DNA of 64,000 nt from Fermentimonas sp. (GTDB taxonomy: Bacteria > Bacteroidota > Bacteroidia > Bacteroidales > Dysgonomonadaceae), in the NCBI GenBank assembly GCA_015478775.1, contig JADMKP010000010.1:174593-238592 (forward strand), given 5' to 3'. Positions 1 to 64,000 of the stretch are shown piece by piece; positions within the stretch are counted from its first letter, which is position 1, and every line of letters starts with the position of its first letter. The position numbers and the translations under genes are program-made. A model generated the notes under the pieces. It did no database searches. It saw only the letters and a program-made list of their open reading frames with translations, and had not been told where the DNA came from.

Positions 1-241
1 GCGTTAATCAGGTGGATGAGAAAGTTTTGGAAGACTAAAACAAATACGCTTAAAGCATTTATAACTGGAATCAAGATGGATTTTTAAAGCTGTTAAAAAC
101 ACAATTAAATATAATGTTACAAATGGTATAACGGAAGGATTCGTAAACAAACTCAAAGTTGTAAAAAGAGTTATGTACGGAAGAGCTGGACTGGAACTGC
201 TCAAAAGGAAAATGATTATGGAGAAAATCCTTTTCAACTAA
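1..241 (+). pseudogene. ISL3-family transposase, C-terminal remnant
   Basis: Frame 1 from the window edge reads LIRWMRKFWKTKTNTLKAF and stops at 85-87. The reading continues in frame 2 from about 80 to the stop at 239-241 and contains NGITEGFVNKLK followed by KRVMYGRAGLELL. The pattern NG-x-x-EG-x-x-N-x-LK ... KR-x-MYGRA is the C-terminal signature of ISL3-family DDE transposases. One extra T in the run at 81-85 explains the frame change, so the gene is inactive, at least as seen here. The 5' part lies outside the window. Just downstream (242-300) is non-coding sequence that could hold the element's right end, but no terminal repeat can be verified with one end only. Confidence 0.72.
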
Positions 242-355
242 ATTGAAGAAGAACCACAAAAATCAGGACGACATAGACGATAAGGGTATCCTGTTACAAA
301 TTTGTATTATCATACCTTACCTGTTAACTTATAAAAGTATAACCTTACTGATAAA

Positions 356-547
356 CTACTGTAAAGGTTTTTGTTCGATTATTTGGCCTTCACTATTTCT
401 TCTTACTAAATAAGGCACGCCATCAATAATGACAATCTCATAACTTTGATCAGTGCTTTCTTTTCCTCCTTTTATGGCAGCTAAAGATTCAGAATTTAGA
501 TAATCGTTTGCAAAATTGTTGTAGATAATAAATGATTTTTTTTTCAT
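356..547 (-). CDS. double-glycine leader peptide without cysteines (putative secreted peptide precursor)
   Basis: Predicted 63-residue peptide. Residues 1-28 form a leader of the Bacteroidales double-glycine type: a basic start, then LNSESLAAIKGG, matching the usual L(S/N)-x-E-x-(L/M)-x-x-I-x-GG pattern before the cleavage point at Gly27-Gly28. The 35-residue core is acidic and polar (IVIIDGVPYLVRR, ending EQKPLQ) and has no Cys, so it cannot form the disulfides expected of the other precursor at 8602-8787. It is transcribed away from the histidine kinase gene. Its promoter carries the same repeat array as the export-like operon at 3026, so it is probably co-regulated. It may be a bacteriocin, a signalling peptide or a substrate for modification; the sequence does not decide. 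Family membership resembles the GG-Bacteroidales precursors (TIGR04149-like), judged by eye. Confidence 0.68.
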   Translation of the reverse strand: MKKKSFIIYNNFANDYLNSESLAAIKGGKESTDQSYEIVIIDGVPYLVRRNSEGQIIEQKPLQ

Positions 548-578
548 GCTGATTAATGATTAAATGTTTATAAAGTAT

Positions 579-644
579 CAAAGATGATTGTTTTTTTAAA
601 AAGTATGTCTAACAGGCATCTAACAAATCTCTAAGTAATCTAAC
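579..644 (-). promoter_or_regulatory. promoter with four-copy GTTAGA operator array, for the Cys-free peptide
   Basis: On the minus strand the array reads GTTAGA (644-639), CTTAGA (635-630), GTTAGA (624-619) and GTTAGA (613-608), with start-to-start spacings of 9, 11 and 11 bp. After exactly 21 nt comes CATCTTTG (586-579), a fair match to the Bacteroidota -7 element TAnnTTTG. The start codon of the peptide gene is at 547, leaving a short leader. The same layout is found at 2903-2968. Direct repeats with about 11-bp spacing are the normal target of OmpR/PhoB-type regulators, and one is encoded at 2138-2818. That it binds here is inferred. Confidence 0.75.
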
Positions 645-725
645 CGCCTAGATTATTTAGTCTTATTTAACACAAGGATTTTGTCATCATATTGCGTTCC
701 AGTTTTTATTTTATTTCTTTTTACT

Positions 726-733
726 TATATTTG
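726..733 (+). promoter_or_regulatory. -7 promoter box upstream of the histidine kinase gene
   Basis: TATATTTG matches the Bacteroidota consensus TAnnTTTG and lies 23 nt before the kinase start codon. No convincing -33 TTTG partner is seen at the usual distance. Confidence 0.45.
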
Positions 734-756
734 CTCATAAATGGTAATCTTAAATT

Positions 757-2109
757 ATGAAAAATAACATTTTGACTTTCGTTTCTGTAGCTGCCATTTT
801 CATGCTGATAATATCACAAGTAGTATGGGTAAAACAATTAATGGAGCGCGACAAACAACGCTTTAAAATGGAACTGGAGGAAACTTTACAGAATATTGTA
901 ACTTTTTCTCTATCTAAAGAGTTAAGTAAGAAAGGAAGTGCTAATAAACAAGATTTTGAACTTATTCCTCTTGATGCTTCCAAGCTGCCACCCGGAGCTA
1001 TAATTAAAGGATCGTTTGACACCAAAGAATATTCATCCGATAAAAATCTTGGTAATTTCTTAGTAGGAGTTTTTGCAGAAGACCTTTTGTTGGAAAACCA
1101 AATTTCACTTGAACCAATCGACTCACTTTTTCAAAGAGAATTTCCACATTATGCCGAAATCGCAGCTTATACAATGTCCATACAAAAAAATGATTCACTA
1201 TTGAGTAAGCTTTTTATAGACGAAAAAGATTCTATGATACTGGATGCCAGCAATAAAAGTGTTAATGTAAGTATACCGTTAGGTGAAACTGGCACTTTTA
1301 GATATACCGCCCAAGTAGTATTCAAGCCTACTATATATATTCAACGTTTGCGATCTGTTTCAGCACTTTCAGCTATAGCTGTTATTTTGATTTCAATACT
1401 TCTACTTAATCAACTGGTACAATTGAAAAGGAAGTCGGTTGAAATAGATATACATAAAACCGTTGTCAGAGGTATTGTGCATGATTTAAAATCACCACTT
1501 GCATATGTATTCACTATGCTTGACTCATTTGAGGATAATGAAACATATGAACCCAACAAAAAGAAATATAATATTGCTAAAATTCGAGTAAAACATCTTT
1601 CTAAAAAAATAGAAGTTCTTTTATCTACATTAAGAAATGAGAAAAACAAATTACATATCCAACCGGAAACATTTAATGTAACACAAAACTGTCTGGATAT
1701 ACTAAAAGAACTGAAGGTTGTTTACCGTGCAAAAAACATCAGTCATGTTATGCAAACAGACAATGATGTACTTATTAGAGTTGATCCTATATATTTTGAA
1801 GCATGCTTACGTAATCTGTTGGACAATGCAATCAAATATGCAAAAAATGATGTCCTGTTAAACATATCTATTAATTTTAAAAATAATCAAATGACATTAT
1901 CTATTGCTGATAACGGGAAAGGAATACTTGCAAATGAACAAAAGAAAATATTCAATGAGTTTTACCGTTCTCACAAAGACTCATCCCTAAATAGTCACGG
2001 TATCGGGTTATTTTTTTCGCAAAGGATTGTACAGGCTCATTCAGGTAAAATACTTCTTGAAAGTGTTTTCGGAAAAGGAAGCACTTTTACAATTGTACTA
2101 CCTCAATAA
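757..2109 (+). CDS. sensor histidine kinase of the peptide locus
   Basis: Membrane-bound sensor kinase of 450 residues. Transmembrane segments at about 5-25 and 203-222 enclose an extracytoplasmic sensor region of about 175 residues with no recognised domain. The cytoplasmic part starts with a HisKA dimerisation segment; the phosphorylated His is His242 in VHDLKSPL. An HATPase_c domain follows, with an N box (LRNLLDNAIKYA), a G1 box (DNGKGI) and a G2-like SHGIGLFFSQ. It ends 28 nt before the OmpR-type regulator gene, so the two form a two-component pair. The gene is divergent from the 356-547 peptide and lies upstream of the VKOR-fusion operon, so it may sense the peptide or envelope state. 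The signal is unknown. Confidence 0.9.
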   Translation: MKNNILTFVSVAAIFMLIISQVVWVKQLMERDKQRFKMELEETLQNIVTFSLSKELSKKGSANKQDFELIPLDASKLPPGAIIKGSFDTKEYSSDKNLGNFLVGVFAEDLLLENQISLEPIDSLFQREFPHYAEIAAYTMSIQKNDSLLSKLFIDEKDSMILDASNKSVNVSIPLGETGTFRYTAQVVFKPTIYIQRLRSVSALSAIAVILISILLLNQLVQLKRKSVEIDIHKTVVRGIVHDLKSPLAYVFTMLDSFEDNETYEPNKKKYNIAKIRVKHLSKKIEVLLSTLRNEKNKLHIQPETFNVTQNCLDILKELKVVYRAKNISHVMQTDNDVLIRVDPIYFEACLRNLLDNAIKYAKNDVLLNISINFKNNQMTLSIADNGKGILANEQKKIFNEFYRSHKDSSLNSHGIGLFFSQRIVQAHSGKILLESVFGKGSTFTIVLPQ

Positions 2110-2137
2110 CTTTAAAGTCATATTAAAATTAATCATT

Positions 2138-2818
2138 ATGGAAGATAATATCATAACAAAAATTATCCTTGTTGAAGATGATGTTGATATGGGGGAAGTA
2201 GTTTGTACAGCTTTAAAGACTGACCGATACAAAATACATTATCAAACAACACTTATCGGTATTGAAGGAATTGTTAAAGCATTTAATCCTTCAATTGTAA
2301 TTTTGGATGTGGAAATCGGGGAAGAAGATGGAATTATAGCAGCCTCTAAATTACTGATAGAATATCCACAACTTCCGATTTTATTTATTTCTTCACATAC
2401 AGATATAGAAAGTGTTACAAAGGGTATAAGTACAGGAGGCGTGGGATATTTACGTAAGCCTTTTGAAATAAAAGAATTAAAAGCTTATATTGATAGATTT
2501 TCAATAACTAACAAAAAATCATCTATTGTAAGAATAGGGAGTTTTACATTAAATAAAACAACACAGAGTCTAAGCAATTCTATTAGTTTAACAAAACAAT
2601 TGACTCCTTTAGAATATGGTGTTTTAAATATGTTGTATGACTACAAAGAGGAAGTGGTTACTTATGAGCAGCTTTCGGAAAAAGTCTGGTGTAAAAAATA
2701 TGAGCTGACAGAAGCTTCAATGAATAATGTGATATCCAAATTGAGAAAAATATTTGAAAATGATCAAAATGTATCCCTTCAAACATTGAAGAATATTGGC
2801 TATAAATTTCTTTGCTGA
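2138..2818 (+). CDS. OmpR/PhoB-type response regulator of the peptide locus
   Basis: 226 residues from the ATG at 2138; an open frame extends upstream to 2027 but overlaps the kinase gene and carries no receiver homology. The receiver domain has the acidic pocket Glu13/Asp14/Asp15, phospho-acceptor Asp57 in ILDVEI and the conserved Lys107-Pro108. Residues of about 128-226 form a winged-helix DNA-binding domain (LTPLEYGVLNML ... YEQLSEKVW ... NVISKLRKIF ... NIGYKF), as in OmpR/PhoB. It follows the kinase gene directly. The obvious candidate targets are the two GTTAGA arrays at 608-644 and 2903-2939, whose 11-bp repeat spacing fits tandem binding by this family. Confidence 0.93.
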   Translation: MEDNIITKIILVEDDVDMGEVVCTALKTDRYKIHYQTTLIGIEGIVKAFNPSIVILDVEIGEEDGIIAASKLLIEYPQLPILFISSHTDIESVTKGISTGGVGYLRKPFEIKELKAYIDRFSITNKKSSIVRIGSFTLNKTTQSLSNSISLTKQLTPLEYGVLNMLYDYKEEVVTYEQLSEKVWCKKYELTEASMNNVISKLRKIFENDQNVSLQTLKNIGYKFLC

Positions 2819-2902
2819 TAAACTTTGTTATTGTATACTTCCATTAATTTGAATATTATTTGGGAATCCTTTTTTGATGAATTATCTTGTTTTACTATTA
2901 TC

Positions 2903-2968
2903 GTTAGATTTGTTAGTTATTTGTTAGACTTTTATTAGAAACGCATTCAAAAAAAATCTCAATCTTTG
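2903..2968 (+). promoter_or_regulatory. promoter with four-copy GTTAGA operator array, for the VKOR-fusion operon
   Basis: GTTAGA (2903-2908), GTTAGT (2912-2917), GTTAGA (2923-2928) and ATTAGA (2934-2939) have start-to-start spacings of 9, 11 and 11 bp. After 21 nt comes AATCTTTG (2961-2968), a -7-like element. The first gene of the operon starts at 3026. Spacings and the gap to the -7 box are identical to those of the minus-strand promoter at 579-644. The last repeat lies where a -33 element would be, which suggests activation at a promoter lacking a good -33 box. Confidence 0.78.
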
Positions 2969-3025
2969 CGAAAAGATAAAATTTAAATATAACTTTTTAC
3001 ATATATTTATTAATGAGTTCTAACC

Positions 3026-4432
3026 ATGAGAGATAATATTTTAACTACATTTCTTAGATTAGCTGGAGTGAAATACACCTATTCATTTTCAAGGCAGTAT
3101 TTTACAGAACACCCACATAAATTTAATTTGTTCGGATTATCATCCATGCTTACAGATTACGGTATTGAGAATGTTGGTGTGAAAATTTCAGATAAGAATG
3201 ATATCAGATCGTTAGACCCTCCTTTTATTGTTCATACCGGAAATGATTTTGCTGTTGTTGAAAAAATTTCAAACGATAATATCCTTTTTATTGAAAGGAA
3301 TAGAAAAATAAAAATCACACTGGGCAAGTTTTTTGAAATGTGGACAGGAAACACCCTGATTGCAGAAACAGACAAAACTTCGAAAGAACCGGATTATGAA
3401 ATTCATTTTAGAGAGGAATTATTTCAGAATTTACGAAAAATCGCGATCCTGTTTATTCTGCTTTTTTTATTTGCCTTTGCTTTTATCTCTTATAGAAGTT
3501 TTGCACAGATGGGGGTAGTACTATTGCTTCTGATAAATTTTGCAGGTGTATATATAGGCTATTTATTGGTTTTAAAACAGCTACATATACAAAGTGATTA
3601 TGCAGATAAAATATGCTCGCTATTTAAATATAATGATTGTAACAAAATATTAGATTCTGATTCTGCCAAATTTATGGGCGTTATAGGATGGAGTGAGATC
3701 GGTCTGGGCTATTTTATATCAAACGTAATTATTCTTTCACTATTACCGTCATTAATTCCTTGCATGCTTTTTATAAATATCTTTTGCTTACCCTATACCT
3801 TCTGGAGTATCTGGTATCAGAAGTTCAAGGCAAAACAATGGTGCCCTATGTGCTTAATTGTATTGTTATTGCTATGGGGAATATTCATTTCTGGTTTGGT
3901 ATTTGGTCTTATTAATTTTTATTCTATAACTTTCTGGGGGATAGTGATAACTGGTGGTATATATACAGTTGTTATTTTAACCATCAGTATGCTTATCCCG
4001 GTGATTTCACGAAGTTCAAAACTTGAGAGTATCCAGTTTGAAATTAACAGTATAAAGTCGGATATTGACGTATTTAATATATTATTAAAAAAACAACCTT
4101 TTTACAAGGTAAATAAAAATACATCAGGGATATTAATGGGAAACTCTAATTCTAATATGTTGATAACAATATTTACAAATCCTCATTGTAATCCTTGTGC
4201 TAAAATGCATCAAAGAGTTAATAATCTAATTTATAATAAACAGGACATCTGCGTCCAATACATTTTTTCATCGTTCGATAAAGAATTGGATGTTTCTAAC
4301 AAGTATTTAATTGGAGTTTATCAACAAAGAAATGGGGAAAAAGAACAAATATTTAACGAATGGTTTGAGAAAGGGAAAAATAATAAAGATAGTTTTTTTA
4401 CAAAATTCCCAATTAATATTAATTTAATATAA
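3026..4432 (+). CDS. membrane fusion: degenerate C39-like domain, VKOR domain, short thioredoxin-like domain
   Basis: 468 residues in three parts. Residues 1-115 resemble the C39 (bacteriocin-processing peptidase) fold found in front of such fusions, but there is no Cys in this part and the usual His region reads FIVHTGNDFAVV, so it is probably not a protease. Residues of about 135-325 form a multi-pass VKOR domain with loop cysteines Cys197 and Cys205 and the active-site CPMC at 273-276. Residues of about 365-468 start a thioredoxin-like fold with CNPC at 388-391 but end before the region expected to hold the cis-Pro loop. VKOR-Trx fusions make disulfides in exported proteins; the six-Cys peptide downstream is a natural substrate. 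First gene of the operon, under the GTTAGA promoter; 11 nt precede the next gene. Confidence 0.82.
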   Translation: MRDNILTTFLRLAGVKYTYSFSRQYFTEHPHKFNLFGLSSMLTDYGIENVGVKISDKNDIRSLDPPFIVHTGNDFAVVEKISNDNILFIERNRKIKITLGKFFEMWTGNTLIAETDKTSKEPDYEIHFREELFQNLRKIAILFILLFLFAFAFISYRSFAQMGVVLLLLINFAGVYIGYLLVLKQLHIQSDYADKICSLFKYNDCNKILDSDSAKFMGVIGWSEIGLGYFISNVIILSLLPSLIPCMLFINIFCLPYTFWSIWYQKFKAKQWCPMCLIVLLLLWGIFISGLVFGLINFYSITFWGIVITGGIYTVVILTISMLIPVISRSSKLESIQFEINSIKSDIDVFNILLKKQPFYKVNKNTSGILMGNSNSNMLITIFTNPHCNPCAKMHQRVNNLIYNKQDICVQYIFSSFDKELDVSNKYLIGVYQQRNGEKEQIFNEWFEKGKNNKDSFFTKFPININLI

Positions 4433-4443
4433 TAGAAATCATC

Positions 4444-5376
4444 ATGAAATTTAAGAAAATTAGTTCCTTAGCAATTGCGTGTATTATTTCGTTTTGGAAT
4501 ATAAATGCTCAAGTAAACCAAGATATACCTGTAAAAATAGGTGGATCGTATCAAAAGGATACAGAGTACCAAAAAGCAATAGAAAAAATAAAACTAGATG
4601 ATGCACAACTTCGTGTAACTTATCAGTTTAAATATGGTGTAATTAAACAAAAAGATATTTCATTTATTACAGATACAATGTTGCTGATTACCGGTGATAA
4701 TTATTCAATCTATTTTGATCAGAATGATATAAAAAGACGTGATGCATTTTCTTCTTATGTTAGACAAAATGGTCCCCCTCAGGTGTTTATGTCTACCTCA
4801 CAAAGTGAATTCTCGGAGTTAACTATTAATGAGAACAACTATTTTAGTCCTTCAGAATCAGGAGAAACAGCTCAATTGTATAAAGACCGGGGAAAAAATT
4901 TTATCACTGTTATGGATTTTGATAATTCTAATTTTGGTGCAAGTGAGTTATATTTTTATCAAGAAGAATCTATTCATATACCATGGGAGATAAAGGAAGA
5001 TACAATTTCTGTTTTGGGATATCTGTGCACAAAAGCTAACTGTGATTTTGGAGGAAGAATATATACAGCATGGTTTACTCAGGATATTCCTATAAATGAA
5101 GGTCCATACAAATTTTACGGTTTACCAGGCATGATTCTTAAGATTGAAGACTCGGAAAAGCTTTTTCAATTTGAAGCAATTGGATTAGAAAAATTAGAGA
5201 ATGCCGAAATTGTAATCGACGAAAATTCAAGATACTTAAAATGTACAAAAGAGGAGTATAGCACTATTAAAAAGAGAATGCGAGAAAATTTTACGGAATT
5301 TTATCGTGAAGGAATGTCGCTTAATTATTCTTATAGGAAAAATGGAATTGAATATATTCCTATTGAAAAGATATAG
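4444..5376 (+). CDS. GLPGLI family protein (copy 1)
   Basis: 310 residues with a Sec signal peptide (about 1-22, ending NINA-Q). The family signature is present as GPYKFYGLPGMILKI (about residues 218-232), followed by FQFEAIGLEKL. GLPGLI proteins (TIGR01200) are exported Bacteroidota proteins of unknown function, typically next to a TonB-receptor-like outer-membrane protein. Here the next gene follows after 3 nt and is such a protein. A second copy is encoded at 8873-9790. Lone cysteines occur in the middle of the chain. A role in secretion, processing or immunity for the peptide is a guess from the neighbourhood. Confidence 0.88.
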   Translation: MKFKKISSLAIACIISFWNINAQVNQDIPVKIGGSYQKDTEYQKAIEKIKLDDAQLRVTYQFKYGVIKQKDISFITDTMLLITGDNYSIYFDQNDIKRRDAFSSYVRQNGPPQVFMSTSQSEFSELTINENNYFSPSESGETAQLYKDRGKNFITVMDFDNSNFGASELYFYQEESIHIPWEIKEDTISVLGYLCTKANCDFGGRIYTAWFTQDIPINEGPYKFYGLPGMILKIEDSEKLFQFEAIGLEKLENAEIVIDENSRYLKCTKEEYSTIKKRMRENFTEFYREGMSLNYSYRKNGIEYIPIEKI

Positions 5377-5379
5377 CTT

Positions 5380-8010
5380 ATGAGGTTTTTTTGTGTGATA
5401 TTTCTTTTATGCACATGTATTTATTCTTCCTTTTCTCAAAAGGAGATAGGCGGTCGTGTTATAAATAAAGACAACAATAATCCCTTACCTTCTGTCAACG
5501 TTACGCTGCATCCGGCTGGTTCTCCGAATATACTTACATATACTATAACAGGTGAGGATGGAGGGTTCACACTTAAAATGAATAATATGCCCGATTCGGT
5601 AACAATATATGTAAGGGCAATGACTATCGAAGCTCAGTCGAAAACAATAAAAAGCAATAACCCAGGCTTTATAGAATTCGCCGTTGATGAGAAGGTAACC
5701 GAATTGAAGGAAGTTATTGTAAAAGCTCCCAAAATCAGACAGATGGGCGATACTATAAATTATTCCGTATTGTCATTCATTGATGAAACCGACCGCAGTA
5801 TTGGTGATGTGTTGAAAAAACTGCCTGGTGTACAGGTTTTGTCTTCAGGTAAGATTTTATACCAGAACAAAGAAATTAGTAAGTTTTATGTGGAGGGACT
5901 CGATCTGTTGCAGGGAAAATATGGAGTAGCAACCAATAATATCGATGCACAGCAAGTAGCAACTGTACAAGTTTTAGAGAATCATCAGCCTATAAAAGCA
6001 CTAAAAGATATGGAAGTTCCTGAGAATGCTGCCATCAACCTTAGGTTAAAACAATCGGCATTAGGGGCATTTTTTGTTACTGCTCAGTCAGGAGCCGGTC
6101 TACCGCCATTACTATTGAGTAACGAGCTGATAGGCATGCGCTTTACCCGCACACAACAGAATATGCTGGTTTATAAAGGGGACAACACCGGAAGAGATAT
6201 TTCCAAGGAACTTACCTCTTTCTATGATATGTTCAGTACCCCTATTAACTTTATGTCGGTTCAGGCACCCTCACCGCCTTCTATACAGGAGCAACATTAT
6301 TTATTCAATGATGCACACGTGATTTCTCTTAACGATTTGAGAACTTTAAAAAAAGATTTCATACTTACCAGTAATCTGAATTATCTGTACGATAATCAGA
6401 AAAGCAACAGTTTTGCCAAACAAGATATATTTGTAGATCAAGGACAGCCCATTCATATAGCGGAAGATTTGAGTTCGAGGTTTAATAAACGAGAACTGGA
6501 CGGTAATATTTCATTGGAATCAAATACAGACGTTGGTTTTCTTGAAAATAAATTCCATATAACTTCTAAATGGAATGACATGTTTGGGGATGTGGCTGCT
6601 GCACAAAATGTTTCCCAATGGCTAAAAACACCTTCCTTTAAAGCAGAAAACAAATTCAATTACCTAAAGCGAGAAAATACCAAACGTTTTAGAGTAGGCT
6701 CCACAATATCATTTAACACACACGATCATGTATTGCAAGTATCACCGATTCTTTATGATAATTTCAGTGTTTTTTCACCCGGAGATACGATAATGAGTCA
6801 GAATGTCTCGTTCAATCATTTTAAAGCCGATATGTATATATCTGGTGGAAATGAGAAAGGTCGCTTTGCAACCGACTACCGGCTTGGAGCATTTGCTAAC
6901 CTGTATAACATGAACTCCGAGATTTTGATGGGACAAACTGATATTCCTATATCTGCAGACAGTCTAAGAAATGACATAAAACGAAACGAAACAGGTGCAG
7001 AACTATCAACAATGGTGGCATACCGATTCTCTTCGGAAAGCCGTTTGTATACAAATATCCCTGTGAAGATATTATATCTTGACAGGCAGGATAGGGTACG
7101 CGATGCTAATAAGGACAATATGTTTTTGTTATTCGGTCCGAGTATATCATTGCAACATAGATTCACTATCAGAACCGAATTGGACGCTAATTTATCTTTT
7201 TCCAATAATATAGGTTCTATAACTGAAGATTACATTGGTTATATAATGACAACCTACCGCAGCCTCAATAAAAACGAAGGCATACTAAGTAAAAATAGGC
7301 AAACATCTGCTTACGTATATCTGAATCACAGAAACCCGTTTACCACTCTTTTTACGACACTAAGCTTATCTTATACCAATCAATGGAAGAATCTGTTGTA
7401 CGATATCCGTTATAGTGGGATATTGAACAACACTGTAAGTATAAGTCACCCAAACAACTCACAATACTATGGAGCGAATTTAACTTTGGGTCAGAGTGTG
7501 GATGCCATCAATTCGGAGGTCAGAATTGCTGCCAGATACAACCGCAGCAATTCGCTTTCACTGAACCAAGGAATTATTTCAGAATTCACATCTAATTCTT
7601 TTTCTGTATCACCCTCTATAAAAACAGACATTAGACGAAACCTAATCACCCAATACAGTGCAACATACCAACACAGCAATAACAAAATTAAGGCAGGTGT
7701 TTTACCTTCAATAAATTACTTCTCACAGAATTTAAGTATATCTTTTTTACCGGTAAAAAAACTGATTTTCAATTTAACGTTCAATCATTATTATAATAAT
7801 CTGATAGAATCTAATTCACGCTCGTCATTGTTTGGAAATGCCGGTATAAAGTATAAATGGGAAAAGATTGATTTAATGCTCGACTGGACAAATATTTTCA
7901 ATACCAGTCGATTTGTAACATACTCCTACAGCGATATCAGCAGCTATTATTCCTCGTATAACCTAAGACCTGCAGAATTGTTACTAAGGGTGAGATTTAA
8001 AATATTATAA
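5380..8010 (+). CDS. outer-membrane beta-barrel protein with carboxypeptidase-regulatory-like and plug-like domains
   Basis: 876 residues with a signal peptide (about 1-19). An N-terminal carboxypeptidase-regulatory-like beta-sandwich follows (GGRVINKDNNNPLPSVNVTL, about 24-100). Next comes a plug-like region (GDVLKKLPGVQVL, about 148-160, then FYVEGLDLL), and a long beta-barrel segment reaches the C-terminus. This is the architecture of the TonB-receptor-like proteins that accompany GLPGLI proteins. No clear TonB box is evident, so it may be a pore or secretion partner and not a classical nutrient receptor. The gene lies 3 nt after the GLPGLI gene and is probably translationally coupled. The barrel C-terminus ends in ...LLLRVRFKIL, as is common for these proteins. 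Confidence 0.85.
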   Translation: MRFFCVIFLLCTCIYSSFSQKEIGGRVINKDNNNPLPSVNVTLHPAGSPNILTYTITGEDGGFTLKMNNMPDSVTIYVRAMTIEAQSKTIKSNNPGFIEFAVDEKVTELKEVIVKAPKIRQMGDTINYSVLSFIDETDRSIGDVLKKLPGVQVLSSGKILYQNKEISKFYVEGLDLLQGKYGVATNNIDAQQVATVQVLENHQPIKALKDMEVPENAAINLRLKQSALGAFFVTAQSGAGLPPLLLSNELIGMRFTRTQQNMLVYKGDNTGRDISKELTSFYDMFSTPINFMSVQAPSPPSIQEQHYLFNDAHVISLNDLRTLKKDFILTSNLNYLYDNQKSNSFAKQDIFVDQGQPIHIAEDLSSRFNKRELDGNISLESNTDVGFLENKFHITSKWNDMFGDVAAAQNVSQWLKTPSFKAENKFNYLKRENTKRFRVGSTISFNTHDHVLQVSPILYDNFSVFSPGDTIMSQNVSFNHFKADMYISGGNEKGRFATDYRLGAFANLYNMNSEILMGQTDIPISADSLRNDIKRNETGAELSTMVAYRFSSESRLYTNIPVKILYLDRQDRVRDANKDNMFLLFGPSISLQHRFTIRTELDANLSFSNNIGSITEDYIGYIMTTYRSLNKNEGILSKNRQTSAYVYLNHRNPFTTLFTTLSLSYTNQWKNLLYDIRYSGILNNTVSISHPNNSQYYGANLTLGQSVDAINSEVRIAARYNRSNSLSLNQGIISEFTSNSFSVSPSIKTDIRRNLITQYSATYQHSNNKIKAGVLPSINYFSQNLSISFLPVKKLIFNLTFNHYYNNLIESNSRSSLFGNAGIKYKWEKIDLMLDWTNIFNTSRFVTYSYSDISSYYSSYNLRPAELLLRVRFKIL

Positions 8011-8022
8011 AAATAAATTAAA

Positions 8023-8298
8023 ATGAAAAATAAAATTGTTTTTATTATTATTTATTTGGGAGAGTTTCCGTGGTATTTTCCTTATTTCTTAAAGTCCTGT
8101 GCCTTTAATCCTGATATTGATTTTAAAATTTTTAGTGATAATAATATTCCACCATCTGTTAAGCCTTCTAATGTTTAATTAATAAATTATTCTCTTGGTC
8201 AATTTAATAAGGATGCTGCCATAGCCCTGAGCATTTATATCAAATTAAGAGAAACATATAAGCTTTGCGATTTTAAACCTGCATATGGTTTCCATTAA
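8023..8298 (+). pseudogene. DUF6625-type (glycosyltransferase-like) gene remnant
   Basis: The ATG at 8023 opens MKNKIVFIIIYLGEFPWYF, then FLKSCAFNPDIDFKIFSD, resembling the start of DUF6625 proteins (FIIPYFGKFP-type start, LKSC, D-F-x-IF-x-D). A stop at 8176-8178 interrupts it. In the same frame the reading continues to LRETYKLCDFKPAYGF, which fits the conserved YK-x-CD-x-KPAYG segment of that family, and stops at 8296. The rest of the protein (normally about 300 residues) is missing. It is a broken, 3'-truncated gene inside the peptide operon. Such genes often lie in surface polysaccharide or peptide loci, so the intact ancestor may have acted on a product of this locus. Family assignment is by eye. 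Confidence 0.6.
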
Positions 8299-8482
8299 TA
8301 TAATATCAATTTTATATGAAGAAGGAGTTGCTATCACATTTAGAGAATTAGAAAAGAAGATGTCTGAATTATTTGATAGAGTAGAAAATGATGGAATTGC
8401 TATCAGATCACTGTTAATAAGGAGTTTGAAATTTTTAGTAGGGAGTAATCTTGTTTATTTGGACAAAGATATTGAGTTCTAA
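8285..8482 (+). CDS. small hypothetical protein or 3' gene fragment
   Basis: 65-residue frame overlapping the end of the DUF6625 remnant. The sequence is coding-like, with EEGVAITFRELEKKMSEL and SLLIRSLKFLVGSNLVYLD, a helix-rich pattern ending in a short hydrophobic strand. No ribosome-binding site stands out and the ATG lies inside the remnant, so it may be the C-terminal scrap of a larger deleted gene fused to the remnant by the same deletion. Function unknown. Confidence 0.35.
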   Translation: MVSINIISILYEEGVAITFRELEKKMSELFDRVENDGIAIRSLLIRSLKFLVGSNLVYLDKDIEF

Positions 8483-8601
8483 TGAAAATTAATATTCATT
8501 GTGTGTTTAGCCAATCAATTATATAGTCAATTTGGAGCGAAGCGACATTAGCGAAAATGAGACATAATTTTAATCCTTGTCGCAATAAAAAATTATTTAT
8601 T

Positions 8602-8787
8602 ATGAAACAGTTAAGTAAAATTAAACTGCAAAACTCTATTTTATTAGAGGAACAGGAAATGAAGCGTATTTATGGAGGAAGTGGTTATTCGTGGTGTTGT
8701 ATTCAAGGCGAATGCGTCGGTCCGTTGATAAGCTGTACTAGTGACTATTGTGAAAAGCATTACGGAAGCGGTGCTTATTGCGATTAA
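8602..8787 (+). CDS. six-cysteine double-glycine peptide precursor (putative disulfide-stabilised bacteriocin)
   Basis: 61 residues from the ATG at 8602; an in-frame ATG at 8557 would add 15 residues that do not fit the leader pattern. The leader MKQLSKIKLQNSILLEEQEM is followed by KRIYGG, with cleavage expected after Gly26, as in GG-Bacteroidales precursors (TIGR04149-like). The core of about 35 residues has Cys at 32, 33, 38, 45, 50 and 60, many Gly and aromatic residues, and little charge. Six cysteines could form three disulfides, which fits the VKOR/thioredoxin fusion encoded at 3026. Bacteroidetocins also use double-glycine leaders, but no sequence match is claimed. No radical-SAM maturase or ABC exporter is present in the window. 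A hairpin terminator follows at 8806. Confidence 0.8.
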   Translation: MKQLSKIKLQNSILLEEQEMKRIYGGSGYSWCCIQGECVGPLISCTSDYCEKHYGSGAYCD

Positions 8788-8805
8788 CAATGACATTATT
8801 TACAA

Positions 8806-8847
8806 AGTTCCCTGAATCTCTCTTTAAGGTTTTTCAGGGAACTATTT
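8806..8847 (+). terminator. hairpin terminator after the six-Cys peptide gene
   Basis: AGTTCCCTGAA (8806-8816) pairs with TTCAGGGAACT (8833-8843), followed by a short T-rich stretch (ATTTT). It lies 18 nt after the peptide stop codon and before the second GLPGLI gene, so it may raise peptide mRNA relative to the downstream gene. Confidence 0.7.
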
Positions 8848-8872
8848 TAAATCACTATAAATCATATAAGAT

Positions 8873-9790
8873 ATGAATACAATCATAAAAAAGGTTGCAG
8901 TACTGCTTTTCACTATCACATTATGTGTTTTAAATGTGTTATCACAAACAGATGAGGAAACAGTAAGAATTAAAATTGGAGGCATCTCAATAAATAGTGA
9001 AAACCACCAAGTACTTGATACATGTCAAATTGGGGTATATTATAATTATACATACCCACAAAAAAGTGAATCTATAATAGAAAAAAGATCTGACACATTA
9101 TTTCTGGCTATAGGTAAGAATGTATCTGTCTTTTTAGATCCGTTATACAAAGAAAAATTAGAGATTGACAGAAAAGCTAGATTTGCCCGCTCTCGCAAAG
9201 CTAAACTGATAAATAATGAATACAGTAATATTAATGATATCCTTGAAGTGATTAATATTAATAGCGATTATAAAGAAGATGACCCAGGTGACCCGGTTCA
9301 AATATATAAAAACCGAAATGCCTTATTGGTTTCATCTATTTATAATTCATATGTTGACAATATACAATGTGATCAGATGATTAATCAAATGCATGAATGG
9401 GAGATTATTGAAGAAACTGATACTATTATGGGATATTTATGTCAGAAAGCTAAAATTAATTATTCCGGGAGGAATTATACTGCATGGTTTGCAAAAGATA
9501 TTGCGGTAAATGATGGTCCTTGGAAATTCTGGGGACTACCGGGTTTGATTTTAAAGTGTTCGGACGACGATGGGTTATTTGAATGGGTTGCTATTGGCAT
9601 TTCAAACTTAAATGCTGACATAGTAAAAGATAAAGTTGTTTATGAAAAAATCCATATAAAAGGTTTTAACAATTTTGTTAAAAGAATGACAAATGAAATT
9701 ATAGTGAGTTTTTATAACAACGATGTTTTATACATGACAAATAAAGAAAGAGAATATGAAAGAGTTCCCATAGAGATAATATATGATTAA
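8873..9790 (+). CDS. GLPGLI family protein (copy 2)
   Basis: 305 residues with a signal peptide (about 1-24, ending NVLSQ). The family signature is GPWKFWGLPGLILKC (about residues 219-233), followed by GLFEWVAIGI. It is a paralogue of the 4444-5376 product; both share the GYLCxKA and YTAWFxxDI segments just before the signature. It follows the six-Cys peptide and its terminator by 85 nt. Having one GLPGLI gene on each side of the outer-membrane protein and peptide suggests both belong to the same system. Exported; molecular function unknown for the family. Confidence 0.88.
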   Translation: MNTIIKKVAVLLFTITLCVLNVLSQTDEETVRIKIGGISINSENHQVLDTCQIGVYYNYTYPQKSESIIEKRSDTLFLAIGKNVSVFLDPLYKEKLEIDRKARFARSRKAKLINNEYSNINDILEVININSDYKEDDPGDPVQIYKNRNALLVSSIYNSYVDNIQCDQMINQMHEWEIIEETDTIMGYLCQKAKINYSGRNYTAWFAKDIAVNDGPWKFWGLPGLILKCSDDDGLFEWVAIGISNLNADIVKDKVVYEKIHIKGFNNFVKRMTNEIIVSFYNNDVLYMTNKEREYERVPIEIIYD

Positions 9791-10083
9791 TACTATGATT
9801 AATTATATATGGTGGTGGTTTGGCTAATTGGATGGGGTATAGAATATCTCATCCAAAATGGATTTGTAGAGGGTGATAATGTAAATGTTTGCGAAGAGAA
9901 TGATCAGAAGATAATGAGAACCGATATTCGAAAAATTATAGTTTATTAGAAGAAAACTATAATTTGCCAACATATGAATTCACTTGGTTTAAAAAATGCA
10001 TTGGCAGACATTCTGGTTATATTTGTACTTAAAGATAGAAAGTATCATAATTCGCTGTTTTCATAAAAGATAAAAATTATAAA
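9791..10083 (+). other. decayed gap with coding-like scraps
   Basis: No intact gene is seen. A 46-residue frame at 9809-9949 (WLIGWGIEYLIQNGFVEGDN ... MRTDIRKIIVY) and an unstarted frame ending at about 10030 (EENYNLPTYEFTWFKKCIGR) both look like coding fragments but match nothing recognised. TATATTTG at 10018-10025 is a possible -7 box for the pseudogene at 10084. Confidence 0.4.
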
Positions 10084-11774
10084 ATGAAAATAATCAACCT
10101 TATAAATATCTGTCTTGCTTTCCTGCTTATCTCTTCAGGCGCTTTTTTACAAACTGTATCTGCTGACTCAATAAGGAGTTACTTCTACACACAGAGCAAT
10201 GTTTTTCCTCAGGAAAAGATATATGCTCATACGGACAGATCTGACTACTTTATAAATGAAACCATCTGGTTCAGGGCATATTTAGTAAATGCACAAACCC
10301 ATATTTCTGATCCGAAGAGCAACTTTGTTTACGCAGAGCTGATTAATCCTGCAGGTGAAGTTGCAAACCGTGTGAAGGTGAAGAAACTGGACAACGTGTT
10401 TGCAGGGTATATGCTTCTTAATGAAGATCTGCCATCAGGAAATTATCAGCTAAGGTTTTATACCTTATACATGACAAACATGAGTGAGAACTATTTCTGG
10501 AGTTGTTGTAAATGCATCGGGTGATACATTAAATACATTCCGATCAACTCATCTTGGCATGGGTATCATTACCATGAATATCAGCAGCATGGAGCCGCTT
10601 TATGCTGTTTGCAGTAATTCTGAAGGGTTGGAGAAAAGAGTTCAGCTTCCTGCAATTGAAGATGGGAAACCATCATTCAGAGCAGACTGGAGAAACAATA
10701 ACATGCTGGTTTCGATAAATAAGCCTAAGGGCTATATCATATCAGAAAAGCAATACCTGCTACTGCATTGCAGAGGCGAGATTATTTATAGCGAGCCGTG
10801 GGAAAGTGAAAGTGCGATTGTCGGTCTCCCCGGCAATAATCTCCCCTGAGGAGTATTGCATATAATGCTTTTGGATGAAGAGCTTAATCCGGTTAGTGAA
10901 AGACTGGTATTAAATATTAATGAGCTTGATGTTACAACAATCGAGATTATGACAAACAATAGCAGTTTTGGTCTCAGAGAGCGTGTGGGTGTAACCGTAA
11001 CTGCAAGTGATGCATCAGGTCAGCCGCTAAGTGACAGTTTCTCCGTTTCAGTTACCGATAATGAGATTGTAACATACGATAATTCAGTTAATATTCTTTC
11101 TACTCTGCTTTTAACTTCAGACCTTCAGTGATATATCAAGTCTCCTGCCTCCTTTCCAGATAGTACGCGTTTTATTGTTCAGGGTAACACCCCTAAGGGA
11201 GGTGCTGGTGATAAAATAGAAGTTACAGATATGCAGGCACCAGAGAGCAGTTTTACCCCTTTTGGCAGATCCACACATTGGGCAACGAGTTCGTTTTCGA
11301 AAAAAGTGACAGCTAAAGAAATAGAAGTGCTTCGTCCGTCAAGTATGCTTGAACTGCTTATATTGACACCCGGATTGGGGATCATGGGTGGTCAGGTTTA
11401 TATTTCAAGATATTCAGGGTGTTGACATACTCTCAGGTGGTGTTGGAGGATTTGGATATGCAGTGCCGATTGCAAAAAACAGATACTGGGTTGATTGGTT
11501 TTGGTGTACACAGTTTATCGTGGTTTACAAAAAGTTCTTTCAAAAAATTCTTGATTACGAATTTAAAGACACAGATACAGCTGATGGGGTTATATCGATG
11601 TTGTCAAATAATTTAATGACACTTTATCCTTTTATTTCTAAGCAAAAAAAATCATTATCAATGCCCTATTATATCTTATTAGTCAGAACTAAAAAGATGA
11701 GAGAAGAAGATGTATTGAGTCGAAATATTGTGATGTATAAAATGCAATATTATTTTATTTATTATGATGATTAG
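10084..11774 (+). pseudogene. MG2 / TonB-plug-containing outer-membrane protein, decayed
   Basis: The start is normal: signal peptide, then FPQEKIYAHTDRSDYFINET and IWFRAYLVNAQTH, an MG2-type domain, until the frame breaks at about 10500. Later pieces follow the usual order of this family in other frames. Examples are HLGMGIITMNIS with AVCSNSEGLEKRVQLP (10484-10849), MLLDEELNPVSERL ... SVSVTDNEIV ... NILSTLLLTSDLQ (10856-11131), FPDSTRFIVQGNTPKG (about 11150-11200) and KEIEVLRPSSMLELLILTPG (about 11310-11370), the start of a plug domain. Stops, frameshifts and missing blocks show at least two internal deletions. No barrel can be recognised after about 11430; the frame to 11774 is obscure. Intact members have about 800-950 residues. 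Confidence 0.78.
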
Positions 11775-11794
11775 TAAGAAAAACTAATTTTTTC

Positions 11795-11802
11795 TATCTT
11801 TG
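11795..11802 (+). promoter_or_regulatory. -7 promoter box for carA
   Basis: TATCTTTG is a perfect TAnnTTTG match. It lies 66 nt before the proposed carA ATG at 11869, so the TTG at 11800 cannot be the start of translation. Confidence 0.55.
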
Positions 11803-11868
11803 TGTCCTAATATCATAGGGTATCAAATCAAATTAATATTACACTCACTTATGCAGAGAGTTTTACCG

Positions 11869-13014
11869 ATGCGATTGATCTTAGAAAACGGAATGGTTTT
11901 TAAAGGACAATCATTTGGAGCCGAAAGGCCATCATCGGGAGAGGTTGTTTTCAGTACTGCAATGGCAGGTTATCCCGAAAGCTTAACAGACCCCTCCTTT
12001 AAAGGACAAATTTTATTATTAACATATCCAATAATCGGAAATTACGGAGTTCCTGCTAATAGCGAGACAAACGGAATTTCCGATTTTTTTGAATCCAACC
12101 GCATACATGCATCCGGGTTGGTTGTACAAGACTATACACCACAATATTCTCATTGGAATGCTGTGGGGAGCTTGGGCAACTGGCTAAAAGATGAAAATGT
12201 ACCCGGGATTTTTGGTATAGATACACGTAAACTAACAAAGATTATCAGGGAGAACGGGTCGTTATTGGGTAAAATAGTAATAGACCTAGATTCAAATGGT
12301 AGTGAGGTTGATAATCTTTATGATCAATTTCACGATAATTTACATGATGATAACGGTAATAAACATGGTAATGAACCTAGTAATGTAGATTTTTATAATC
12401 CAGATAATTACAACCTTGTGGCAGAGGTTAGCTGCAATGAGGTTGTAGAATATGGTAACGGCGATAAAAAGGTTGTACTAGTAGATTGCGGTACAAAGCT
12501 CAATATTATCCGTGAATTGGTGAAAGAGGGATTAAAAGTTGTGAGAGTACCTTGGGATTATGATTTTAACACTATAGAATATGATGGGGTAGTGATATCA
12601 AATGGCCCTGGGAATCCTGAATATTGTGGTATAACTGTTGATAACATACGTCAGGCAATGCAAAAAGATCGCCCCATTTTTGGAATTTGTATGGGCAATC
12701 AGCTCTTGGCCAAAGCAGCCGGAGCTTCCACATATAAATTAAGATACGGACATCGCAGCCACAATCAACCAGTGCGCAGGGTAGGTAGTAACCAATGTTT
12801 TATCACCTCCCAAAACCATGGATATGCTGTAGATGAAACTCAATTGGGAAGCGACTGGGAACCGTGGTTTGTGAATATGAACGATGCAACAAATGAAGGA
12901 ATAAAACATAAAACAAAACCCTTTTACTCGGTTCAGTTTCACCCCGAGGCAGCAGGAGGACCCACTGATACTCGTTTTTTCTTTGAGGAGTTTGCTAAAT
13001 TAGTAAAAGAGTAA
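11869..13014 (+). CDS. carA: carbamoyl-phosphate synthase small (glutaminase) subunit
   Basis: Supplies ammonia from glutamine to the large subunit for pyrimidine and arginine synthesis. From the ATG at 11869 (MRLILENGMVFKGQSFGAE) it has 381 residues, the usual size; an ATG at 11851 is also possible. The N-terminal CPSase domain has the GEVVFSTAMAGYPESLTDPS signature. The C-terminal class I glutaminase domain has nucleophile Cys274 in FGICMGNQLLA and catalytic His358 and Glu360 in QFHPEA. An Asn/Asp-rich stretch at about 143-180 is longer and less complex than its surroundings. A -7 box lies upstream and carB1 follows after a 218-nt gap with a repeat array. Confidence 0.96.
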   Translation: MRLILENGMVFKGQSFGAERPSSGEVVFSTAMAGYPESLTDPSFKGQILLLTYPIIGNYGVPANSETNGISDFFESNRIHASGLVVQDYTPQYSHWNAVGSLGNWLKDENVPGIFGIDTRKLTKIIRENGSLLGKIVIDLDSNGSEVDNLYDQFHDNLHDDNGNKHGNEPSNVDFYNPDNYNLVAEVSCNEVVEYGNGDKKVVLVDCGTKLNIIRELVKEGLKVVRVPWDYDFNTIEYDGVVISNGPGNPEYCGITVDNIRQAMQKDRPIFGICMGNQLLAKAAGASTYKLRYGHRSHNQPVRRVGSNQCFITSQNHGYAVDETQLGSDWEPWFVNMNDATNEGIKHKTKPFYSVQFHPEAAGGPTDTRFFFEEFAKLVKE

Positions 13015-13066
13015 AGCTTCCTCGTTACAAATGAAAACAAATTAATAATTGGTTTACTATTTTATT

Positions 13067-13158
13067 AAACAACAGTCTCATAATACATAAAACAACAGTT
13101 TTATGATTTATAGAATAAATGATTTACAATTAGTTAAACAAATAGTTTACAATTATTA
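13067..13158 (+). repeat. 23-bp tandem repeat array, four degenerate units
   Basis: Units start at 13067, 13090, 13113 and 13136, each exactly 23 bp. Units 1 and 2 start AAACAACAGT and unit 4 starts AAACAAATAG, followed by AT-rich sequence with a TTA-rich end; unit 3 is the most diverged. A further AAACAAGTAGT occurs at 13177, out of phase. The array fills the gap between carA and carB1 and ends 75 nt before the carB1 ATG. There are no unique spacers, so this is not CRISPR. It resembles the array at 26366-26474. Confidence 0.7.
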
Positions 13159-13232
13159 TTTGGTTCAAAATATATAAAACAAGTAGTCAATGAATTGTAA
13201 CTGATTCACTATTTAATAATAAGATGCGAATG

Positions 13233-16200
13233 ATGGATAAAAACATAAAGAAAGTACTAGTTCTCGGTTCAGGTGCATTAAAAATTGGCGAAGCAGGAGA
13301 GTTTGACTACTCAGGTTCACAAGCACTTAAGGCGTTGAGAGAAGAAAACGTGGAGACAGTACTTATAAATCCTAATATAGCAACAGTGCAAACCTCTGAA
13401 GGGGTTGCAGATAAGATATATTTTTTGCCTGTTACACCATATTTTGTAGAAAAAGTAATTGCACGCGAGAAGCCCGACGGTATATTATTGGCTTTTGGCG
13501 GACAAACAGCTCTTAATTGTGGAGTTCAATTATATGAACAAGGCATCTTAGAAAAATACAATGTACAAGTACTTGGTACGCCCGTTAGAGCTATAATGGA
13601 TACCGAGGACAGGGAGCTTTTTGTAAAGAAGCTTGACCAGATTGATGTTAAAACAATAAGTAGTGTTGCAGTATCAGATACTAAAGGTGCATTAAAAGCA
13701 GCAAAAGAACTTGGATATCCGGTGATAGTTAGAGCTGCATATGCCCTAGGAGGCTTGGGTTCTGGCTTTTGCGATAATGATACAGAACTAAAAGAACTAA
13801 CAGAAAAAGCTTTCAATTATTCTAGTCAGCTATTAATTGAAAAATCACTTAAAGGATGGAAAGAGGTTGAGTATGAGGTTGTGCGTGATAAATACGACAA
13901 CTGCATTACTGTTTGTAATATGGAAAACCTCGATCCACTTGGTATTCACACAGGCGAGAGTATTGTTGTGGCTCCTTCCCAAACACTTACAAACTCAGAA
14001 TATCATAGGTTGCGAGAACTTGCAATTAAAATTGTTAGGCATATTGGTATTGTAGGCGAGTGCAATGTGCAATATGCGCTACACCCCGAATCGGAAGATT
14101 ATAGAGTGATAGAAGTAAATGCAAGGCTTAGCAGATCATCTGCACTGGCTTCAAAAGCAACTGGCTACCCCTTGGCGTTTGTTGCAGCAAAGCTTGGATT
14201 GGGTTTCGGGTTGTTTGATCTTAAAAACTCTGTAACAAAAACCACCACTGCATTTTTTGAACCTGCGCTCGATTATGTGGTTGTTAAGATTCCTCGCTGG
14301 GATTTGGGTAAATTTAGCGGTGTATCAAAGCAAATTGGTTCAAGTATGAAGTCCGTGGGCGAGATTATGTCGATAGGTAGAACTTTTGAAGAAGCAATTC
14401 AAAAAGGCCTGCGCATGATTGGCGTTGGGATGCACGGATTTGTAGAAAATAAAGAGCTGAAGATTGATGATATAGATAAAGAACTGAAAGAGCCAACCGA
14501 CCAACGAATATTTGTGGTAAGTAAGGCTTTTAGACAAGGCTATACAGTAGACCAAATACACGATCTTACACGAATAGACCGCTGGTTTTTATATAAACTC
14601 AGAAATATCGTTGACACTGCTGAGTTGCTAGAGAAGTTTAATCATAAAGAAATGGATCCTAAAAGCTTCAATTCATTATTAAGATTAGCAAAGCAGCAGG
14701 GCTTCTCAGATTTTCAAATAGCCCGTGCATTATACAAAGATAAGGCCAATGAGAGCAGTTCGCTTGCAATTCGCAATTACAGAAAGGATAACGGCATAAC
14801 ACCCGTTGTTAAGCAAATAGACACACTTGCGGCGGAGTATCCAGCACATACTAACTATCTGTACCTTACATATAACGGTGAAGAAAATGATGTTGAATAT
14901 ACGGGCGATCACAATTCGGTGATAGTGATAGGCTCAGGTGCATACAGAATTGGCTCGTCGGTTGAGTTCGACTGGTGCTCTGTAAACGCTTTAAACACAG
15001 TTCGCAAGGAGGGTTACAGGGCTGTAATGATAAATTATAATCCCGAAACAGTATCAACAGATTATGATATGTGCGACAGGCTCTATTTCGATGAGCTTTC
15101 GCATGAGAGGGTGTTAGATATTATCGATCTTGAGAATCCGCATGGAGTAATACTTTCTGTTGGAGGACAAATACCTAATAATCTAGCCATTAAACTAGAT
15201 AATGCAGGTGTTAATATATTGGGCACATCGGCAAAAGATATTGATAATGCAGAAGATAGGCATAAGTTTTCGTCCATGCTCGACAGGATGAAAATTGATC
15301 AGCCCAAATGGAAAGAGCTAACCACACTCAACGATATATATAAGTTTGTAGAAGAGGTAGGTTTTCCGCTATTGGTACGCCCATCATACGTTTTATCGGG
15401 TGCAGCAATGAATGTGTGCTCAAATAATAGTGAGCTGGAGCGCTTTCTAACACTGGCAACTGAGGTTTCGAGCAAATACCCGGTTGTGGTGTCAGAATTT
15501 ATAGAAGATGCCAAGGAAATAGAGATGGATGCGGTTGCCCAAAACGGAGAACTTATTGTTTATGCCATCTCAGAGCATGTGGAGTTTGCAGGGGTGCACT
15601 CGGGCGATGCAACAATTTTATTTCCTGCACAAAAGATTTATGTTCAAACTGTTAGAAGAATAAAACGGATAACAAGGGAGATTGCCAAAGCGTTGAATAT
15701 AACGGGTCCGTTTAATATTCAATTCCTTGCAAAAGACAATGATATAAAGGTAATTGAGTGCAATCTGAGAGCTTCAAGATCGCAACCCTTCGTTTCTAAG
15801 GTGTTAAAAATTAACTTTATAGAGCTGGCAACTAAAGTAATGCTTAACATAGATGTGGATAAACCCGAGAAGTCTGCCTTCGATTTGGATTATGTAGGAA
15901 TAAAGGCTCCGCAGTTTTCATTTACAAGATTGCAGAAAGCCGACCCCGTGCTTGGGGTGGACATGGCTTCGACGGGAGAAGTAGGGGCTATTGGTGCGCA
16001 TTTTGATGATGCACTTCTAACTTCAATGTTGTCGGTGGGTTATCGCATTCCAAAAAAGAATATAATGGTTTCGTCGGGAGGCACCAAATCTAAAGTAGAT
16101 TTACTGGATGCTTGCAGGCTTTTAAAGAAAAATGGATTTGACATTTTTGCTACAGGCGGAACTCAAAAATTTTTGGAAGAGAACGGAGTTGAGAGTACCT

Positions 16201-16457
16201 TTGTAGCATGGCCCGACGATTTAGATGCTTCTTTAAGAGTTAATGATATGATTTCTGAAAAGAAGTTCGATCTTATCATTAACATCCCCAAGAACTTAAC
16301 CGAGAGGGAGCTTACAAATGGATATAGAATTAGAAGGGGTGCAATAGATTATAATATTCCTCTTATAACCAATGCCAGATTAGCGAGTGCTTTTATTAAG
16401 GCATTTTGTAGAATAACGCAGAATGATATTGAGATAAAGCATTGGGCTGAGTACTAG
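13233..16457 (+). CDS. carB: carbamoyl-phosphate synthase large subunit, copy 1
   Basis: Makes carbamoyl phosphate from bicarbonate, ammonia and two ATP. About 1074 residues from MDKNIKKVLVLGSGALKIGE (ATG at 13233; the upstream in-frame ATG at 13224 adds three residues). It shows the expected order: two homologous CPSase/ATP-grasp halves (GEFDYSGSQALKALREE at the start; IGSGAYRIGSSVEFDWCSVN at about residue 568), the oligomerisation region between them, and a C-terminal MGS-like regulatory domain (FDIFATGGTQKFLEENGV, ending in IDYNIPLITNARLASAF). ATP-grasp signatures EVNARLSRSSALASKATGYP and ECNLRASRSQPFVSKV are intact. A second full copy starts 44 nt downstream. Confidence 0.96.
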   Translation: MDKNIKKVLVLGSGALKIGEAGEFDYSGSQALKALREENVETVLINPNIATVQTSEGVADKIYFLPVTPYFVEKVIAREKPDGILLAFGGQTALNCGVQLYEQGILEKYNVQVLGTPVRAIMDTEDRELFVKKLDQIDVKTISSVAVSDTKGALKAAKELGYPVIVRAAYALGGLGSGFCDNDTELKELTEKAFNYSSQLLIEKSLKGWKEVEYEVVRDKYDNCITVCNMENLDPLGIHTGESIVVAPSQTLTNSEYHRLRELAIKIVRHIGIVGECNVQYALHPESEDYRVIEVNARLSRSSALASKATGYPLAFVAAKLGLGFGLFDLKNSVTKTTTAFFEPALDYVVVKIPRWDLGKFSGVSKQIGSSMKSVGEIMSIGRTFEEAIQKGLRMIGVGMHGFVENKELKIDDIDKELKEPTDQRIFVVSKAFRQGYTVDQIHDLTRIDRWFLYKLRNIVDTAELLEKFNHKEMDPKSFNSLLRLAKQQGFSDFQIARALYKDKANESSSLAIRNYRKDNGITPVVKQIDTLAAEYPAHTNYLYLTYNGEENDVEYTGDHNSVIVIGSGAYRIGSSVEFDWCSVNALNTVRKEGYRAVMINYNPETVSTDYDMCDRLYFDELSHERVLDIIDLENPHGVILSVGGQIPNNLAIKLDNAGVNILGTSAKDIDNAEDRHKFSSMLDRMKIDQPKWKELTTLNDIYKFVEEVGFPLLVRPSYVLSGAAMNVCSNNSELERFLTLATEVSSKYPVVVSEFIEDAKEIEMDAVAQNGELIVYAISEHVEFAGVHSGDATILFPAQKIYVQTVRRIKRITREIAKALNITGPFNIQFLAKDNDIKVIECNLRASRSQPFVSKVLKINFIELATKVMLNIDVDKPEKSAFDLDYVGIKAPQFSFTRLQKADPVLGVDMASTGEVGAIGAHFDDALLTSMLSVGYRIPKKNIMVSSGGTKSKVDLLDACRLLKKNGFDIFATGGTQKFLEENGVESTFVAWPDDLDASLRVNDMISEKKFDLIINIPKNLTERELTNGYRIRRGAIDYNIPLITNARLASAFIKAFCRITQNDIEIKHWAEY

Positions 16458-16501
16458 TAAATTATAATAGAAAATCAAAACGGTAATATATAGATAAATA
16501 A

Positions 16502-19500
16502 ATGGATCAATCAATTAAAAAAGTGCTTTTACTGGGTTCTGGAGCCCTAAAAATTGGACAGGCGGGAGAATTTGACTATTCGGGTTCTCAGGCTCTTAAA
16601 GCAATGCGCGAAGAGGGCATTGAAACAGTGCTTATAAATCCTAATATTGCAACAATTCAAACTTCTGAAGGTGTTGCAGACAGGGTTTATTTCTTGCCTA
16701 TTACACCATATTTTGTGGAGAAGGTAATTCAGAAAGAAAAACCTGATGGCATTCTGCTGGCTTTTGGTGGGCAAACAGCACTCAACTGTGGCACTGATCT
16801 TTACCAGAGTGGAGTACTTGAGAAATATGATGTTAAGGTTTTGGGCACTTCGGTTGATGTTATTATGATAACAGAAGACCGCGACCTGTTTGTAAAGAAA
16901 CTTGATGAGATTGATGCAAAAACTCCACAATCGTTGGCAGTTAACAGCATGGAAGATGCACTAAAAGCTGCACATGAGATTGGTTTCCCCATAATGGTTA
17001 GGTCGGCCTACGCACTTGGTGGTCAGGGTTCGGGCATTTGCGAGAATGAAAAGGAGTTTAAAGAATTATGTAAAAGTGCATTATCATTCTCCAGTCAGAT
17101 TTTAATTGAAGAGAGCCTGAAAGGATGGAAAGAAATTGAGTTTGAAGTAATAAGAGATAGCAAGGATCATTGCTTTACGGTTGTGCCAATGGAGAACTTC
17201 GACCCTCTTGGCATTCATACCGGTGAGAGTATTGTAGTAGCTCCAATCATCACCCTCAGCAAAAAGCAGATAGATTTGCTTGAAGAAGTTGCCCGCAGAG
17301 TTGTAAGACATATTGGTATTGTTGGCGAGTGTAATATTCAATATGCATTTAATGCAGAGACAAACGACTACCGTATTATTGAAATAAATGCACGTTTAAG
17401 TCGCTCTTCGGCGCTTGCATCAAAAGCTTCGGGTTACCCACTGGCTTTTGTAGCAACCAAACTGGCATTAGGTTATACACTAGATCAGATTGGCGATATG
17501 GGTACGCCCAACTCAGCCTATACAGCTCCTCAGTTAGATTATATGATTGTGAAGATTCCGAGATGGGACCTAAATAAGTTCTACGGAGTAAGTCACGAGA
17601 TTGGTTCTTCTATGAAATCGGTAGGCGAAGTAATGTCTGTTGGGAAGTCATTTGAAGAAATCATTCAGAAAGGACTAAGAATGATTGGGCAAGGCATGCA
17701 CGGCTTTGTTGGGAACAAAGAGATTACCTTCGACAATGTTGAGGAGTCACTCTCCAAACCAACCGACCTACGTATTTTTGCCATTGCCGATGCTTTTGAA
17801 AAGGGGTATAGTGTAGAGCGTATAGAAGAACTCACTAAAATTGACCCTTGGTTTTTGTGCCGGTTAGAAAATATTTTTAATTACTCTAAAGTTATTGCAG
17901 AATACAACAAAATTGAAGATCTACCAAGTGATATATTAAAGGAAGCAAAGCGATTAGGTTTTTCTGATTTTCAAATTGCACGATTTATTGAAGAGCCAGC
18001 TGGAAATATGGAAAACGAGTTAATAAGAGTTCGTGAGCATAGAAAGAGCTTGAATATAACACCAGTGGTTCGTCGCATTTATACTGTTGCATCTGAAAAT
18101 CCTGATAAGACCAACTACCTTTATTTTACTTACGGATCAGATGATGCATTTAAACCTCATAAAGAAAAGGATGGAGAAACAGTAATAGTGTTGGGCTCAG
18201 GCGCATATCGTATTGGTTCATCGGTTGAATTCGACTGGTGCTCGGTTAACGCTGTGCAAACGGCGCGCGATTTAGGGTATGAGTCGGTAATTATAAATTA
18301 TAACCCCGAAACGGTTTCTACCGACTACGATATGTGCGATCGCCTCTATTTTGATGAACTAACTTTTGAGCGTGTATTGGATGTTATCGACATAGAAAAT
18401 CCTAAAGGTGTAATTCTTTCGGTGGGCGGACAGATACCCAACAATATGGCAATGAAGTTACATCGTCAGAATGTACCAATATTAGGTACACAGGCAGAAT
18501 CTATTGATAGGGCAGAGAACAGGCATAAATTCTCGGGCATGCTAGACGATTTGGGCATAGATCAGCCACGTTGGAAAGAGGCAAGCAGTTTTGAAGAGAT
18601 AGAAGCATTTATAAACGAGGTTGGATTTCCACTATTAATTCGTCCCTCCTATGTTTTATCGGGTGCTGCAATGAATGTTTGTTACGACAGGGAGCAGATG
18701 GAGACATTTCTGAAAATGGCAGTAAATGTTTCTAAAGAATTCCCGGTTGTAATATCCAGCTTTATGCAAAATGCTAAGGAGATTGAGTTTGATGCTGTTG
18801 CACGTGATGGTGAAGTGGTTGAATATGCAATCTCAGAGCATGTGGAATTTGCAGGAGTTCACTCAGGTGACGCTACGCTAGTGTTTCCTGCACAGAAAAT
18901 ATATTTTGAGACCATGCGAAGGGTGAAGAAAATTTCGAAGCAAATAGCTAAGGAACTTAAGATAAGTGGTCCTTTTAATATTCAATACCTTGCTAAGAAC
19001 AACGAAATTAAAGTTATAGAATGTAATTTGCGCGCATCACGGTCGTTCCCATTTGTTTCTAAGGTGCTAAAGCATAACTTCATTGAAACCGCTACCCGCG
19101 TAATGCTGGGGGCCGAGTATGTAAAGCCCGATAGCTCTGTTTTCGATTTAGAGTATATAGGGGTTAAAGCATCTCAGTTTTCATTCTCAAGACTTCAGAA
19201 TGCCGACCCGGTACTAGGTGTGGATATGTCGTCTACCGGTGAGGTAGGTTGTATAGGAGATGATTTTTCTGAAGCAATACTTAAGTCGATGTTATCTGTA
19301 GGATATAAAATTCCTGAAAAGGCAATATTGATATCCTCAGGTGAAATGAAATCAAAGGTGGACCTGCTGGAGGCTTGTAAACTGTTAGGAGCTAAGGGTT
19401 ATAAACTTTATGCTAGTCATGGTACTCAAAAATTCCTCCAAGATAATGGTGTTACCGCAATTGATGTTAACTGGCCTGATGAGGATGGAGAAAATAATAT

Positions 19501-19717
19501 TCAGAATTTGATAGCCGACAAGCATTTCGATCTAATTATTAATATCCCAAAAGATGTTACTCGCAGGGAGTTAACCAACGGTTATACTATTCGCCGCGGG
19601 GCAATAGATTATAATATTCCGTTAATCACCAATGCGCGTCTGGCAAGTGCATTTATCACTGCCTTCTGCACATTGGAGCCTGAACATATTCATATTAAGA
19701 GTTGGGATGAATATTAA
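16502..19717 (+). CDS. carB: carbamoyl-phosphate synthase large subunit, copy 2
   Basis: 1071 residues, collinear with the preceding gene over its whole length and with the same motifs (GALKIGQAGEFDYSGSQALK; EINARLSRSSALASKASGYP; GSGAYRIGSSVEFDWCSVN; ECNLRASRSFPFVSKV; ASHGTQKFLQDNG). Nothing suggests loss of activity in either ATP-grasp half. The copies have diverged most in the linker (about 420-540) and in the C-terminal regulatory domain, where UMP, IMP or ornithine act in characterised enzymes. A division of labour between pyrimidine and arginine supply is therefore plausible but unproven. Only one small-subunit gene is in the window, so both may share CarA. Confidence 0.95.
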   Translation: MDQSIKKVLLLGSGALKIGQAGEFDYSGSQALKAMREEGIETVLINPNIATIQTSEGVADRVYFLPITPYFVEKVIQKEKPDGILLAFGGQTALNCGTDLYQSGVLEKYDVKVLGTSVDVIMITEDRDLFVKKLDEIDAKTPQSLAVNSMEDALKAAHEIGFPIMVRSAYALGGQGSGICENEKEFKELCKSALSFSSQILIEESLKGWKEIEFEVIRDSKDHCFTVVPMENFDPLGIHTGESIVVAPIITLSKKQIDLLEEVARRVVRHIGIVGECNIQYAFNAETNDYRIIEINARLSRSSALASKASGYPLAFVATKLALGYTLDQIGDMGTPNSAYTAPQLDYMIVKIPRWDLNKFYGVSHEIGSSMKSVGEVMSVGKSFEEIIQKGLRMIGQGMHGFVGNKEITFDNVEESLSKPTDLRIFAIADAFEKGYSVERIEELTKIDPWFLCRLENIFNYSKVIAEYNKIEDLPSDILKEAKRLGFSDFQIARFIEEPAGNMENELIRVREHRKSLNITPVVRRIYTVASENPDKTNYLYFTYGSDDAFKPHKEKDGETVIVLGSGAYRIGSSVEFDWCSVNAVQTARDLGYESVIINYNPETVSTDYDMCDRLYFDELTFERVLDVIDIENPKGVILSVGGQIPNNMAMKLHRQNVPILGTQAESIDRAENRHKFSGMLDDLGIDQPRWKEASSFEEIEAFINEVGFPLLIRPSYVLSGAAMNVCYDREQMETFLKMAVNVSKEFPVVISSFMQNAKEIEFDAVARDGEVVEYAISEHVEFAGVHSGDATLVFPAQKIYFETMRRVKKISKQIAKELKISGPFNIQYLAKNNEIKVIECNLRASRSFPFVSKVLKHNFIETATRVMLGAEYVKPDSSVFDLEYIGVKASQFSFSRLQNADPVLGVDMSSTGEVGCIGDDFSEAILKSMLSVGYKIPEKAILISSGEMKSKVDLLEACKLLGAKGYKLYASHGTQKFLQDNGVTAIDVNWPDEDGENNIQNLIADKHFDLIINIPKDVTRRELTNGYTIRRGAIDYNIPLITNARLASAFITAFCTLEPEHIHIKSWDEY

Positions 19718-19762
19718 TTAAAGTAATAAATATTTGATTAAGAGATCACAATTAATTAAATA

Positions 19763-21415
19763 TTACTCTTGATATTTGAAACGACGTATGCTGCGTTTAG
19801 GAGTTTTCTCAAACTCCTCCTGCATTCTAAATGAAGCAATTTTGCTATAGGTGGGCAGAGTCTTATTAATGTCTTCAACGACTTTATTAAACAACTCTTC
19901 CCACTTTTCTTGTTCTATTCCCTCTTTTTCGAGAGTATCTTTATCAGGAACGATAAGGGCAACAATTTTATTATTCTCGCCAATGGCAAGCGATTCCTCA
20001 ATATAATGCGAACCATTTAATCTCTCCTCAATATCTTCGGGGTATATATTTTGACCAGAAGGACCAAGAATCATATTTTTATTTCTTCCTTTTATATATA
20101 TATAATTATCGCTATCAATTGTACCAAGATCCCCTGTTTTTAACCATCCATCCTCTGTGAAAGTATCTTTTGTGGCCTCTTCATTCTTATAATAACCAAG
20201 CATTAAATTGGTGCCCTTAACGAGAATCTCTCCAACAATATTTTGCTCATCATCAGAGTCTATCTTTGCTTGCATTCTGTCTACAACCTGCCCCGATGAT
20301 CGTTTTCTGTATTCGCTCCAATATACATAAGAAATTAGCGGTCCACACTCCGTCATTCCATATCCAATGGTGAAAGGGAACTTTATTTTTGTTAGAAAAT
20401 TTTCTACTTCAGTATTAAGCGCTGCTCCACCAACTACTACTTCAACAAGATTACCACCAAAAAACTCAATCATTGATTTGCGAACCTTGCTATAAACAAT
20501 TCTGTTAAGAAATGGCAGTTTAATTAGTCGTGCCGCAGTGCCTTGTTGTAATTTTGGAAGAACAACCTTAGTTACAATTTTCTCTAGTATAAGAGGTACC
20601 ACAAGTACAAGCTTAGGTTTGGTTTCTTTAAAGGCATCTTGCAAAACTCTTGGGGTAGGAGATTTTCCTAAAAAGCAAATATTGCCTCCAAGACCTATAG
20701 TATTTAAAATTTCAAATGCAAGACCATATGTATGAGCCATTGGAAGCATGCAAAGTATATTGTCGCCTGGAGTTACAAAAGGAACATTTTCATTTGCGTA
20801 TTTTGTATTCGACCATAAGCTACGATATGGAATCATTACACCTTTAGGGCTACTTGTGGTTCCGGATGTATAATTTATTACTGCCAGCTCTTCGGGCTTA
20901 TCTGCCCGGTATGAAACATCATTTACAAAAAATCCCTTCTCGTATTTCTTCGCGAAGTATTGAGGTGAATTATTTACAAATTGTTTGAGATCGTCAGAAG
21001 AGGATTTTATTAATGTAAAATCATCCAAAGAATAAACTGTATCTAGCTTTGGTAGTTTTGTTTCATCTAAACTGCTCCATATATTTTGGTCGGCAAACAT
21101 AACTTTTGTATCGGAGTGGTCAACAATAAATTGAACACTGTTTGAATCAAATTCATTAAGAATACTTACCGAAACGGCACCATAAGTAAGTGTTGCAAAA
21201 AAAGTTATTGCCCAATTTGCAGAGTTTTTACCGCACAGTGCAATTTTATCACCTTTTTTTACTCCTTCAATCTTAAAAAACTCGTGAAGTTTATCAATCT
21301 CCTTTGCAAAATCTTTGTAATAAAGTGTTTTACCTTGTATTTCGCTTAAAGCAGGATGCTCCCAATTTAGGCGAATACTCTGCTCAATTAAAGCTAAGAA
21401 ACTATTTTGTGCCAT
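19763..21415 (-). CDS. AMP-forming acyl-CoA synthetase (long-chain fatty acid-CoA ligase type)
   Basis: Activates a carboxylic acid, probably a fatty acid, to its CoA thioester via an acyl-adenylate. 550 residues with the adenylation core: P-loop-like TSGTTSSPKG at 183-192, GYGMTECGP (A5), GWLKTGDLG (A7), KGRNKNMILGPSGQNIYPED (A8 hinge) and a C-terminal TPKRSIRRFKY carrying the A10 region. No signal peptide is seen, so it is cytosolic or membrane-associated. It is convergent with carB2 with only 45 nt between them. Chain-length specificity cannot be read from the sequence. Confidence 0.93.
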   Translation of the reverse strand: MAQNSFLALIEQSIRLNWEHPALSEIQGKTLYYKDFAKEIDKLHEFFKIEGVKKGDKIALCGKNSANWAITFFATLTYGAVSVSILNEFDSNSVQFIVDHSDTKVMFADQNIWSSLDETKLPKLDTVYSLDDFTLIKSSSDDLKQFVNNSPQYFAKKYEKGFFVNDVSYRADKPEELAVINYTSGTTSSPKGVMIPYRSLWSNTKYANENVPFVTPGDNILCMLPMAHTYGLAFEILNTIGLGGNICFLGKSPTPRVLQDAFKETKPKLVLVVPLILEKIVTKVVLPKLQQGTAARLIKLPFLNRIVYSKVRKSMIEFFGGNLVEVVVGGAALNTEVENFLTKIKFPFTIGYGMTECGPLISYVYWSEYRKRSSGQVVDRMQAKIDSDDEQNIVGEILVKGTNLMLGYYKNEEATKDTFTEDGWLKTGDLGTIDSDNYIYIKGRNKNMILGPSGQNIYPEDIEERLNGSHYIEESLAIGENNKIVALIVPDKDTLEKEGIEQEKWEELFNKVVEDINKTLPTYSKIASFRMQEEFEKTPKRSIRRFKYQE

Positions 21416-21768
21416 TGTATAATTCTATTATCAATTTATTTATATTTTGTATTGTGTGTTTAATTTATAAAGTTACACGTTTTATAAAAATAAACAAACT
21501 AATTAAATCAAATTCATTGCTCAAAGGGTTTATTTTAGACAATTATATTGCATATTTATGTACATTTTAAAGGTTTTTTTAGTGTTATTATCAGTTTTCA
21601 AATTCAATAACAGTTATTAGTAGGATTTTATTTCATTTTCAATTATTTTTATCCTACTTTTACAATTGTATTTAGCTCAATTTTTGGAAATATTACTATA
21701 TTAGAATATAGATCATATTAATCATACCTATTATTAAGATAAAGTAACACAAATTAAAAAAAGTACTT
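21416..21768. other. 353-bp AT-rich intergenic region between divergent genes
   Basis: Holds the divergent promoters of the acyl-CoA synthetase and the oxidoreductase gene. The only structure noticed is a perfect 8-bp inverted repeat, AGTAGGAT (21619-21626) and ATCCTACT (21651-21658), separated by 24 nt, possibly an operator. No gene is seen. Confidence 0.45.
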
Positions 21769-23238
21769 ATGTCAACTAACATTTCAAGAAGAAAATTTCT
21801 GGAAACCGGTGCTATTGCAGCTGCCGGTCTAACTATTGTGCCTTCAAGGGTACTAGGAAAAAGTATGGGGTACAAAGCCCCGAGTGATATGCTTAACATT
21901 GCGGCTGTAGGCATAGGAGGCATGGGAAATTCAAACCTAAATAACCTTCAGAGTGAGAATATAGTTGCACTTTGCGATGTTGACTGGAAATATAGTCAGA
22001 GAGTATTTGAAAAATACCCTAACGCAAAGAAATTCTACGACTACAGAAAGATGTATGCCGAAATGGGTAAAGACATCGATGCTGTTGTTGTGGCAACTTC
22101 AGACCATACTCACGCTATTATTGCTGCCGATGCAATGACAATGGGCAAGCATGTATTTGTTCAAAAACCTCTTACTCATAGTGTTTATGAATCTCGTCTT
22201 CTAACCAAGCTGGCAGATAAATATCAAGTAGCTACTAGTATGGGTAATCAAGGTTCATCTGGTGCCGGCGTACGTCAGGTAATAGACTGGATTGCAGATG
22301 GACAAATTGGTGAAGTAACTAGAGTTGAGACTTTCACCGACCGCCCAATTTGGCCTCAAGGACTAATGATTCCTAAAGAAAAACATAGAGTTCCGAAAAC
22401 ACTCGATTGGGATCTTTTCATAGGACCTGCAAATCATCGTCCGTTTAACGAAATATATCACCCATGGAACTGGCGTGGATGGTGGGATTTTGGTACAGGT
22501 GCACTAGGTGATATGGCTTGTCATATCTTACATCCTGTATTTAAAGGACTAAATCTTGGATATCCATCAAAAGTTGAAGCATCTTCTACAATGCTTCTAA
22601 CCGATAGTGCTCCAACTGCCGAAATGGTTAAATTCACATTCCCTTCAAGAGACAATATGCCTAAAGTTGGTATGCCCGAAGTAGAAGTTTTCTGGTATGA
22701 TGGCGGATTAGCTCCAATGCGTCCTGAAGGTGTTCCAGCAGGTAAGAATTTGAATGATCAGGGTGGATGCGCCATTTTCTATGGAACTAAAGATACACTT
22801 ATTTGCGGTTGTTATGGTGTTAACCCTTGGTTAGTATCAGGACGTGTACCAAACTCTCCAAAAACACAGCGTGAAGTTACTCTTTCACACGAAATGGATT
22901 GGGTACGTGCATGTAAAGAAACTCCTGCAAACCGTGTTGAAACTGCTTCTCCTTTCTCAGAAGCCGGTCCTTTCAACGAAATGGTTGTTATGGGAGTTCT
23001 TGCCGTTAGATTACAAGGTTTGAACCAAGAGCTGGAGTGGGATGGTGAAAAAATGGAATTCACTAATATACCTGCCGATGCAACTGTTAGAACTATTATT
23101 GAAGACGGTTTTAAGATTACTGATGGTCACCCAACATTTGATAAGACATGGACAGAACCGGTAAATGCTATTCAGTATGCAAATGAAATGATTAAGCATA
23201 CATATAAGAATGGATATAAATTGCCGGAAATGCCTTAA
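21769..23238 (+). CDS. Tat-exported Gfo/Idh/MocA-family oxidoreductase
   Basis: 489 residues. The N-terminus carries a twin-arginine signal (SRRKFLE, Arg7-Arg8, then a hydrophobic stretch), so it is probably folded with NAD(P) before export to the periplasm. The Rossmann motif GIGGMG is at 48-53. The usual EKP motif is QKP (132-134), a common variant. HPWNWRGWWDFGTGALGD and the C-terminal Gfo/Idh/MocA domain follow. It is followed after 26 nt by a DUF1080 lipoprotein gene and then a TIM-barrel lipoprotein gene. In characterised systems this gene set oxidises sugars of glycosides at C3 and cleaves the 3-keto product, so this enzyme is the likely 3-dehydrogenase. Confidence 0.92.
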   Translation: MSTNISRRKFLETGAIAAAGLTIVPSRVLGKSMGYKAPSDMLNIAAVGIGGMGNSNLNNLQSENIVALCDVDWKYSQRVFEKYPNAKKFYDYRKMYAEMGKDIDAVVVATSDHTHAIIAADAMTMGKHVFVQKPLTHSVYESRLLTKLADKYQVATSMGNQGSSGAGVRQVIDWIADGQIGEVTRVETFTDRPIWPQGLMIPKEKHRVPKTLDWDLFIGPANHRPFNEIYHPWNWRGWWDFGTGALGDMACHILHPVFKGLNLGYPSKVEASSTMLLTDSAPTAEMVKFTFPSRDNMPKVGMPEVEVFWYDGGLAPMRPEGVPAGKNLNDQGGCAIFYGTKDTLICGCYGVNPWLVSGRVPNSPKTQREVTLSHEMDWVRACKETPANRVETASPFSEAGPFNEMVVMGVLAVRLQGLNQELEWDGEKMEFTNIPADATVRTIIEDGFKITDGHPTFDKTWTEPVNAIQYANEMIKHTYKNGYKLPEMP

Positions 23239-23264
23239 CTATAAATAATAAATTAAAATTAGTT

Positions 23265-24134
23265 ATGAAAAAAGTTATTTATGCATTCACAATAATGGCA
23301 GCTATGACATTTGCAGCATGTGGTGGTGGAGCAAAGCAACAGACGCAGGAAGCAGAAAGTACTGACTCTACTGCCGAAGGTCCTCAATATAAAATAATTG
23401 AGAATACTCAAATCGATCTTTCTCAATTTGAGACAGACAGCGAGGGTTATATAGTTATTTTTAATGGTAAAGATTTTACCGGCTGGCGTGGATATGGAAA
23501 AGACCACGTACCTGGTAAATGGACAATTGAAGATGGAGCAATTAAATTTAATGGCTCTGGTGGTGGCGAAGCTCAAGATGGAGACGGTGGAGACATTATC
23601 TTTACACACAAATTTAAAAACTTTGAGCTTTTATTAGACTGGAAAGTATCAAAAGGAGGTAACTCGGGTATTTTCTTTCTTGCACAAGAAGTCTCTACTA
23701 CTGATGAGGAAGGTAATGAAAGAGTTGAGCCAATTTACATTTCATCTCCCGAATATCAGGTGCTTGATAATGCAAACCATCCAGATGCTAAGCTTGGTAA
23801 AGACAACAACAGAATGTCTGCATCTCTTTATGACATGATTCCTGCAGTTCCTCAAAATCAAAATCCTTTTGGTGAATGGAATAAAGCTAAGATTATGGTT
23901 TATAAAGGTACAGTTGTTCACGGACAAAACGATGAGAATGTTGTTGAATATCATTTATGGACACAACAGTGGACAGATATGCTTCAAGCAAGTAAATTCA
24001 GCAAAGATAAATGGCCTCTGGCATTTGAATTGTTAAATAATGTAGGTGGATCTGAAAGAGAAGGTTATATTGGAATACAAGATCATGGAGATGATGTTTG
24101 GTATCGTAATATCAGAATTAAAATTTTAGATTAA
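23265..24134 (+). CDS. DUF1080 (3-keto-disaccharide hydrolase-type) lipoprotein
   Basis: 289 residues with a lipobox at Cys19 (FAAC-GGG). The DUF1080 fold starts at about residue 63 with IVIFNGKDFTGWRGYGKD, then NFELLLDWKVSKGGNSGIFF and ends at VWYRNIRIKIL, as expected for this concanavalin-like domain. Members have been shown to hydrolyse 3-keto-glycosides. The gene lies between the Tat-exported oxidoreductase and the TIM-barrel lipoprotein genes, so a shared envelope pathway for glycoside degradation is likely. A hairpin follows the stop codon. Confidence 0.92.
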   Translation: MKKVIYAFTIMAAMTFAACGGGAKQQTQEAESTDSTAEGPQYKIIENTQIDLSQFETDSEGYIVIFNGKDFTGWRGYGKDHVPGKWTIEDGAIKFNGSGGGEAQDGDGGDIIFTHKFKNFELLLDWKVSKGGNSGIFFLAQEVSTTDEEGNERVEPIYISSPEYQVLDNANHPDAKLGKDNNRMSASLYDMIPAVPQNQNPFGEWNKAKIMVYKGTVVHGQNDENVVEYHLWTQQWTDMLQASKFSKDKWPLAFELLNNVGGSEREGYIGIQDHGDDVWYRNIRIKILD

Positions 24135-24138
24135 TAAA

Positions 24139-24175
24139 AAAGGGGTAATACATAACGTTTGTTTTACCCCTTTAT
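24139..24175 (+). terminator. hairpin between the DUF1080 and TIM-barrel genes
   Basis: AAAGGGGTAA (24140-24149) pairs with TTACCCCTTT (24165-24174), followed by ATAAAT with no long T run. It lies just after the DUF1080 stop and 15 nt before the next ATG, so it may be an attenuating hairpin or an RNA end-stabilising structure within the operon. Confidence 0.6.
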
Positions 24176-24189
24176 AAATTTACAAGAAG

Positions 24190-25068
24190 ATGAAAAAATA
24201 TTCAGTTTTATTTACTACATTTTTTATTAGCTCTCTGTTCGTACTTATAGGATGCAATCAAGGAGAGAAAAAGACAACCGAAACTAAATCGGATAAAGAA
24301 ATTTATTTACAACTTTACTCATTACGCGATGATATTCAGGCCGATTACAGCGGAACCATTGCTGCAGCTGCAGAAATGGGCTATACAGGTGTTGAAGCTG
24401 CAGGCTATAACGACGGTTTATTTTATGGATTGTCACCAGCTGAGTTCAAAAAATCTATAGAAGATGTAGGCATGGAAGTGCTTTCATCACATGCTGGCAG
24501 ACCACTTGCCGATCCTGCATCTGATACAAACTGGGAAGAAACTTGGGCATGGTGGGACACTGCTATACAGGCTCATAAAGACGCCGGAATGAAGTATCTT
24601 GTTGTAGCATGGATACCAACTCCTAAAACATTAGTTGATCTGCAAGCGTATTGCGATTACTTCAATCAAATTGGTGAAAAATGTAATGCAGCAGGTTTAA
24701 AGTTTGGATACCACAATCACTCATTTGAATTTGAAGAAATTGAAGGTCAGATTATGTATGACTATATGATCGAAAATACAGATCCTTCTAAAGTATTCTT
24801 TCAAATGGACGTTTATTGGGTAGGCGAAGGTGGCCATGATCCGGTATCATATTTCAATAGATATCCAGGACGTTTTGAACTACTTCACATTAAAGATGAG
24901 ATGGAGTTAGGTAAGAGCGGAAAAGTTAATTTCGAGAATATCTATAATAACGTAGATGAATCGGGTGCTAAATACATGATTGTAGAAGTTGAAAGATACA
25001 CTGGCACACCAATGGAAGGTGTTAGAGAGAGCTACGATTATTTGAATAATGCTGAATTTGTAAAATAG
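24190..25068 (+). CDS. TIM-barrel sugar isomerase/epimerase-like lipoprotein
   Basis: 292 residues with a lipobox at Cys22 (LIGC-NQ). The AP-endonuclease 2/xylose isomerase-like barrel is visible as LQLYSLRDDI, YTGVEAAGYND, LKFGYHNHSFEFE, FFQMDVYWVGEGGHDP, LLHIKDEMEL and YMIVEVERY. Conserved metal-ligand candidates are His in YHNHSFEF, Asp in QMDVYW, His in LLHIKD and Glu in IVEVE. With the preceding oxidoreductase and DUF1080 genes it forms a likely 3-keto-glycoside module in which such barrel proteins act as epimerases or lyases. The exact reaction is not readable. It ends at a strong terminator. Confidence 0.9.
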   Translation: MKKYSVLFTTFFISSLFVLIGCNQGEKKTTETKSDKEIYLQLYSLRDDIQADYSGTIAAAAEMGYTGVEAAGYNDGLFYGLSPAEFKKSIEDVGMEVLSSHAGRPLADPASDTNWEETWAWWDTAIQAHKDAGMKYLVVAWIPTPKTLVDLQAYCDYFNQIGEKCNAAGLKFGYHNHSFEFEEIEGQIMYDYMIENTDPSKVFFQMDVYWVGEGGHDPVSYFNRYPGRFELLHIKDEMELGKSGKVNFENIYNNVDESGAKYMIVEVERYTGTPMEGVRESYDYLNNAEFVK

Positions 25069-25105
25069 AGCTATAAATAGTAAAATATAGATCTTATATA
25101 TAAAT

Positions 25106-25139
25106 AATCCCCTTCCAGTTATGGTTGGGGATTTTTTTT
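25106..25139 (+). terminator. rho-independent terminator after the 3-keto-glycoside cassette
   Basis: AATCCCC (25106-25112) pairs with GGGGATT (25127-25133) and runs into eight T residues ending at 25139. It closes the transcription unit that starts at 21769. Confidence 0.85.
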
Positions 25140-25171
25140 AATCAATAACTGCTTTATTTCTTTTAACTACT

Positions 25172-26326
25172 TTACTTCCTATAACTATTAAACTCTACAT
25201 CCGTAACCGGTTCCATCCACACAACATTTCCAATGCTTTGTTGGGTAGAAATTGCGATATGTGTAAATTCACTGTCATGTGAAGCCCCATGCCAATGAAC
25301 TACATCAGAAAGTATTTCAACAACATCACCTGCCTTAATCAGTTGAATTGGCTTTCCCTTTTCCTGATAGTAACCTATACCTTTTGTGCATAACAATATC
25401 TGTCCACCCGGGTGAGAGTGCCAGTTGGTTCTAGCTCTCGGTTCAAATACAACCTGCCCAGCCGTTAAATCAAATTTTTCTTTATCGGTAATCAGCATAT
25501 TTAACCAGGCATTTCCGGTGAAATTATTGTTTGTAATTAAATCACCTTTTAAAAAAACTTCAGTACTTGCCTCAGCCAGTGGATTTTCTTTATTAACAGA
25601 CAACACTTCATTTAATACACCCTGCGCGGCTTCAGCTTCATCATTACCCAAAGTCTCTTTTATAACCATAACAAATTGTTGAAGTTGCTGCGGTGTTACT
25701 CCCAAATTCAAACAAATATTCATATGCGAGCGAAGCATAGGTTCAGCTTTTCCTATACTGCTAATTACAGAGATGGTCACTAATTCACGCTCAACATAGG
25801 ATAAAACATCACGTTCAAAGATATCAGCAAATAAATGTTCTTTAAGAAATATCTCTATTATAGGTGCAAATGCAGAATATCCAGTTTTGGGTTCATCTTG
25901 TGGAGCTCCCGTAAGCTCTCTTAAAATATCTTTACCTCTCTCATACTTAATTCGCTGATCGTCAATATTAGAAGCCTCTGCACCCTCAAAATCATTTATA
26001 CCTTTAGCTTTACGTATTTCCAGAACTTCCATAAATGTTTGTAATCCACGAATGCTTCTGGGAAAACCACAATATGCGTATGAGTGAACTATGGCTTCTT
26101 TAATTTGATTAATAGTTAATCCTGCATCCAACCCTTTATTCAGAAATGGTTTTAATTCCTGCAAATCACCATTGGCAGTTAAAGCAGCAATTGAAATAAG
26201 GCTTTGTTGTTTTTCTGTTAGATTATTTGCAGAGTTAGTTTCATTTTGGGCGTTCATCTGCTTTGATAAAAGCATAAAAATTAATATTAGTCCACACCAT
26301 TTCATAATTGTTATTTCTCTTTTCAT
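25172..26326 (-). CDS. exported carboxymuconolactone decarboxylase-like / cupin fusion protein
   Basis: 384 residues with a signal peptide (about 1-27, ending QMNAQ). Two carboxymuconolactone-decarboxylase-like helical domains (about 45-115, with LLPF-like NGDLQELKPFLNKGL and VHSYAYCGFPRSI; about 160-250, with ERELVTISVISSI and LRSHMNICLNLGV) are followed by a cupin barrel (about 280-370) with NWHSHPGGQILLC and VVHWHGAS giving the metal-binding His set. The first CMD unit has AYCGFP but lacks the full CxxC pair of peroxidase-type members. The gene follows the carboxylesterase gene after a gap filled by a repeat array. Substrate unknown. Confidence 0.88.
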   Translation of the reverse strand: MKREITIMKWCGLILIFMLLSKQMNAQNETNSANNLTEKQQSLISIAALTANGDLQELKPFLNKGLDAGLTINQIKEAIVHSYAYCGFPRSIRGLQTFMEVLEIRKAKGINDFEGAEASNIDDQRIKYERGKDILRELTGAPQDEPKTGYSAFAPIIEIFLKEHLFADIFERDVLSYVERELVTISVISSIGKAEPMLRSHMNICLNLGVTPQQLQQFVMVIKETLGNDEAEAAQGVLNEVLSVNKENPLAEASTEVFLKGDLITNNNFTGNAWLNMLITDKEKFDLTAGQVVFEPRARTNWHSHPGGQILLCTKGIGYYQEKGKPIQLIKAGDVVEILSDVVHWHGASHDSEFTHIAISTQQSIGNVVWMEPVTDVEFNSYRK

Positions 26327-26365
26327 TATAGAATTATTATTTTTCTATTTAGTTAAAATCAAAAC

Positions 26366-26474
26366 AGCTGTTTAGTTTAACAAATTAGTTATTTGTCACT
26401 ACCAAAATAGTTGTTTAATTCATCTAAAATTGATGTTTATTTCAACCAATAAAGTTGTTTAGTGCAACTAAAAT
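26366..26474 (-). repeat. 22-bp tandem repeat array, five degenerate units
   Basis: Plus-strand units start at 26366, 26387, 26409, 26431 and 26453 (lengths 21, 22, 22, 22, 22). Typical cores are AGTTGTTTA and CTAAAAT. Read on the minus strand, the sense strand of the flanking genes, each unit contains AAACAACT or a close variant. The array ends 39 nt before the CMD-cupin start codon. On the sense strand it resembles the carA/carB1 array at 13067-13158. Two helical turns per unit would put all units on one DNA face. Confidence 0.72.
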
Positions 26475-26502
26475 AGAAGATTTATATTATTATTGTCTTA
26501 TG

Positions 26503-28140
26503 TTAAATACCACGTGATTGCAGTTGTTCTCTTATGTGAGAAGCTTTATCAATCACATCAAACCTTGCTTTTCTAGGATCGGGTTTACCAACAGGCTTTC
26601 CACTTGGTTCGATGTCCAGAATGTCTTCATTATGGGTATTATAGATTGGCCATACAGGTAGGTCCTCACCATTCGGATTGCCAGTCTTAGCGAAATTTGT
26701 CCAATAAGCATTCATAATCTTCGCCAATTCAATTTCCTCTGTTGTAATTTCCTCTGTTGCCCTGCGTGAATTTAGCGTATTGAAAACATAGTTAACTTCA
26801 GATCCGTGTCCTGCACCAAATCTTGCCCGCTCTCTCATTGCTGGAGGAACAAAATCAAAATGATATATATAAACAGGATTATTTTCAGAAATATAAGTTC
26901 TGGCTACTTTCCTTGCAGGTTCTCCCCATACCCAATCGGTGTTGAATATGGTTATAACTTCTTCAAACTCTTTGTTGCTATCTGGATCAAAAGCAGCCTC
27001 AGCTTCATTTTTTAAATCTCCGAACAGATTAAACAGCTCTTCTTTAGAACTACTGTTATTTACAAAACTGCCACCTATCTCTGCACTGCAACTTCCAATC
27101 ATTAGGGGTACGTTTACTTGTCGGCCGGCTATATAAGCACTCTCGGCTGTTTCAACTACAAGCATACCATCAAGTATTGGACCAGCATAAGTTCTAGGAC
27201 CTCCTTCTCCGTTAGTTTCTTGTCCCCCGTCTACAATATCTTCCACCGTCAATGCACGCAATTTGGCTAATGCAACTGCATCTGTTCCTTCAATACCATG
27301 TTTCCGTGCAAAGTTTATTCCAATAGTTTCTGCTGATACAGTATAAAAAGGGTCTGCATTTTCTTTACTGATTGGCCTTCCTGTAAGAACCCCGTCTCTA
27401 CCGCCTCCCGATTCATTTATAGCTTTGTGAAATAGTCCTTTTGCATCAGGTATTGTAAGTAATGAATGAACAGAAACTCCACCGGCCGAAAAGCCAAATA
27501 TAGTTACGTTATCAGGGTCACCTCCAAAAAAAGCAATATTATCTCTAACCCATTCAAGTGCTGCAATCTGATCCATGTAAGCATAACTGCCTTTGGGCTC
27601 TTCGGGATGTTCTGCACTAAGTGCGGGGAAAGCAAAATGGCCTAAACGTCCAAGACGGTAATTAAAAGTCATCAAAATAACTCCTTGATTAGCAATTTGA
27701 CTACCTGAAGTACCAGAACCACTTCCACCAACAAAACCTCCTCCATGTATCCAAACCATTACCGGTAGTTTGGCATCGGGTTTAGCTCCCGAAGGAAGCC
27801 ATAAGTTTAGATAAAGACAATCTTCAGATGATCCCTCTGCAATTGTACCAGCAGGTGCACCCCAACCGGCTTGAGCAGAATTAGGTCCAAATTCACTCGC
27901 ATTTTTAATACCTACCCAGGGCGTTACAGGTTGTGGCGGTCTCCATCTAAATTCACCTACTGGAGGTGCAGCATAGGGTATTCCTTTGAAAATATCAACC
28001 CCTTCTTCGGTAGTGCCTTCAAGGATACCCGACTCAACACGGATTGTTGGTCTCTGATTCTCAGAAACATTATTTCCATCGGCATAAGAGCTGATACTGC
28101 ATCCTATTACAAGAGTAAGAAATAGCACTAATGATTTCAT
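26503..28140 (-). CDS. exported type B carboxylesterase
   Basis: 545 residues of the carboxylesterase/cholinesterase family. A hydrophobic N-terminus with VIGC at 11-14 suggests a lipoprotein. Family marks: EDCLYLNLWLP (106-116), oxyanion-hole HGGGF (132-136), nucleophile Ser218 in FGFSAGG (Phe where Glu is commonest), and catalytic His in GAGHGSEVNYVF near the C-terminus. An acidic residue in SCSAEIGG is the likely third member of the triad. It is the fourth gene of a minus-strand run of secreted hydrolases and starts 21 nt after the NTF2-like gene. It hydrolyses an ester of unknown identity. Confidence 0.92.
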   Translation of the reverse strand: MKSLVLFLTLVIGCSISSYADGNNVSENQRPTIRVESGILEGTTEEGVDIFKGIPYAAPPVGEFRWRPPQPVTPWVGIKNASEFGPNSAQAGWGAPAGTIAEGSSEDCLYLNLWLPSGAKPDAKLPVMVWIHGGGFVGGSGSGTSGSQIANQGVILMTFNYRLGRLGHFAFPALSAEHPEEPKGSYAYMDQIAALEWVRDNIAFFGGDPDNVTIFGFSAGGVSVHSLLTIPDAKGLFHKAINESGGGRDGVLTGRPISKENADPFYTVSAETIGINFARKHGIEGTDAVALAKLRALTVEDIVDGGQETNGEGGPRTYAGPILDGMLVVETAESAYIAGRQVNVPLMIGSCSAEIGGSFVNNSSSKEELFNLFGDLKNEAEAAFDPDSNKEFEEVITIFNTDWVWGEPARKVARTYISENNPVYIYHFDFVPPAMRERARFGAGHGSEVNYVFNTLNSRRATEEITTEEIELAKIMNAYWTNFAKTGNPNGEDLPVWPIYNTHNEDILDIEPSGKPVGKPDPRKARFDVIDKASHIREQLQSRGI

Positions 28141-28161
28141 AATAATTGGGTGTAGTAGTTA

Positions 28162-28629
28162 TTAATTATTCTCGCGCGTCATCACTCTTGTAAACGACAA
28201 AGACCCTAATTTCCAGGTATTACCCTGCTTAATATATACTTCTGTAACAATGAAAGGGTTAGTTACTTCGTTTCCACCAACCTCCGCCAGTAAATCTATC
28301 CTGTTTAAGAGAATAGCCGTATTATCAATTATGTTTACAGATATATTGTGAATATCAGTTTTTTTATACCATATGCCACCACTCTTTATAATATCGAGTT
28401 CCCTTTCGGTGTTCCAACTGCCTCCCATATGCACAAACTCGGCTTTATCATGAAAGAGTTTTGATAATTCATCAACGTTTTTATCTGCCATCCATTGCCA
28501 TTTATCTTTAGAAAGCTCAATTATTTCTTTGTCTTCTTCAGACAGGTTTGTTGTTGTTATTACGTTTTGTGCAAACGAAATGTGAGTACTAAAAATAATT
28601 AGGAGAAATACTATAATAGTTGTTTTCAT
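28162..28629 (-). CDS. exported NTF2-like (DUF4440-type) protein
   Basis: 155 residues with a signal peptide (about 1-20, ending SFAQ). The rest fits a single cone-shaped NTF2-like fold: helix DKWQWMADKNVDELSKLFHD, then KAEFVHMGGSWNTERELDII and strands ending GNTWKLGSLSFTRVM. This family includes small hydrolase, isomerase and ligand-binding proteins, so a function cannot be assigned. It lies between two exported hydrolase genes. Confidence 0.82.
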   Translation of the reverse strand: MKTTIIVFLLIIFSTHISFAQNVITTTNLSEEDKEIIELSKDKWQWMADKNVDELSKLFHDKAEFVHMGGSWNTERELDIIKSGGIWYKKTDIHNISVNIIDNTAILLNRIDLLAEVGGNEVTNPFIVTEVYIKQGNTWKLGSLSFTRVMTRENN

Positions 28630-28702
28630 ATAATTTTTTTATTACTTATTCATTAATTACATTTTTTCCTTTGAATAATATTAGGTTTATGTTGGCTAAT
28701 AA

Positions 28703-29767
28703 TTATAGATGCATCTTATAAAACTCTTCAAGCTTATTTACCGCCATGTTCACATATTCAGGAATGTGATAAGTCTGAATATGAGTAGCATCTGGTATTA
28801 CAAACAATTCTTTCTCAACTGAGTCGGTAGCAAGATTAAAAGCCCTCTCGGTCATATAGTAAGTATCTGCTTTACTTCCGGCAATCATCAATAAGGGTTG
28901 ATTAATTAAATCCATATTAGTTGCAGCGTCAAATGCCATTAAATCAAGCAAGCTGCTCATGGTGTATCTAAAAGTTGAATTAGGATGAGCATGAGTTCTA
29001 TGATAATAGTAATGACCTTCACGATATAAATCAAAAGGCATTGCATCAGCCATCTCATCCGTAGTTTCCGTATCAGAGGCATAAGTAACAGCTCCACTGG
29101 CAACTTCCAAAGCACGAGCATCAGTAGCTTGTTGTAGTCGCTCTTGTATGGTTGACAAGCCTGAGTCCATAAAACCATTACGCCTTACTTCACCAGAATT
29201 AAACATACTAAGCGTTGCTATAACCTTAAAACGCTTGTCGGTCTGTGCAGCCTTTAATGAGTAACCACCACCACCACAAATACCCAACAAACCAAGTTTA
29301 TCAGCATCCACACCTCCAAAATGAGTGATAAAATCGGCCATACCACGTATATCTTCTATTCGATTGGCAGGCTTATCAACATTGCGTGGCTCTCCACCAC
29401 TTGCACCCTGAAACGATGCATCGGCAGCAATGGCAATATACCCTAATTCAGCTAAATGCTGAGCATATAATCCTGCAACTTGTTCTTTTACACCACCATT
29501 GGGATGAGCCACCACTATTGCAGGGTATTTTTGTGAAGGGTTATAACCGGCTGGTGTGTAAACATTAGCTGCAATTTCTATTCCATTCAGTTTATATGTA
29601 ACCGGATGAATATTTACCTTACCATTTACATTTTCTGTAATAGCATCACCATAAACCAATCCAAATGGATTTGAGGGTTTAACTTGACCTGATGCCGCAA
29701 AACTTACTGATACAAACATAGCAGTCAATAAATAATTTATAATCTTATTTCTCATCTTTCTCATCAT
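28703..29767 (-). CDS. exported dienelactone hydrolase-like alpha/beta hydrolase
   Basis: 354 residues with a signal peptide (about 1-28). The alpha/beta-hydrolase core has VVAHPNGG (oxyanion region), then the nucleophile elbow LGICGGGGYS with Cys164 in place of Ser, as in dienelactone hydrolases. Acid and His candidates are in MIAGSKADTYY and IPDATHIQTYH. A start at an internal Met a few residues later is possible (MMRKM). It lies 15 nt after the upstream alpha/beta-hydrolase gene, so the two are probably cotranscribed. Substrate unknown. Confidence 0.88.
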   Translation of the reverse strand: MMRKMRNKIINYLLTAMFVSVSFAASGQVKPSNPFGLVYGDAITENVNGKVNIHPVTYKLNGIEIAANVYTPAGYNPSQKYPAIVVAHPNGGVKEQVAGLYAQHLAELGYIAIAADASFQGASGGEPRNVDKPANRIEDIRGMADFITHFGGVDADKLGLLGICGGGGYSLKAAQTDKRFKVIATLSMFNSGEVRRNGFMDSGLSTIQERLQQATDARALEVASGAVTYASDTETTDEMADAMPFDLYREGHYYYHRTHAHPNSTFRYTMSSLLDLMAFDAATNMDLINQPLLMIAGSKADTYYMTERAFNLATDSVEKELFVIPDATHIQTYHIPEYVNMAVNKLEEFYKMHL

Positions 29768-29782
29768 CTTGAATTATTATTT

Positions 29783-30877
29783 TTATTTGTCCAAACCTTT
29801 ATCTTCTAGCCAATCAGAGAGTAGATCGGCAATTTCTATATTATTTAAATCCGAAAAAGGAAAATGAGTATTACCCTTAATTCCTATTTCAGGCAGATGA
29901 ATAAGAGTTACATCTCCTCCATAATTATTAACTACATCTCTCCACAACCTTGCCATTTCAAGACGAGAGCGCCAACCATCGGCACCCGGATTATCAGATG
30001 GTTCAGAGGGAATGAAATCGCCATAATATATTATAATAGGTATTTTAGTGAGTTTCATAAAGTCTTCCATAGGAATACCATTGGCTGTTAACGGACCCGA
30101 TGAACTTGGTATTGGTTCGGGCACCTCTCCTTCAGGAAACACAAACCCACTTCCCGGTTCATACGAAGCAATAGCCTTCACGTTTTTGTTGCGAATAGCA
30201 GTTAACCATCCAAAACCTCCTGAATGAGAATGCGAAACCAAAACAGCATTTCCTGTTTTATCGAAAAGTTCAGAGATAGCAGAGACAATCACTTCCGTGT
30301 CAAAGCTTCCTAAGTTGGGAGTCATTTGGCGGAAATATTGATTAAGCGTTTCTTCACTTTTATCAAACTGTACGCCTTCAAAAAAATCTGGCCATATACC
30401 TAATCTAAATGTGCCAAACCATTCTTGTTCGTCGGTAACCGGGGTTATAGTCGATTCAACTGTACTGCGTCCGGCACCCGCTCTTCTGGGCTGGTTAATC
30501 AGATACACACCAAATTTTCTCTTTAAGAAAATATTTTGAAAGCCATCGCGCCCATCGGGAGTAGATTCCCATGTTTTAGAGAACTGACCAATGCCATGCC
30601 AGAACACAAGTGGCAGTTGGCGGGCCCCATCAGGAATTTGGTAAACAATATATGCATGGTCGCCATGGTAAGTCTGACCTTCAGGCGTTCTGGTATAAGG
30701 ATTAAATTCTCCCTCCGAAGTTATAACACTACCCCCCACGGTAAAACTGCCTTGTTCTTTTAAAACAATTAATCCATCATTTTCATACCTGTGGTTGTTT
30801 TGTTTACAACCAGTCAACATAATTACAAAGAAAATTAATGTGGCATTTAAGCACTTTCTAGAAAAGTTGGTGATCAT
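29783..30877 (-). CDS. alpha/beta hydrolase lipoprotein
   Basis: 364 residues with a lipobox at Cys24 (LTGC-KQ). Alpha/beta-hydrolase marks are PLVFWHGIGQFSKTWE (oxyanion region) and VLVSHSHSGGFGW, where Ser217 is the likely nucleophile although the usual elbow glycines are Ser. A C-terminal His in KGNTHFPFSDLNN is a candidate for the triad. It is the first gene of the minus-strand run and is divergent from the AraC-type regulator gene, 255 nt away. Confidence 0.86.
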   Translation of the reverse strand: MITNFSRKCLNATLIFFVIMLTGCKQNNHRYENDGLIVLKEQGSFTVGGSVITSEGEFNPYTRTPEGQTYHGDHAYIVYQIPDGARQLPLVFWHGIGQFSKTWESTPDGRDGFQNIFLKRKFGVYLINQPRRAGAGRSTVESTITPVTDEQEWFGTFRLGIWPDFFEGVQFDKSEETLNQYFRQMTPNLGSFDTEVIVSAISELFDKTGNAVLVSHSHSGGFGWLTAIRNKNVKAIASYEPGSGFVFPEGEVPEPIPSSSGPLTANGIPMEDFMKLTKIPIIIYYGDFIPSEPSDNPGADGWRSRLEMARLWRDVVNNYGGDVTLIHLPEIGIKGNTHFPFSDLNNIEIADLLSDWLEDKGLDK

Positions 30878-31075
30878 TTTATTAGTTATTTAAAATTAGT
30901 ATACATAATTCTATAAATATAGTTATTTCTTTAAAGGAATCTTCTTTTATCAATTATACAATTGATCTTTATAATTTAAGTCTTTTACACAAATACAAAT
31001 CTAGAGCATTAAAATCAATACTTCATTATACTAATTACCTATTACTTACCAAAATCACTTTTGGATTAAAACAAC

Positions 31076-31107
31076 TTGTATCAGAACAATTTAAATTACT
31101 AAATTTG
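31076..31107 (+). promoter_or_regulatory. promoter of the AraC-type regulator gene
   Basis: TAAATTTG (31100-31107) is a perfect TAnnTTTG -7 box; TTG at 31076-31078, 21 nt upstream, serves as a -33 element. The start codon follows 25 nt later. Confidence 0.6.
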
Positions 31108-31132
31108 TGATTACAATAAAGCAAAGTAGAAT

Positions 31133-32026
31133 ATGGATTCAATAGTAAATTTTAACAGTATAAAAGAGTATAACGAGTTCAATAATAATGAAACTCTACA
31201 TCCATTAGTTGGGGTAGTTCACCTAGATAAAGCAGAACCCAGGCAGCTCCGACGATTGCGATATTCATTCTACACAGTTTTTTTTAAGAAAATTAATTGT
31301 GGTGATCTTCGATATGGGTTAAGCAATTATGATTACGAAGAGGGAACATTAATATTTCTCGCACCCGGACAAGTTATCGGGCAGTATGGTGAGGATTATT
31401 ATCAACCTCAGGGTATTGCTTTGGTATTTCATCCCGACCTTATTGCTGGAACTACATTAGGAGGAAAAATGCACGATTATCACTTTTTCTCTTACGCAGT
31501 TAATGAAGCCTTGCATTTATCAGAGCATGAAAGAAAAGTAATTCTAGATTGTTTCTCAAAAATAGAATATGAATTGCATCATGCAATAGACAAGCACAGT
31601 AAACAATTGATAATATCTAATATAGAGCTGTTCTTAAATTATTGCACCCGTTTTTACGATCGTCAATTCATAACCAGAGACAACAGCAACAAAGGAATTT
31701 TAGAAAGATTCGAGAGTCTGCTAGATAGATATTTTATTTCAGAGAATCCAATAAAATATGGCTTACCCTCAGTATCATGGTTTGCCGAAGAATTAAATTT
31801 ATCTGCTAACTATTTTGGTGATTTAATAAAAAAAGAAACTAGCGTATCTGCGCAAGAATATATTCAAACCAAGATAGTTGATATAGCAAAGAAAAGACTA
31901 TTTGATGTCGATAAATCTATAAGTGAAATAGCCTATAGTTTGGGATTTAAATACCCACAGCATTTTACCAGAGTATTTAAACAAAGAACGGGAGTTACGC
32001 CAAATGAGTTCAGAACCGTAAATTAG
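31133..32026 (+). CDS. AraC-family transcriptional regulator
   Basis: 297 residues. The N-terminal part (to about 170) is a cupin-like sensor domain (GTLIFLAPGQVIGQYGEDYY). The C-terminal part is the double HTH of AraC proteins: SWFAEELNLSANYFGDLIKKE for the first and ISEIAYSLGFKYPQHFTRVF with KQRTGVTPNEFR for the second. It is divergent from the five-gene run of exported hydrolases and is its likely regulator, an inference from position only. The effector is unknown. Confidence 0.92.
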   Translation: MDSIVNFNSIKEYNEFNNNETLHPLVGVVHLDKAEPRQLRRLRYSFYTVFFKKINCGDLRYGLSNYDYEEGTLIFLAPGQVIGQYGEDYYQPQGIALVFHPDLIAGTTLGGKMHDYHFFSYAVNEALHLSEHERKVILDCFSKIEYELHHAIDKHSKQLIISNIELFLNYCTRFYDRQFITRDNSNKGILERFESLLDRYFISENPIKYGLPSVSWFAEELNLSANYFGDLIKKETSVSAQEYIQTKIVDIAKKRLFDVDKSISEIAYSLGFKYPQHFTRVFKQRTGVTPNEFRTVN

Positions 32027-32100
32027 CGAAGAATTAATATTGAAAATCATAGAAAAAGAAAAACGCATCTAAAGGAACGAGTTGTTTTTCCAATAATCGC

Positions 32101-32108
32101 TATATTTG
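32101..32108 (+). promoter_or_regulatory. -7 promoter box for dacB
   Basis: TATATTTG matches TAnnTTTG and lies 28 nt before the ATG; TTG at 32082-32084 is a weak -33 candidate. Confidence 0.45.
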
Positions 32109-32136
32109 CCCTTCACACTGTTTAATACTTCAACAT

Positions 32137-33576
32137 ATGCTTAAAACACTCCAAACAATAGCGCTTCTTTTAATTGCTAATGTGGTTGCATTCTCACAAC
32201 CATCGGTACAGCAAATAATAAATAACCCCGCACTTAAACATGCTTCTGTTGGAATATCTGTAGTTGATTTATCAACAGGGCAAAATGTAGTTTCGCATGA
32301 TGCTGAGAAATCGCTTACCCCTGCATCGGTATTAAAACTTTTTACTACCGCTACGGCTATTGAGGCGTTGGGCGATAACTTTAGATACAGAACAGATGTG
32401 GCTTTAGATGCTAATGACCCCACGCGTATACTTATTATTGGGTCGGGCGACCCAACTCTGGGCAGCGAGGTGTTTAAGGAAAGCAAGGATAGATTCTTTA
32501 ATGACAGCAGGCAGTTACTGGAAAAGTCGCTTGCGAAAGATAAAGAATACTCAATTTATGTAGTAGATAATTTGTTTGGATATGATGGTGTATCGCCAGA
32601 ATGGACATGGATTGATATGGGCAATTATTATGCTCCGGGTGCTTATGGAATATCTGTTTTTGATAATACTTATAAGTTGTTTTTTAATACTGTAAATAAA
32701 AATGATGGTGCCCAAATATTAAGAACCGACCCTGAAATTAAGGGACTGACGTTTAGGAATGAATTGAAGCTAAATAATAGTGGCAGGGATAATGGCTATA
32801 TCTATGGTGCACCATTTTCGTATGACAGATCGGTTAGAGGAGACATACCTGGGGGCAGATCGTCATTTAGCATTAAAGGAGATATTCCCGACCCCGGTTT
32901 ACTTCTGGGCGAGACGCTAGCAGACAACTTAAGGAGGAATGGTTTTAAAATTAGCGATGTAAAGACTTCTCGCGAGGATTACATATCGGGTGTATTAGCA
33001 ACAGGTAAAACCTCTTCGTATAGAGTGGGGCAGGTGTTATTTACTCAAGTATCGAGGCCATTAAAAGAGATAATTAGAGAGATAAATGTTGAGAGTAACA
33101 ACCACTACGCAGAGCACCTTATTAGAACTGTGGGAAGGCAATATAAGACCGATATATATGATAATGCACTTATGGCAGGGGTTGACTATGTGACGGATTA
33201 TTGGAAAAGAAAGGGTATTGATATAACATCGCTTACAATGTATGATGGTAGCGGTTTGGCACCTCAGAATGCCGTTAGTCCAAGGTTACTTACCGATATG
33301 CTTAGCTATATGTACAATAAAAGCAGCTATTCAGCTGCCTTTATTGATTCCTTACCCAAAGCGGGACAAGATGGTACTCTTAGAAATTTTATGACCAATA
33401 CTAAGTATAACAGTAAAATTATAGCCAAAAGTGGTAGTATTGGTGGAGTGCAATGTCATGCCGGTTATCTGATAGATGGGGATAAGAAATATGCCTTTTC
33501 AATTATGATAAACAAGTATAACGGCACTCGAGCTCAGGTTAGAGGCGCAATTGAGCAGTTTCTACTGAGCTTGTAA
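32137..33576 (+). CDS. dacB: D-alanyl-D-alanine carboxypeptidase/endopeptidase (PBP4, S13 family)
   Basis: Trims and cuts peptidoglycan cross-links in the periplasm. 479 residues with a signal peptide (about 1-20). The three penicillin-binding motifs are present: SxxK as SVLK (Ser64-Lys67), SxN as SNN at about 320, and KSG at about 431 (IAKSGSIGG). The large insertion between SxxK and SxN typical of class C low-mass PBPs is present. It stands alone with its own -7 box and is convergent with the FKBP gene. Confidence 0.93.
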   Translation: MLKTLQTIALLLIANVVAFSQPSVQQIINNPALKHASVGISVVDLSTGQNVVSHDAEKSLTPASVLKLFTTATAIEALGDNFRYRTDVALDANDPTRILIIGSGDPTLGSEVFKESKDRFFNDSRQLLEKSLAKDKEYSIYVVDNLFGYDGVSPEWTWIDMGNYYAPGAYGISVFDNTYKLFFNTVNKNDGAQILRTDPEIKGLTFRNELKLNNSGRDNGYIYGAPFSYDRSVRGDIPGGRSSFSIKGDIPDPGLLLGETLADNLRRNGFKISDVKTSREDYISGVLATGKTSSYRVGQVLFTQVSRPLKEIIREINVESNNHYAEHLIRTVGRQYKTDIYDNALMAGVDYVTDYWKRKGIDITSLTMYDGSGLAPQNAVSPRLLTDMLSYMYNKSSYSAAFIDSLPKAGQDGTLRNFMTNTKYNSKIIAKSGSIGGVQCHAGYLIDGDKKYAFSIMINKYNGTRAQVRGAIEQFLLSL

Positions 33577-33672
33577 ACTGTTTCTATTAAGCTAAAAACA
33601 AATTCAACAGTGCTTGAAAATTCTATTGTTTAATTTATTAAATGAAATTGAGCATTTGAATTTAAACTACAA

Positions 33673-34215
33673 CTACTCTATTATTTTTTCAAGTTCTATT
33701 TCGAATACCAAAGTGGTGTATCCTTTAATTGGGCCGTCGCCCAAGGCTCCAAAGCCTAACTTCCAGGGTATCCATATCTCCCATCTATCACCTTCTTTCA
33801 TATATTGTAGAGCAGTTCTAAAACCTTCAATATTATTGTTTACGTAAAACGTGCGTGCTCTATCTCTATTGGCCTTATCAAAATCGATTTTATTTGTAAT
33901 GAAGTTTCCTTTCTCGTCTGTAAACGTGTCGGGTTTTGTCCATATATTTTTATACCAGCCGAAATGAAGAGCCTTTACCTGCTCGTTGAAAGCTGGAGAT
34001 CTATCTCCCGTACCGGTTTTAAGAACCTTATACATTATAAAGCCGTTTCCTGCTAGTGAGTTTAACTTTTTATATTCAGGATCATCGACAATAATATTAA
34101 ATTGAGTTTCATTTTCAATCTTCCAGCGGTCGTCAACAGTTTCTGTCTTATCATCGCAAGCAGAAACAAGGAGGATTGATAATAGCGAAATAACAAATAG
34201 TAGTTGTTTTTTCAT
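33673..34215 (-). CDS. FKBP-type peptidyl-prolyl isomerase lipoprotein
   Basis: 180 residues with a lipobox at about Cys20 (LLVSAC-DDK). The C-terminal half has FKBP features: GFRTALQYMKEGDRWEIWIP, then LGFGALG and GYTTLVFEIELEKI. The flap region is shorter and less conserved than in typical FkpA/SlyD, so catalytic activity is likely but not certain. It follows glyS by 10 nt on the same strand. Confidence 0.85.
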   Translation of the reverse strand: MKKQLLFVISLLSILLVSACDDKTETVDDRWKIENETQFNIIVDDPEYKKLNSLAGNGFIMYKVLKTGTGDRSPAFNEQVKALHFGWYKNIWTKPDTFTDEKGNFITNKIDFDKANRDRARTFYVNNNIEGFRTALQYMKEGDRWEIWIPWKLGFGALGDGPIKGYTTLVFEIELEKIIE

Positions 34216-34225
34216 TTTTGTGGTT

Positions 34226-35773
34226 TTATTTTGATAGTTTTTTCAATAAGCTTTTCATCTCTGTCTTCTCTGTAATTATTTGTTGCAGATCGCTTATAGC
34301 TACTCTTTCTTGTTCCATGGTGTCTCGATGTCTAATTGTAACCATTTTATCTTCTAGTGTCTGGTGATCTATAGTTGCGCAGAATGGAGTTCCAATTGCG
34401 TCGTGACGACGATAACGTTTGCCTATACTATCTTTTTCGTCGTACTGACATGCAAAGTTGAATTTGAGATCATCCATAATCTCACGAGCCTTCTCTGAGA
34501 GGCCGTCTTTCTTAACAAGAGGAAGTATGGCAAGTTTTACCGGTGCAAGTGCAGGTGGCAATTTTAGCAATACACGCTTTTCGCCATTATCGAGCTCCTC
34601 TTCGCAATACGAACCGGCCAGGATTGATAAGAACATACGGTCTACACCAATTGAGGTTTCAACAACATAAGGTGTGTAAGATTTATTTAGTTCGGGATCA
34701 AAATATTGTAATTTCTTGCCTGAGAACTTTTCGTGCTGACTTAAGTCGAAGTCTGTTCTGGAGTGAATCCCTTCAACTTCTTTAAATCCAAATGGCATCT
34801 CATACTCGATGTCGGTGGCTGCATTTGCGTAATGTGCAAGCTTATCGTGATCGTGGAATCGGTATTTATCAGCACCGAATCCTAATGTCTGGTGCCATTG
34901 CATTCTTAGCTTTTTCCAGTGCTCAAACCATTTAAGCTCTTCACCCGGTGGCACAAAGAATTGCATCTCCATTTGCTCAAACTCTCTCATACGGAAAATA
35001 AACTGACGTGCAACTATCTCGTTACGGAATGCTTTTCCTATCTGTGCAATTCCAAAAGGAATCTTCATCCTCCCGGTTTTTTGAACGTTGAGGAAATTCA
35101 CAAAGATACCTTGAGCCGATTCGGGACGCAGGTAGACCTTCATTGCACCTTCAGAAGTGGCACCCATCTCGGTAGAGAACATTAGGTTAAACTGACGCAC
35201 TTCGGTCCAGTTTCTTGTTCCGCTCACCGGACACGCAATTTCACAATCCACAATAACCTGTCTTAAATCATCCAGATTATTATCATTTAAAGCTTTTGCA
35301 AAACGAGCATGTATCTCGTCGCGGTTACTCTGATACTCCACCACACGAGGATTAGTATCGCGATACATCTTTTCATCAAAAGTCTCGCCAAACCTTTTTG
35401 CGGCTTTCTGCACTTCTTTATCAATCTTGTCGTCTAGCTTTGCAAGGTGATCTTCTATAAGTACATCTGCGCGATATCTCTTTTTACTGTCTTTATTATC
35501 AATAAGTGGGTCATTAAAAGCATCCACATGACCCGATGCCTTCCAAATGGTGGGGTGCATAAATATTGCAGAATCAATGCCCACAATATTTTCATGTAGT
35601 AACACCATGCTGTCCCACCAATATTTTTTTAAGTTATTCTTGAGCTCAACTCCCATTTGTCCGTAGTCATATACGGCGCTTAATCCGTCGTATATTTCAC
35701 TAGACTGGAATACAAACCCATATTCTTTACTATGTGATATTAATTTCTTGAATACTTCTTCTTGTTGTGCCAT
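34226..35773 (-). CDS. glyS: glycyl-tRNA synthetase (dimeric class II type)
   Basis: Charges tRNA-Gly. 515 residues of the eukaryote-like homodimeric class. Motif 2 is around FRNEIVARQFIFRMREFEQMEM, motif 3 around ETSIGVDRMFLSIL, and the C-terminal anticodon-binding domain holds KLAILPLVKKDGLSEKA and RYRRHDAIGTPFCATID. N-terminal HSKEYGFVFQSSEIYDG is typical. It is the first gene of a two-gene unit with the FKBP lipoprotein. Confidence 0.96.
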   Translation of the reverse strand: MAQQEEVFKKLISHSKEYGFVFQSSEIYDGLSAVYDYGQMGVELKNNLKKYWWDSMVLLHENIVGIDSAIFMHPTIWKASGHVDAFNDPLIDNKDSKKRYRADVLIEDHLAKLDDKIDKEVQKAAKRFGETFDEKMYRDTNPRVVEYQSNRDEIHARFAKALNDNNLDDLRQVIVDCEIACPVSGTRNWTEVRQFNLMFSTEMGATSEGAMKVYLRPESAQGIFVNFLNVQKTGRMKIPFGIAQIGKAFRNEIVARQFIFRMREFEQMEMQFFVPPGEELKWFEHWKKLRMQWHQTLGFGADKYRFHDHDKLAHYANAATDIEYEMPFGFKEVEGIHSRTDFDLSQHEKFSGKKLQYFDPELNKSYTPYVVETSIGVDRMFLSILAGSYCEEELDNGEKRVLLKLPPALAPVKLAILPLVKKDGLSEKAREIMDDLKFNFACQYDEKDSIGKRYRRHDAIGTPFCATIDHQTLEDKMVTIRHRDTMEQERVAISDLQQIITEKTEMKSLLKKLSK

Positions 35774-35945
35774 AGCCTAATCTTACATGTCACGAGTGAA
35801 CACGCATATAATAAATTGTTAATAAAATATCGTTATATATTTTCAATGTACAAAGTAAACGGTTTTTTTTGATATTTTGACAATCATTCTTCTTAAAGAT
35901 AGATAATTGATGCTGTTAGGGGTGTTACCTTAGCGGAAAATTTGG

Positions 35946-35953
35946 TACTTTTG
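35946..35953 (+). promoter_or_regulatory. -7 promoter box for the flippase gene
   Basis: TACTTTTG matches TAnnTTTG and lies 50 nt before the ATG. No clear -33 element is seen. Confidence 0.45.
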
Positions 35954-36003
35954 TATTCACTTTTGATAATCAATTTTCTATATATCAAAAATTCAGATAT
36001 TAT

Positions 36004-37497
36004 ATGGTAAGCGGAATGAAATCTTTGGCAAAGGAGACTCTCTTTTATGGCATGGGCAGTGTTCTTCCAAAGCTACTTAGCTGGTTGCTGTCGCTCTACT
36101 GGGCTTTTGCTTTGCCAAGGATTTCGGATATAGGTATTCTAACAAATTTTTATGCATGGGTGGCGCTGCTGCAGGTAATCTTGACCTATGGCATGGAGAC
36201 CGGCTTTTTTAGGTTTGCCAATAAAGACAATGACCCAGTTAAAGTATTTTCTACTTCGTTTATATCTATTACCAGCACAACATTACTCTTTTTTGTAATA
36301 TCCTTTATTTTTCTTAAGCCTTTTGCTTTTGCTTTGGGGGGAATTGATTTTAAGCCTCATTATCTGTTACTGCTTGTGCTTATATTGTGTGTTGATGTTA
36401 TTGGTACTATACCGTTTGCCAACTTAAGATTTAAGAAAAGACCTAAAAGATTTGCACTGATAAAAATTATAAATGTTGTACTTACCATACTGTTTAATCT
36501 TTTCTTTTTTCTGTTATGCCCGTTTCTTAAAACTATATTCCCAAACAGTTTCGCATGGTTTGATTTAAACAGAGGTGTAGATTACATTCTTATTTCTAAT
36601 CTAGCTGCTTCTGTTATTCAATTGTTGTTGGTGTCTCCGGAGTTGAAGATTAAGTTTCAATTTGATGCTCAGCTTCTAAAAAAGATGCTTAAATACTCTT
36701 TCCCAATATTAATATTAGGAATTGCCGGTATACTTAACCAGACAGTTGATAAGATTCTTTTCCCCAAGATTTATCCAGATACGGCTAATGCATTTACTGA
36801 GTTGGGTATATATGGACAGAACTTTAAGATTGCCATTATTATGGTGATGTTTACACAGGCATTTAGATATGCTTTTGAGCCTTATATATTTTCGAGAAGT
36901 AGAGGTGATGTCGACGAGAAGCGTTCGTTTAGTGATGCTACTAAGTACTTTATAATATTTGGGTTGCTTATATTTTTGGCAACTACAGGTTTTATAGATA
37001 TTATTAAGTTTATGATTCCGCCTGAGTATCATGTGGGACTAAAAGTTGTTCCGATAGTATTGCTGGGTGAGCTTTTCTTTGGTGTTTATTTTAATCTCTC
37101 GCTTTGGTATAAGCTTACAGATCAAACCAGGTGGGGTGCATATATGTCGACTTTCGGCTTTGTTATAACTATTGCAATAAATGTTATTTTTATTCCTAAG
37201 TACAGTTACATGGCGTGTGCATGGGCTTCGTTTTTTGCTAATCTAATAATGATGATTATTTCGTATGTGGTGGGTCAGAAGAAATATCCTATACCATATA
37301 ATTTAAAATCGGCTGCTTCTTTTTTCACTATATCAATGCTTCTTTTTGGTGTAACTACTGTTTCGATGTTGTTTATTTCTAGTTTATGGCTGAGACTATT
37401 TATAGGTGCTTTTTGCATATTATTATATGTATGGGTAATTGTTAGAAAAGAATTACCGCTTAAAGATTGGCCTGTAATTGGGAGGTATTTTGGTTAG
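36004..37497 (+). CDS. polysaccharide flippase (Wzx/MATE-like)
   Basis: 497 residues, almost entirely hydrophobic, with about 12-14 transmembrane segments. The N-terminus SGMKSLAKETLFYGMGSVLP is typical of Bacteroidota O-antigen/teichoic-acid flippases. It probably moves a lipid-linked glycan across the inner membrane. No glycosyltransferase genes are near, so the substrate is unknown. The start at 36004 fits family N-termini; 36016 is an alternative. Confidence 0.88.
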   Translation: MVSGMKSLAKETLFYGMGSVLPKLLSWLLSLYWAFALPRISDIGILTNFYAWVALLQVILTYGMETGFFRFANKDNDPVKVFSTSFISITSTTLLFFVISFIFLKPFAFALGGIDFKPHYLLLLVLILCVDVIGTIPFANLRFKKRPKRFALIKIINVVLTILFNLFFFLLCPFLKTIFPNSFAWFDLNRGVDYILISNLAASVIQLLLVSPELKIKFQFDAQLLKKMLKYSFPILILGIAGILNQTVDKILFPKIYPDTANAFTELGIYGQNFKIAIIMVMFTQAFRYAFEPYIFSRSRGDVDEKRSFSDATKYFIIFGLLIFLATTGFIDIIKFMIPPEYHVGLKVVPIVLLGELFFGVYFNLSLWYKLTDQTRWGAYMSTFGFVITIAINVIFIPKYSYMACAWASFFANLIMMIISYVVGQKKYPIPYNLKSAASFFTISMLLFGVTTVSMLFISSLWLRLFIGAFCILLYVWVIVRKELPLKDWPVIGRYFG

Positions 37498-37533
37498 GAG
37501 TGAATTAATTAAGTAAATACTTGGTAGTGATGT

Positions 37534-37570
37534 GGATGTTAGCTAGATAGGTGGGTGTTAGCTAGATAGG
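37534..37570 (+). repeat. short direct repeat with GTTAGCTAGATAGG core
   Basis: GTTAGCTAGATAGG occurs twice, at 37538-37551 and 37557-37570, 19 bp apart. More loosely repeated GAAGTTAT and GGTATGGA words follow to about 37650. The region between the flippase and S46 genes (37498-37723) is otherwise featureless. Confidence 0.6.
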
Positions 37571-37723
37571 ATTTGTAGATACTAGCTAAACAGAAGTTAG
37601 AGAGTTATAGAAGTTATGGAAGTTATAGTTATTAGAGGTATGGAGGTATGGAGATAAAAGTTAAAGATTTTACAAAGAATTTTAATTTAAAATCAAGAAT
37701 ATTTATTTAAGATATAATTTATA

Positions 37724-39850
37724 ATGAGAAAACTTTATTTATTACTTGCAATATTTTATGTGTCTTTTATGGCAAAGGCCGATGAAGGGATGTGGCTTTT
37801 GAAAGAGTTAAACAGTGAGAGTATTGCAAGAATGCAGGAGTTGGGATTTACATTTCCAATAAATAGTCTTTACAGTGAGGATAATCCTTCTCTTAAAGAT
37901 GCAGTGGTAATTTTTGGTGGTGGATGCACGGGTGTTGCGGTATCTGATAAGGGCTTAATCTTTACTAATCACCATTGTGGTTTTGGGGCTATTCAGAAGC
38001 TTAGTGCGGTTGAACATGATTACCTGAAGGATGGTTTTGCTGCTAAGAAAATAGAAGAAGAGTTGTATGCCGACGGTCTAACTATTGCGTTTCCTCGCTC
38101 AATGGAGGATGTAACTGATAAGATTCTTCCGCATATACCACCTGTTTTAAGTGAGATTCAAATGGAGCTTGCTATCGATTCTTTATCAAATGAGTTGATA
38201 CAAGAATACGAGTATGATCCTTTTACTAGTGCTAGAGTGGTACCATTTTATTCGCGCAATAAATATTATGTGGTTCTTTATGATGTGTTTAGAGATGTGC
38301 GTCTTTCGGCTACACCCCCTCAATCGGTAGGTAAGTTTGGTGGAGATACAGATAACTGGATGTGGCCTCGTCACACGGGTGACTTCTCAGTTTTTAGAGT
38401 CTATGCCGATAAGGATAATAATCCTGCAAATTATAGCGAGAGTAATGTACCCTATAAGCCTAAATATGTTGTACCAGTTTCGTTGGCTGGAGTAAGAGAT
38501 GGCGATTATGCAATGACTATTGGTTATCCAGGAAGTACACAACGATACTTATCGTCTTGGGGTATAAATCAGCGCGTTGAATCGGAAAACGTTCCTCGTG
38601 TTGAAGTTCGCGGTGTGAAACAGGAAATCTGGTGGGATGCTATGACACAAAACGATACCATCAGAATTAAATATGCCAACAAGTATGCAGGTAGTTCAAA
38701 CTATTGGAAGAACTCGATGGGTATGAATGAGGCAATATCTAATCTTGGTGTAATTAAAGAAAAAGAGAAAGTTGAGTCTCGTTTAAATGATTGGATTAGG
38801 AAAAACAGTACAGCTAAAGAAAAATATGGTAATACACTCTCTACACTTGAAGAGGCTTATACACAGTCTAATGACTTGGCAAAGTATACCACATATTTCT
38901 TAGAAACTTTTAATAATGGAATTGAGCTTATCCGTTTTGCCAAAACAATTCTTCAATTTGATTCAGATGGAACAGAAGAAGATAAAAAGGCTTTTATTAA
39001 TGAGAGGCTTATAGAGTCGTATAAAAACTATGAACCTGAACTCGATAAAAAAGTGTTACCTAGATTATTATCTCTTTATGCAGAGCGTGTGCCTGAGGAG
39101 TTCCATCCGGATATTTATAATAAGATAAATGAGGAATTTGATGGTGATTATATAAAGTATACAGATTGGTTATTTGAAAACACTCAATTTACTTCACTTG
39201 AAGAGTTGTTATTGCTTCTTCAATCTGCCGATACTCAGATATTGACAAAAGATCCGGCAATGGAGCTTGCGTTATCTAGTACTGATATGGGATATGAATT
39301 ATCGGGATTAATGATGCCTTATTATGAGAAAATATTACGTAGTGAACGTGAATTTATGGCTGCATTGATTGAAATGGATTCTCATAAAACATTTTATCCT
39401 GATGCCAACTTTACTCAACGCATGAGTTATGGAACCGTTAAGGGATATAAACCTCGTGATGGTGTTTGGTATAATTATTTTACTACTTCTAATGGGATTT
39501 TGGAAAAACAAAAGCCGGGGGATCCCGAATTTAATGTGCAAGATTACATTCTTGATGAAATCCGCAGTGCCGACTTTGGAGGGTATGCCGACGAAAATGG
39601 TGTGCTTAGGGTTAATTTCCTTTCAACAAATGATATTACCGGAGGTAATTCTGGCAGTCCGGTTATAAATTCTAAAGGAGAACTAATTGGTCTGGCTTTT
39701 GATGGTAACTGGGAATCGTTGAGTGGAGATATATTATTTGAACCTGAAATGCAACGTATGATAAGCGTTGATATTGTTTATACTATTTACATGTTAGATA
39801 AGGTTATGAATGCATCGCATCTTTTAGATGAGTTAAACTTGGTTAGATAA
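37724..39850 (+). CDS. S46-family dipeptidyl-peptidase, DPP7 type
   Basis: Removes dipeptides from the N-termini of oligopeptides in the periplasm. 708 residues with a signal peptide (about 1-18) and the family start DEGMWLL. The catalytic triad is visible: His84 in TNHHCGFGA, Asp220 in RHTGDF and Ser at about 644 in GGNSGSPV. The specificity loop reads LAFDGNWE, with Gly where DPP11 enzymes have Arg, so it should be a DPP7 (hydrophobic/aliphatic P1) and not an Asp/Glu-specific DPP11. The gene ends at a strong bidirectional terminator. Confidence 0.94.
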   Translation: MRKLYLLLAIFYVSFMAKADEGMWLLKELNSESIARMQELGFTFPINSLYSEDNPSLKDAVVIFGGGCTGVAVSDKGLIFTNHHCGFGAIQKLSAVEHDYLKDGFAAKKIEEELYADGLTIAFPRSMEDVTDKILPHIPPVLSEIQMELAIDSLSNELIQEYEYDPFTSARVVPFYSRNKYYVVLYDVFRDVRLSATPPQSVGKFGGDTDNWMWPRHTGDFSVFRVYADKDNNPANYSESNVPYKPKYVVPVSLAGVRDGDYAMTIGYPGSTQRYLSSWGINQRVESENVPRVEVRGVKQEIWWDAMTQNDTIRIKYANKYAGSSNYWKNSMGMNEAISNLGVIKEKEKVESRLNDWIRKNSTAKEKYGNTLSTLEEAYTQSNDLAKYTTYFLETFNNGIELIRFAKTILQFDSDGTEEDKKAFINERLIESYKNYEPELDKKVLPRLLSLYAERVPEEFHPDIYNKINEEFDGDYIKYTDWLFENTQFTSLEELLLLLQSADTQILTKDPAMELALSSTDMGYELSGLMMPYYEKILRSEREFMAALIEMDSHKTFYPDANFTQRMSYGTVKGYKPRDGVWYNYFTTSNGILEKQKPGDPEFNVQDYILDEIRSADFGGYADENGVLRVNFLSTNDITGGNSGSPVINSKGELIGLAFDGNWESLSGDILFEPEMQRMISVDIVYTIYMLDKVMNASHLLDELNLVR

Positions 39851-39878
39851 ATAAGTTGAAACTGGTTGAAAATAAAAA

Positions 39879-39916
39879 TCAGCCCCTCATATGCTAAGAA
39901 GCATTTGAGGGGCTGA
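39879..39916 (+). terminator. bidirectional terminator between S46 peptidase and mgsA
   Basis: A 16-bp stem (39879-39894 with 39901-39916; core AGCCCCTCA/TGAGGGGCT) has one mismatch and a 6-nt loop. T-rich sequence follows on the right and A-rich sequence precedes on the left, so it serves the two convergent genes. Confidence 0.88.
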
Positions 39917-39956
39917 ACTTTTCTGTTTAAAACGAAGTTAGTAAGTGTTATTTGGC

Positions 39957-40439
39957 TTATAACTTATTGTTATATTTAGCCTCGGCATCCCATTTCTCTC
40001 TGTCGAACTTCTCATAGCGAGGAGGGGATGGAACATAAACATTGTCGTCCCAGAGTGAACTTGTTATCATTAGATCGGCGCTATATCTATTGCATGCAAT
40101 GGGTATATTATGTACACGACATTGACGAAGCAACATCATTATATCAGCTTCGTGTGGTTGTGCATTAAGATCGTCAATTAAGAATACAGCTAAGTCGATC
40201 TCTTTTCTTACCACTTTTGCGGCAATCTCAGCATCGCCACCCATAGGCCCTGAGTTCATTACTGTTATTTCGGGATTCACACCCTCTCTGTCTAATGCCT
40301 CACGAACCAAACTACCAGTGGTGCCGGTACATACAAGATGGTGCTCTGACAGGAAATCTGAGTTAAATATAACCCATTCTACCATATCTGCCTTACGATG
40401 ATCATGCGCAACTAATGCAATCGTTAATTTTCGTCTCAT
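39957..40439 (-). CDS. mgsA: methylglyoxal synthase
   Basis: Converts dihydroxyacetone phosphate to methylglyoxal and phosphate, a glycolytic overflow bypass. 160 residues, close to the family's usual 150. LTIALVAHDHRKADMVEWV is the start motif, TGTTGS binds phosphate, and the catalytic Asp is in NSGPMGGDAEIAAKV. IDLAVFLIDDLNAQPHEADI follows. It lies 21 nt after the phosphohexomutase gene, probably in one operon. Confidence 0.95.
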   Translation of the reverse strand: MRRKLTIALVAHDHRKADMVEWVIFNSDFLSEHHLVCTGTTGSLVREALDREGVNPEITVMNSGPMGGDAEIAAKVVRKEIDLAVFLIDDLNAQPHEADIMMLLRQCRVHNIPIACNRYSADLMITSSLWDDNVYVPSPPRYEKFDREKWDAEAKYNNKL

Positions 40440-40460
40440 TATCCGTTATTTTTCTTCTTT

Positions 40461-42209
40461 TTATATCCCCAGTTCTTGTCTGATGGAATCTATTTTTTCG
40501 TATGCTTTTAATTCTGCCTGCGCCAATTCCTCACATGTTTTTGACGAACCGGTAACTTCAATATAAAACTTAATTTTAGGTTCAGTTCCCGATGGCCGGA
40601 TAGAAAGTTTAGTACCTTCTTCAGTAAAATACTGAATTACATTTGAAGTTGTAGGCATCTCGAGAACAATATTCTCATTGCTTACGAAATCAATACCTTC
40701 TAGTTTGCCAAAATCTTTAATCAGCGATACTGGCGAGCCTCCTAATGATGTTAGTGGGTTTGTTCTGAAGTTCTTCATCATTGCTTCAATCTCATCGGCT
40801 CCTTCTTTACCTTTGCGTACTAATGATATGCCAACCTCTTTAGAATATCCATACTCAAGATAAATATCTTGTAGTAGCTGATAAACCGATTTACCATTAT
40901 CTTTGGCCCACGCTGCTATTTCTGCAAATAGGGTACAAGCAGATACTGCATCTTTATCACGAACAAAATCACCTGCAAGAAAACCATAGCTCTCTTCACC
41001 ACCACCAATATATTTTTTTATTCCTTCGTTTCTACGAATTATCTCGGCAATCCATTTAAAGCCCGTATAGCTATCATATATTTCGATGCCCTTGATATCT
41101 GCAATTTTCTTGGCCAATTCAGTGGTTACAATAGTCTTTACTACAAACTCTTTTCCTGTAAGAAGCCCTAGTTCATGGCGACGAGTCATTAAATAATAGA
41201 GACAAAGAAGGAATGTTTGGTTGCCATTTACAAGTATAAATTCGCCATCATTATCACGAATAGCAGTGCCAATACGGTCGCTGTCGGGGTCGGTTGCCAT
41301 TACAATATCTGCATCTGTTTCCACCGCTCTTTTTATTGCAAGATTTAAAGCAGCTGGCTCTTCGGGATTAGGAGAAATTACTGTTGGGAAATCGCCACTT
41401 ATAACATCTTGCTCGGGCACATTAATAATATTGGTGAACCCAACTGCTTTTAATGCATCCGGAATAAGCTTGCCCCCGGTGCCATGAATGGGCGTGTAAA
41501 CAATTTTAATATCGTTGTTGCGTTCAATTGCTTCGGGAGAAAGAACAAGTTTCTTTACTTCCGCAATAAACGCTTTATCCATATCTTTTCCGATAAACTC
41601 GATAAGCTTACTATTACTATCAAATTTAATCTCATCGGTATTTTTAATGCGGTTTACCTCAGCAATAATATTTCTATCATGAGGTGCCAACACCTGTGCT
41701 CCATCGTTCCAGTAAGCCTTAAAACCATTGTACTCCTTGGGATTGTGTGAAGCTGTAATCATAATTCCACTCTGACAACCTAATTTTCTTATTGCATATG
41801 AAACCTCAGGGGTAGGTCGTAGTTCTTCAAAAAGATAAACTTTAATACCATTTGCACTGAAGATGTCAGCAGCTATTTCTGCAAATTTTCTACTATTATT
41901 TCTGCAGTCATGTCCAATTACTACTTTTATTTCATCTAACCCTGCAAATTCTTTTTTGAGATAGTTGGCAAGTCCCTGAGTTGCTGTGCCTACAGTATAG
42001 ATATTCATTCTATTGCTTCCTGCTCCCATGATACCTCTTAAACCACCGGTACCAAATTCGAGGTCCCTGTAAAATGCATCAATAAGATCCTTCTTGTCTT
42101 CGTTATCGAGCATTAATTGAACCTCGTCCTTTGTTGTTGCATCATAATTACCTTCAAGCCATGAGTTAGCTTTGCTTGTAACTTGTGCTATTAAAGTTTC
42201 ATCTTCCAT
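40461..42209 (-). CDS. phosphoglucomutase/phosphomannomutase family phospho-sugar mutase
   Basis: Interconverts hexose 1- and 6-phosphates. 582 residues with all four family motifs: active-site Ser loop ITASHNPKEYNGFKAYW (about 156-172), metal loop DPDSDRIG (about 307), sugar loop GGEESYG (about 403) and phosphate loop RPSGTEPKIKFY near the C-terminus. The size and GTGGLRGIMG start fit the PgcA-like subgroup. Glucose versus mannose preference cannot be read. It is cotranscribed with mgsA. Confidence 0.94.
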   Translation of the reverse strand: MEDETLIAQVTSKANSWLEGNYDATTKDEVQLMLDNEDKKDLIDAFYRDLEFGTGGLRGIMGAGSNRMNIYTVGTATQGLANYLKKEFAGLDEIKVVIGHDCRNNSRKFAEIAADIFSANGIKVYLFEELRPTPEVSYAIRKLGCQSGIMITASHNPKEYNGFKAYWNDGAQVLAPHDRNIIAEVNRIKNTDEIKFDSNSKLIEFIGKDMDKAFIAEVKKLVLSPEAIERNNDIKIVYTPIHGTGGKLIPDALKAVGFTNIINVPEQDVISGDFPTVISPNPEEPAALNLAIKRAVETDADIVMATDPDSDRIGTAIRDNDGEFILVNGNQTFLLCLYYLMTRRHELGLLTGKEFVVKTIVTTELAKKIADIKGIEIYDSYTGFKWIAEIIRRNEGIKKYIGGGEESYGFLAGDFVRDKDAVSACTLFAEIAAWAKDNGKSVYQLLQDIYLEYGYSKEVGISLVRKGKEGADEIEAMMKNFRTNPLTSLGGSPVSLIKDFGKLEGIDFVSNENIVLEMPTTSNVIQYFTEEGTKLSIRPSGTEPKIKFYIEVTGSSKTCEELAQAELKAYEKIDSIRQELGI

Positions 42210-42260
42210 ATAGTTTACTGTGTTATGTTTCTAAATTACTCTTCTGCATTAATTATAAAA

Positions 42261-43901
42261 TTACTCAACTGGTATAACTTTATATTTATCGCCAGTCTGA
42301 TCAATTATCTTCTGATAATATTCATTTGAATATCCAGGTCTTATTGGACTTGCCGGTTGACCATGTTGATTTCTTTTAAACTCTCCATTTACTTCGGGTT
42401 TAATTACTCCATCAACATATTTAACCATTAAGTATTCACCTAGACTTTTCCATTCGGCCATTCCTTCTTTTACCAATGAGTTTGTATAATCGTTAAGAAA
42501 CTTAATAGCTTCTTCGCTAGATTGTTTATGTAATGCTAAAGCTTTTTCTTCAATTTGTGGTTGTTGTGATGCAAATGTGCTCTCGAGTTTCGTTTGAACC
42601 TTTTTCATATCTTCGCTCATATCACTGTAACGAGTATACACCATATTAGATACCCAATTGTGAATCCAGAAAGCTGATGTCCACGAGAAGTTGTGCAAAT
42701 CGCCATTGCCAACGGCCATTTCTTGAGGTACTACATTGTGTCCACTGTAAAATGGAAAATAAACTGTCTGTGCCGCATCGTCTATACCAAACCAAAGAAT
42801 TCCGCCTATTTCATTAGGTAACCACGATCGCATTTGAGCAACAAATGAGAAAGCTGTTTGCTGAGTAGCTATTGGTCTCTCGTTGCAATACTCAACAGAA
42901 TCAACTTCATATGTTAAAGGTGACCATCTGTATGGAGAATTAAAAGGACCAGCACCTACGTCGAATCTCCAATCTAGCTCTGTACCTTCATAATGATCGC
43001 GCATGAGATTTTGTATGTCCTGTGCACTCAGCTTACGGTCGGCCTTAATATATAATGGCATAGGGTCTGTAGTTTTGCCCTGTGCATATGTTACAAACTT
43101 GCCCATATCCTTGTTTACTTTGTTGAAGAACGACCATACGCGAGCTTCACAAAAACGCATTGCTCCAAAATCAAGCGGTGCATATGCCTGGGCAAAACTA
43201 AAGTCGGCGTCATTACCTGTGTAGTATCCTTTCTCACGAGCAAATGAAATTACATCTGGGGCATATAAGACATTTTCAGAATCGTTTAAAGGGAATTGTT
43301 GAATACGAGCCTGGTTTGCATGTGCCGATACACAATTGTCGGGGATGCGAACAGCTACCCATACAGCACCTTTATTTCCAACGCCTTTTCCAATCATTTC
43401 CATTACCCAGACTTCGTTGGGGTCTGCAATTGAAAAAGATTCTCCTCCACTATAATAACCATACTCATTAACTAAATCGGTCATTACCTTTATTGCTTCA
43501 CGTGCATTCTTTGCTCGTTGCAATGCAATATAAATCAAGCTGCCATAATCCATTATGCCGGTTGAATCGGCTAGCTCAGAGCGTCCTCCAAAGGTGGTTT
43601 CTGCTATGGCAAGCTGATGTTCGTTCATATTACCTATAACATTAAACGTTTGCGATACTTGTGTTATTTCACCCAGGTATTTGCCGGTATCCCATTCATA
43701 AACTTTAAGCATTTCACCCGCATTGTATTTTTTTGCGGGCCAATGATATAACTCTCCAAACAGTCCATAAGAATCGGCCGCATATGAAATTAGTGTTGAG
43801 CCATCAGTTGAAGCTTTTTTTCCTACTAGTAAATTTGTGCAGGGGAACGCTATGTTGTTGGCAAATAGAGCCGTTATAGCGATGATAATGAATTTTCTCA
43901 T
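42261..43901 (-). CDS. exported C69-family dipeptidase (PepD-like, Ntn hydrolase)
   Basis: 546 residues with a signal peptide. Cleavage just before Cys21 (IAFP-CTNLLVG) exposes the catalytic N-terminal Cys, as needed for this Ntn-hydrolase family. GKKASTDGSTLISYAADSYG and NEHQLAIAETTFGGRSEL are typical conserved blocks. It is expected to cleave dipeptides in the periplasm, complementing the S46 enzyme encoded nearby. It lies 51 nt upstream of the phosphomutase gene on the same strand. Confidence 0.92.
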   Translation of the reverse strand: MRKFIIIAITALFANNIAFPCTNLLVGKKASTDGSTLISYAADSYGLFGELYHWPAKKYNAGEMLKVYEWDTGKYLGEITQVSQTFNVIGNMNEHQLAIAETTFGGRSELADSTGIMDYGSLIYIALQRAKNAREAIKVMTDLVNEYGYYSGGESFSIADPNEVWVMEMIGKGVGNKGAVWVAVRIPDNCVSAHANQARIQQFPLNDSENVLYAPDVISFAREKGYYTGNDADFSFAQAYAPLDFGAMRFCEARVWSFFNKVNKDMGKFVTYAQGKTTDPMPLYIKADRKLSAQDIQNLMRDHYEGTELDWRFDVGAGPFNSPYRWSPLTYEVDSVEYCNERPIATQQTAFSFVAQMRSWLPNEIGGILWFGIDDAAQTVYFPFYSGHNVVPQEMAVGNGDLHNFSWTSAFWIHNWVSNMVYTRYSDMSEDMKKVQTKLESTFASQQPQIEEKALALHKQSSEEAIKFLNDYTNSLVKEGMAEWKSLGEYLMVKYVDGVIKPEVNGEFKRNQHGQPASPIRPGYSNEYYQKIIDQTGDKYKVIPVE

Positions 43902-44034
43902 GTTATACTAAATTGTCAATAAAATAAAATATAGTTTTGTGTAAAGATACTTTTTTTTGTTTAATCAGCCTAAGCTGAATAGCTGTAATTTAATATTTAT
44001 CTTAAATTGGTGGGCAAAAGTAGAAAATAAAATC

Positions 44035-44042
44035 TATTTTTG
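44035..44042 (+). promoter_or_regulatory. -7 promoter box for the septum initiator operon
   Basis: TATTTTTG matches TAnnTTTG and lies 29 nt before the ATG of the FtsB/DivIC-like gene. Confidence 0.5.
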
Positions 44043-44071
44043 TCTTACATAATAACCCTCAGTAATTAATA

Positions 44072-44380
44072 ATGAAAGAAAAAGTTTATAAGATAAGTAC
44101 TAAACGAATATTGGGGCTCACAGCTACTCAAATCATAGTCTTATTTGTGCTGTTGGTTATACTGTTCTTCTTCAGCGATAGTAGTATTCCAAAAAGGATG
44201 AAACAAGAATCACAGATTAAAGACATTCAAACTCAAATTGAATTATACAAACAGCAAATAGATGTAGATAAAGAGAAGTTGAATGAGCTGCAATCAAACA
44301 GAGATGACCTCGAAAAGTTTGCAAGAGAGAATTTCTTTATGAAAAAAGAAAACGAGGAAATCTTCATTATTGCAAAATGA
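44072..44380 (+). CDS. septum formation initiator (FtsB/DivIC-like) protein
   Basis: 102 residues. There is a short cytoplasmic N-terminus, one transmembrane segment at about 20-38 (IIVLFVLLVILFFF), then a coiled coil (about 50-85) and the ARENFFMKKENEEIF end typical of FtsB/DivIC proteins (LAREKFGMVKPGE-like). It is expected to bridge division proteins FtsL and FtsQ in the periplasm. First gene of a tightly packed run. Confidence 0.88.
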   Translation: MKEKVYKISTKRILGLTATQIIVLFVLLVILFFFSDSSIPKRMKQESQIKDIQTQIELYKQQIDVDKEKLNELQSNRDDLEKFARENFFMKKENEEIFIIAK

Positions 44381-44415
44381 TTCTGTATATTTGTTGATAA
44401 AGATTTTGGTAATAT

Positions 44416-44751
44416 ATGAAGGACAAGTTATTTCAGATATCAGGCATACTGATACTATTCTCAGCTATTTTATATATGTTTTCACCTGTCATTGCACCTT
44501 GGATAATGTCGGTTTCGGTTCTTGTATTTTCACTGATAACTATGAAAAATCCATATCCGGGCAAAAGTATTAGAGGTAAACGACTTTTCAATTTTCAGCT
44601 TTTCTCATGTCTATTAATGATTGCATCTACATATTTGATGTTTAAGCATCGAAACGAATGGCCGCTTGTAATGATAATAGGCGCATTTTTAATGCTCTAT
44701 GCTGTTATAGCTATTCCAAGAGAATTAAATAAAGAGAATAAAGTTCAATAG
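44416..44751 (+). CDS. small integral membrane protein of unknown function
   Basis: 111 residues with four hydrophobic segments (about 8-24, 26-41, 58-73 and 81-98) and the short conserved-looking loop MKNPYPGKSIRGKRLFNFQ between segments 2 and 3. It follows the septum initiator by 35 nt. I recognise no family function; similar small proteins accompany ftsB in Bacteroidales. Confidence 0.75.
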   Translation: MKDKLFQISGILILFSAILYMFSPVIAPWIMSVSVLVFSLITMKNPYPGKSIRGKRLFNFQLFSCLLMIASTYLMFKHRNEWPLVMIIGAFLMLYAVIAIPRELNKENKVQ

Positions 44752-44789
44752 ATAAGTATTGCGCCTACTGATAACATGATTTAATTAAA

Positions 44790-46064
44790 ATGAAAAAAAA
44801 TATTTTAATAGTAGATGATAATTTAACCATTTGTTTGATGTTGAAATCATGGTTGGTGAAAAACAACTATAATGTAGAAACAACATCTAGTGCACAAGAA
44901 GCAAAGCAAATGGTGAAGGACTTTCCATTCGATCTGATTTTAAGTGATATAAGAATGCCTGATGTGGATGGTATCAGCTTTTTGAATTGGGCTAAAAAGT
45001 ATGATTCTGATATTATTGTTATTATGATGACAGGATACGCCGAAATAGAGTCTGTTGTTGAATCAATGAAGTCTGGTGCAACGGATTACATCACAAAACC
45101 AATTGATCCGGAAATACTCTTTAGTAAAATTAAAGAAGCATTCCAGATTCAGGAGAATAATAATAAAAATAATCAATACCCAAATGACTTTTTGATTCCA
45201 CCCGGAAATGAGTATAAGCAACTTCATGAACAACTTCATCTTATTGCCGAAAATAATGATCATTTGCTGATTATAGGCGATAGAGGCACAGGCAAATATT
45301 CGTCGGTGAAATTTATTTTTGAAAAAGGTATTCACAGATCAAAACCATTAGTTATACTTGATGCCTCAGATTTAATTACAATGCAGTATAATAGCAATGA
45401 TTATGAATCGATTTTAATTGAAAAAATTAAAGTAGCAAAAGGGGGACTCTTTTACATACGCGATATTGATAAATTAAATATATTTCTTCAAAATGAACTA
45501 CTTACAGTACTAACTAAACAGAGTAGAGATGAGAATTTCACACAAATAATAATAAGTTCTCAACAAAGCCTTGAGGAGTTACGACAAACTCTTATCCCAA
45601 AATTATACAGTGTGTTACAAAAGAAAGTAATTATTCTCCCTTCTTTAAAAGGTAAAAGTGAGCAAATTTTAAGTTTCTCAAAACACTTTCTTAATTTTGC
45701 CAACTTTGCATTAAACAAACATTTAAAGGGTATTGATTCTGAAATGCAAAAAGAATTCATTTCTTACAACTGGCCGGGAAATATACAGGAATTGAAAAAC
45801 ACAATATTAAAATCTGCTCTATTAACCGAAGGAGATTATATTACAATTGATATTGTTGAAGATATATTTGGCAATATTAAATATGAAAGAGAAGAAACAA
45901 AGACGATTAATATTAATAGTCTAAGAAAAGAAAATTACGAGAAAGAGAAAATCTATCAAGCACTTACTCTAGCAAAGGGCAATAAAACTATGGCTGCATC
46001 TATTCTAAATATTGATAGGAAAACATTATACAATAAAATAAAGTTATATAGTGTAACAATGTAG
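44790..46064 (+). CDS. NtrC-like response regulator lacking the GAFTGA motif
   Basis: 424 residues. The receiver domain has Asp9-Asp10, phospho-acceptor Asp53 (LSDIRMP) and Lys103. A reduced AAA+ domain follows: Walker A GDRGTGK (163-169), Walker B-like GGLFYIRDID (218-227), and YNWPGNIQEL (326-335) where NtrC proteins have WPGNVREL. Between the Walker motifs there is no GAFTGA loop, the sigma-54 contact, and the spacing is too short to hold it. A Fis-type HTH closes the protein (about 383-424, MAASILNIDRKTLYNKIK). It is probably a DNA-binding regulator that does not activate sigma-54 polymerase. It ends 2 nt before the hybrid kinase gene, its likely partner. Confidence 0.9.
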   Translation: MKKNILIVDDNLTICLMLKSWLVKNNYNVETTSSAQEAKQMVKDFPFDLILSDIRMPDVDGISFLNWAKKYDSDIIVIMMTGYAEIESVVESMKSGATDYITKPIDPEILFSKIKEAFQIQENNNKNNQYPNDFLIPPGNEYKQLHEQLHLIAENNDHLLIIGDRGTGKYSSVKFIFEKGIHRSKPLVILDASDLITMQYNSNDYESILIEKIKVAKGGLFYIRDIDKLNIFLQNELLTVLTKQSRDENFTQIIISSQQSLEELRQTLIPKLYSVLQKKVIILPSLKGKSEQILSFSKHFLNFANFALNKHLKGIDSEMQKEFISYNWPGNIQELKNTILKSALLTEGDYITIDIVEDIFGNIKYEREETKTININSLRKENYEKEKIYQALTLAKGNKTMAASILNIDRKTLYNKIKLYSVTM

Positions 46065-46066
46065 AA

Positions 46067-48487
46067 ATGGATAAAGAGCGAGCATCGAATGTTAAGCTAA
46101 CTGTTATTATCGGATATATTCTTGTTGTTATAGTTTTAATAACAGGTCTTTTTGCTCTTTACAGAAATTTGGTTGAATACTCAGACAAACAAGTTAAAAG
46201 TGACGATTTAACCGAAATGATTATTGTAGGGAATACCCTTACATTGCTTTATGAAATTGAAAGTGAGCAAAACCTTCTAACTCCATCAAGTGCCCTTCAA
46301 TATTTAACATACTACGATTCAATTATTCCGGTAATTCAAAATAACCTTCATGAATTGGGTATTCTGTCTCAAGATAGTTCTCGAAATGTAAAACTTGACT
46401 CAATCAATCTATTATTTAACAGTAAAAGAGACAATCTTAAAGAAGTAATATTGTTACTCGATTCAATTAAAGAGGCACCTCAAATAATTAGAGAAACACA
46501 CAGTAGTATTGAATCTCAACTTGATAATAAGAGTGATACCACTATAATATCAAAAGATAGAAAAGGCTTTTTTGCGCGCTTGCGGAATGTTTTTGTTGAT
46601 AGTCCCGATTCTACAATAATTATAGAGAATAGGGTTATCGACACTATAGTAAATAAAGTCAGATATTCTGAGAGACTTGATATGAGTAGGCAATTAAAAC
46701 TTCAGGCCTCATTGGTAAACAGACAAATTATTTTGAGCAACACCAATAGAAAGCTAACTGAAAGAATAAATGAATTGTTAAAAGATATTGAGCATGAGGA
46801 AATTAAGAAATCTATTCAAATCTTAGAAGAAAAAGAACATGCAATATTTAGTTCTCAAAAGATTATGTTTATTGTTTCGGCAATTACAATAATCATTGTA
46901 TTGATATTTGCTATTCTATTTCTTATTGATATAAACAGGAGTCAGCGTTACAGACGTGAACTGAAAAAGTCAAACAAACAGATATCTGAATTGTTAACTG
47001 CCCGTCAAAAATTGATGCTCACAATATCACATGATATTAAAGCACCACTAGGTTCAATTTTAGGCTTTATAGAATTATTAAAAGATGGTTTTGCTACAGG
47101 TTTAAGTAAAGAAAAAAGAATAGACTACCTGCAAAATATGAGTAGCTCTGCAAATCATATTATGCAGTTAGTAACAACTTTGCTAGATTTCACTAAACTG
47201 CAAGAGGGGAAATGGGAATTCAAAGACATCCATTTTGATTTACAGTTATCTATAAATGAAATTGTGGCAAGTTTTAGACCAATAGCTGAGAAAAAAGGGC
47301 TTAATTACTACGTAGAAAATAAACTACCTATTAATAAAATATATATGGGTGATCCTTATGTATTGAGGCAAATAGTTAGTAATCTTATCTCTAATGCAAT
47401 TAAATATACCCATAGTGGAGAAATAAAGGTTTCAGTAAAAGAATTAAACCAAATATTTTATTTTTCAATTTCAGATACGGGCATTGGCATAGATAAAAAA
47501 GAACAAGAATCGATATTCGACGAGTTTAAACAAGTGCCTCAAGAATTTGAAATTGGTATAGAAGGAAGCGGGTTAGGCTTAGCCATTACAAAAAGACTTG
47601 TTAACGACCTGGATGGCAAAATATATTTAACCTCACAAAAGGGAGTAGGTTCCGAATTTACTATAGAAATTCCTCTTAAAAGTGTAAATAGTGTTCCAAT
47701 TGTATTGAACAATAACATTAAAATTGAATCACAGGATCTTAAAAGTATCTCTGTTTTTATTATTGAAGATGATCCCATTCAACTTAAAATGGTAACAGAT
47801 ATGATAACAAAAAACGGAATGAAGTGTATGGGTGTAAGTGATACGGAGAAAATTTTTCCACTTCTTAAGTACAACAAATTCGACATTCTTTTTTTAGATA
47901 TTAATCTACATGCAACTACTGGCATAGAGCTTATTAAACACATTTATGAAAAAGATAAAGATCTTTTAAAAAACATACCAATTATTGCACTTTCAGCTGC
48001 ATCAGATGTAACTAAAGATCAACTTCAACTGCAAGGGTTTACTGATTTTTTACCTAAACCATTTACTTCTGAAGGTTTGCTTGGAATGATAAAAAAGTAT
48101 GTCAATTTAAGTGGAACTATTCAAGAAAACAATAGAGAGCATTTTAGCGGATTAGAGTCATTAATTGATTATGTAAAAGATGATGCCGTACTATCTTCTG
48201 AAATATTGCAATCTTTTATTAATGAGACAACAATAAACAATGAGCTTTTAGAGGAAACCTTTGAAAAAAACGATTACGTAACAGTGCAAAAAGTTTCTCA
48301 TAAAATATTGCCTCTAATTAAGATGATTGGAGATAATCACGTTATAACCATAGTAGAACAATTAGAGAAAGGCAATCGGCTTTCAAAGGAAGAGGAAAGT
48401 GATATAATAGTTGAATTAGATAGATATATTGCAGAAGCAAAAGTGCTTAAAGATATTATTGAAACAAGAATTAATGAGTATAACTGA
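46067..48487 (+). CDS. hybrid sensor histidine kinase with receiver and HPt domains
   Basis: 806 residues. Transmembrane segments at about 11-31 and 265-286 flank a mostly helical sensor domain of about 230 residues. HisKA has His322 in TISHDIKAPLG; HATPase_c has NLISNAIKYTH, DTGIGI and GSGLGLAITKRL. The attached receiver carries Asp611 (LFLDINL) and FLPKPFT. A C-terminal HPt segment has His745 in KVSHKILPLIK. A full His-Asp-His relay is thus built in, ending presumably at Asp53 of the NtrC-like regulator encoded just upstream. The 3' end overlaps xerD by 14 nt. Confidence 0.93.
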   Translation: MDKERASNVKLTVIIGYILVVIVLITGLFALYRNLVEYSDKQVKSDDLTEMIIVGNTLTLLYEIESEQNLLTPSSALQYLTYYDSIIPVIQNNLHELGILSQDSSRNVKLDSINLLFNSKRDNLKEVILLLDSIKEAPQIIRETHSSIESQLDNKSDTTIISKDRKGFFARLRNVFVDSPDSTIIIENRVIDTIVNKVRYSERLDMSRQLKLQASLVNRQIILSNTNRKLTERINELLKDIEHEEIKKSIQILEEKEHAIFSSQKIMFIVSAITIIIVLIFAILFLIDINRSQRYRRELKKSNKQISELLTARQKLMLTISHDIKAPLGSILGFIELLKDGFATGLSKEKRIDYLQNMSSSANHIMQLVTTLLDFTKLQEGKWEFKDIHFDLQLSINEIVASFRPIAEKKGLNYYVENKLPINKIYMGDPYVLRQIVSNLISNAIKYTHSGEIKVSVKELNQIFYFSISDTGIGIDKKEQESIFDEFKQVPQEFEIGIEGSGLGLAITKRLVNDLDGKIYLTSQKGVGSEFTIEIPLKSVNSVPIVLNNNIKIESQDLKSISVFIIEDDPIQLKMVTDMITKNGMKCMGVSDTEKIFPLLKYNKFDILFLDINLHATTGIELIKHIYEKDKDLLKNIPIIALSAASDVTKDQLQLQGFTDFLPKPFTSEGLLGMIKKYVNLSGTIQENNREHFSGLESLIDYVKDDAVLSSEILQSFINETTINNELLEETFEKNDYVTVQKVSHKILPLIKMIGDNHVITIVEQLEKGNRLSKEEESDIIVELDRYIAEAKVLKDIIETRINEYN

Positions 48488-49379
48488 GATTACAAGTAGC
48501 TATAAACGATACTTGCTTCTTGAAAAAGGATTATCCAAAAATAGTATAGAAGCTTATATGCATGATCTGCAAAAACTATTGGATTTTGCAGTAGAAGAGC
48601 AACTATCTTTAAAAACTATAGAATTGTCGAATATCGAAACGTTGCTTGCTCAACAATTCGACAAAGAAATTTCTCCCCGATCTCTTGCAAGAATCATATC
48701 AGGACTAAGGTCATTTTTCGGTTTTATGGTCTTATATGAATATCGCGAGGATAACCCCACAGAACTACTTGAGGCCCCAAAAATAGGCCTAAAACTTCCT
48801 ATAACTCTCTCAGTAGAAGAGATTGATAAAATATTATCTGTAATTGATGTATCCACAAATGAGGGAACACGCAATTATGCAATTTTTGAAACATTATATA
48901 GTTGTGGATTAAGAGTATCGGAGATTATAAACCTTCGCTTTCAGAATCTTTATTTTGATGAAGGCTTCATAAGAGTAGAAGGAAAGGGTAATAAACAAAG
49001 ACTAGTTCCAATTTCTGATATTGCTATTCAGAAGATAAATAATTGGATTGATCATCGCAAACAAATCAATATCCGAAAAGGAAGCGAAGATGTTCTTTTT
49101 ATAAGTAAAAGAGGCAATGCTATTTCAAGAATAACTGTGTTTTATTATGCTAAATTGTACGCCGAAATGGCTGGTATCCAAAAAGATATTAGTCCTCACG
49201 TATTCAGGCACTCTTTTGCAACTCACCTATTAGAAAGGGGAGCCAACATCAGAGTAATTCAAGAAATGCTTGGTCATGAGAAGATAACCACTACAGAGAT
49301 ATACACACATTTGGATCGTAATTATTTGAGACAAGAAATTATAGAACATCATCCCAGAAGTAGGTTGAAGAAAAAATAA
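48474..49379 (+). CDS. xerD: tyrosine recombinase XerD
   Basis: Resolves chromosome dimers at dif with its partner XerC. From the ATG at 48474 it has 301 residues, the normal XerD length; an upstream in-frame start would add 15 residues within the kinase gene. The N-terminal SAM-like core-binding domain begins with YKRYLLLEKGLSKNSIEAY. Catalytic residues are visible: Arg in SCGLRVSEI, Lys in VEGKGNKQRLVP, His/Arg in HVFRHSFATHLLERG, His in LGHEKITTT and Tyr in EIYTHLD. The ATG overlaps the kinase stop, suggesting translational coupling. Confidence 0.94.
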   Translation: MSITEITSSYKRYLLLEKGLSKNSIEAYMHDLQKLLDFAVEEQLSLKTIELSNIETLLAQQFDKEISPRSLARIISGLRSFFGFMVLYEYREDNPTELLEAPKIGLKLPITLSVEEIDKILSVIDVSTNEGTRNYAIFETLYSCGLRVSEIINLRFQNLYFDEGFIRVEGKGNKQRLVPISDIAIQKINNWIDHRKQINIRKGSEDVLFISKRGNAISRITVFYYAKLYAEMAGIQKDISPHVFRHSFATHLLERGANIRVIQEMLGHEKITTTEIYTHLDRNYLRQEIIEHHPRSRLKKK

Positions 49380-49414
49380 ACAACTAAAAGAATTAAAGCT
49401 CCAAGATAATTTTA

Positions 49415-49422
49415 TATATTTG
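49415..49422 (+). promoter_or_regulatory. -7 promoter box for dnaN
   Basis: TATATTTG matches TAnnTTTG and lies 25 nt before the dnaN ATG. Confidence 0.5.
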
Positions 49423-49447
49423 CTAAGGAATAATAAAACATATAATC

Positions 49448-50575
49448 ATGAAATTTGTAATATCAAGTGCCTCGATGCTAAATCATTTACAGGCAATCAA
49501 TAGAGTCATAAATTCAAAGAGTACACTCCCTATTTTAGATTGCTTTTTGTTAGAGTTGAAAGGAGAGAAACTTACACTTACTGCCGCAGATAGTGAAACA
49601 AGATTAGAAACATGGGTTGAAGTTAACAGTGCCGAAGGTGAAGGCAGCTTAGCCATTAATGCAAAAAATCTACTTGACCCATTGCGCGAACTTCCAGATC
49701 AACCACTAACTTTTGATATTAATGATGAGACACTTGAGGTGTTTATATATTATCAAAATGGAAAGTATAATTTTGTTGGCTTAAAAGGCGATGAATACCC
49801 TGAACCAAAACCTCTGAAGACCGATTCTGCCATGAGCCTTTCTATAGACTCTGAGATGCTTTTGTCGGGAATAAACCGTACAGTGTTTGCTACTGCAGAC
49901 GATGAGCTTAGGCCGGTTATGAATGGCATCTACGTTGATATTACATCTGATAATCTAACATTTGTTGCATCAGACGGACATAAGCTCGTGAGAGTTACCA
50001 CCACAGAATCTAGAGGTGAAGGTCGTTCGTCATTTATTTTACCAAAAAAACCATCAAACTTATTAAAATCTATTCTACCCCGAGAGAAGGGAAATGTTGA
50101 TATCAATTTTGACGAAAACAATGCCTACATATCAATGAATAACTACAAAATGGTATGTCGTTTTGTTGAAGGCAGGTATCCAAACTACAATTCAGTAATT
50201 CCTCAAAACAATAGTAATAGTGTAGTTCTGGACAGAATTACTTTGTTAAGCGCACTCAAAAGGGTTTCTGTTTTCTCAAATCCATCAATAGGGCTTGTAA
50301 AACTACAGCTGTCGGAAGATAAAATTGTTATTACTGCTCAAGATATTGATTTCCTCACTGCTGCCGAAGAAACTATTAGCTGCACATATGAAGGAAATGT
50401 AATGAATATAGGATTCAAGGCAGTTTTCTTAATTGAAATTTTAGATAATATTCCATCATCAGATGTAAGAATTGAATTGTCCGATCCTTCAAGAGCAGGA
50501 CTTATTCTTCCAGTGGAGCAAGAGCAGAATGAAGATATGCTCACACTACTGATGCCTATGATGTTGAATGATTAA
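49448..50575 (+). CDS. dnaN: DNA polymerase III sliding clamp (beta subunit)
   Basis: 375 residues in three DNA-clamp domains of about 120 residues each. Recognisable blocks are INRVINSKSTLPILDCFLLE, TAADSETRLETWV, VFATADDELRPVMNGIYVDI, FVASDGHKLVRV and a C-terminus with LLMPMML that matches the peptide-cleft end of beta clamps. The ring holds replicative polymerase on DNA. It is followed after 11 nt by a DnaQ-like exonuclease gene. Neither dnaA nor recF is adjacent, so this is not an origin-type neighbourhood. Confidence 0.97.
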   Translation: MKFVISSASMLNHLQAINRVINSKSTLPILDCFLLELKGEKLTLTAADSETRLETWVEVNSAEGEGSLAINAKNLLDPLRELPDQPLTFDINDETLEVFIYYQNGKYNFVGLKGDEYPEPKPLKTDSAMSLSIDSEMLLSGINRTVFATADDELRPVMNGIYVDITSDNLTFVASDGHKLVRVTTTESRGEGRSSFILPKKPSNLLKSILPREKGNVDINFDENNAYISMNNYKMVCRFVEGRYPNYNSVIPQNNSNSVVLDRITLLSALKRVSVFSNPSIGLVKLQLSEDKIVITAQDIDFLTAAEETISCTYEGNVMNIGFKAVFLIEILDNIPSSDVRIELSDPSRAGLILPVEQEQNEDMLTLLMPMMLND

Positions 50576-50586
50576 ATAAAAAATAA

Positions 50587-51357
50587 ATGGATTTAAATCT
50601 TAATAACCCGCTAGTTTTCTTTGATTTGGAGACTACCGGGATTAATATTACGCGCGACAGAATAGTAGAAATTTCAATATTAAAAGTTCATCCAAATGGC
50701 ACTGAAGAGACAAGAACCAGAAGGATAAATCCTGAAATGCCTATTCCACCAGAGTCTACCGCAATTCATGGCATAAGCGATGAGGATGTAAAAGACTGTC
50801 CCACATTTAAACAGGTAGCAAAGTCCTTTGCAGATTTTTTAGAAGGGTGCGATATGGCAGGATTTAATTCGAGCCGATTTGATGTACCCTTACTCACAGA
50901 AGAATTCTTGAGAGCAGGTGTGGACTTTGATACCAGCAAGAGAAAGTTTATTGATGTTCAGATAATCTTCCATAGAAAAGAACAACGTACTTTAGAAGCA
51001 GCATACGCATTCTATTGTAACAAGAAACACGATAATGCTCATTCGGCAGAAGCTGATGTAATAGCTACATACGAGGTCCTTAAATCTCAACTCGACAGAT
51101 ATTCTGATCTTGAGAATGATGTAAATTTTCTATCTAGAGAATATTCCAGTTTTAATAACAATGTAGATCTTGCTGGTCGCATCATAGTAAATGAAGATGG
51201 TGTAGAAGTATTTAACTTCGGCAAGCATAAAGGTAAATCTGTTTTAGAAGTATTTAAAAAGGAGCCCAGCTATTATTCATGGATGATGGATGGAGACTTT
51301 CCTCTTAATACTAAACAGGTACTAACAAAACTTCGTCTAAGGGAAATAAATGGTTAA
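50587..51357 (+). CDS. DnaQ-like 3'-5' exonuclease
   Basis: 256 residues. The DEDD exonuclease fold covers about residues 8-175: ExoI FFDLETTGI (Asp9, Glu11 region), ExoII GFNSSRFDVPLL and ExoIII HSAEADVIATYEVL, which has the His of the DEDDh group. Residues of about 195-256 form a small extra domain (FNFGKHKGKSVLEVFKKEPS, then YYSWMMDGDF), resembling the DUF3820-type module. It sits directly after dnaN, so it may be the proofreading epsilon-like subunit or a repair nuclease. The 3' end overlaps truA by 8 nt. Confidence 0.92.
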   Translation: MDLNLNNPLVFFDLETTGINITRDRIVEISILKVHPNGTEETRTRRINPEMPIPPESTAIHGISDEDVKDCPTFKQVAKSFADFLEGCDMAGFNSSRFDVPLLTEEFLRAGVDFDTSKRKFIDVQIIFHRKEQRTLEAAYAFYCNKKHDNAHSAEADVIATYEVLKSQLDRYSDLENDVNFLSREYSSFNNNVDLAGRIIVNEDGVEVFNFGKHKGKSVLEVFKKEPSYYSWMMDGDFPLNTKQVLTKLRLREING

Positions 51358-52105
51358 ATCTCGCTTCTTTATTACACTTTCATACAACGGAAAGAACTAT
51401 GTTGGATGGCAAATACAACCAAATGGAATTAGCGTACAGCAAATACTGCAAAAATCGCTATCAACCATTCTTCGTTCTAATGTAGAAGTTGTAGGTGCCG
51501 GAAGAACAGATGCAGGGGTGCATGCTCATAAAATGTTTGCACATTTTGATTGGGAAGGAGATTCTTTCTCAATTGAAAATCTAGTTCATAAATTAAATAA
51601 CTATCTACCAAAAGACATTTCTATTCACAATATACAACAGGTGAAGCCTGATGCTCATGCACGCTTCAGTGCTGTCTCGAGATGTTATAAATATTATGTA
51701 ACAACTAAAAAAGATCCTTTTCTGCAAGAACTTTCTCACAGGGTATATTTTGTACCAGATGTTGAAAGAATGAATGCACTTTGTAAAATCCTTTTGGAGT
51801 ATGAGGATTTTAGTAGTTTTAGCAAATCGCACACCGATGTTAAAACAAACAATTGCAAGATTGAATTTGCAAATTGGGAGCAAAAAGGTGATATGTATGT
51901 GTTTACAATAAATGCCGATAGATTTCTACGTAATATGGTGCGAGCAATAGTAGGCACATTACTAGAAGCGGGTAGGGGAAACCTTGATGAACGTGGGATG
52001 CACCGAATAATACAAGCTAAAAACCGTCAGGTAGCAGGTGATTCTGTGCCAGGTCATGCTCTTTATCTAGAGGATGTGAAATATCCAGACGATATTTGGT
52101 TATAA
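51350..52105 (+). CDS. truA: tRNA pseudouridine(38-40) synthase
   Basis: 251 residues. Isomerises uridines 38-40 in the tRNA anticodon arm. The catalytic Asp is in GAGRTDAGVHA, and the N-terminus FITLSYNGKNYVGWQIQPNG and C-terminal FLRNMVRAIVGTLLEAGRG are family signatures. The ATG overlaps the exonuclease stop codon by 8 nt, so the genes are translationally coupled. A weak hairpin follows. Confidence 0.96.
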   Translation: MVKSRFFITLSYNGKNYVGWQIQPNGISVQQILQKSLSTILRSNVEVVGAGRTDAGVHAHKMFAHFDWEGDSFSIENLVHKLNNYLPKDISIHNIQQVKPDAHARFSAVSRCYKYYVTTKKDPFLQELSHRVYFVPDVERMNALCKILLEYEDFSSFSKSHTDVKTNNCKIEFANWEQKGDMYVFTINADRFLRNMVRAIVGTLLEAGRGNLDERGMHRIIQAKNRQVAGDSVPGHALYLEDVKYPDDIWL

Positions 52106-52115
52106 AGAAAATAAA

Positions 52116-52148
52116 TTAACGCGGTACTTTATAAAGTTGCCGTGTTAA
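52116..52148 (+). terminator. hairpin after truA
   Basis: TTAACGCGG (52116-52124) pairs with CCGTGTTAA (52140-52148) with one G-U pair; AT-rich sequence follows with no long T run. Confidence 0.5.
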
Positions 52149-52231
52149 TAATATATTCTACTGTTTTAAAAGGCAATAAGTGTCACATCATTTGAAATAA
52201 TATTCGAGAGAATATTTGTTTCAGAGATTAT

Positions 52232-52264
52232 AAAAAAAATAACCCCCTGTAAAACAGAGGGTTA
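52232..52264 (-). terminator. rho-independent terminator of the tRNA-Gln gene
   Basis: On the minus strand an 11-bp stem (52264-52254 with 52250-52240, core TAACCC/GGGTTA, one mismatch) with a 3-nt loop is followed by eight T residues (complement of A52239-A52232), 14 nt after the tRNA 3' end. Confidence 0.85.
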
Positions 52265-52277
52265 TAAGTGCAATATG

Positions 52278-52348
52278 TTGTCCCACAAGGATTCGAACCT
52301 TAACCGGCTGAACCAAAATCAGATGTGCTACCGTTACACCATGGGACA
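52278..52348 (-). tRNA. tRNA-Gln (anticodon TTG)
   Basis: On the minus strand the acceptor arms TGTCCCA and TGGGACA pair fully, with discriminator A at 52278. The D-arm GGTGTAACGGTAGCAC is typical of tRNA-Gln, the anticodon loop reads TTTTGGT (anticodon TTG), and the T arm contains GGTTCGAATCC. The outermost anticodon-stem pair looks like a T-C mismatch. CCA is not encoded. It is followed by its own terminator. Confidence 0.95.
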
Positions 52349-52494
52349 ATCCTTAACTGCTTCGTGAAAAGCAAGTGCAAAAGTATAATATTTTTTTTAA
52401 CGTTCCAAATTTTAAGTGATCTATTTACTCTCAATTTAGCTTCTTTTCCATAAATACAAAAATAAACTAAATTTGAAACTGGTTTAAAAAATAC

Positions 52495-53787
52495 TTATTC
52501 AGCAATTAATAAGAAATAGTTTTTCTTACCTCGCTGAGCCACAATAAATTTGTCTCCTATTAAGTGTTTCCTATCAATTACATCATCAAACTGCTCTAGT
52601 TTTTCTTTATTAATTGTCACTCCACCCGAATTAACAGTCTTGCGAAATTCACCTTTAGATGGAAAAACTTCTGCATCTTCAGTTAATAAATCTACTGCTT
52701 TAATACCAGACGATAGTTTTTCTTTAGAAATTGAGAACTGCGGCACTCCTTCAAATACTTGTAAGAATGTTTCTTCATCTATATTACGTAATGCCTGTGA
52801 AGTTGATCTGCCAAACAGAATCTCCGAAGCATCAACAGCCATATCATAATCTTCCAGAGAATGAACCATAACTGTTAACTCCTTGGCTAGTCGTTTCTGC
52901 AACGGACGTAAATGAGGTGCAGCAGCTTGTTCAGCTCCCAGAGCATCAATTTCTTCTTTAGCAAGAGATGTAAAAATCTTTATATATTTATCAGCATCAG
53001 CATCACTTACATTAAGCCAGAACTGATAAAATTTATATGGAGAGGTGTAACGTCTGTCTAACCACACATTACCACTTTCTGTTTTTCCAAATTTACCGCC
53101 GTCAGCCTTTGTAATAAGCGGGCACACCAATGCAAATGCATCCTCTCCTTCAACTTTACGTATTAATTCAGTTCCGGTGGTTATATTTCCCCATTGATCA
53201 GAACCACCCAATTGAATGCGACAACCATTTTCACGATAAAGATGTAGAAAATCGTATCCTTGCAAGAGTTGATATGAGAATTCAGTAAATGACATTCCTT
53301 CTTTAGATTCTCCAGTTAGACGTTTCTTAACAGAATCCTTCGACATCATATAGTTAACAGTAATGTGCTTGCCAATATCTCTGATGAAATTAAGGAAGCT
53401 ATAACCCTTCATCCAGTCGTAGTTATTAACTAACAACGCCTTGTTTGGAATATCACTATCAAAATCTAGAAATTTAGCTAATTGCTTTTGTATAGCTTCC
53501 TGATTATGGCGTAGTGTTTCCTCATCCAACAGGTTTCTTTCGGAAGACTTCATGGATGGATCGCCAATCATACCAGTGGCACCACCCACAAGCGCTATAG
53601 GCGTGTGTCCGGCCCTTTGAAAATGCTTTAGCATCATAACACCCACCAGATGTCCAATGTGTAACGAGTCGGCCGTAGGGTCAATTCCTAAGTATCCCGA
53701 AGTTCTTTCTTTCTGTAACTGCTCTTCTGTTCCAGGCATAATCTCATGTATCATGCCTCTCCAGCGAAGTTCTTCTACAAAATTCAT
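52495..53787 (-). CDS. tyrS: tyrosyl-tRNA synthetase
   Basis: Charges tRNA-Tyr. 430 residues from [11 protein letters not shown] (53787; an extra Met lies just upstream at 53790). Class I signatures are present: HIGHLVG (HIGH) at about 42 and KFGKTES in place of KMSKS. SGVKAVDL-like [20 protein letters not shown] leads into a C-terminal S4 RNA-binding domain (about 360-430). [12 protein letters not shown] in the active site is typical. It is monocistronic with its own -7 box upstream. Confidence 0.96.
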
Positions 53788-53826
53788 CATAAATTATAAT
53801 TCTGTCAATAGTTTAAAATAGAGGTG

Positions 53827-53834
53827 CAAAGATA
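53827..53834 (-). promoter_or_regulatory. -7 promoter box for tyrS
   Basis: On the minus strand TATCTTTG is a perfect TAnnTTTG match, 39 nt upstream of the start codon. Confidence 0.5.
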
Positions 53835-54364
53835 GTAAAAAAGGCACTTCACAGTATACTTATTTAATGATAAGATAACAAGGCCAAAACTGATTATAGT
53901 CTGGACATTCTCTGGATTCTCATTGAAATTTTCGAGGAGGATCCGAGCGATGTACGGACTTTGTACTATTTAGTTCTTATTTGATATATACCAAATAATC
54001 TGAGTATGATTTATTGAAAAGATAAATGATTGTGGGAAAAATTATATTCAACAAAAATGAAAAAGATCCCTGTATTTAAAAATGAGACAATTTAATGATA
54101 TTCTTTTTGGAATAATGTTGAAAAAAAACGACAATAAAATAGTTTCTCTTTGATTTTAGTTAAAATACCTATTAAAATACCCTTCAATTTTAAAGAGAAA
54201 ATTTGACCAATTATACTATTGATATACAGTATATTGCATATAATCAAAAGTCGATTTTGTCATAATTTAACTATTGTTAATGTCGAATTTGTTATAATTG
54301 TTGCAGATTAAAGACAAACGTGAAATTCAATCTGTCCATATTTTTACACAAAAAATTAGACAGT
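53835..54364. other. 530-bp AT-rich regulatory region upstream of the fimbrial locus
   Basis: No gene is seen. The last part has an imperfect 18-bp direct repeat, at 54250-54267 (starts GTCGATTTTGTC) and 54282-54299 (starts GTCGAATTTGTT), with two differences and a 32-bp period. It ends 65 nt before the first fimbrial gene and may be a regulator site. No inverted repeats of the kind that flank invertible promoters were recognised. Confidence 0.5.
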
Positions 54365-54937
54365 ATGAAACGATTTTTCTTTTCAGTTTTAATTCTGATT
54401 TCTTTTTATTCTTTCTCCTTTTCGCAAAGTGTTGGGATAAAAACAAATCTGGTACACTGGGCAACTACCACACCTAATATAGGGATAGAATTTGCTTTTA
54501 ACAGGAAGTATACAATGGATATTACTGGAGGAGTTAATCCATTTGAATACAAAGATAATAAAAAATTACAACATTGGATTGTTCAGCCCGAGCTAAGATA
54601 TTGGACATGCGAGAGTTTTAATGGTCACTTTTTTGGATTGCACGCACTAGCAGGTGCATATAATGTAGGAGGAATAGATATACCCCTTGGCAGACTCAAA
54701 GATTTAAAAGATTACAGATACGAAGGGTGGGGTGCCGGCGGAGGAGTTAGTTATGGTTATCAATGGATGTTATCTCCCAAATGGAACTTAGAATTTAACC
54801 TTGGAGCGGGATTTGTGCATTTAAACTACGACAAGTTTCCTTGTGTAAAATGTGGCGAACTGCTAGAAAAAGATGCTACTACAAACTACTTTGGAGTAAC
54901 CAAAGCTGCTGTGTCATTAATATTTATGATTAAATAA
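54365..54937 (+). CDS. DUF3575 outer-membrane beta-barrel protein of the fimbrial locus
   Basis: 190 residues from the ATG at 54365; a GTG 45 nt upstream extends the frame but spoils the signal peptide. Signal peptide about 1-19 (ending SFSQ). The body has VGIKTNLVHWATTTPNIGIE, then FAFNRKYTMDITGG and a C-terminal AVSLIFMIK, typical of DUF3575 barrels that head type V fimbrial loci. A CVKC pair near the C-terminus could form a disulfide. The next gene follows within a few nt. Role in pilus assembly inferred from context. Confidence 0.86.
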   Translation: MKRFFFSVLILISFYSFSFSQSVGIKTNLVHWATTTPNIGIEFAFNRKYTMDITGGVNPFEYKDNKKLQHWIVQPELRYWTCESFNGHFFGLHALAGAYNVGGIDIPLGRLKDLKDYRYEGWGAGGGVSYGYQWMLSPKWNLEFNLGAGFVHLNYDKFPCVKCGELLEKDATTNYFGVTKAAVSLIFMIK

Positions 54938-54943
54938 AAAGTG

Positions 54944-56422
54944 ATGAAAATGAAAACTAATAGCATATATATAAGTCTAGTTATAACAGTTGCAACTTTA
55001 GTAATGGCATCATTTGAAGTAGCTGCACAAGATTACTACTCCACACAGCTAACTTTAGAAAATATTAACATTGTAAAAGATGCAGATGTTACAAATATCT
55101 CACTTGATATTAACCTCAACAACCTTAACATAGATAAAAATGAGCTACTGATTATAACTCCGATTGTAGTTTCAAATAGTAGTGAAAATAAAAAAGAGTT
55201 AGATGCAATAACAATTATTGGAAAACGGAGAAATAGAGTACTACAACGACCATTTACATATGAAGGTAAACCAAATATAGATATTGCTAATGAGAACACA
55301 CTGATACGCAATAACGAAAGTAGCCAGTTGGTAAGCTACACAACCTCATTGCCATACGAAGAGTGGCAGCGCGATGCGCAACTTTTAATTAGCACCGAAG
55401 TAATTGGTTGCGCCAACTGTAGAGATTATGAGCCTGAGATAATTGTGACTGATAGAATATTAACTGAAAGATTTGTGCCCGAGTATCAATTCTCATACAT
55501 AACACCCGAGGTAGAAGAGATAAAAGAGCGTAGCGAAACCTATAGTGCACATCTTAATTATGTGGTTGGCCGTTGGGATCTGCTTCCCGGTTATGAAAAC
55601 AATGCAGCCGTGCTGGCTAAGGTAGATGATATAATTCAGGAACTAAAAGGTGATAATGATCTCACAATATCAAACTTCACAATAACCGGTTACGCATCTC
55701 CCGAGGGAACACAACAAAGTAATTTGCTTCTTTCGCAACGACGTGCCCAAAGCTTTGCAAAACATATAGAAGCTAAATATGGATACAACTCAAACCAGTT
55801 TAAGGTTGAGTGGAAGGGAGAAGACTGGAACGGACTGCGTGAAGCTATTATATCATCAGACTTAGCAAACAAGAATGATATTATAGATATAATTAGTTCA
55901 GTATCAGATATTGATGCTCGAGACGGACGTATTAGAGCTTTTGATAATGAAGTTACTTATAACAGAATCTTAAATGAGCTATACCCACCACTTCGCAGAA
56001 ACGACTATAACATAGCATTTGTTTCGCGACCGTTTGATGTGGAAGAAGCCGCCGAAGTAATAAAAACAAGGCCCAAACTACTTAGCCTTAACGAAATGTT
56101 TCATGTGGCAAATACATTCCCTGCCGAGAGTGCAGAGTACAGAGAGGTATTTGAAGTGGCAGCCAAAACATTTCCCGAAAGTGAAACAGCCAACATAAAT
56201 GTGGCAGTAACAGAACTAAACAACAATAATATTGATGCAGCTCTAGAGCGATTGGAGAAAATGAAGGACAGTCCTGCAGCTTGGAATATGCTTGGAGTAG
56301 CCTATGCCCAAAAAGATATGGACGAGCAAGCGGAAGAATACTTTAACAAAGCAATTGAGCAAGGAGATGAAGATGCTTTGCACAACTTGCAGCAGTTAGA
56401 GAGATACGTACAAGACAAATAA
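54944..56422 (+). CDS. DUF3868 / OmpA-like / TPR protein of the fimbrial locus
   Basis: About 492 residues. Signal peptide about 1-28, then a DUF3868-type N-terminal domain (LTLENINIVKDADVTNISLD). An OmpA-like peptidoglycan-associated segment follows (FTITGYASPEGTQQSNLLLS, then QRRAQSFAKHIE, about residues 245-290) and a short TPR at the C-terminus (NMLGVAYAQKDMDEQAEEYF). A CANC pair lies at about 158-161. Such proteins accompany Mfa/Fim loci in Bacteroidales and probably link the assembly apparatus or fimbriae to the cell wall. It is in a tight operon with the DUF3575 gene; the major fimbrillin-like gene follows 61 nt later. Confidence 0.86.
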   Translation: MKMKTNSIYISLVITVATLVMASFEVAAQDYYSTQLTLENINIVKDADVTNISLDINLNNLNIDKNELLIITPIVVSNSSENKKELDAITIIGKRRNRVLQRPFTYEGKPNIDIANENTLIRNNESSQLVSYTTSLPYEEWQRDAQLLISTEVIGCANCRDYEPEIIVTDRILTERFVPEYQFSYITPEVEEIKERSETYSAHLNYVVGRWDLLPGYENNAAVLAKVDDIIQELKGDNDLTISNFTITGYASPEGTQQSNLLLSQRRAQSFAKHIEAKYGYNSNQFKVEWKGEDWNGLREAIISSDLANKNDIIDIISSVSDIDARDGRIRAFDNEVTYNRILNELYPPLRRNDYNIAFVSRPFDVEEAAEVIKTRPKLLSLNEMFHVANTFPAESAEYREVFEVAAKTFPESETANINVAVTELNNNNIDAALERLEKMKDSPAAWNMLGVAYAQKDMDEQAEEYFNKAIEQGDEDALHNLQQLERYVQDK

Positions 56423-56483
56423 TTTTTCATACATAAAGAGATATTACAAAAACAATTTATTCACATTTCTAAATTAATTAAAC

Positions 56484-57668
56484 ATGAAAATTTTAAGAAT
56501 TCTATTAGTAATCGCCATCGCATTTGGTATGATGGCATGTAACAATGAAGAGGTGCCCCAGGTTATTGATGGACCGGAAGCAACGGTTTCAGTTATGGTG
56601 GTTCCTACAAGTAATGGACCATCTGTAAGGTTGACTGGTGATTTATCTGCTGATCTTGTTGCCGAAAGCGCTATCAAAACTTTAGAGGTGTTCATTTTCT
56701 CTGGAGGTTTGCCTGATGGTTATGGAAGTGCAACTGCAGTAGCTCCTGCAACTACTGTCTCACAAGTTTTGGAAATTGCAACTCACGCTGGTCCAAAAAC
56801 ATTTTATGTGGTAGCTAATGCAGACATCGGTAATACTATTACTAACGAAGCAACGCTTATTGCTTTGACAAAAGATTTACCTGTAGATACTAATAAAGGT
56901 TTACCAATGACTTCTGAAGGAAAGACTGTAACTTTAGTAACTGGTGAAAACCAATATGGTTTTAAAACTGGAGTTACCAACTTTAAAGAAGCTGCCAAAC
57001 AGCATTCTGACACTCCAGTATCTCTTGTTCGTGTTAATGCACGTGTAGCAATTGTATCTGCAAAATTGAGTGCAAATCTTCCAACTGATCAGGTGGCTAT
57101 TTTTGATGCACTTACTAACATCGAAGTAGCTATGTTTAACGTACCAAAAACATCTAAACTGTTTGTTGATCCTTTAGCAATGAATGCTGATTATCTTTAT
57201 GGAGAGGCTTGGCCAAGTTCAGACACAAGTTATACAGTTGGAACAGTAAATGCAGAATTTAAAGCACCTAGTCTTTCATTGCCTATTGTAAATACAGCTG
57301 CACCATATTTCTATGTAACAGAAAATACAGCAACTAATGCTAAAGAACAGATGTTGATAGTTTTAAGAGGTAAACCAACTAAGGGAGGTAGTGCTGTAGT
57401 TGCAGTAGGTCTTTATACTGATGTAAATGGATACACATACTATCCTGTTTGGGTAAATGCACTAGGCCATACATATAATACAGGACACGTAGCTGATAGT
57501 AAAATCTTACGCAATACCCAGTACAATATTTCCCTAACCATATACGGTATTGGTAATCCAACAATTGATCCTGTTGAAGAAGCTTTTCTTGATGTAAATG
57601 TAAGTGTTGAACCTTGGACTGTTGTTACTCAAGATGTTGTTTGGGGAACACCAGTTGTTGCACCATGA
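56484..57668 (+). CDS. FimA/Mfa1-like fimbrial subunit (probable major pilin)
   Basis: 394 residues. Lipobox at Cys19 (GMMAC-NN). The FimA/Mfa1 layout is clear: an N-terminal domain with KTLEVFIFSGG and KTFYVVANADIG, and a C-terminal domain ending in NVSVEPWTVV. Arg49 (PSVR-LTG) sits where type V pilins are cut by an arginine-specific protease after lipoprotein transport, which frees the groove for strand exchange. Position before the anchor gene and the hairpin that follows suggest that it is the main shaft subunit. Cys is absent after the lipobox. Confidence 0.85.
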   Translation: MKILRILLVIAIAFGMMACNNEEVPQVIDGPEATVSVMVVPTSNGPSVRLTGDLSADLVAESAIKTLEVFIFSGGLPDGYGSATAVAPATTVSQVLEIATHAGPKTFYVVANADIGNTITNEATLIALTKDLPVDTNKGLPMTSEGKTVTLVTGENQYGFKTGVTNFKEAAKQHSDTPVSLVRVNARVAIVSAKLSANLPTDQVAIFDALTNIEVAMFNVPKTSKLFVDPLAMNADYLYGEAWPSSDTSYTVGTVNAEFKAPSLSLPIVNTAAPYFYVTENTATNAKEQMLIVLRGKPTKGGSAVVAVGLYTDVNGYTYYPVWVNALGHTYNTGHVADSKILRNTQYNISLTIYGIGNPTIDPVEEAFLDVNVSVEPWTVVTQDVVWGTPVVAP

Positions 57669-57742
57669 TGAATTAACAATCAACAGTTGAAGAAAGTAAA
57701 TAGTAGCTAACAACCACACTATTGCTAATACAACAAAAATCA

Positions 57743-57772
57743 CCGCGGCAGGGGAGTGATACCCCTCCGCGG
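57743..57772 (+). terminator. strong GC-rich hairpin after the major fimbrillin-like gene
   Basis: CCGCGG-C-AGGGG pairs with CCCCT-CCGCGG with one bulged C and a loop of about 7 nt, far more GC-rich than its surroundings. An A-rich stretch and no T run follow, so it is an incomplete terminator or a 3' mRNA-stabilising hairpin. The anchor gene starts 27 nt later. Confidence 0.65.
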
Positions 57773-57799
57773 AACAAAGAAAACTAAAAAGAGATTAAG

Positions 57800-58708
57800 A
57801 TGAACAACAAGAACAAATTCAGCTTATTACTTGTAATTACTTTACTTGTTACAGGGCTTTTAAGCAGTTGTTTTAAAGATGACCTAACGGATTGTCCCCG
57901 TCCGTTTCAGGTTACTATTAAAGCATTAGATGCTGATCAGAACGATATTACAGAGTCGGGTGAAGTAAAGAATGCCATCCTATTTGTGTTTGATCAGAAT
58001 AATGAATTGGTTAAGGGGTTCACAATTAATGAGGCTCAAATAAAAGGAAGGCAACCAATAAATATTGAAATTGATTACCCCGGTTATGAATCGCTCTTCT
58101 TTGTGGCATGGGGCAATGTTGATGAGAGTTTAGAGTACTCAAGAATTGAGAGTGTGAATAATCTATTAGATTTATATGTTAAGTTAAAAACTCAAGGTGG
58201 TTTTGCGGTATCACCCGGTGATTTCTTTCGTGGTAACTTAATAGTTCCTGTTGAATATGGAGGGATAGAGAGTGGTAAACCACATGTAGTAGAGATTAAC
58301 CGAATGACAAGTGGGGTTACAATTTCTGCATTGCATCTTAAAGAATGGAATAATAATCAAGAGGGTGAATATAGTTTTGTGCTTCATGAGTCTATGGATA
58401 CGTATGACCAAGATGGACATCTACGTGGGAGATTAGTTGATTATTCACCCATATCTTCCTTTACTGTTACTGGCAATTTATGGGCACCTATCTTTTACAC
58501 TTTTCCTTGTGAAGGGGGCAAGGGTTTTCATGTTGATATTCTTTACAATGGAAAAATAATATACACAATCGATCACGATTCTGAAGGACATTTATTCGTA
58601 CCTATAGTTGGAAGAACATTGAATATTATTATCGATTTTAGAGCTAATCTTTCAGTGGTATGCGAAGTTACACCATGGAATGTTGTATATCAGTATGTAA
58701 ACTACTAA
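57800..58708 (+). CDS. FimB/Mfa2-like fimbrial anchor lipoprotein
   Basis: 302 residues. Lipobox at Cys24 (LLSSC-FKDD), then DCPRPFQVTIKA and EVKNAILFVFDQNNELVKGF, as in FimB/Mfa2 anchors, which hold the pilus base in the outer membrane and limit fibre length. Unlike the four fimbrillin-like products it has no Arg cleavage site at residues 45-55, consistent with an anchor that keeps its lipid and N-terminal strand. It directly follows the shaft-subunit candidate, the usual order. Confidence 0.85.
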   Translation: MNNKNKFSLLLVITLLVTGLLSSCFKDDLTDCPRPFQVTIKALDADQNDITESGEVKNAILFVFDQNNELVKGFTINEAQIKGRQPINIEIDYPGYESLFFVAWGNVDESLEYSRIESVNNLLDLYVKLKTQGGFAVSPGDFFRGNLIVPVEYGGIESGKPHVVEINRMTSGVTISALHLKEWNNNQEGEYSFVLHESMDTYDQDGHLRGRLVDYSPISSFTVTGNLWAPIFYTFPCEGGKGFHVDILYNGKIIYTIDHDSEGHLFVPIVGRTLNIIIDFRANLSVVCEVTPWNVVYQYVNY

Positions 58709-58724
58709 AACAATGATGATGATT

Positions 58725-60119
58725 ATGAAATATAAAAAACATACATACTTCAGACAAGTCATAACAATTATCACGTTATGTTTAACAGTACTAATGTCAT
58801 GTTTCCATGATGAAGCACTAGAAATGTGTGAAGAGAAAGGGTTGATTATAGTTAACTTAGCTACGGATGGTTTGAATACCAGAGCAGCGGGTGATCAGCT
58901 TTTTACTGGTGACGAAGCAATCACTATGGCTCGCATATTTGTGTTTTCGGGAGATGTTTTAGAGGTCAATAAGCTTTTTGTTTCAGGTGAAACTCAGTTT
59001 GTTAATCCTTTTATTTTGGAAGTAATTACAGGCACAAAAAATATATATGTGGTGGCCAACGAAACATCTGAATTATCAACTAAATTGGCATCTGTAACTT
59101 CAGAGAGTGGGCTCGCAGGGTTAATGGCACAAATAATTTCAGCTCCACTAAGCACGCCTTTAATTATGACAGGAAGCACGCCTGGTGTGGTAGTTGGTGT
59201 AGAGGAGGGGTCTAATAGTAATAATACAAGTGTGATGTTAACCCGTGTAGCAGCTAAGATTAGCTTGAAGTTTAAAAAAGACACAGATGCTGATGTTTCT
59301 ATTACCAAAGTTTCATTATTAAATAATGCTGGAGTAACTACTATTTGGGATAATGGAGTTTTAAATAATGGTGATGACAATTGGGAATGGAATCATAATC
59401 TACTCACTCCTTTAGTTTTAGGCTCTACATCATTAGGAATTGAAGGACAGGAAAGCATTTACTTATACGAAAATCTTACTAATGGAGATAAAAATAAAGC
59501 CACTCGGCTTGAAGTTGAAGCTCTTTATAACGGTGTTCCTACAAAATATAGAGTTTATATAAATGAGAATATAACATTGCCCGGAAGTGGAATTTCGGGT
59601 GATCCAACTTCATCCGAAACAGATCCTTCTAGCCTTCTTTATTCAATAAAACGAAATCATCATTATCAACTAAACGGAACAATTATAGATATGGGTGAGT
59701 TTGATGGATTAACTCTCACAACCAATGTCTTACCATGGGATATGTTGCAATCGTCAATATCATTTGAGAGGAAATTTACAATAAGTCCAACTCCAACTCT
59801 TGAAAACCGTACCTACACAGTTGATAGTAGCGGAAAGGTGGAGTTTACCTTCAAGCTCACTAGTCCAATTGATGCTTCGTGGGTAGCAAACCTTACTGAT
59901 ATTGCAAACTTTGAGTTAGTTGGTACATCCCAAGGAAGAACTGATGAAGAGGTAGTTATTACTATAAAGGTAAAAAACGCACCAGGTATGGAAGTGCGTA
60001 CTACAGAGTTTTATATTAATGCTGAATATGGTGGTAATTGGGCAGAGTTACCACTTTTAAGTGGCAGTGATTTATTTGGTGTAGGAAGTAGAGTGGTTAT
60101 CAGTCAGCCAGCAAATTAG
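58725..60119 (+). CDS. fimbrillin-like lipoprotein (accessory/tip subunit candidate)
   Basis: 464 residues from the ATG at 58725 (three earlier in-frame ATGs exist from 58713). Lipobox at Cys26 (LMSC-FHD). MARIFVFSGDVL and KNIYVVANETSEL match the fimbrillin N-terminal domain, and TTNVLPWDML the C-terminal one. Arg53 in LNTR-AAG is the expected processing site. A C-terminal extension of about 120 residues follows the pilin core (from about residue 345) with a beta-sandwich-like pattern. It is 16 nt after the anchor gene. Confidence 0.8.
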   Translation: MKYKKHTYFRQVITIITLCLTVLMSCFHDEALEMCEEKGLIIVNLATDGLNTRAAGDQLFTGDEAITMARIFVFSGDVLEVNKLFVSGETQFVNPFILEVITGTKNIYVVANETSELSTKLASVTSESGLAGLMAQIISAPLSTPLIMTGSTPGVVVGVEEGSNSNNTSVMLTRVAAKISLKFKKDTDADVSITKVSLLNNAGVTTIWDNGVLNNGDDNWEWNHNLLTPLVLGSTSLGIEGQESIYLYENLTNGDKNKATRLEVEALYNGVPTKYRVYINENITLPGSGISGDPTSSETDPSSLLYSIKRNHHYQLNGTIIDMGEFDGLTLTTNVLPWDMLQSSISFERKFTISPTPTLENRTYTVDSSGKVEFTFKLTSPIDASWVANLTDIANFELVGTSQGRTDEEVVITIKVKNAPGMEVRTTEFYINAEYGGNWAELPLLSGSDLFGVGSRVVISQPAN

Positions 60120-60138
60120 TAAAAGAGGAGATTAAATT

Positions 60139-62124
60139 ATGAAGAAAACAATTCAATTTTATATTGCACTCATTGCTGCTGTATTAATAATAACAACAGC
60201 TTGTGATAGAGATGAAGCGGAACAGTTTCCTTTGCATGAAAGTGATAGTTTTTCAATAGATGTATCTTTTGGGAAGCTATCAACAAGGGCTCTAACTACT
60301 GAAGATGGTGATGCAGATGGGGCATTTAATGAAAACAAAATAAACTCTCTGGATATTTTCTTCTATGAAGGATCTACTCTTAAGTGGCGAGTAACTAGTC
60401 CGGCATACGATGATGCAACCAAACAAGCAACAATTGCAATTGCTACAGACAAACGTGCTCTGTTTGATAATGTTAAGTTGTATTACATTTATGTAGTTGC
60501 AAATAATACTGCTAATCTATCTACAATAATAGAAGGCGGCAACAATTTGCAGACATTAAAAGATATCGTGTTTCAGACCACAAGCTTTGAAACAGCGGGG
60601 GGAAACACGCCTCAAACATCGTTTGTGATGGATGGAATGATATCTAAAGTAGTAGATATAAACAGTCCTGAGCTGGGAACTGTAAGTTTGAAAAGAGCAG
60701 CTGCTAAAATGAGACTTAATCTGATTGGAGTTAATATACCCGGATTCACACAGGAAGGAAATGCAAGTGCAAGATTGGTGCATTTCACAGATAAATCCTC
60801 ATTGATGAATGAAGGTGCAGTATATTCTCCAAATAGTACAGACTGGAAGGAAACAGGTTATAAAGAACTCTCAAAAGAATATACCAGCACATCATATACA
60901 ACAGAAACACCTTTCTATGCTTACGAAAACGACTGGAATGGTGATAATACACGCGAAACCTATTTTGAATTATATATTCCACTAAAAGAAGATGCAACTG
61001 AAATAACAAAGACCTACAAGTACAGAGTGCCAATTTCACCCAGAGACCTAACTGGTGAGGATGCTCAATACATGAAAAAGCTTCAACGTAATTTTCTGTA
61101 TGATGTATCAGTAACAGTTAAGATGCTTGGTAGTATAGAAGAATTGCCAGTTGAAGTTGCTGGAAACTATATTATAAAAGATTGGGGAACTCATGAGATT
61201 TTAGTTGATATAAAAGGATCGCACTACCTGGTAGTTTCAGAACGTGTAGTGACTATGCCAAATATAAATAGCTACACGCTTACATTTAACTCCTCAATTC
61301 CAAATGTAACACTGGAGCCAAATAGTTTAAAAGCGACATATACGTATGTGCCTGCTGGAAGTTCATCGCCTACTACCGAAGATGTTATAGCGAGTCAACA
61401 ACCCACGGTAACCGTGCAGGCAGGTGTTGCAGCGGGAACAATCATAATCAATAGTCCGATTCCAGTGAACTATATTCCAAAAGACATTGTATTTGATGTA
61501 ACCAATGGAACGCTCACAGAGAGTGTAATTATACGTCAATTGCCGTCAACATATTTTACTGTTACTAAAGGAATTGCTTCTAATCTACCCGATGAAGGCT
61601 ATCGTACATCATTGCCCAGTGGGAATAATAACCCATATATGTATGCAGTAACTACTTTAGCACCAACAGGTGATATAATTTGGGGATTTCCACCTATCGA
61701 TGAACAGGGGCAGACACTAAATAATGAAGAGGTATCTAAAATGGTATCACCTAAATTTGAAATGGCTTCTCAATTTGGAGCCGTACAGCGTAAAAACTAT
61801 GCTGATGGGCAAAAACAATGCAAAGGTTATACCGAAACTGCAGAAGGCGGTACGATAAAGACCGGATGGCGTTTGCCCACTGCAGCAGAAATACATTTCA
61901 TTGACGTTATTCAACAAACAGCACCGACAAAATATGTAATGAGAGGAGCCTATTACTGGAGCAGTTGGAGTTTATTTCCAACACAAAATTGGAGTGGAAA
62001 TACAGTATATGGCGCATATGAGATGGGGATAGATGTACCTACTAAGAATCATACCGACTCGTATAATACAGGTGCAACTTATAATAGTGCTCACGTCCGC
62101 TGCATTAGAGACATTAAAAATTAA
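60139..62124 (+). CDS. fimbrillin-like tip lipoprotein with C-terminal FISUMP-like domain
   Basis: 661 residues. Lipobox at Cys22 (TTAC-DRD), processing-site Arg50 (KLSTR-ALT), and a fimbrillin-type N-terminal region (NSLDIFFYEGSTLKWRV; YYIYVVANNTANL). The last about 110 residues carry GWRLPTAAEIHFIDVI, then GAYYWSSWS and AHVRCIRDI, the pattern of the C-type-lectin-like FISUMP/DUF1566 fold. A lectin-like end on a pilin suggests an adhesive tip subunit. It lies 19 nt downstream of the previous fimbrial gene. Confidence 0.8.
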   Translation: MKKTIQFYIALIAAVLIITTACDRDEAEQFPLHESDSFSIDVSFGKLSTRALTTEDGDADGAFNENKINSLDIFFYEGSTLKWRVTSPAYDDATKQATIAIATDKRALFDNVKLYYIYVVANNTANLSTIIEGGNNLQTLKDIVFQTTSFETAGGNTPQTSFVMDGMISKVVDINSPELGTVSLKRAAAKMRLNLIGVNIPGFTQEGNASARLVHFTDKSSLMNEGAVYSPNSTDWKETGYKELSKEYTSTSYTTETPFYAYENDWNGDNTRETYFELYIPLKEDATEITKTYKYRVPISPRDLTGEDAQYMKKLQRNFLYDVSVTVKMLGSIEELPVEVAGNYIIKDWGTHEILVDIKGSHYLVVSERVVTMPNINSYTLTFNSSIPNVTLEPNSLKATYTYVPAGSSSPTTEDVIASQQPTVTVQAGVAAGTIIINSPIPVNYIPKDIVFDVTNGTLTESVIIRQLPSTYFTVTKGIASNLPDEGYRTSLPSGNNNPYMYAVTTLAPTGDIIWGFPPIDEQGQTLNNEEVSKMVSPKFEMASQFGAVQRKNYADGQKQCKGYTETAEGGTIKTGWRLPTAAEIHFIDVIQQTAPTKYVMRGAYYWSSWSLFPTQNWSGNTVYGAYEMGIDVPTKNHTDSYNTGATYNSAHVRCIRDIKN

Positions 62125-62145
62125 CAGTGTAAAAACAATAAAGCT

Positions 62146-64000
62146 ATGAGTAAAATTATAAAAGCCATATCATTAATTTGCTTGATTATCATTGCAGGCT
62201 GCTCGCAGGATGTAATTTTAATTCCTGATCAACCGATACAGGAGGGCGAGGAAGTAGCTGTTAGTTTTAACACTATAATTCCAGAGTTTAAAACTGTTGT
62301 TACCCGTGCCAATGGTGGTGTAAATGATATGTATCTGCTTGTTTTTGATGAAAATGGGAACTACATTGCCAGAAGACAAGCTGCTCTAAGTAACCAAACA
62401 GAAATAGGTGGAACTTTTACTGCACAACTTCCATCAAGTAGCAATAGTAGAATTGTTCACTTTATATCAAATTACGACTGGACTGTATTTAACGATATAG
62501 CAGGTTTGAGTGAAGCGGCTGTTGTAGCATTACTAAGCACTTCTAATACTACATTTTGGACTAGAATAGAACTCGAGAATGGTATTTCTTCAACTAGCTT
62601 CAGTGGATTGGCTGTAAGCTTACTACGTAATCAGGCAAAGATAAGTGTTGTAAATGAAGCTGATGAGCTAACATATAATGGGTTTACAATACACAACAAG
62701 CCAACTAAAGGATCAGTAGCTCCATTTAGTTCAACAAACGGTTTTGAAGAAGGTGTTATAACCGAACCATTAGATATATCTTTAATTCCTGCACAAGTAT
62801 CAGAAATTTCAACAAATGAAAAGTATCTTTTTGAACGTAAAAATGCTTATGCAACAAATATTACAACTGTCATTGTAAAGGGAACTTACAGTGGTCAACA
62901 ATACTACTACAAAATTGACTTAATTGATGCTGATAAGAACAGGTATGACATTGAACGCAACTATCATTATATTGTAAAGATAAAAACAGTAACAAGGGCA
63001 GGATACACCAGTTTTGAAGATGCTCTTTCAGGTGCTTCTCACAATAATACCGCACTTGACCCAATTATTGAAAAGTATCCAATAATATCTGATGGAATTA
63101 GTAAGCTAGAGGTTGAAAAAACATTAGTAATTCTTACCAAACCAAATCAACAATTTAGTGTTTGGGCTAAGTATTTTCCTGAAATCAGCAACGAGTCATT
63201 TGATAACACCGGAGTAGCAGTTACATTGCAATCTGGTAATACTTCAACAGTAGGGAGTTCACTTAATTTTGATTCTTCAACCGGAATTATCACTGCAACA
63301 GGGCTTGGTCAACTTCCTGAGGAACCTGGTAATGCTCGTATAGTTGTTTCCAAGGGAGATCTTGCAAGAACAATTAGAGTTGTTTTACGAACTCCATTCT
63401 CTTTTGACCCTATCACAATTAATGATCAGAATCCAGGATTAATTTCTAATGGTCAGAGCGTGAATGTGCCATTGAAGTTTAATGTCCCTGACGATTTCCC
63501 TGACGATCTGTTCCCTCTTCCAATAAGAATTTATACGCAGGGATTATATCCGGCAGCATCTGGATTAGAAATGGTTGTGGAAGGTGGTCAGATTCATTAT
63601 ATATATCGCGCTACACAGAAAGGAATACAAACAGTAAATTTTAAAACAAATAAATCTGGTAATGCAGAGACGGTTATTTTAAAAGCAGATTATTTTAGCG
63701 ATGGTACTATAAATTATGAAGCTGATACCACACCAACAGAACTTATTATTACAGGAACTATTGAATATAATGAAAGATATTGGGTCATATTTTGGGAGAG
63801 TAATAGATGGAAAAATGTACCGAATAATGCAACAATTTCTGTAACCGGAATTACAGGTTCTACTATGCAAGTTTCTCCAACAGGCAAGTATACATTTACA
63901 GTTCCTTACACAATTGCCAATCCAAATATCACCTTTACATATACACTTTCAAACGAAACTTACCGACAACAAATAAGTTTAAATAATCTGAAATCAAATC
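62146..64000 (+). CDS. large fimbrillin-like lipoprotein, 3' end outside the window
   Basis: Open from the ATG at 62146 to the window edge (618 residues seen, no stop). Lipobox at Cys19 (IIAGC-SQD), processing-site Arg54 (VVTR-ANG) and a fimbrillin start (VNDMYLLVFDENGNYIARR). After the pilin-like part (to about residue 310, NRYDIERNYHYIVKIK) come repeated beta-rich segments, as in the large tip proteins (FimE/DUF4906-like) of type V pili. It is the last visible gene of the fimbrial operon, 21 nt after the preceding one. Exact family is uncertain without the C-terminus. Confidence 0.78.
   Translation, partial: MSKIIKAISLICLIIIAGCSQDVILIPDQPIQEGEEVAVSFNTIIPEFKTVVTRANGGVNDMYLLVFDENGNYIARRQAALSNQTEIGGTFTAQLPSSSNSRIVHFISNYDWTVFNDIAGLSEAAVVALLSTSNTTFWTRIELENGISSTSFSGLAVSLLRNQAKISVVNEADELTYNGFTIHNKPTKGSVAPFSSTNGFEEGVITEPLDISLIPAQVSEISTNEKYLFERKNAYATNITTVIVKGTYSGQQYYYKIDLIDADKNRYDIERNYHYIVKIKTVTRAGYTSFEDALSGASHNNTALDPIIEKYPIISDGISKLEVEKTLVILTKPNQQFSVWAKYFPEISNESFDNTGVAVTLQSGNTSTVGSSLNFDSSTGIITATGLGQLPEEPGNARIVVSKGDLARTIRVVLRTPFSFDPITINDQNPGLISNGQSVNVPLKFNVPDDFPDDLFPLPIRIYTQGLYPAASGLEMVVEGGQIHYIYRATQKGIQTVNFKTNKSGNAETVILKADYFSDGTINYEADTTPTELIITGTIEYNERYWVIFWESNRWKNVPNNATISVTGITGSTMQVSPTGKYTFTVPYTIANPNITFTYTLSNETYRQQISLNNLKSN

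Follow-up and report, generated by a model that had tools for sequence, protein, structure and literature searches.

A recurring four-repeat operator beside kinase, regulator and small-peptide genes in Fermentimonas and related bacteria: possible induction of a peptide-making cluster by a secreted peptide

Streptococcal Com and Blp systems combine HPK10 kinases with LytTR regulators. The published sources that bear most closely on the present locus are cited here from partial texts. The ComE and BlpR sites are described as a direct-repeat operator that is common to the peptide promoter and the processing operon (PMC4739721), while head-to-tail direct repeats of 11 nt are described for Trans_reg_C regulators (PMC4415409). 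For Bacteroidales, PMC6671954 describes the bacteroidetocin region, and PMC10352776 places a kinase and a regulator in its BGC5 and remarks that signalling proteins in the vicinity may be a sign of signalling. The partial text of one global survey (PMC7366714) supplies the −7 consensus TAnnTTTG used here and reports that it failed to find a −33 element for Bacteroidota. Our searches of the open-licence part of PubMed Central turned up neither a description of a Bacteroidota circuit in which a peptide pheromone acts through a kinase and a regulator, nor an operator for clusters of this kind.

In the window (the whole 64,000-nucleotide stretch of Fermentimonas sp. DNA that was analysed), kinase and regulator genes sit between two predicted promoters with the same four-repeat operator, and on sequence comparison this operator recurs beside related regulators. 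The features are listed in Table 1.

Table 1. Features of the locus, with positions in the window
Feature	Position	Strand	Basis or remark
pep1, 63-aa Cys-free double-glycine precursor, candidate signal peptide	356..547	−	ORF; relatives' divergent peptides
−7-type box ATCTTTG, pep1 promoter	579..585	−	22-nt gap in 11/11 arrays
Operator array 1	608..644	−	four TTAG cores at 9/11/11
TATATTTG, candidate kinase-gene −7 box, full TAnnTTTG match	726..733	+	promoter use inferred
Membrane histidine kinase, periplasmic domain	757..2109	+	Pfam HATPase_c; aligned relatives; sensor model
OmpR/PhoB-type response regulator, presumed array binder	2138..2818	+	Pfam Response_reg and Trans_reg_C
Operator array 2	2903..2939	+	four TTAG cores at 9/11/11
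−7-type box ATCTTTG, VKOR operon promoter	2962..2968	+	direct reading; gap comparison
C39-like + VKOR + thioredoxin fusion, 468 aa	3026..4432	+	first gene of second operon; Pfam
GLPGLI family protein	4444..5376	+	TIGR01200 above cut-off
CarboxypepD_reg-like protein, 876 aa	5380..8010	+	Pfam CarbopepD_reg_2
Cys-rich double-glycine peptide, possible cargo	8557..8787	+	TIGR04149 above cut-off

The operator arrays and their conservation

A preliminary description of this DNA reported four copies of GTTAGA in each array, spaced by 9, 11 and 11, with the same 21-nt distance to the −7 box in both. Direct reading confirms that the spacings are identical. The exact hexamer accounts for only five of the eight copies (GTTAGA, CTTAGA, GTTAGA, GTTAGA in array 1; GTTAGA, GTTAGT, GTTAGA, ATTAGA in array 2) and the other three carry one change; it is the TTAG core that is invariant in all eight. 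The distance is indeed the same in both, but ATCTTTG begins after 22 nt; 21 nt holds only to the 8-mers CATCTTTG and AATCTTTG. The regulator gene does lie between the arrays as described. The kinase gene, which lies there too, had been overlooked, as had two further points: that kinase and peptide are repeatedly found together, and that export genes have been lost in this genome.

The window contains exactly two arrays of four TTAG cores (each spacing 8–14), and both are at 9/11/11. In 300 shuffles of the window, there were 0.04 arrays per window (at least one array in 12 shuffles), none of them at 9/11/11, and no shuffle held two equally spaced arrays; these shuffles, and the 40 of the loci used below, keep dinucleotides only approximately. 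The genome-wide search for the 9/11/11 motif that had been suggested (2,897,645 bases, up to two mismatches) gave seven places, with the two window arrays as the sole exact matches. The five places with two mismatches were rejected: they are on a par with the reversed-pattern control (six places) and thus at background level. Two of them (L004 and L005) overlap; viewed at L004, they are flanked by the 3′ ends of two convergent ORFs, and one of these ORFs looks transposase-like by eye. Among 101 genomes of the family, the exact array occurs at nine places in six genomes, compared with four places in three genomes for the reversed control. A search allowing one mismatch gave eight places in four of seven genomes (control, four); a one-mismatch place in the near relative G008 (L079) had no link to the cluster and was discarded.

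A profile of the kinase N-terminus had matches in just 3 of the 393 genomes searched in the order. Relatives were chosen with the regulator alignment in its place, which gave 38 loci, and 20 of these were read. L036, L037 and L039 duplicate the DNA of L023, L025 and L024, respectively, and the 15 rows L058–L072 (22–32% identity) were excluded, save L059 and L060, which served as tree outgroups. Counting the window, the 9/11/11 array is present in 11 of the 22 promoters read, most of which were chosen as peptide-gene neighbours and two of which (L076 and L080) came from the array-pattern search itself. The core is without mismatch in eight of these 11 promoters and has one mismatch in three; in each of the 11, 22 nt separate the array from a −7-like box. 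According to the regulator tree, the repeat word varies with the regulator clade at a constant distance from the −7 box: in another clade, GATTAT repeats occur every 11 bp at this same distance. A pattern of three 11-bp TTA repeats plus the fixed distance gave 17 matches in 22 loci, of which 16 are distinct because L049:754 and L076:1526 coincide; the 40 shuffles averaged 0.4 matches and never exceeded 2. The pattern missed L035, L040 and the Marinifilaceae loci. One match, L044:4517, is outside the promoter region of the kinase; another, L046:7442, points towards the kinase.

In five of the six family genomes that carry an exact array, a regulator with 50% identity or more is present. The sixth, G061, has no close regulator (best 26%); a short stretch beside its array resembles a kinase start by eye. 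No array was seen in G029 (regulator 51%), but its contig breaks off 244 nt short of the kinase gene. The exact array was not found in G074 (41%) or G105 (42%). G074 has one 10/11/10 TTAG array ahead of consecutive pep1 and VKOR genes, and its second VKOR relative (L094) has none. At L054 a second array precedes another double-glycine peptide, which contains a Cys. Seramator has a second copy of pep1 that carries an array of its own and is arranged in line with radical-SAM, CarbopepD-like and C39-ABC genes. By comparison, arrays were found at none of ten VKOR loci from nine genomes without a detected regulator relative (genomes taken, from matching handles, to be among the 150 searched for one), scanning the VKOR strand with about 1500 bases of flank; the idea that the VKOR gene anchors the array was rejected on this result. 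Two-repeat matches at two VKOR loci (L085 and L093) were judged to be at chance level. On this evidence from sequence, the arrays track the regulator, not the VKOR gene.

The arrays had been read as an OmpR/PhoB-type operator that links the Cys-free leader peptide with the VKOR operon and whose proximal repeat takes the place of the −33 element. This reading as a whole is supported computationally by conservation across relatives: the array with its 22-nt gap in 11 promoters, the clade-specific repeat words at a constant distance from the −7 box, and the array-free VKOR loci of genomes without a detected regulator relative. It is very probable that two head-to-tail dimers of the phosphorylated regulator would occupy each array, the repeat closest to the −7 box taking the −33 place, and that pep1 and the VKOR operon would in this way be activated together.

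The kinase and its peptide neighbor

The receiver and Trans_reg_C DNA-binding domains of the regulator are both above the Pfam cut-off, and Pfam gave no LytTR match. No array lies on the plus strand upstream of the kinase gene, at its candidate −7 box. Pep1 has no Pfam or NCBIfam family above cut-off. A Cys-free double-glycine ORF lies divergent to the kinase at 14 of 19 loci, including the window, compared with 2 of 147 other long ORFs, these controls being mechanical ORFs of at least 250 aa rather than curated genes. The 19 loci exclude L037, L050, L056 and L057 (contig ends) and L053 (no kinase found). Counted as misses were L044 (only a short KGG frame from ATG), L049 (in-frame stop) and L046, where a peptide is seen by eye and fails the residue rule; L051 and L055 are without any such peptide. 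The other gene that occupies this position in L055 looks radical-SAM-like by eye. The L052 peptide is above the Pfam ComC cut-off, in its leader only; beyond this, loose searches of the peptides against families yielded nothing but matches at the leader or chance level.

We consider it reasonably probable that the locus is a two-component regulon for a peptide-making cluster, with a pep1 loop as part of it. For the loop itself our preference is narrower: pep1 would be exported and then cleaved after the double glycine, its Cys-free core would be read as a signal by the periplasmic domain of the kinase, and the resulting auto-inducing loop would switch on maturation and export genes for the other, Cys-containing peptides.

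A serious, if less favored, alternative is that the regulator acts through both arrays while the kinase senses envelope state, redox or a metabolite, pep1 being a co-regulated effector or cargo. The sensor-domain model, which is moderately confident, has weak PDC/Cache-like matches, a group that includes small-molecule binders; a second structural comparison also gave weak matches, and no alignment to the sequences of solved structures was obtained up to E 1. L051 and L055, which have array and kinase without the peptide, likewise favor a non-peptide signal, as does the failure to find a C39-ABC exporter in the window's genome. On the other hand, the peptide stays beside the kinase while other cluster genes shift from VKOR to radical-SAM types. 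Mature-peptide distances follow sensor-domain distances (r 0.88, 14 loci), and more so than kinase-domain distances (partial r 0.62 given the kinase domain), although shared descent is still contained in this correlation. Finally, the nearby cargo-like peptides have Cys and the pep1-like peptides have none, which also speaks against this alternative.

Export genes and the state of the circuit

The VKOR fusion is the sole PF03412 match in the window's genome; its alignment to the C39 profile begins at position 28 of 133 and leaves unmatched the domain start, where the catalytic Cys lies. No C39-ABC exporter was found in this genome; C39 matches were obtained in G008 (a C39-ABC exporter) and in five of six other genomes searched, the exception being G029. 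The proposed loop may therefore be broken or rewired in this strain. A stronger form of this reading, which we consider unlikely, is that the system is a remnant whose export and maturation genes have been lost, so that the complete circuit has ceased to function. In G008, the segment of L109 from 9702 to 18463 encodes C39-ABC, HlyD, two LanC-like and glycosyltransferase genes, and it has no blastn match in window positions 1–20000. The VKOR ORF, at 468 aa, is shorter than the frames of about 519–540 aa in its closest relatives. Decay is seen elsewhere, in that the pep1 copy beside the Seramator kinase has an in-frame stop. Against a remnant, the window retains an intact kinase, regulator and pep1 frame together with the two arrays and the two −7 boxes, also intact, with kinase and regulator differing from those of G008 by only 4 and 0 residues. 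Moreover, loss of these genes would bear on present function in this strain and not on the ancestral mechanism.

It is very improbable that a different regulator binds the arrays, or that they are a repeat of chance or structural origin with no relation to the regulator gene. The exact array in G061 and the non-zero reversed control in the family speak for such a reading, and are outweighed by the regulators found in the other five genomes, the kinase-start-like stretch in G061 itself, the fixed −7 distance with clade-specific words, and the array-free VKOR loci.

Returning to the peptide-controlled regulon, its extension to a Bacteroidales-wide pheromone system is finely balanced, and we lean slightly against it. 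Here, Cys-free double-glycine peptides, with cores resembling YxVIIDGxxVxI, would each have their own divergent kinase and OmpR-type regulator; the regulator would act at 11-bp repeats a fixed distance from the −7 box, inducing both the peptide itself and neighboring clusters for modified Cys-containing peptides. Should the circuit prove real, these bacteria would have a cell–cell signal with a readable operator, so that signal peptide, regulon and cluster-inducing conditions would become predictable from sequence and directly testable. Even without the pheromone step, the fixed repeat–promoter distance provides a search pattern for activator-dependent promoters in Bacteroidota.

Comparison with known systems

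The window arrays resemble PhoB/OmpR operators (the Pho box) in having head-to-tail repeats of about 11 nt, with the proximal repeat, by position, at the −33/−35 place. They differ in having four half-sites, one 9-nt step, the TTAG word and a Bacteroidota −7 box, and their putative targets are peptide genes. The relatives share double-glycine peptides, rSAM or thiol-oxidoreductase genes and C39-ABC exporters with Bacteroidales RiPP clusters and bacteroidetocins, for which the partial texts of PMC10352776 and PMC6671954 describe no operator, regulon or dedicated Cys-free signal peptide.

As in streptococcal ComCDE and BlpC-BlpRH, a Cys-free double-glycine peptide adjoins a kinase and a regulator, and the peptide promoter and processing operon have a common direct-repeat operator. 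Unlike those systems, the window has a HATPase_c kinase and an OmpR-type regulator, the host is Gram-negative, and an exporter gene was not found in its genome. With a Trans_reg_C regulator and no LytTR match, the locus is not a member of the Com/Blp group, yet by analogy it may work in a similar way.

Arrays and genes at the locus

Both arrays in the window contain four TTAG cores with start-to-start spacings of 9, 11 and 11, followed 22 nt further on by ATCTTTG, a promoter element of the Bacteroidota -7 type. The preliminary description had proposed four copies of GTTAGA in an identical architecture at both promoters; the spacing and the equal gap to ATCTTTG hold, but the hexamer is exact in just 5 of the 8 copies. 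No other arrays of four TTAG with spacings of 8–14 occur in the window, and shuffled windows contain 0.04 each (300 shuffles, none with a 9/11/11 array). The genome-wide motif search suggested there gave these two arrays as the sole exact matches in the 2,897,645 bases (13 contigs) of the window's genome, with which G022 shares a genus by kinship assignment. The kinase gene has its own element, and its strand carries no array at that site. By eye, the stretch at about 130–230, just past pep1, resembles the C-terminal end of a transposase.

Features of the locus, all within 356–8010
Feature	Position	Strand	Remark
pep1, 63-aa Cys-free double-glycine precursor	356–547	minus	
Array 1	608–644	minus	upstream of pep1
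TATATTTG	726–733	same as kinase	kinase gene's own element
Histidine kinase gene	757–2109	plus	beside pep1
OmpR/PhoB-type regulator gene	2138–2818	plus	
Array 2	2903–2939	plus	upstream of VKOR gene
C39-like/VKOR/thioredoxin fusion	3026–4432	plus	
GLPGLI protein			after the fusion
CarboxypepD_reg-like protein			after the GLPGLI protein

Recurrence of the array and its relation to the regulator

A search of 150 genomes detected regulator relatives in 8, the window's own among them (E ≤ 1e-30), and a separate search gave 38 named loci. The 9/11/11 array is present in 11 of the 22 promoters read (no core mismatch in 8, one in 3): two each in the window and a near relative, G008, three in Seramator thermalis, and one each in P. 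acetatigenes, Proteiniphilum UBA5384, L035 and L038. The G008 promoters are near-identical DNA to those of the window and are not independent counts. The gap from array to -7-like box is 22 nt in all 11; eight of the boxes end in G and three in A. The remaining promoters are those of loci L040 to L046, L051, L052, L054 and L055. L040 (genome G074) has TTAG repeats spaced 10/11/10; L051, L052, L054 and L055 have TTA-core repeats every 11 bp, with the -7 box ending 31 nt from the proximal TTA, as in the array promoters; and L041, L042, L043, L045 and L046 are Marinifilaceae-type loci. The pattern of three repeats at the fixed distance gave 17 matches (16 distinct) in the 22 loci, whereas 40 shuffles averaged 0.4 and never exceeded 2.

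Regulator clade and repeat word go together: GTTAGA is found in the regulator group of the window, L035, L036, L039 and L049 (support 93/92), GATTAT in that of L051, L052 and L054 (100/100), and GATTAG pairs 22 nt apart in several Marinifilaceae (100/98). In Labilibaculum (L041–L043, Marinifilaceae) such a pair stands upstream of the peptide gene and is followed by inverted copies, an operator layout unlike that of the window, but with the same gene pair. The L035 contig, filed as a Methanobrevibacter MAG, bears kinase, regulator, array and peptide, and is probably misbinned Bacteroidales DNA because its regulator shares 67% identity with that of the window.

A scan of 101 genomes of the family gave exact arrays at 9 places, spread over 6 genomes, against 4 places in 3 genomes for the reversed pattern; the latter consists of GATT repeats and may not be a neutral control here. 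In five of these six array-bearing genomes there is a regulator at least 50% identical. The sixth, G061, has none at that level (best 26%); its array lies upstream of a gene whose Seramator relative also bears a near-perfect array, and an adjoining stretch resembles the start of this kinase by eye. The two genes (L112 in G061, L080 in G042) encode related proteins of about 480–494 residues with a lipoprotein-like start, LLIACHKQ, possibly a further regulon member. G029 (regulator 51% identical) has no array, but its contig stops 244 nt ahead of the kinase gene; exact arrays are absent from G074 (41%) and G105 (42%). Of 14 VKOR-fusion loci compared, those of the window, G008 and G074 (10/11/10) have an array upstream; it is absent from all 10 loci in the nine genomes that lack a regulator match, and from the second VKOR-fusion relative of G074.

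The shared operator noted in the preliminary description was correctly recognised, and its extent goes beyond what the window could reveal: it recurs in relatives and, in these comparisons, tracks the regulator. The sequences show the layout and an operator that recurs at a constant distance and is linked to the regulator; a regulatory connection from the regulator through the arrays to both promoters is very likely.

Peptides and export

A Cys-free double-glycine ORF divergent to the kinase, at most 700 nt from its start, is found at 14 of 19 loci, window included; the other long ORFs at these loci have such a neighbour in 2 of 147 cases. The mature peptides mostly share a core (YEIVIIDGVPYLV, YVIVIIDGEEVRIYV or TITIIIDGKEYTIEV, for example), which the Segatella peptide lacks. 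The L052 peptide exceeds the Pfam ComC cut-off (21.2 vs 20.4 bits) through its leader. Neighbouring clusters vary: those of P. acetatigenes and Seramator contain radical-SAM genes, and the window, G008 and G074 have VKOR. In G074 a single array is followed by pep1 and VKOR in succession, and L054 has a second array upstream of another double-glycine peptide, one with Cys. In Seramator thermalis (L049, L110) the pep1 copy adjoining the kinase has an in-frame stop; an intact second copy, which has an array of its own, stands 6.7 kb off, in a row with radical-SAM, CarbopepD-like and C39-ABC genes.

Divergence between window 356–4432 and G008 (L021) is uneven: the kinase differs in 4 of 451 codons (4 residues), the regulator in 1 of 227 (no residues) and pep1 in 8 of 61 (5 synonymous), and the VKOR gene is 89% identical. 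Recombination is a possible cause. Downstream, G008 has a C39-ABC exporter, an HlyD-type protein, two LanC-like proteins, glycosyltransferases and another Cys double-glycine peptide. This cluster (L109, 9702–18463) has no match in window 1–20000, and in the window's genome C39 is matched by the VKOR fusion alone, from profile position 26–28 of 133. Exit of the putative signal by the usual route may thus be lacking in the window's strain, where the circuit may be a remnant. Window 8011–10016 has only short pieces matching the G008 cluster and lacks the L109 9702–18463 stretch.

Proposed mechanism and known systems

PhoB is described as binding two 11-nt direct repeats head to tail (PMC4415409), and Bacteroides promoters as having TAnnTTTG at -7 and TTTG near -33 (PMC7366714). 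By analogy, two regulator dimers would occupy each array, and because the proximal repeat would take the -33 place, we infer that the bound regulator activates both promoters. Less surely, pep1 would be the kinase's signal in an auto-inducing loop. At 14 loci, mature-peptide distances correlate with sensor-domain distances (r 0.88; 0 of 2000 permutations) and with kinase-domain distances (r 0.80), controlling for the kinase domain leaves a partial r of 0.62 for the sensor, and the converse gives -0.09. With peptides this short, and with shared descent surviving permutation, the correlation is no more than suggestive. The signal may instead be a small molecule, since confidence in the sensor model of the kinase is moderate (mean pLDDT 73.0) and the structures it matches, weakly, are of mixed kinds. 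We consider a pheromone loop somewhat more probable than not.

We found no description of a peptide-pheromone kinase/regulator circuit in Bacteroidota in the open-licence PubMed Central literature. Bacteroidales rSAM/PCAT/double-glycine clusters, one with kinase and regulator, are described in PMC10352776, where signalling is raised as a possibility; bacteroidetocin regions are described in PMC6671954, and its main text contains neither "two-component" nor "histidine kinase". The loop proposed for pep1 and the kinase would resemble CSP/ComDE and BlpC/Blp (PMC4739721) in combining a peptide signal with auto-induction.
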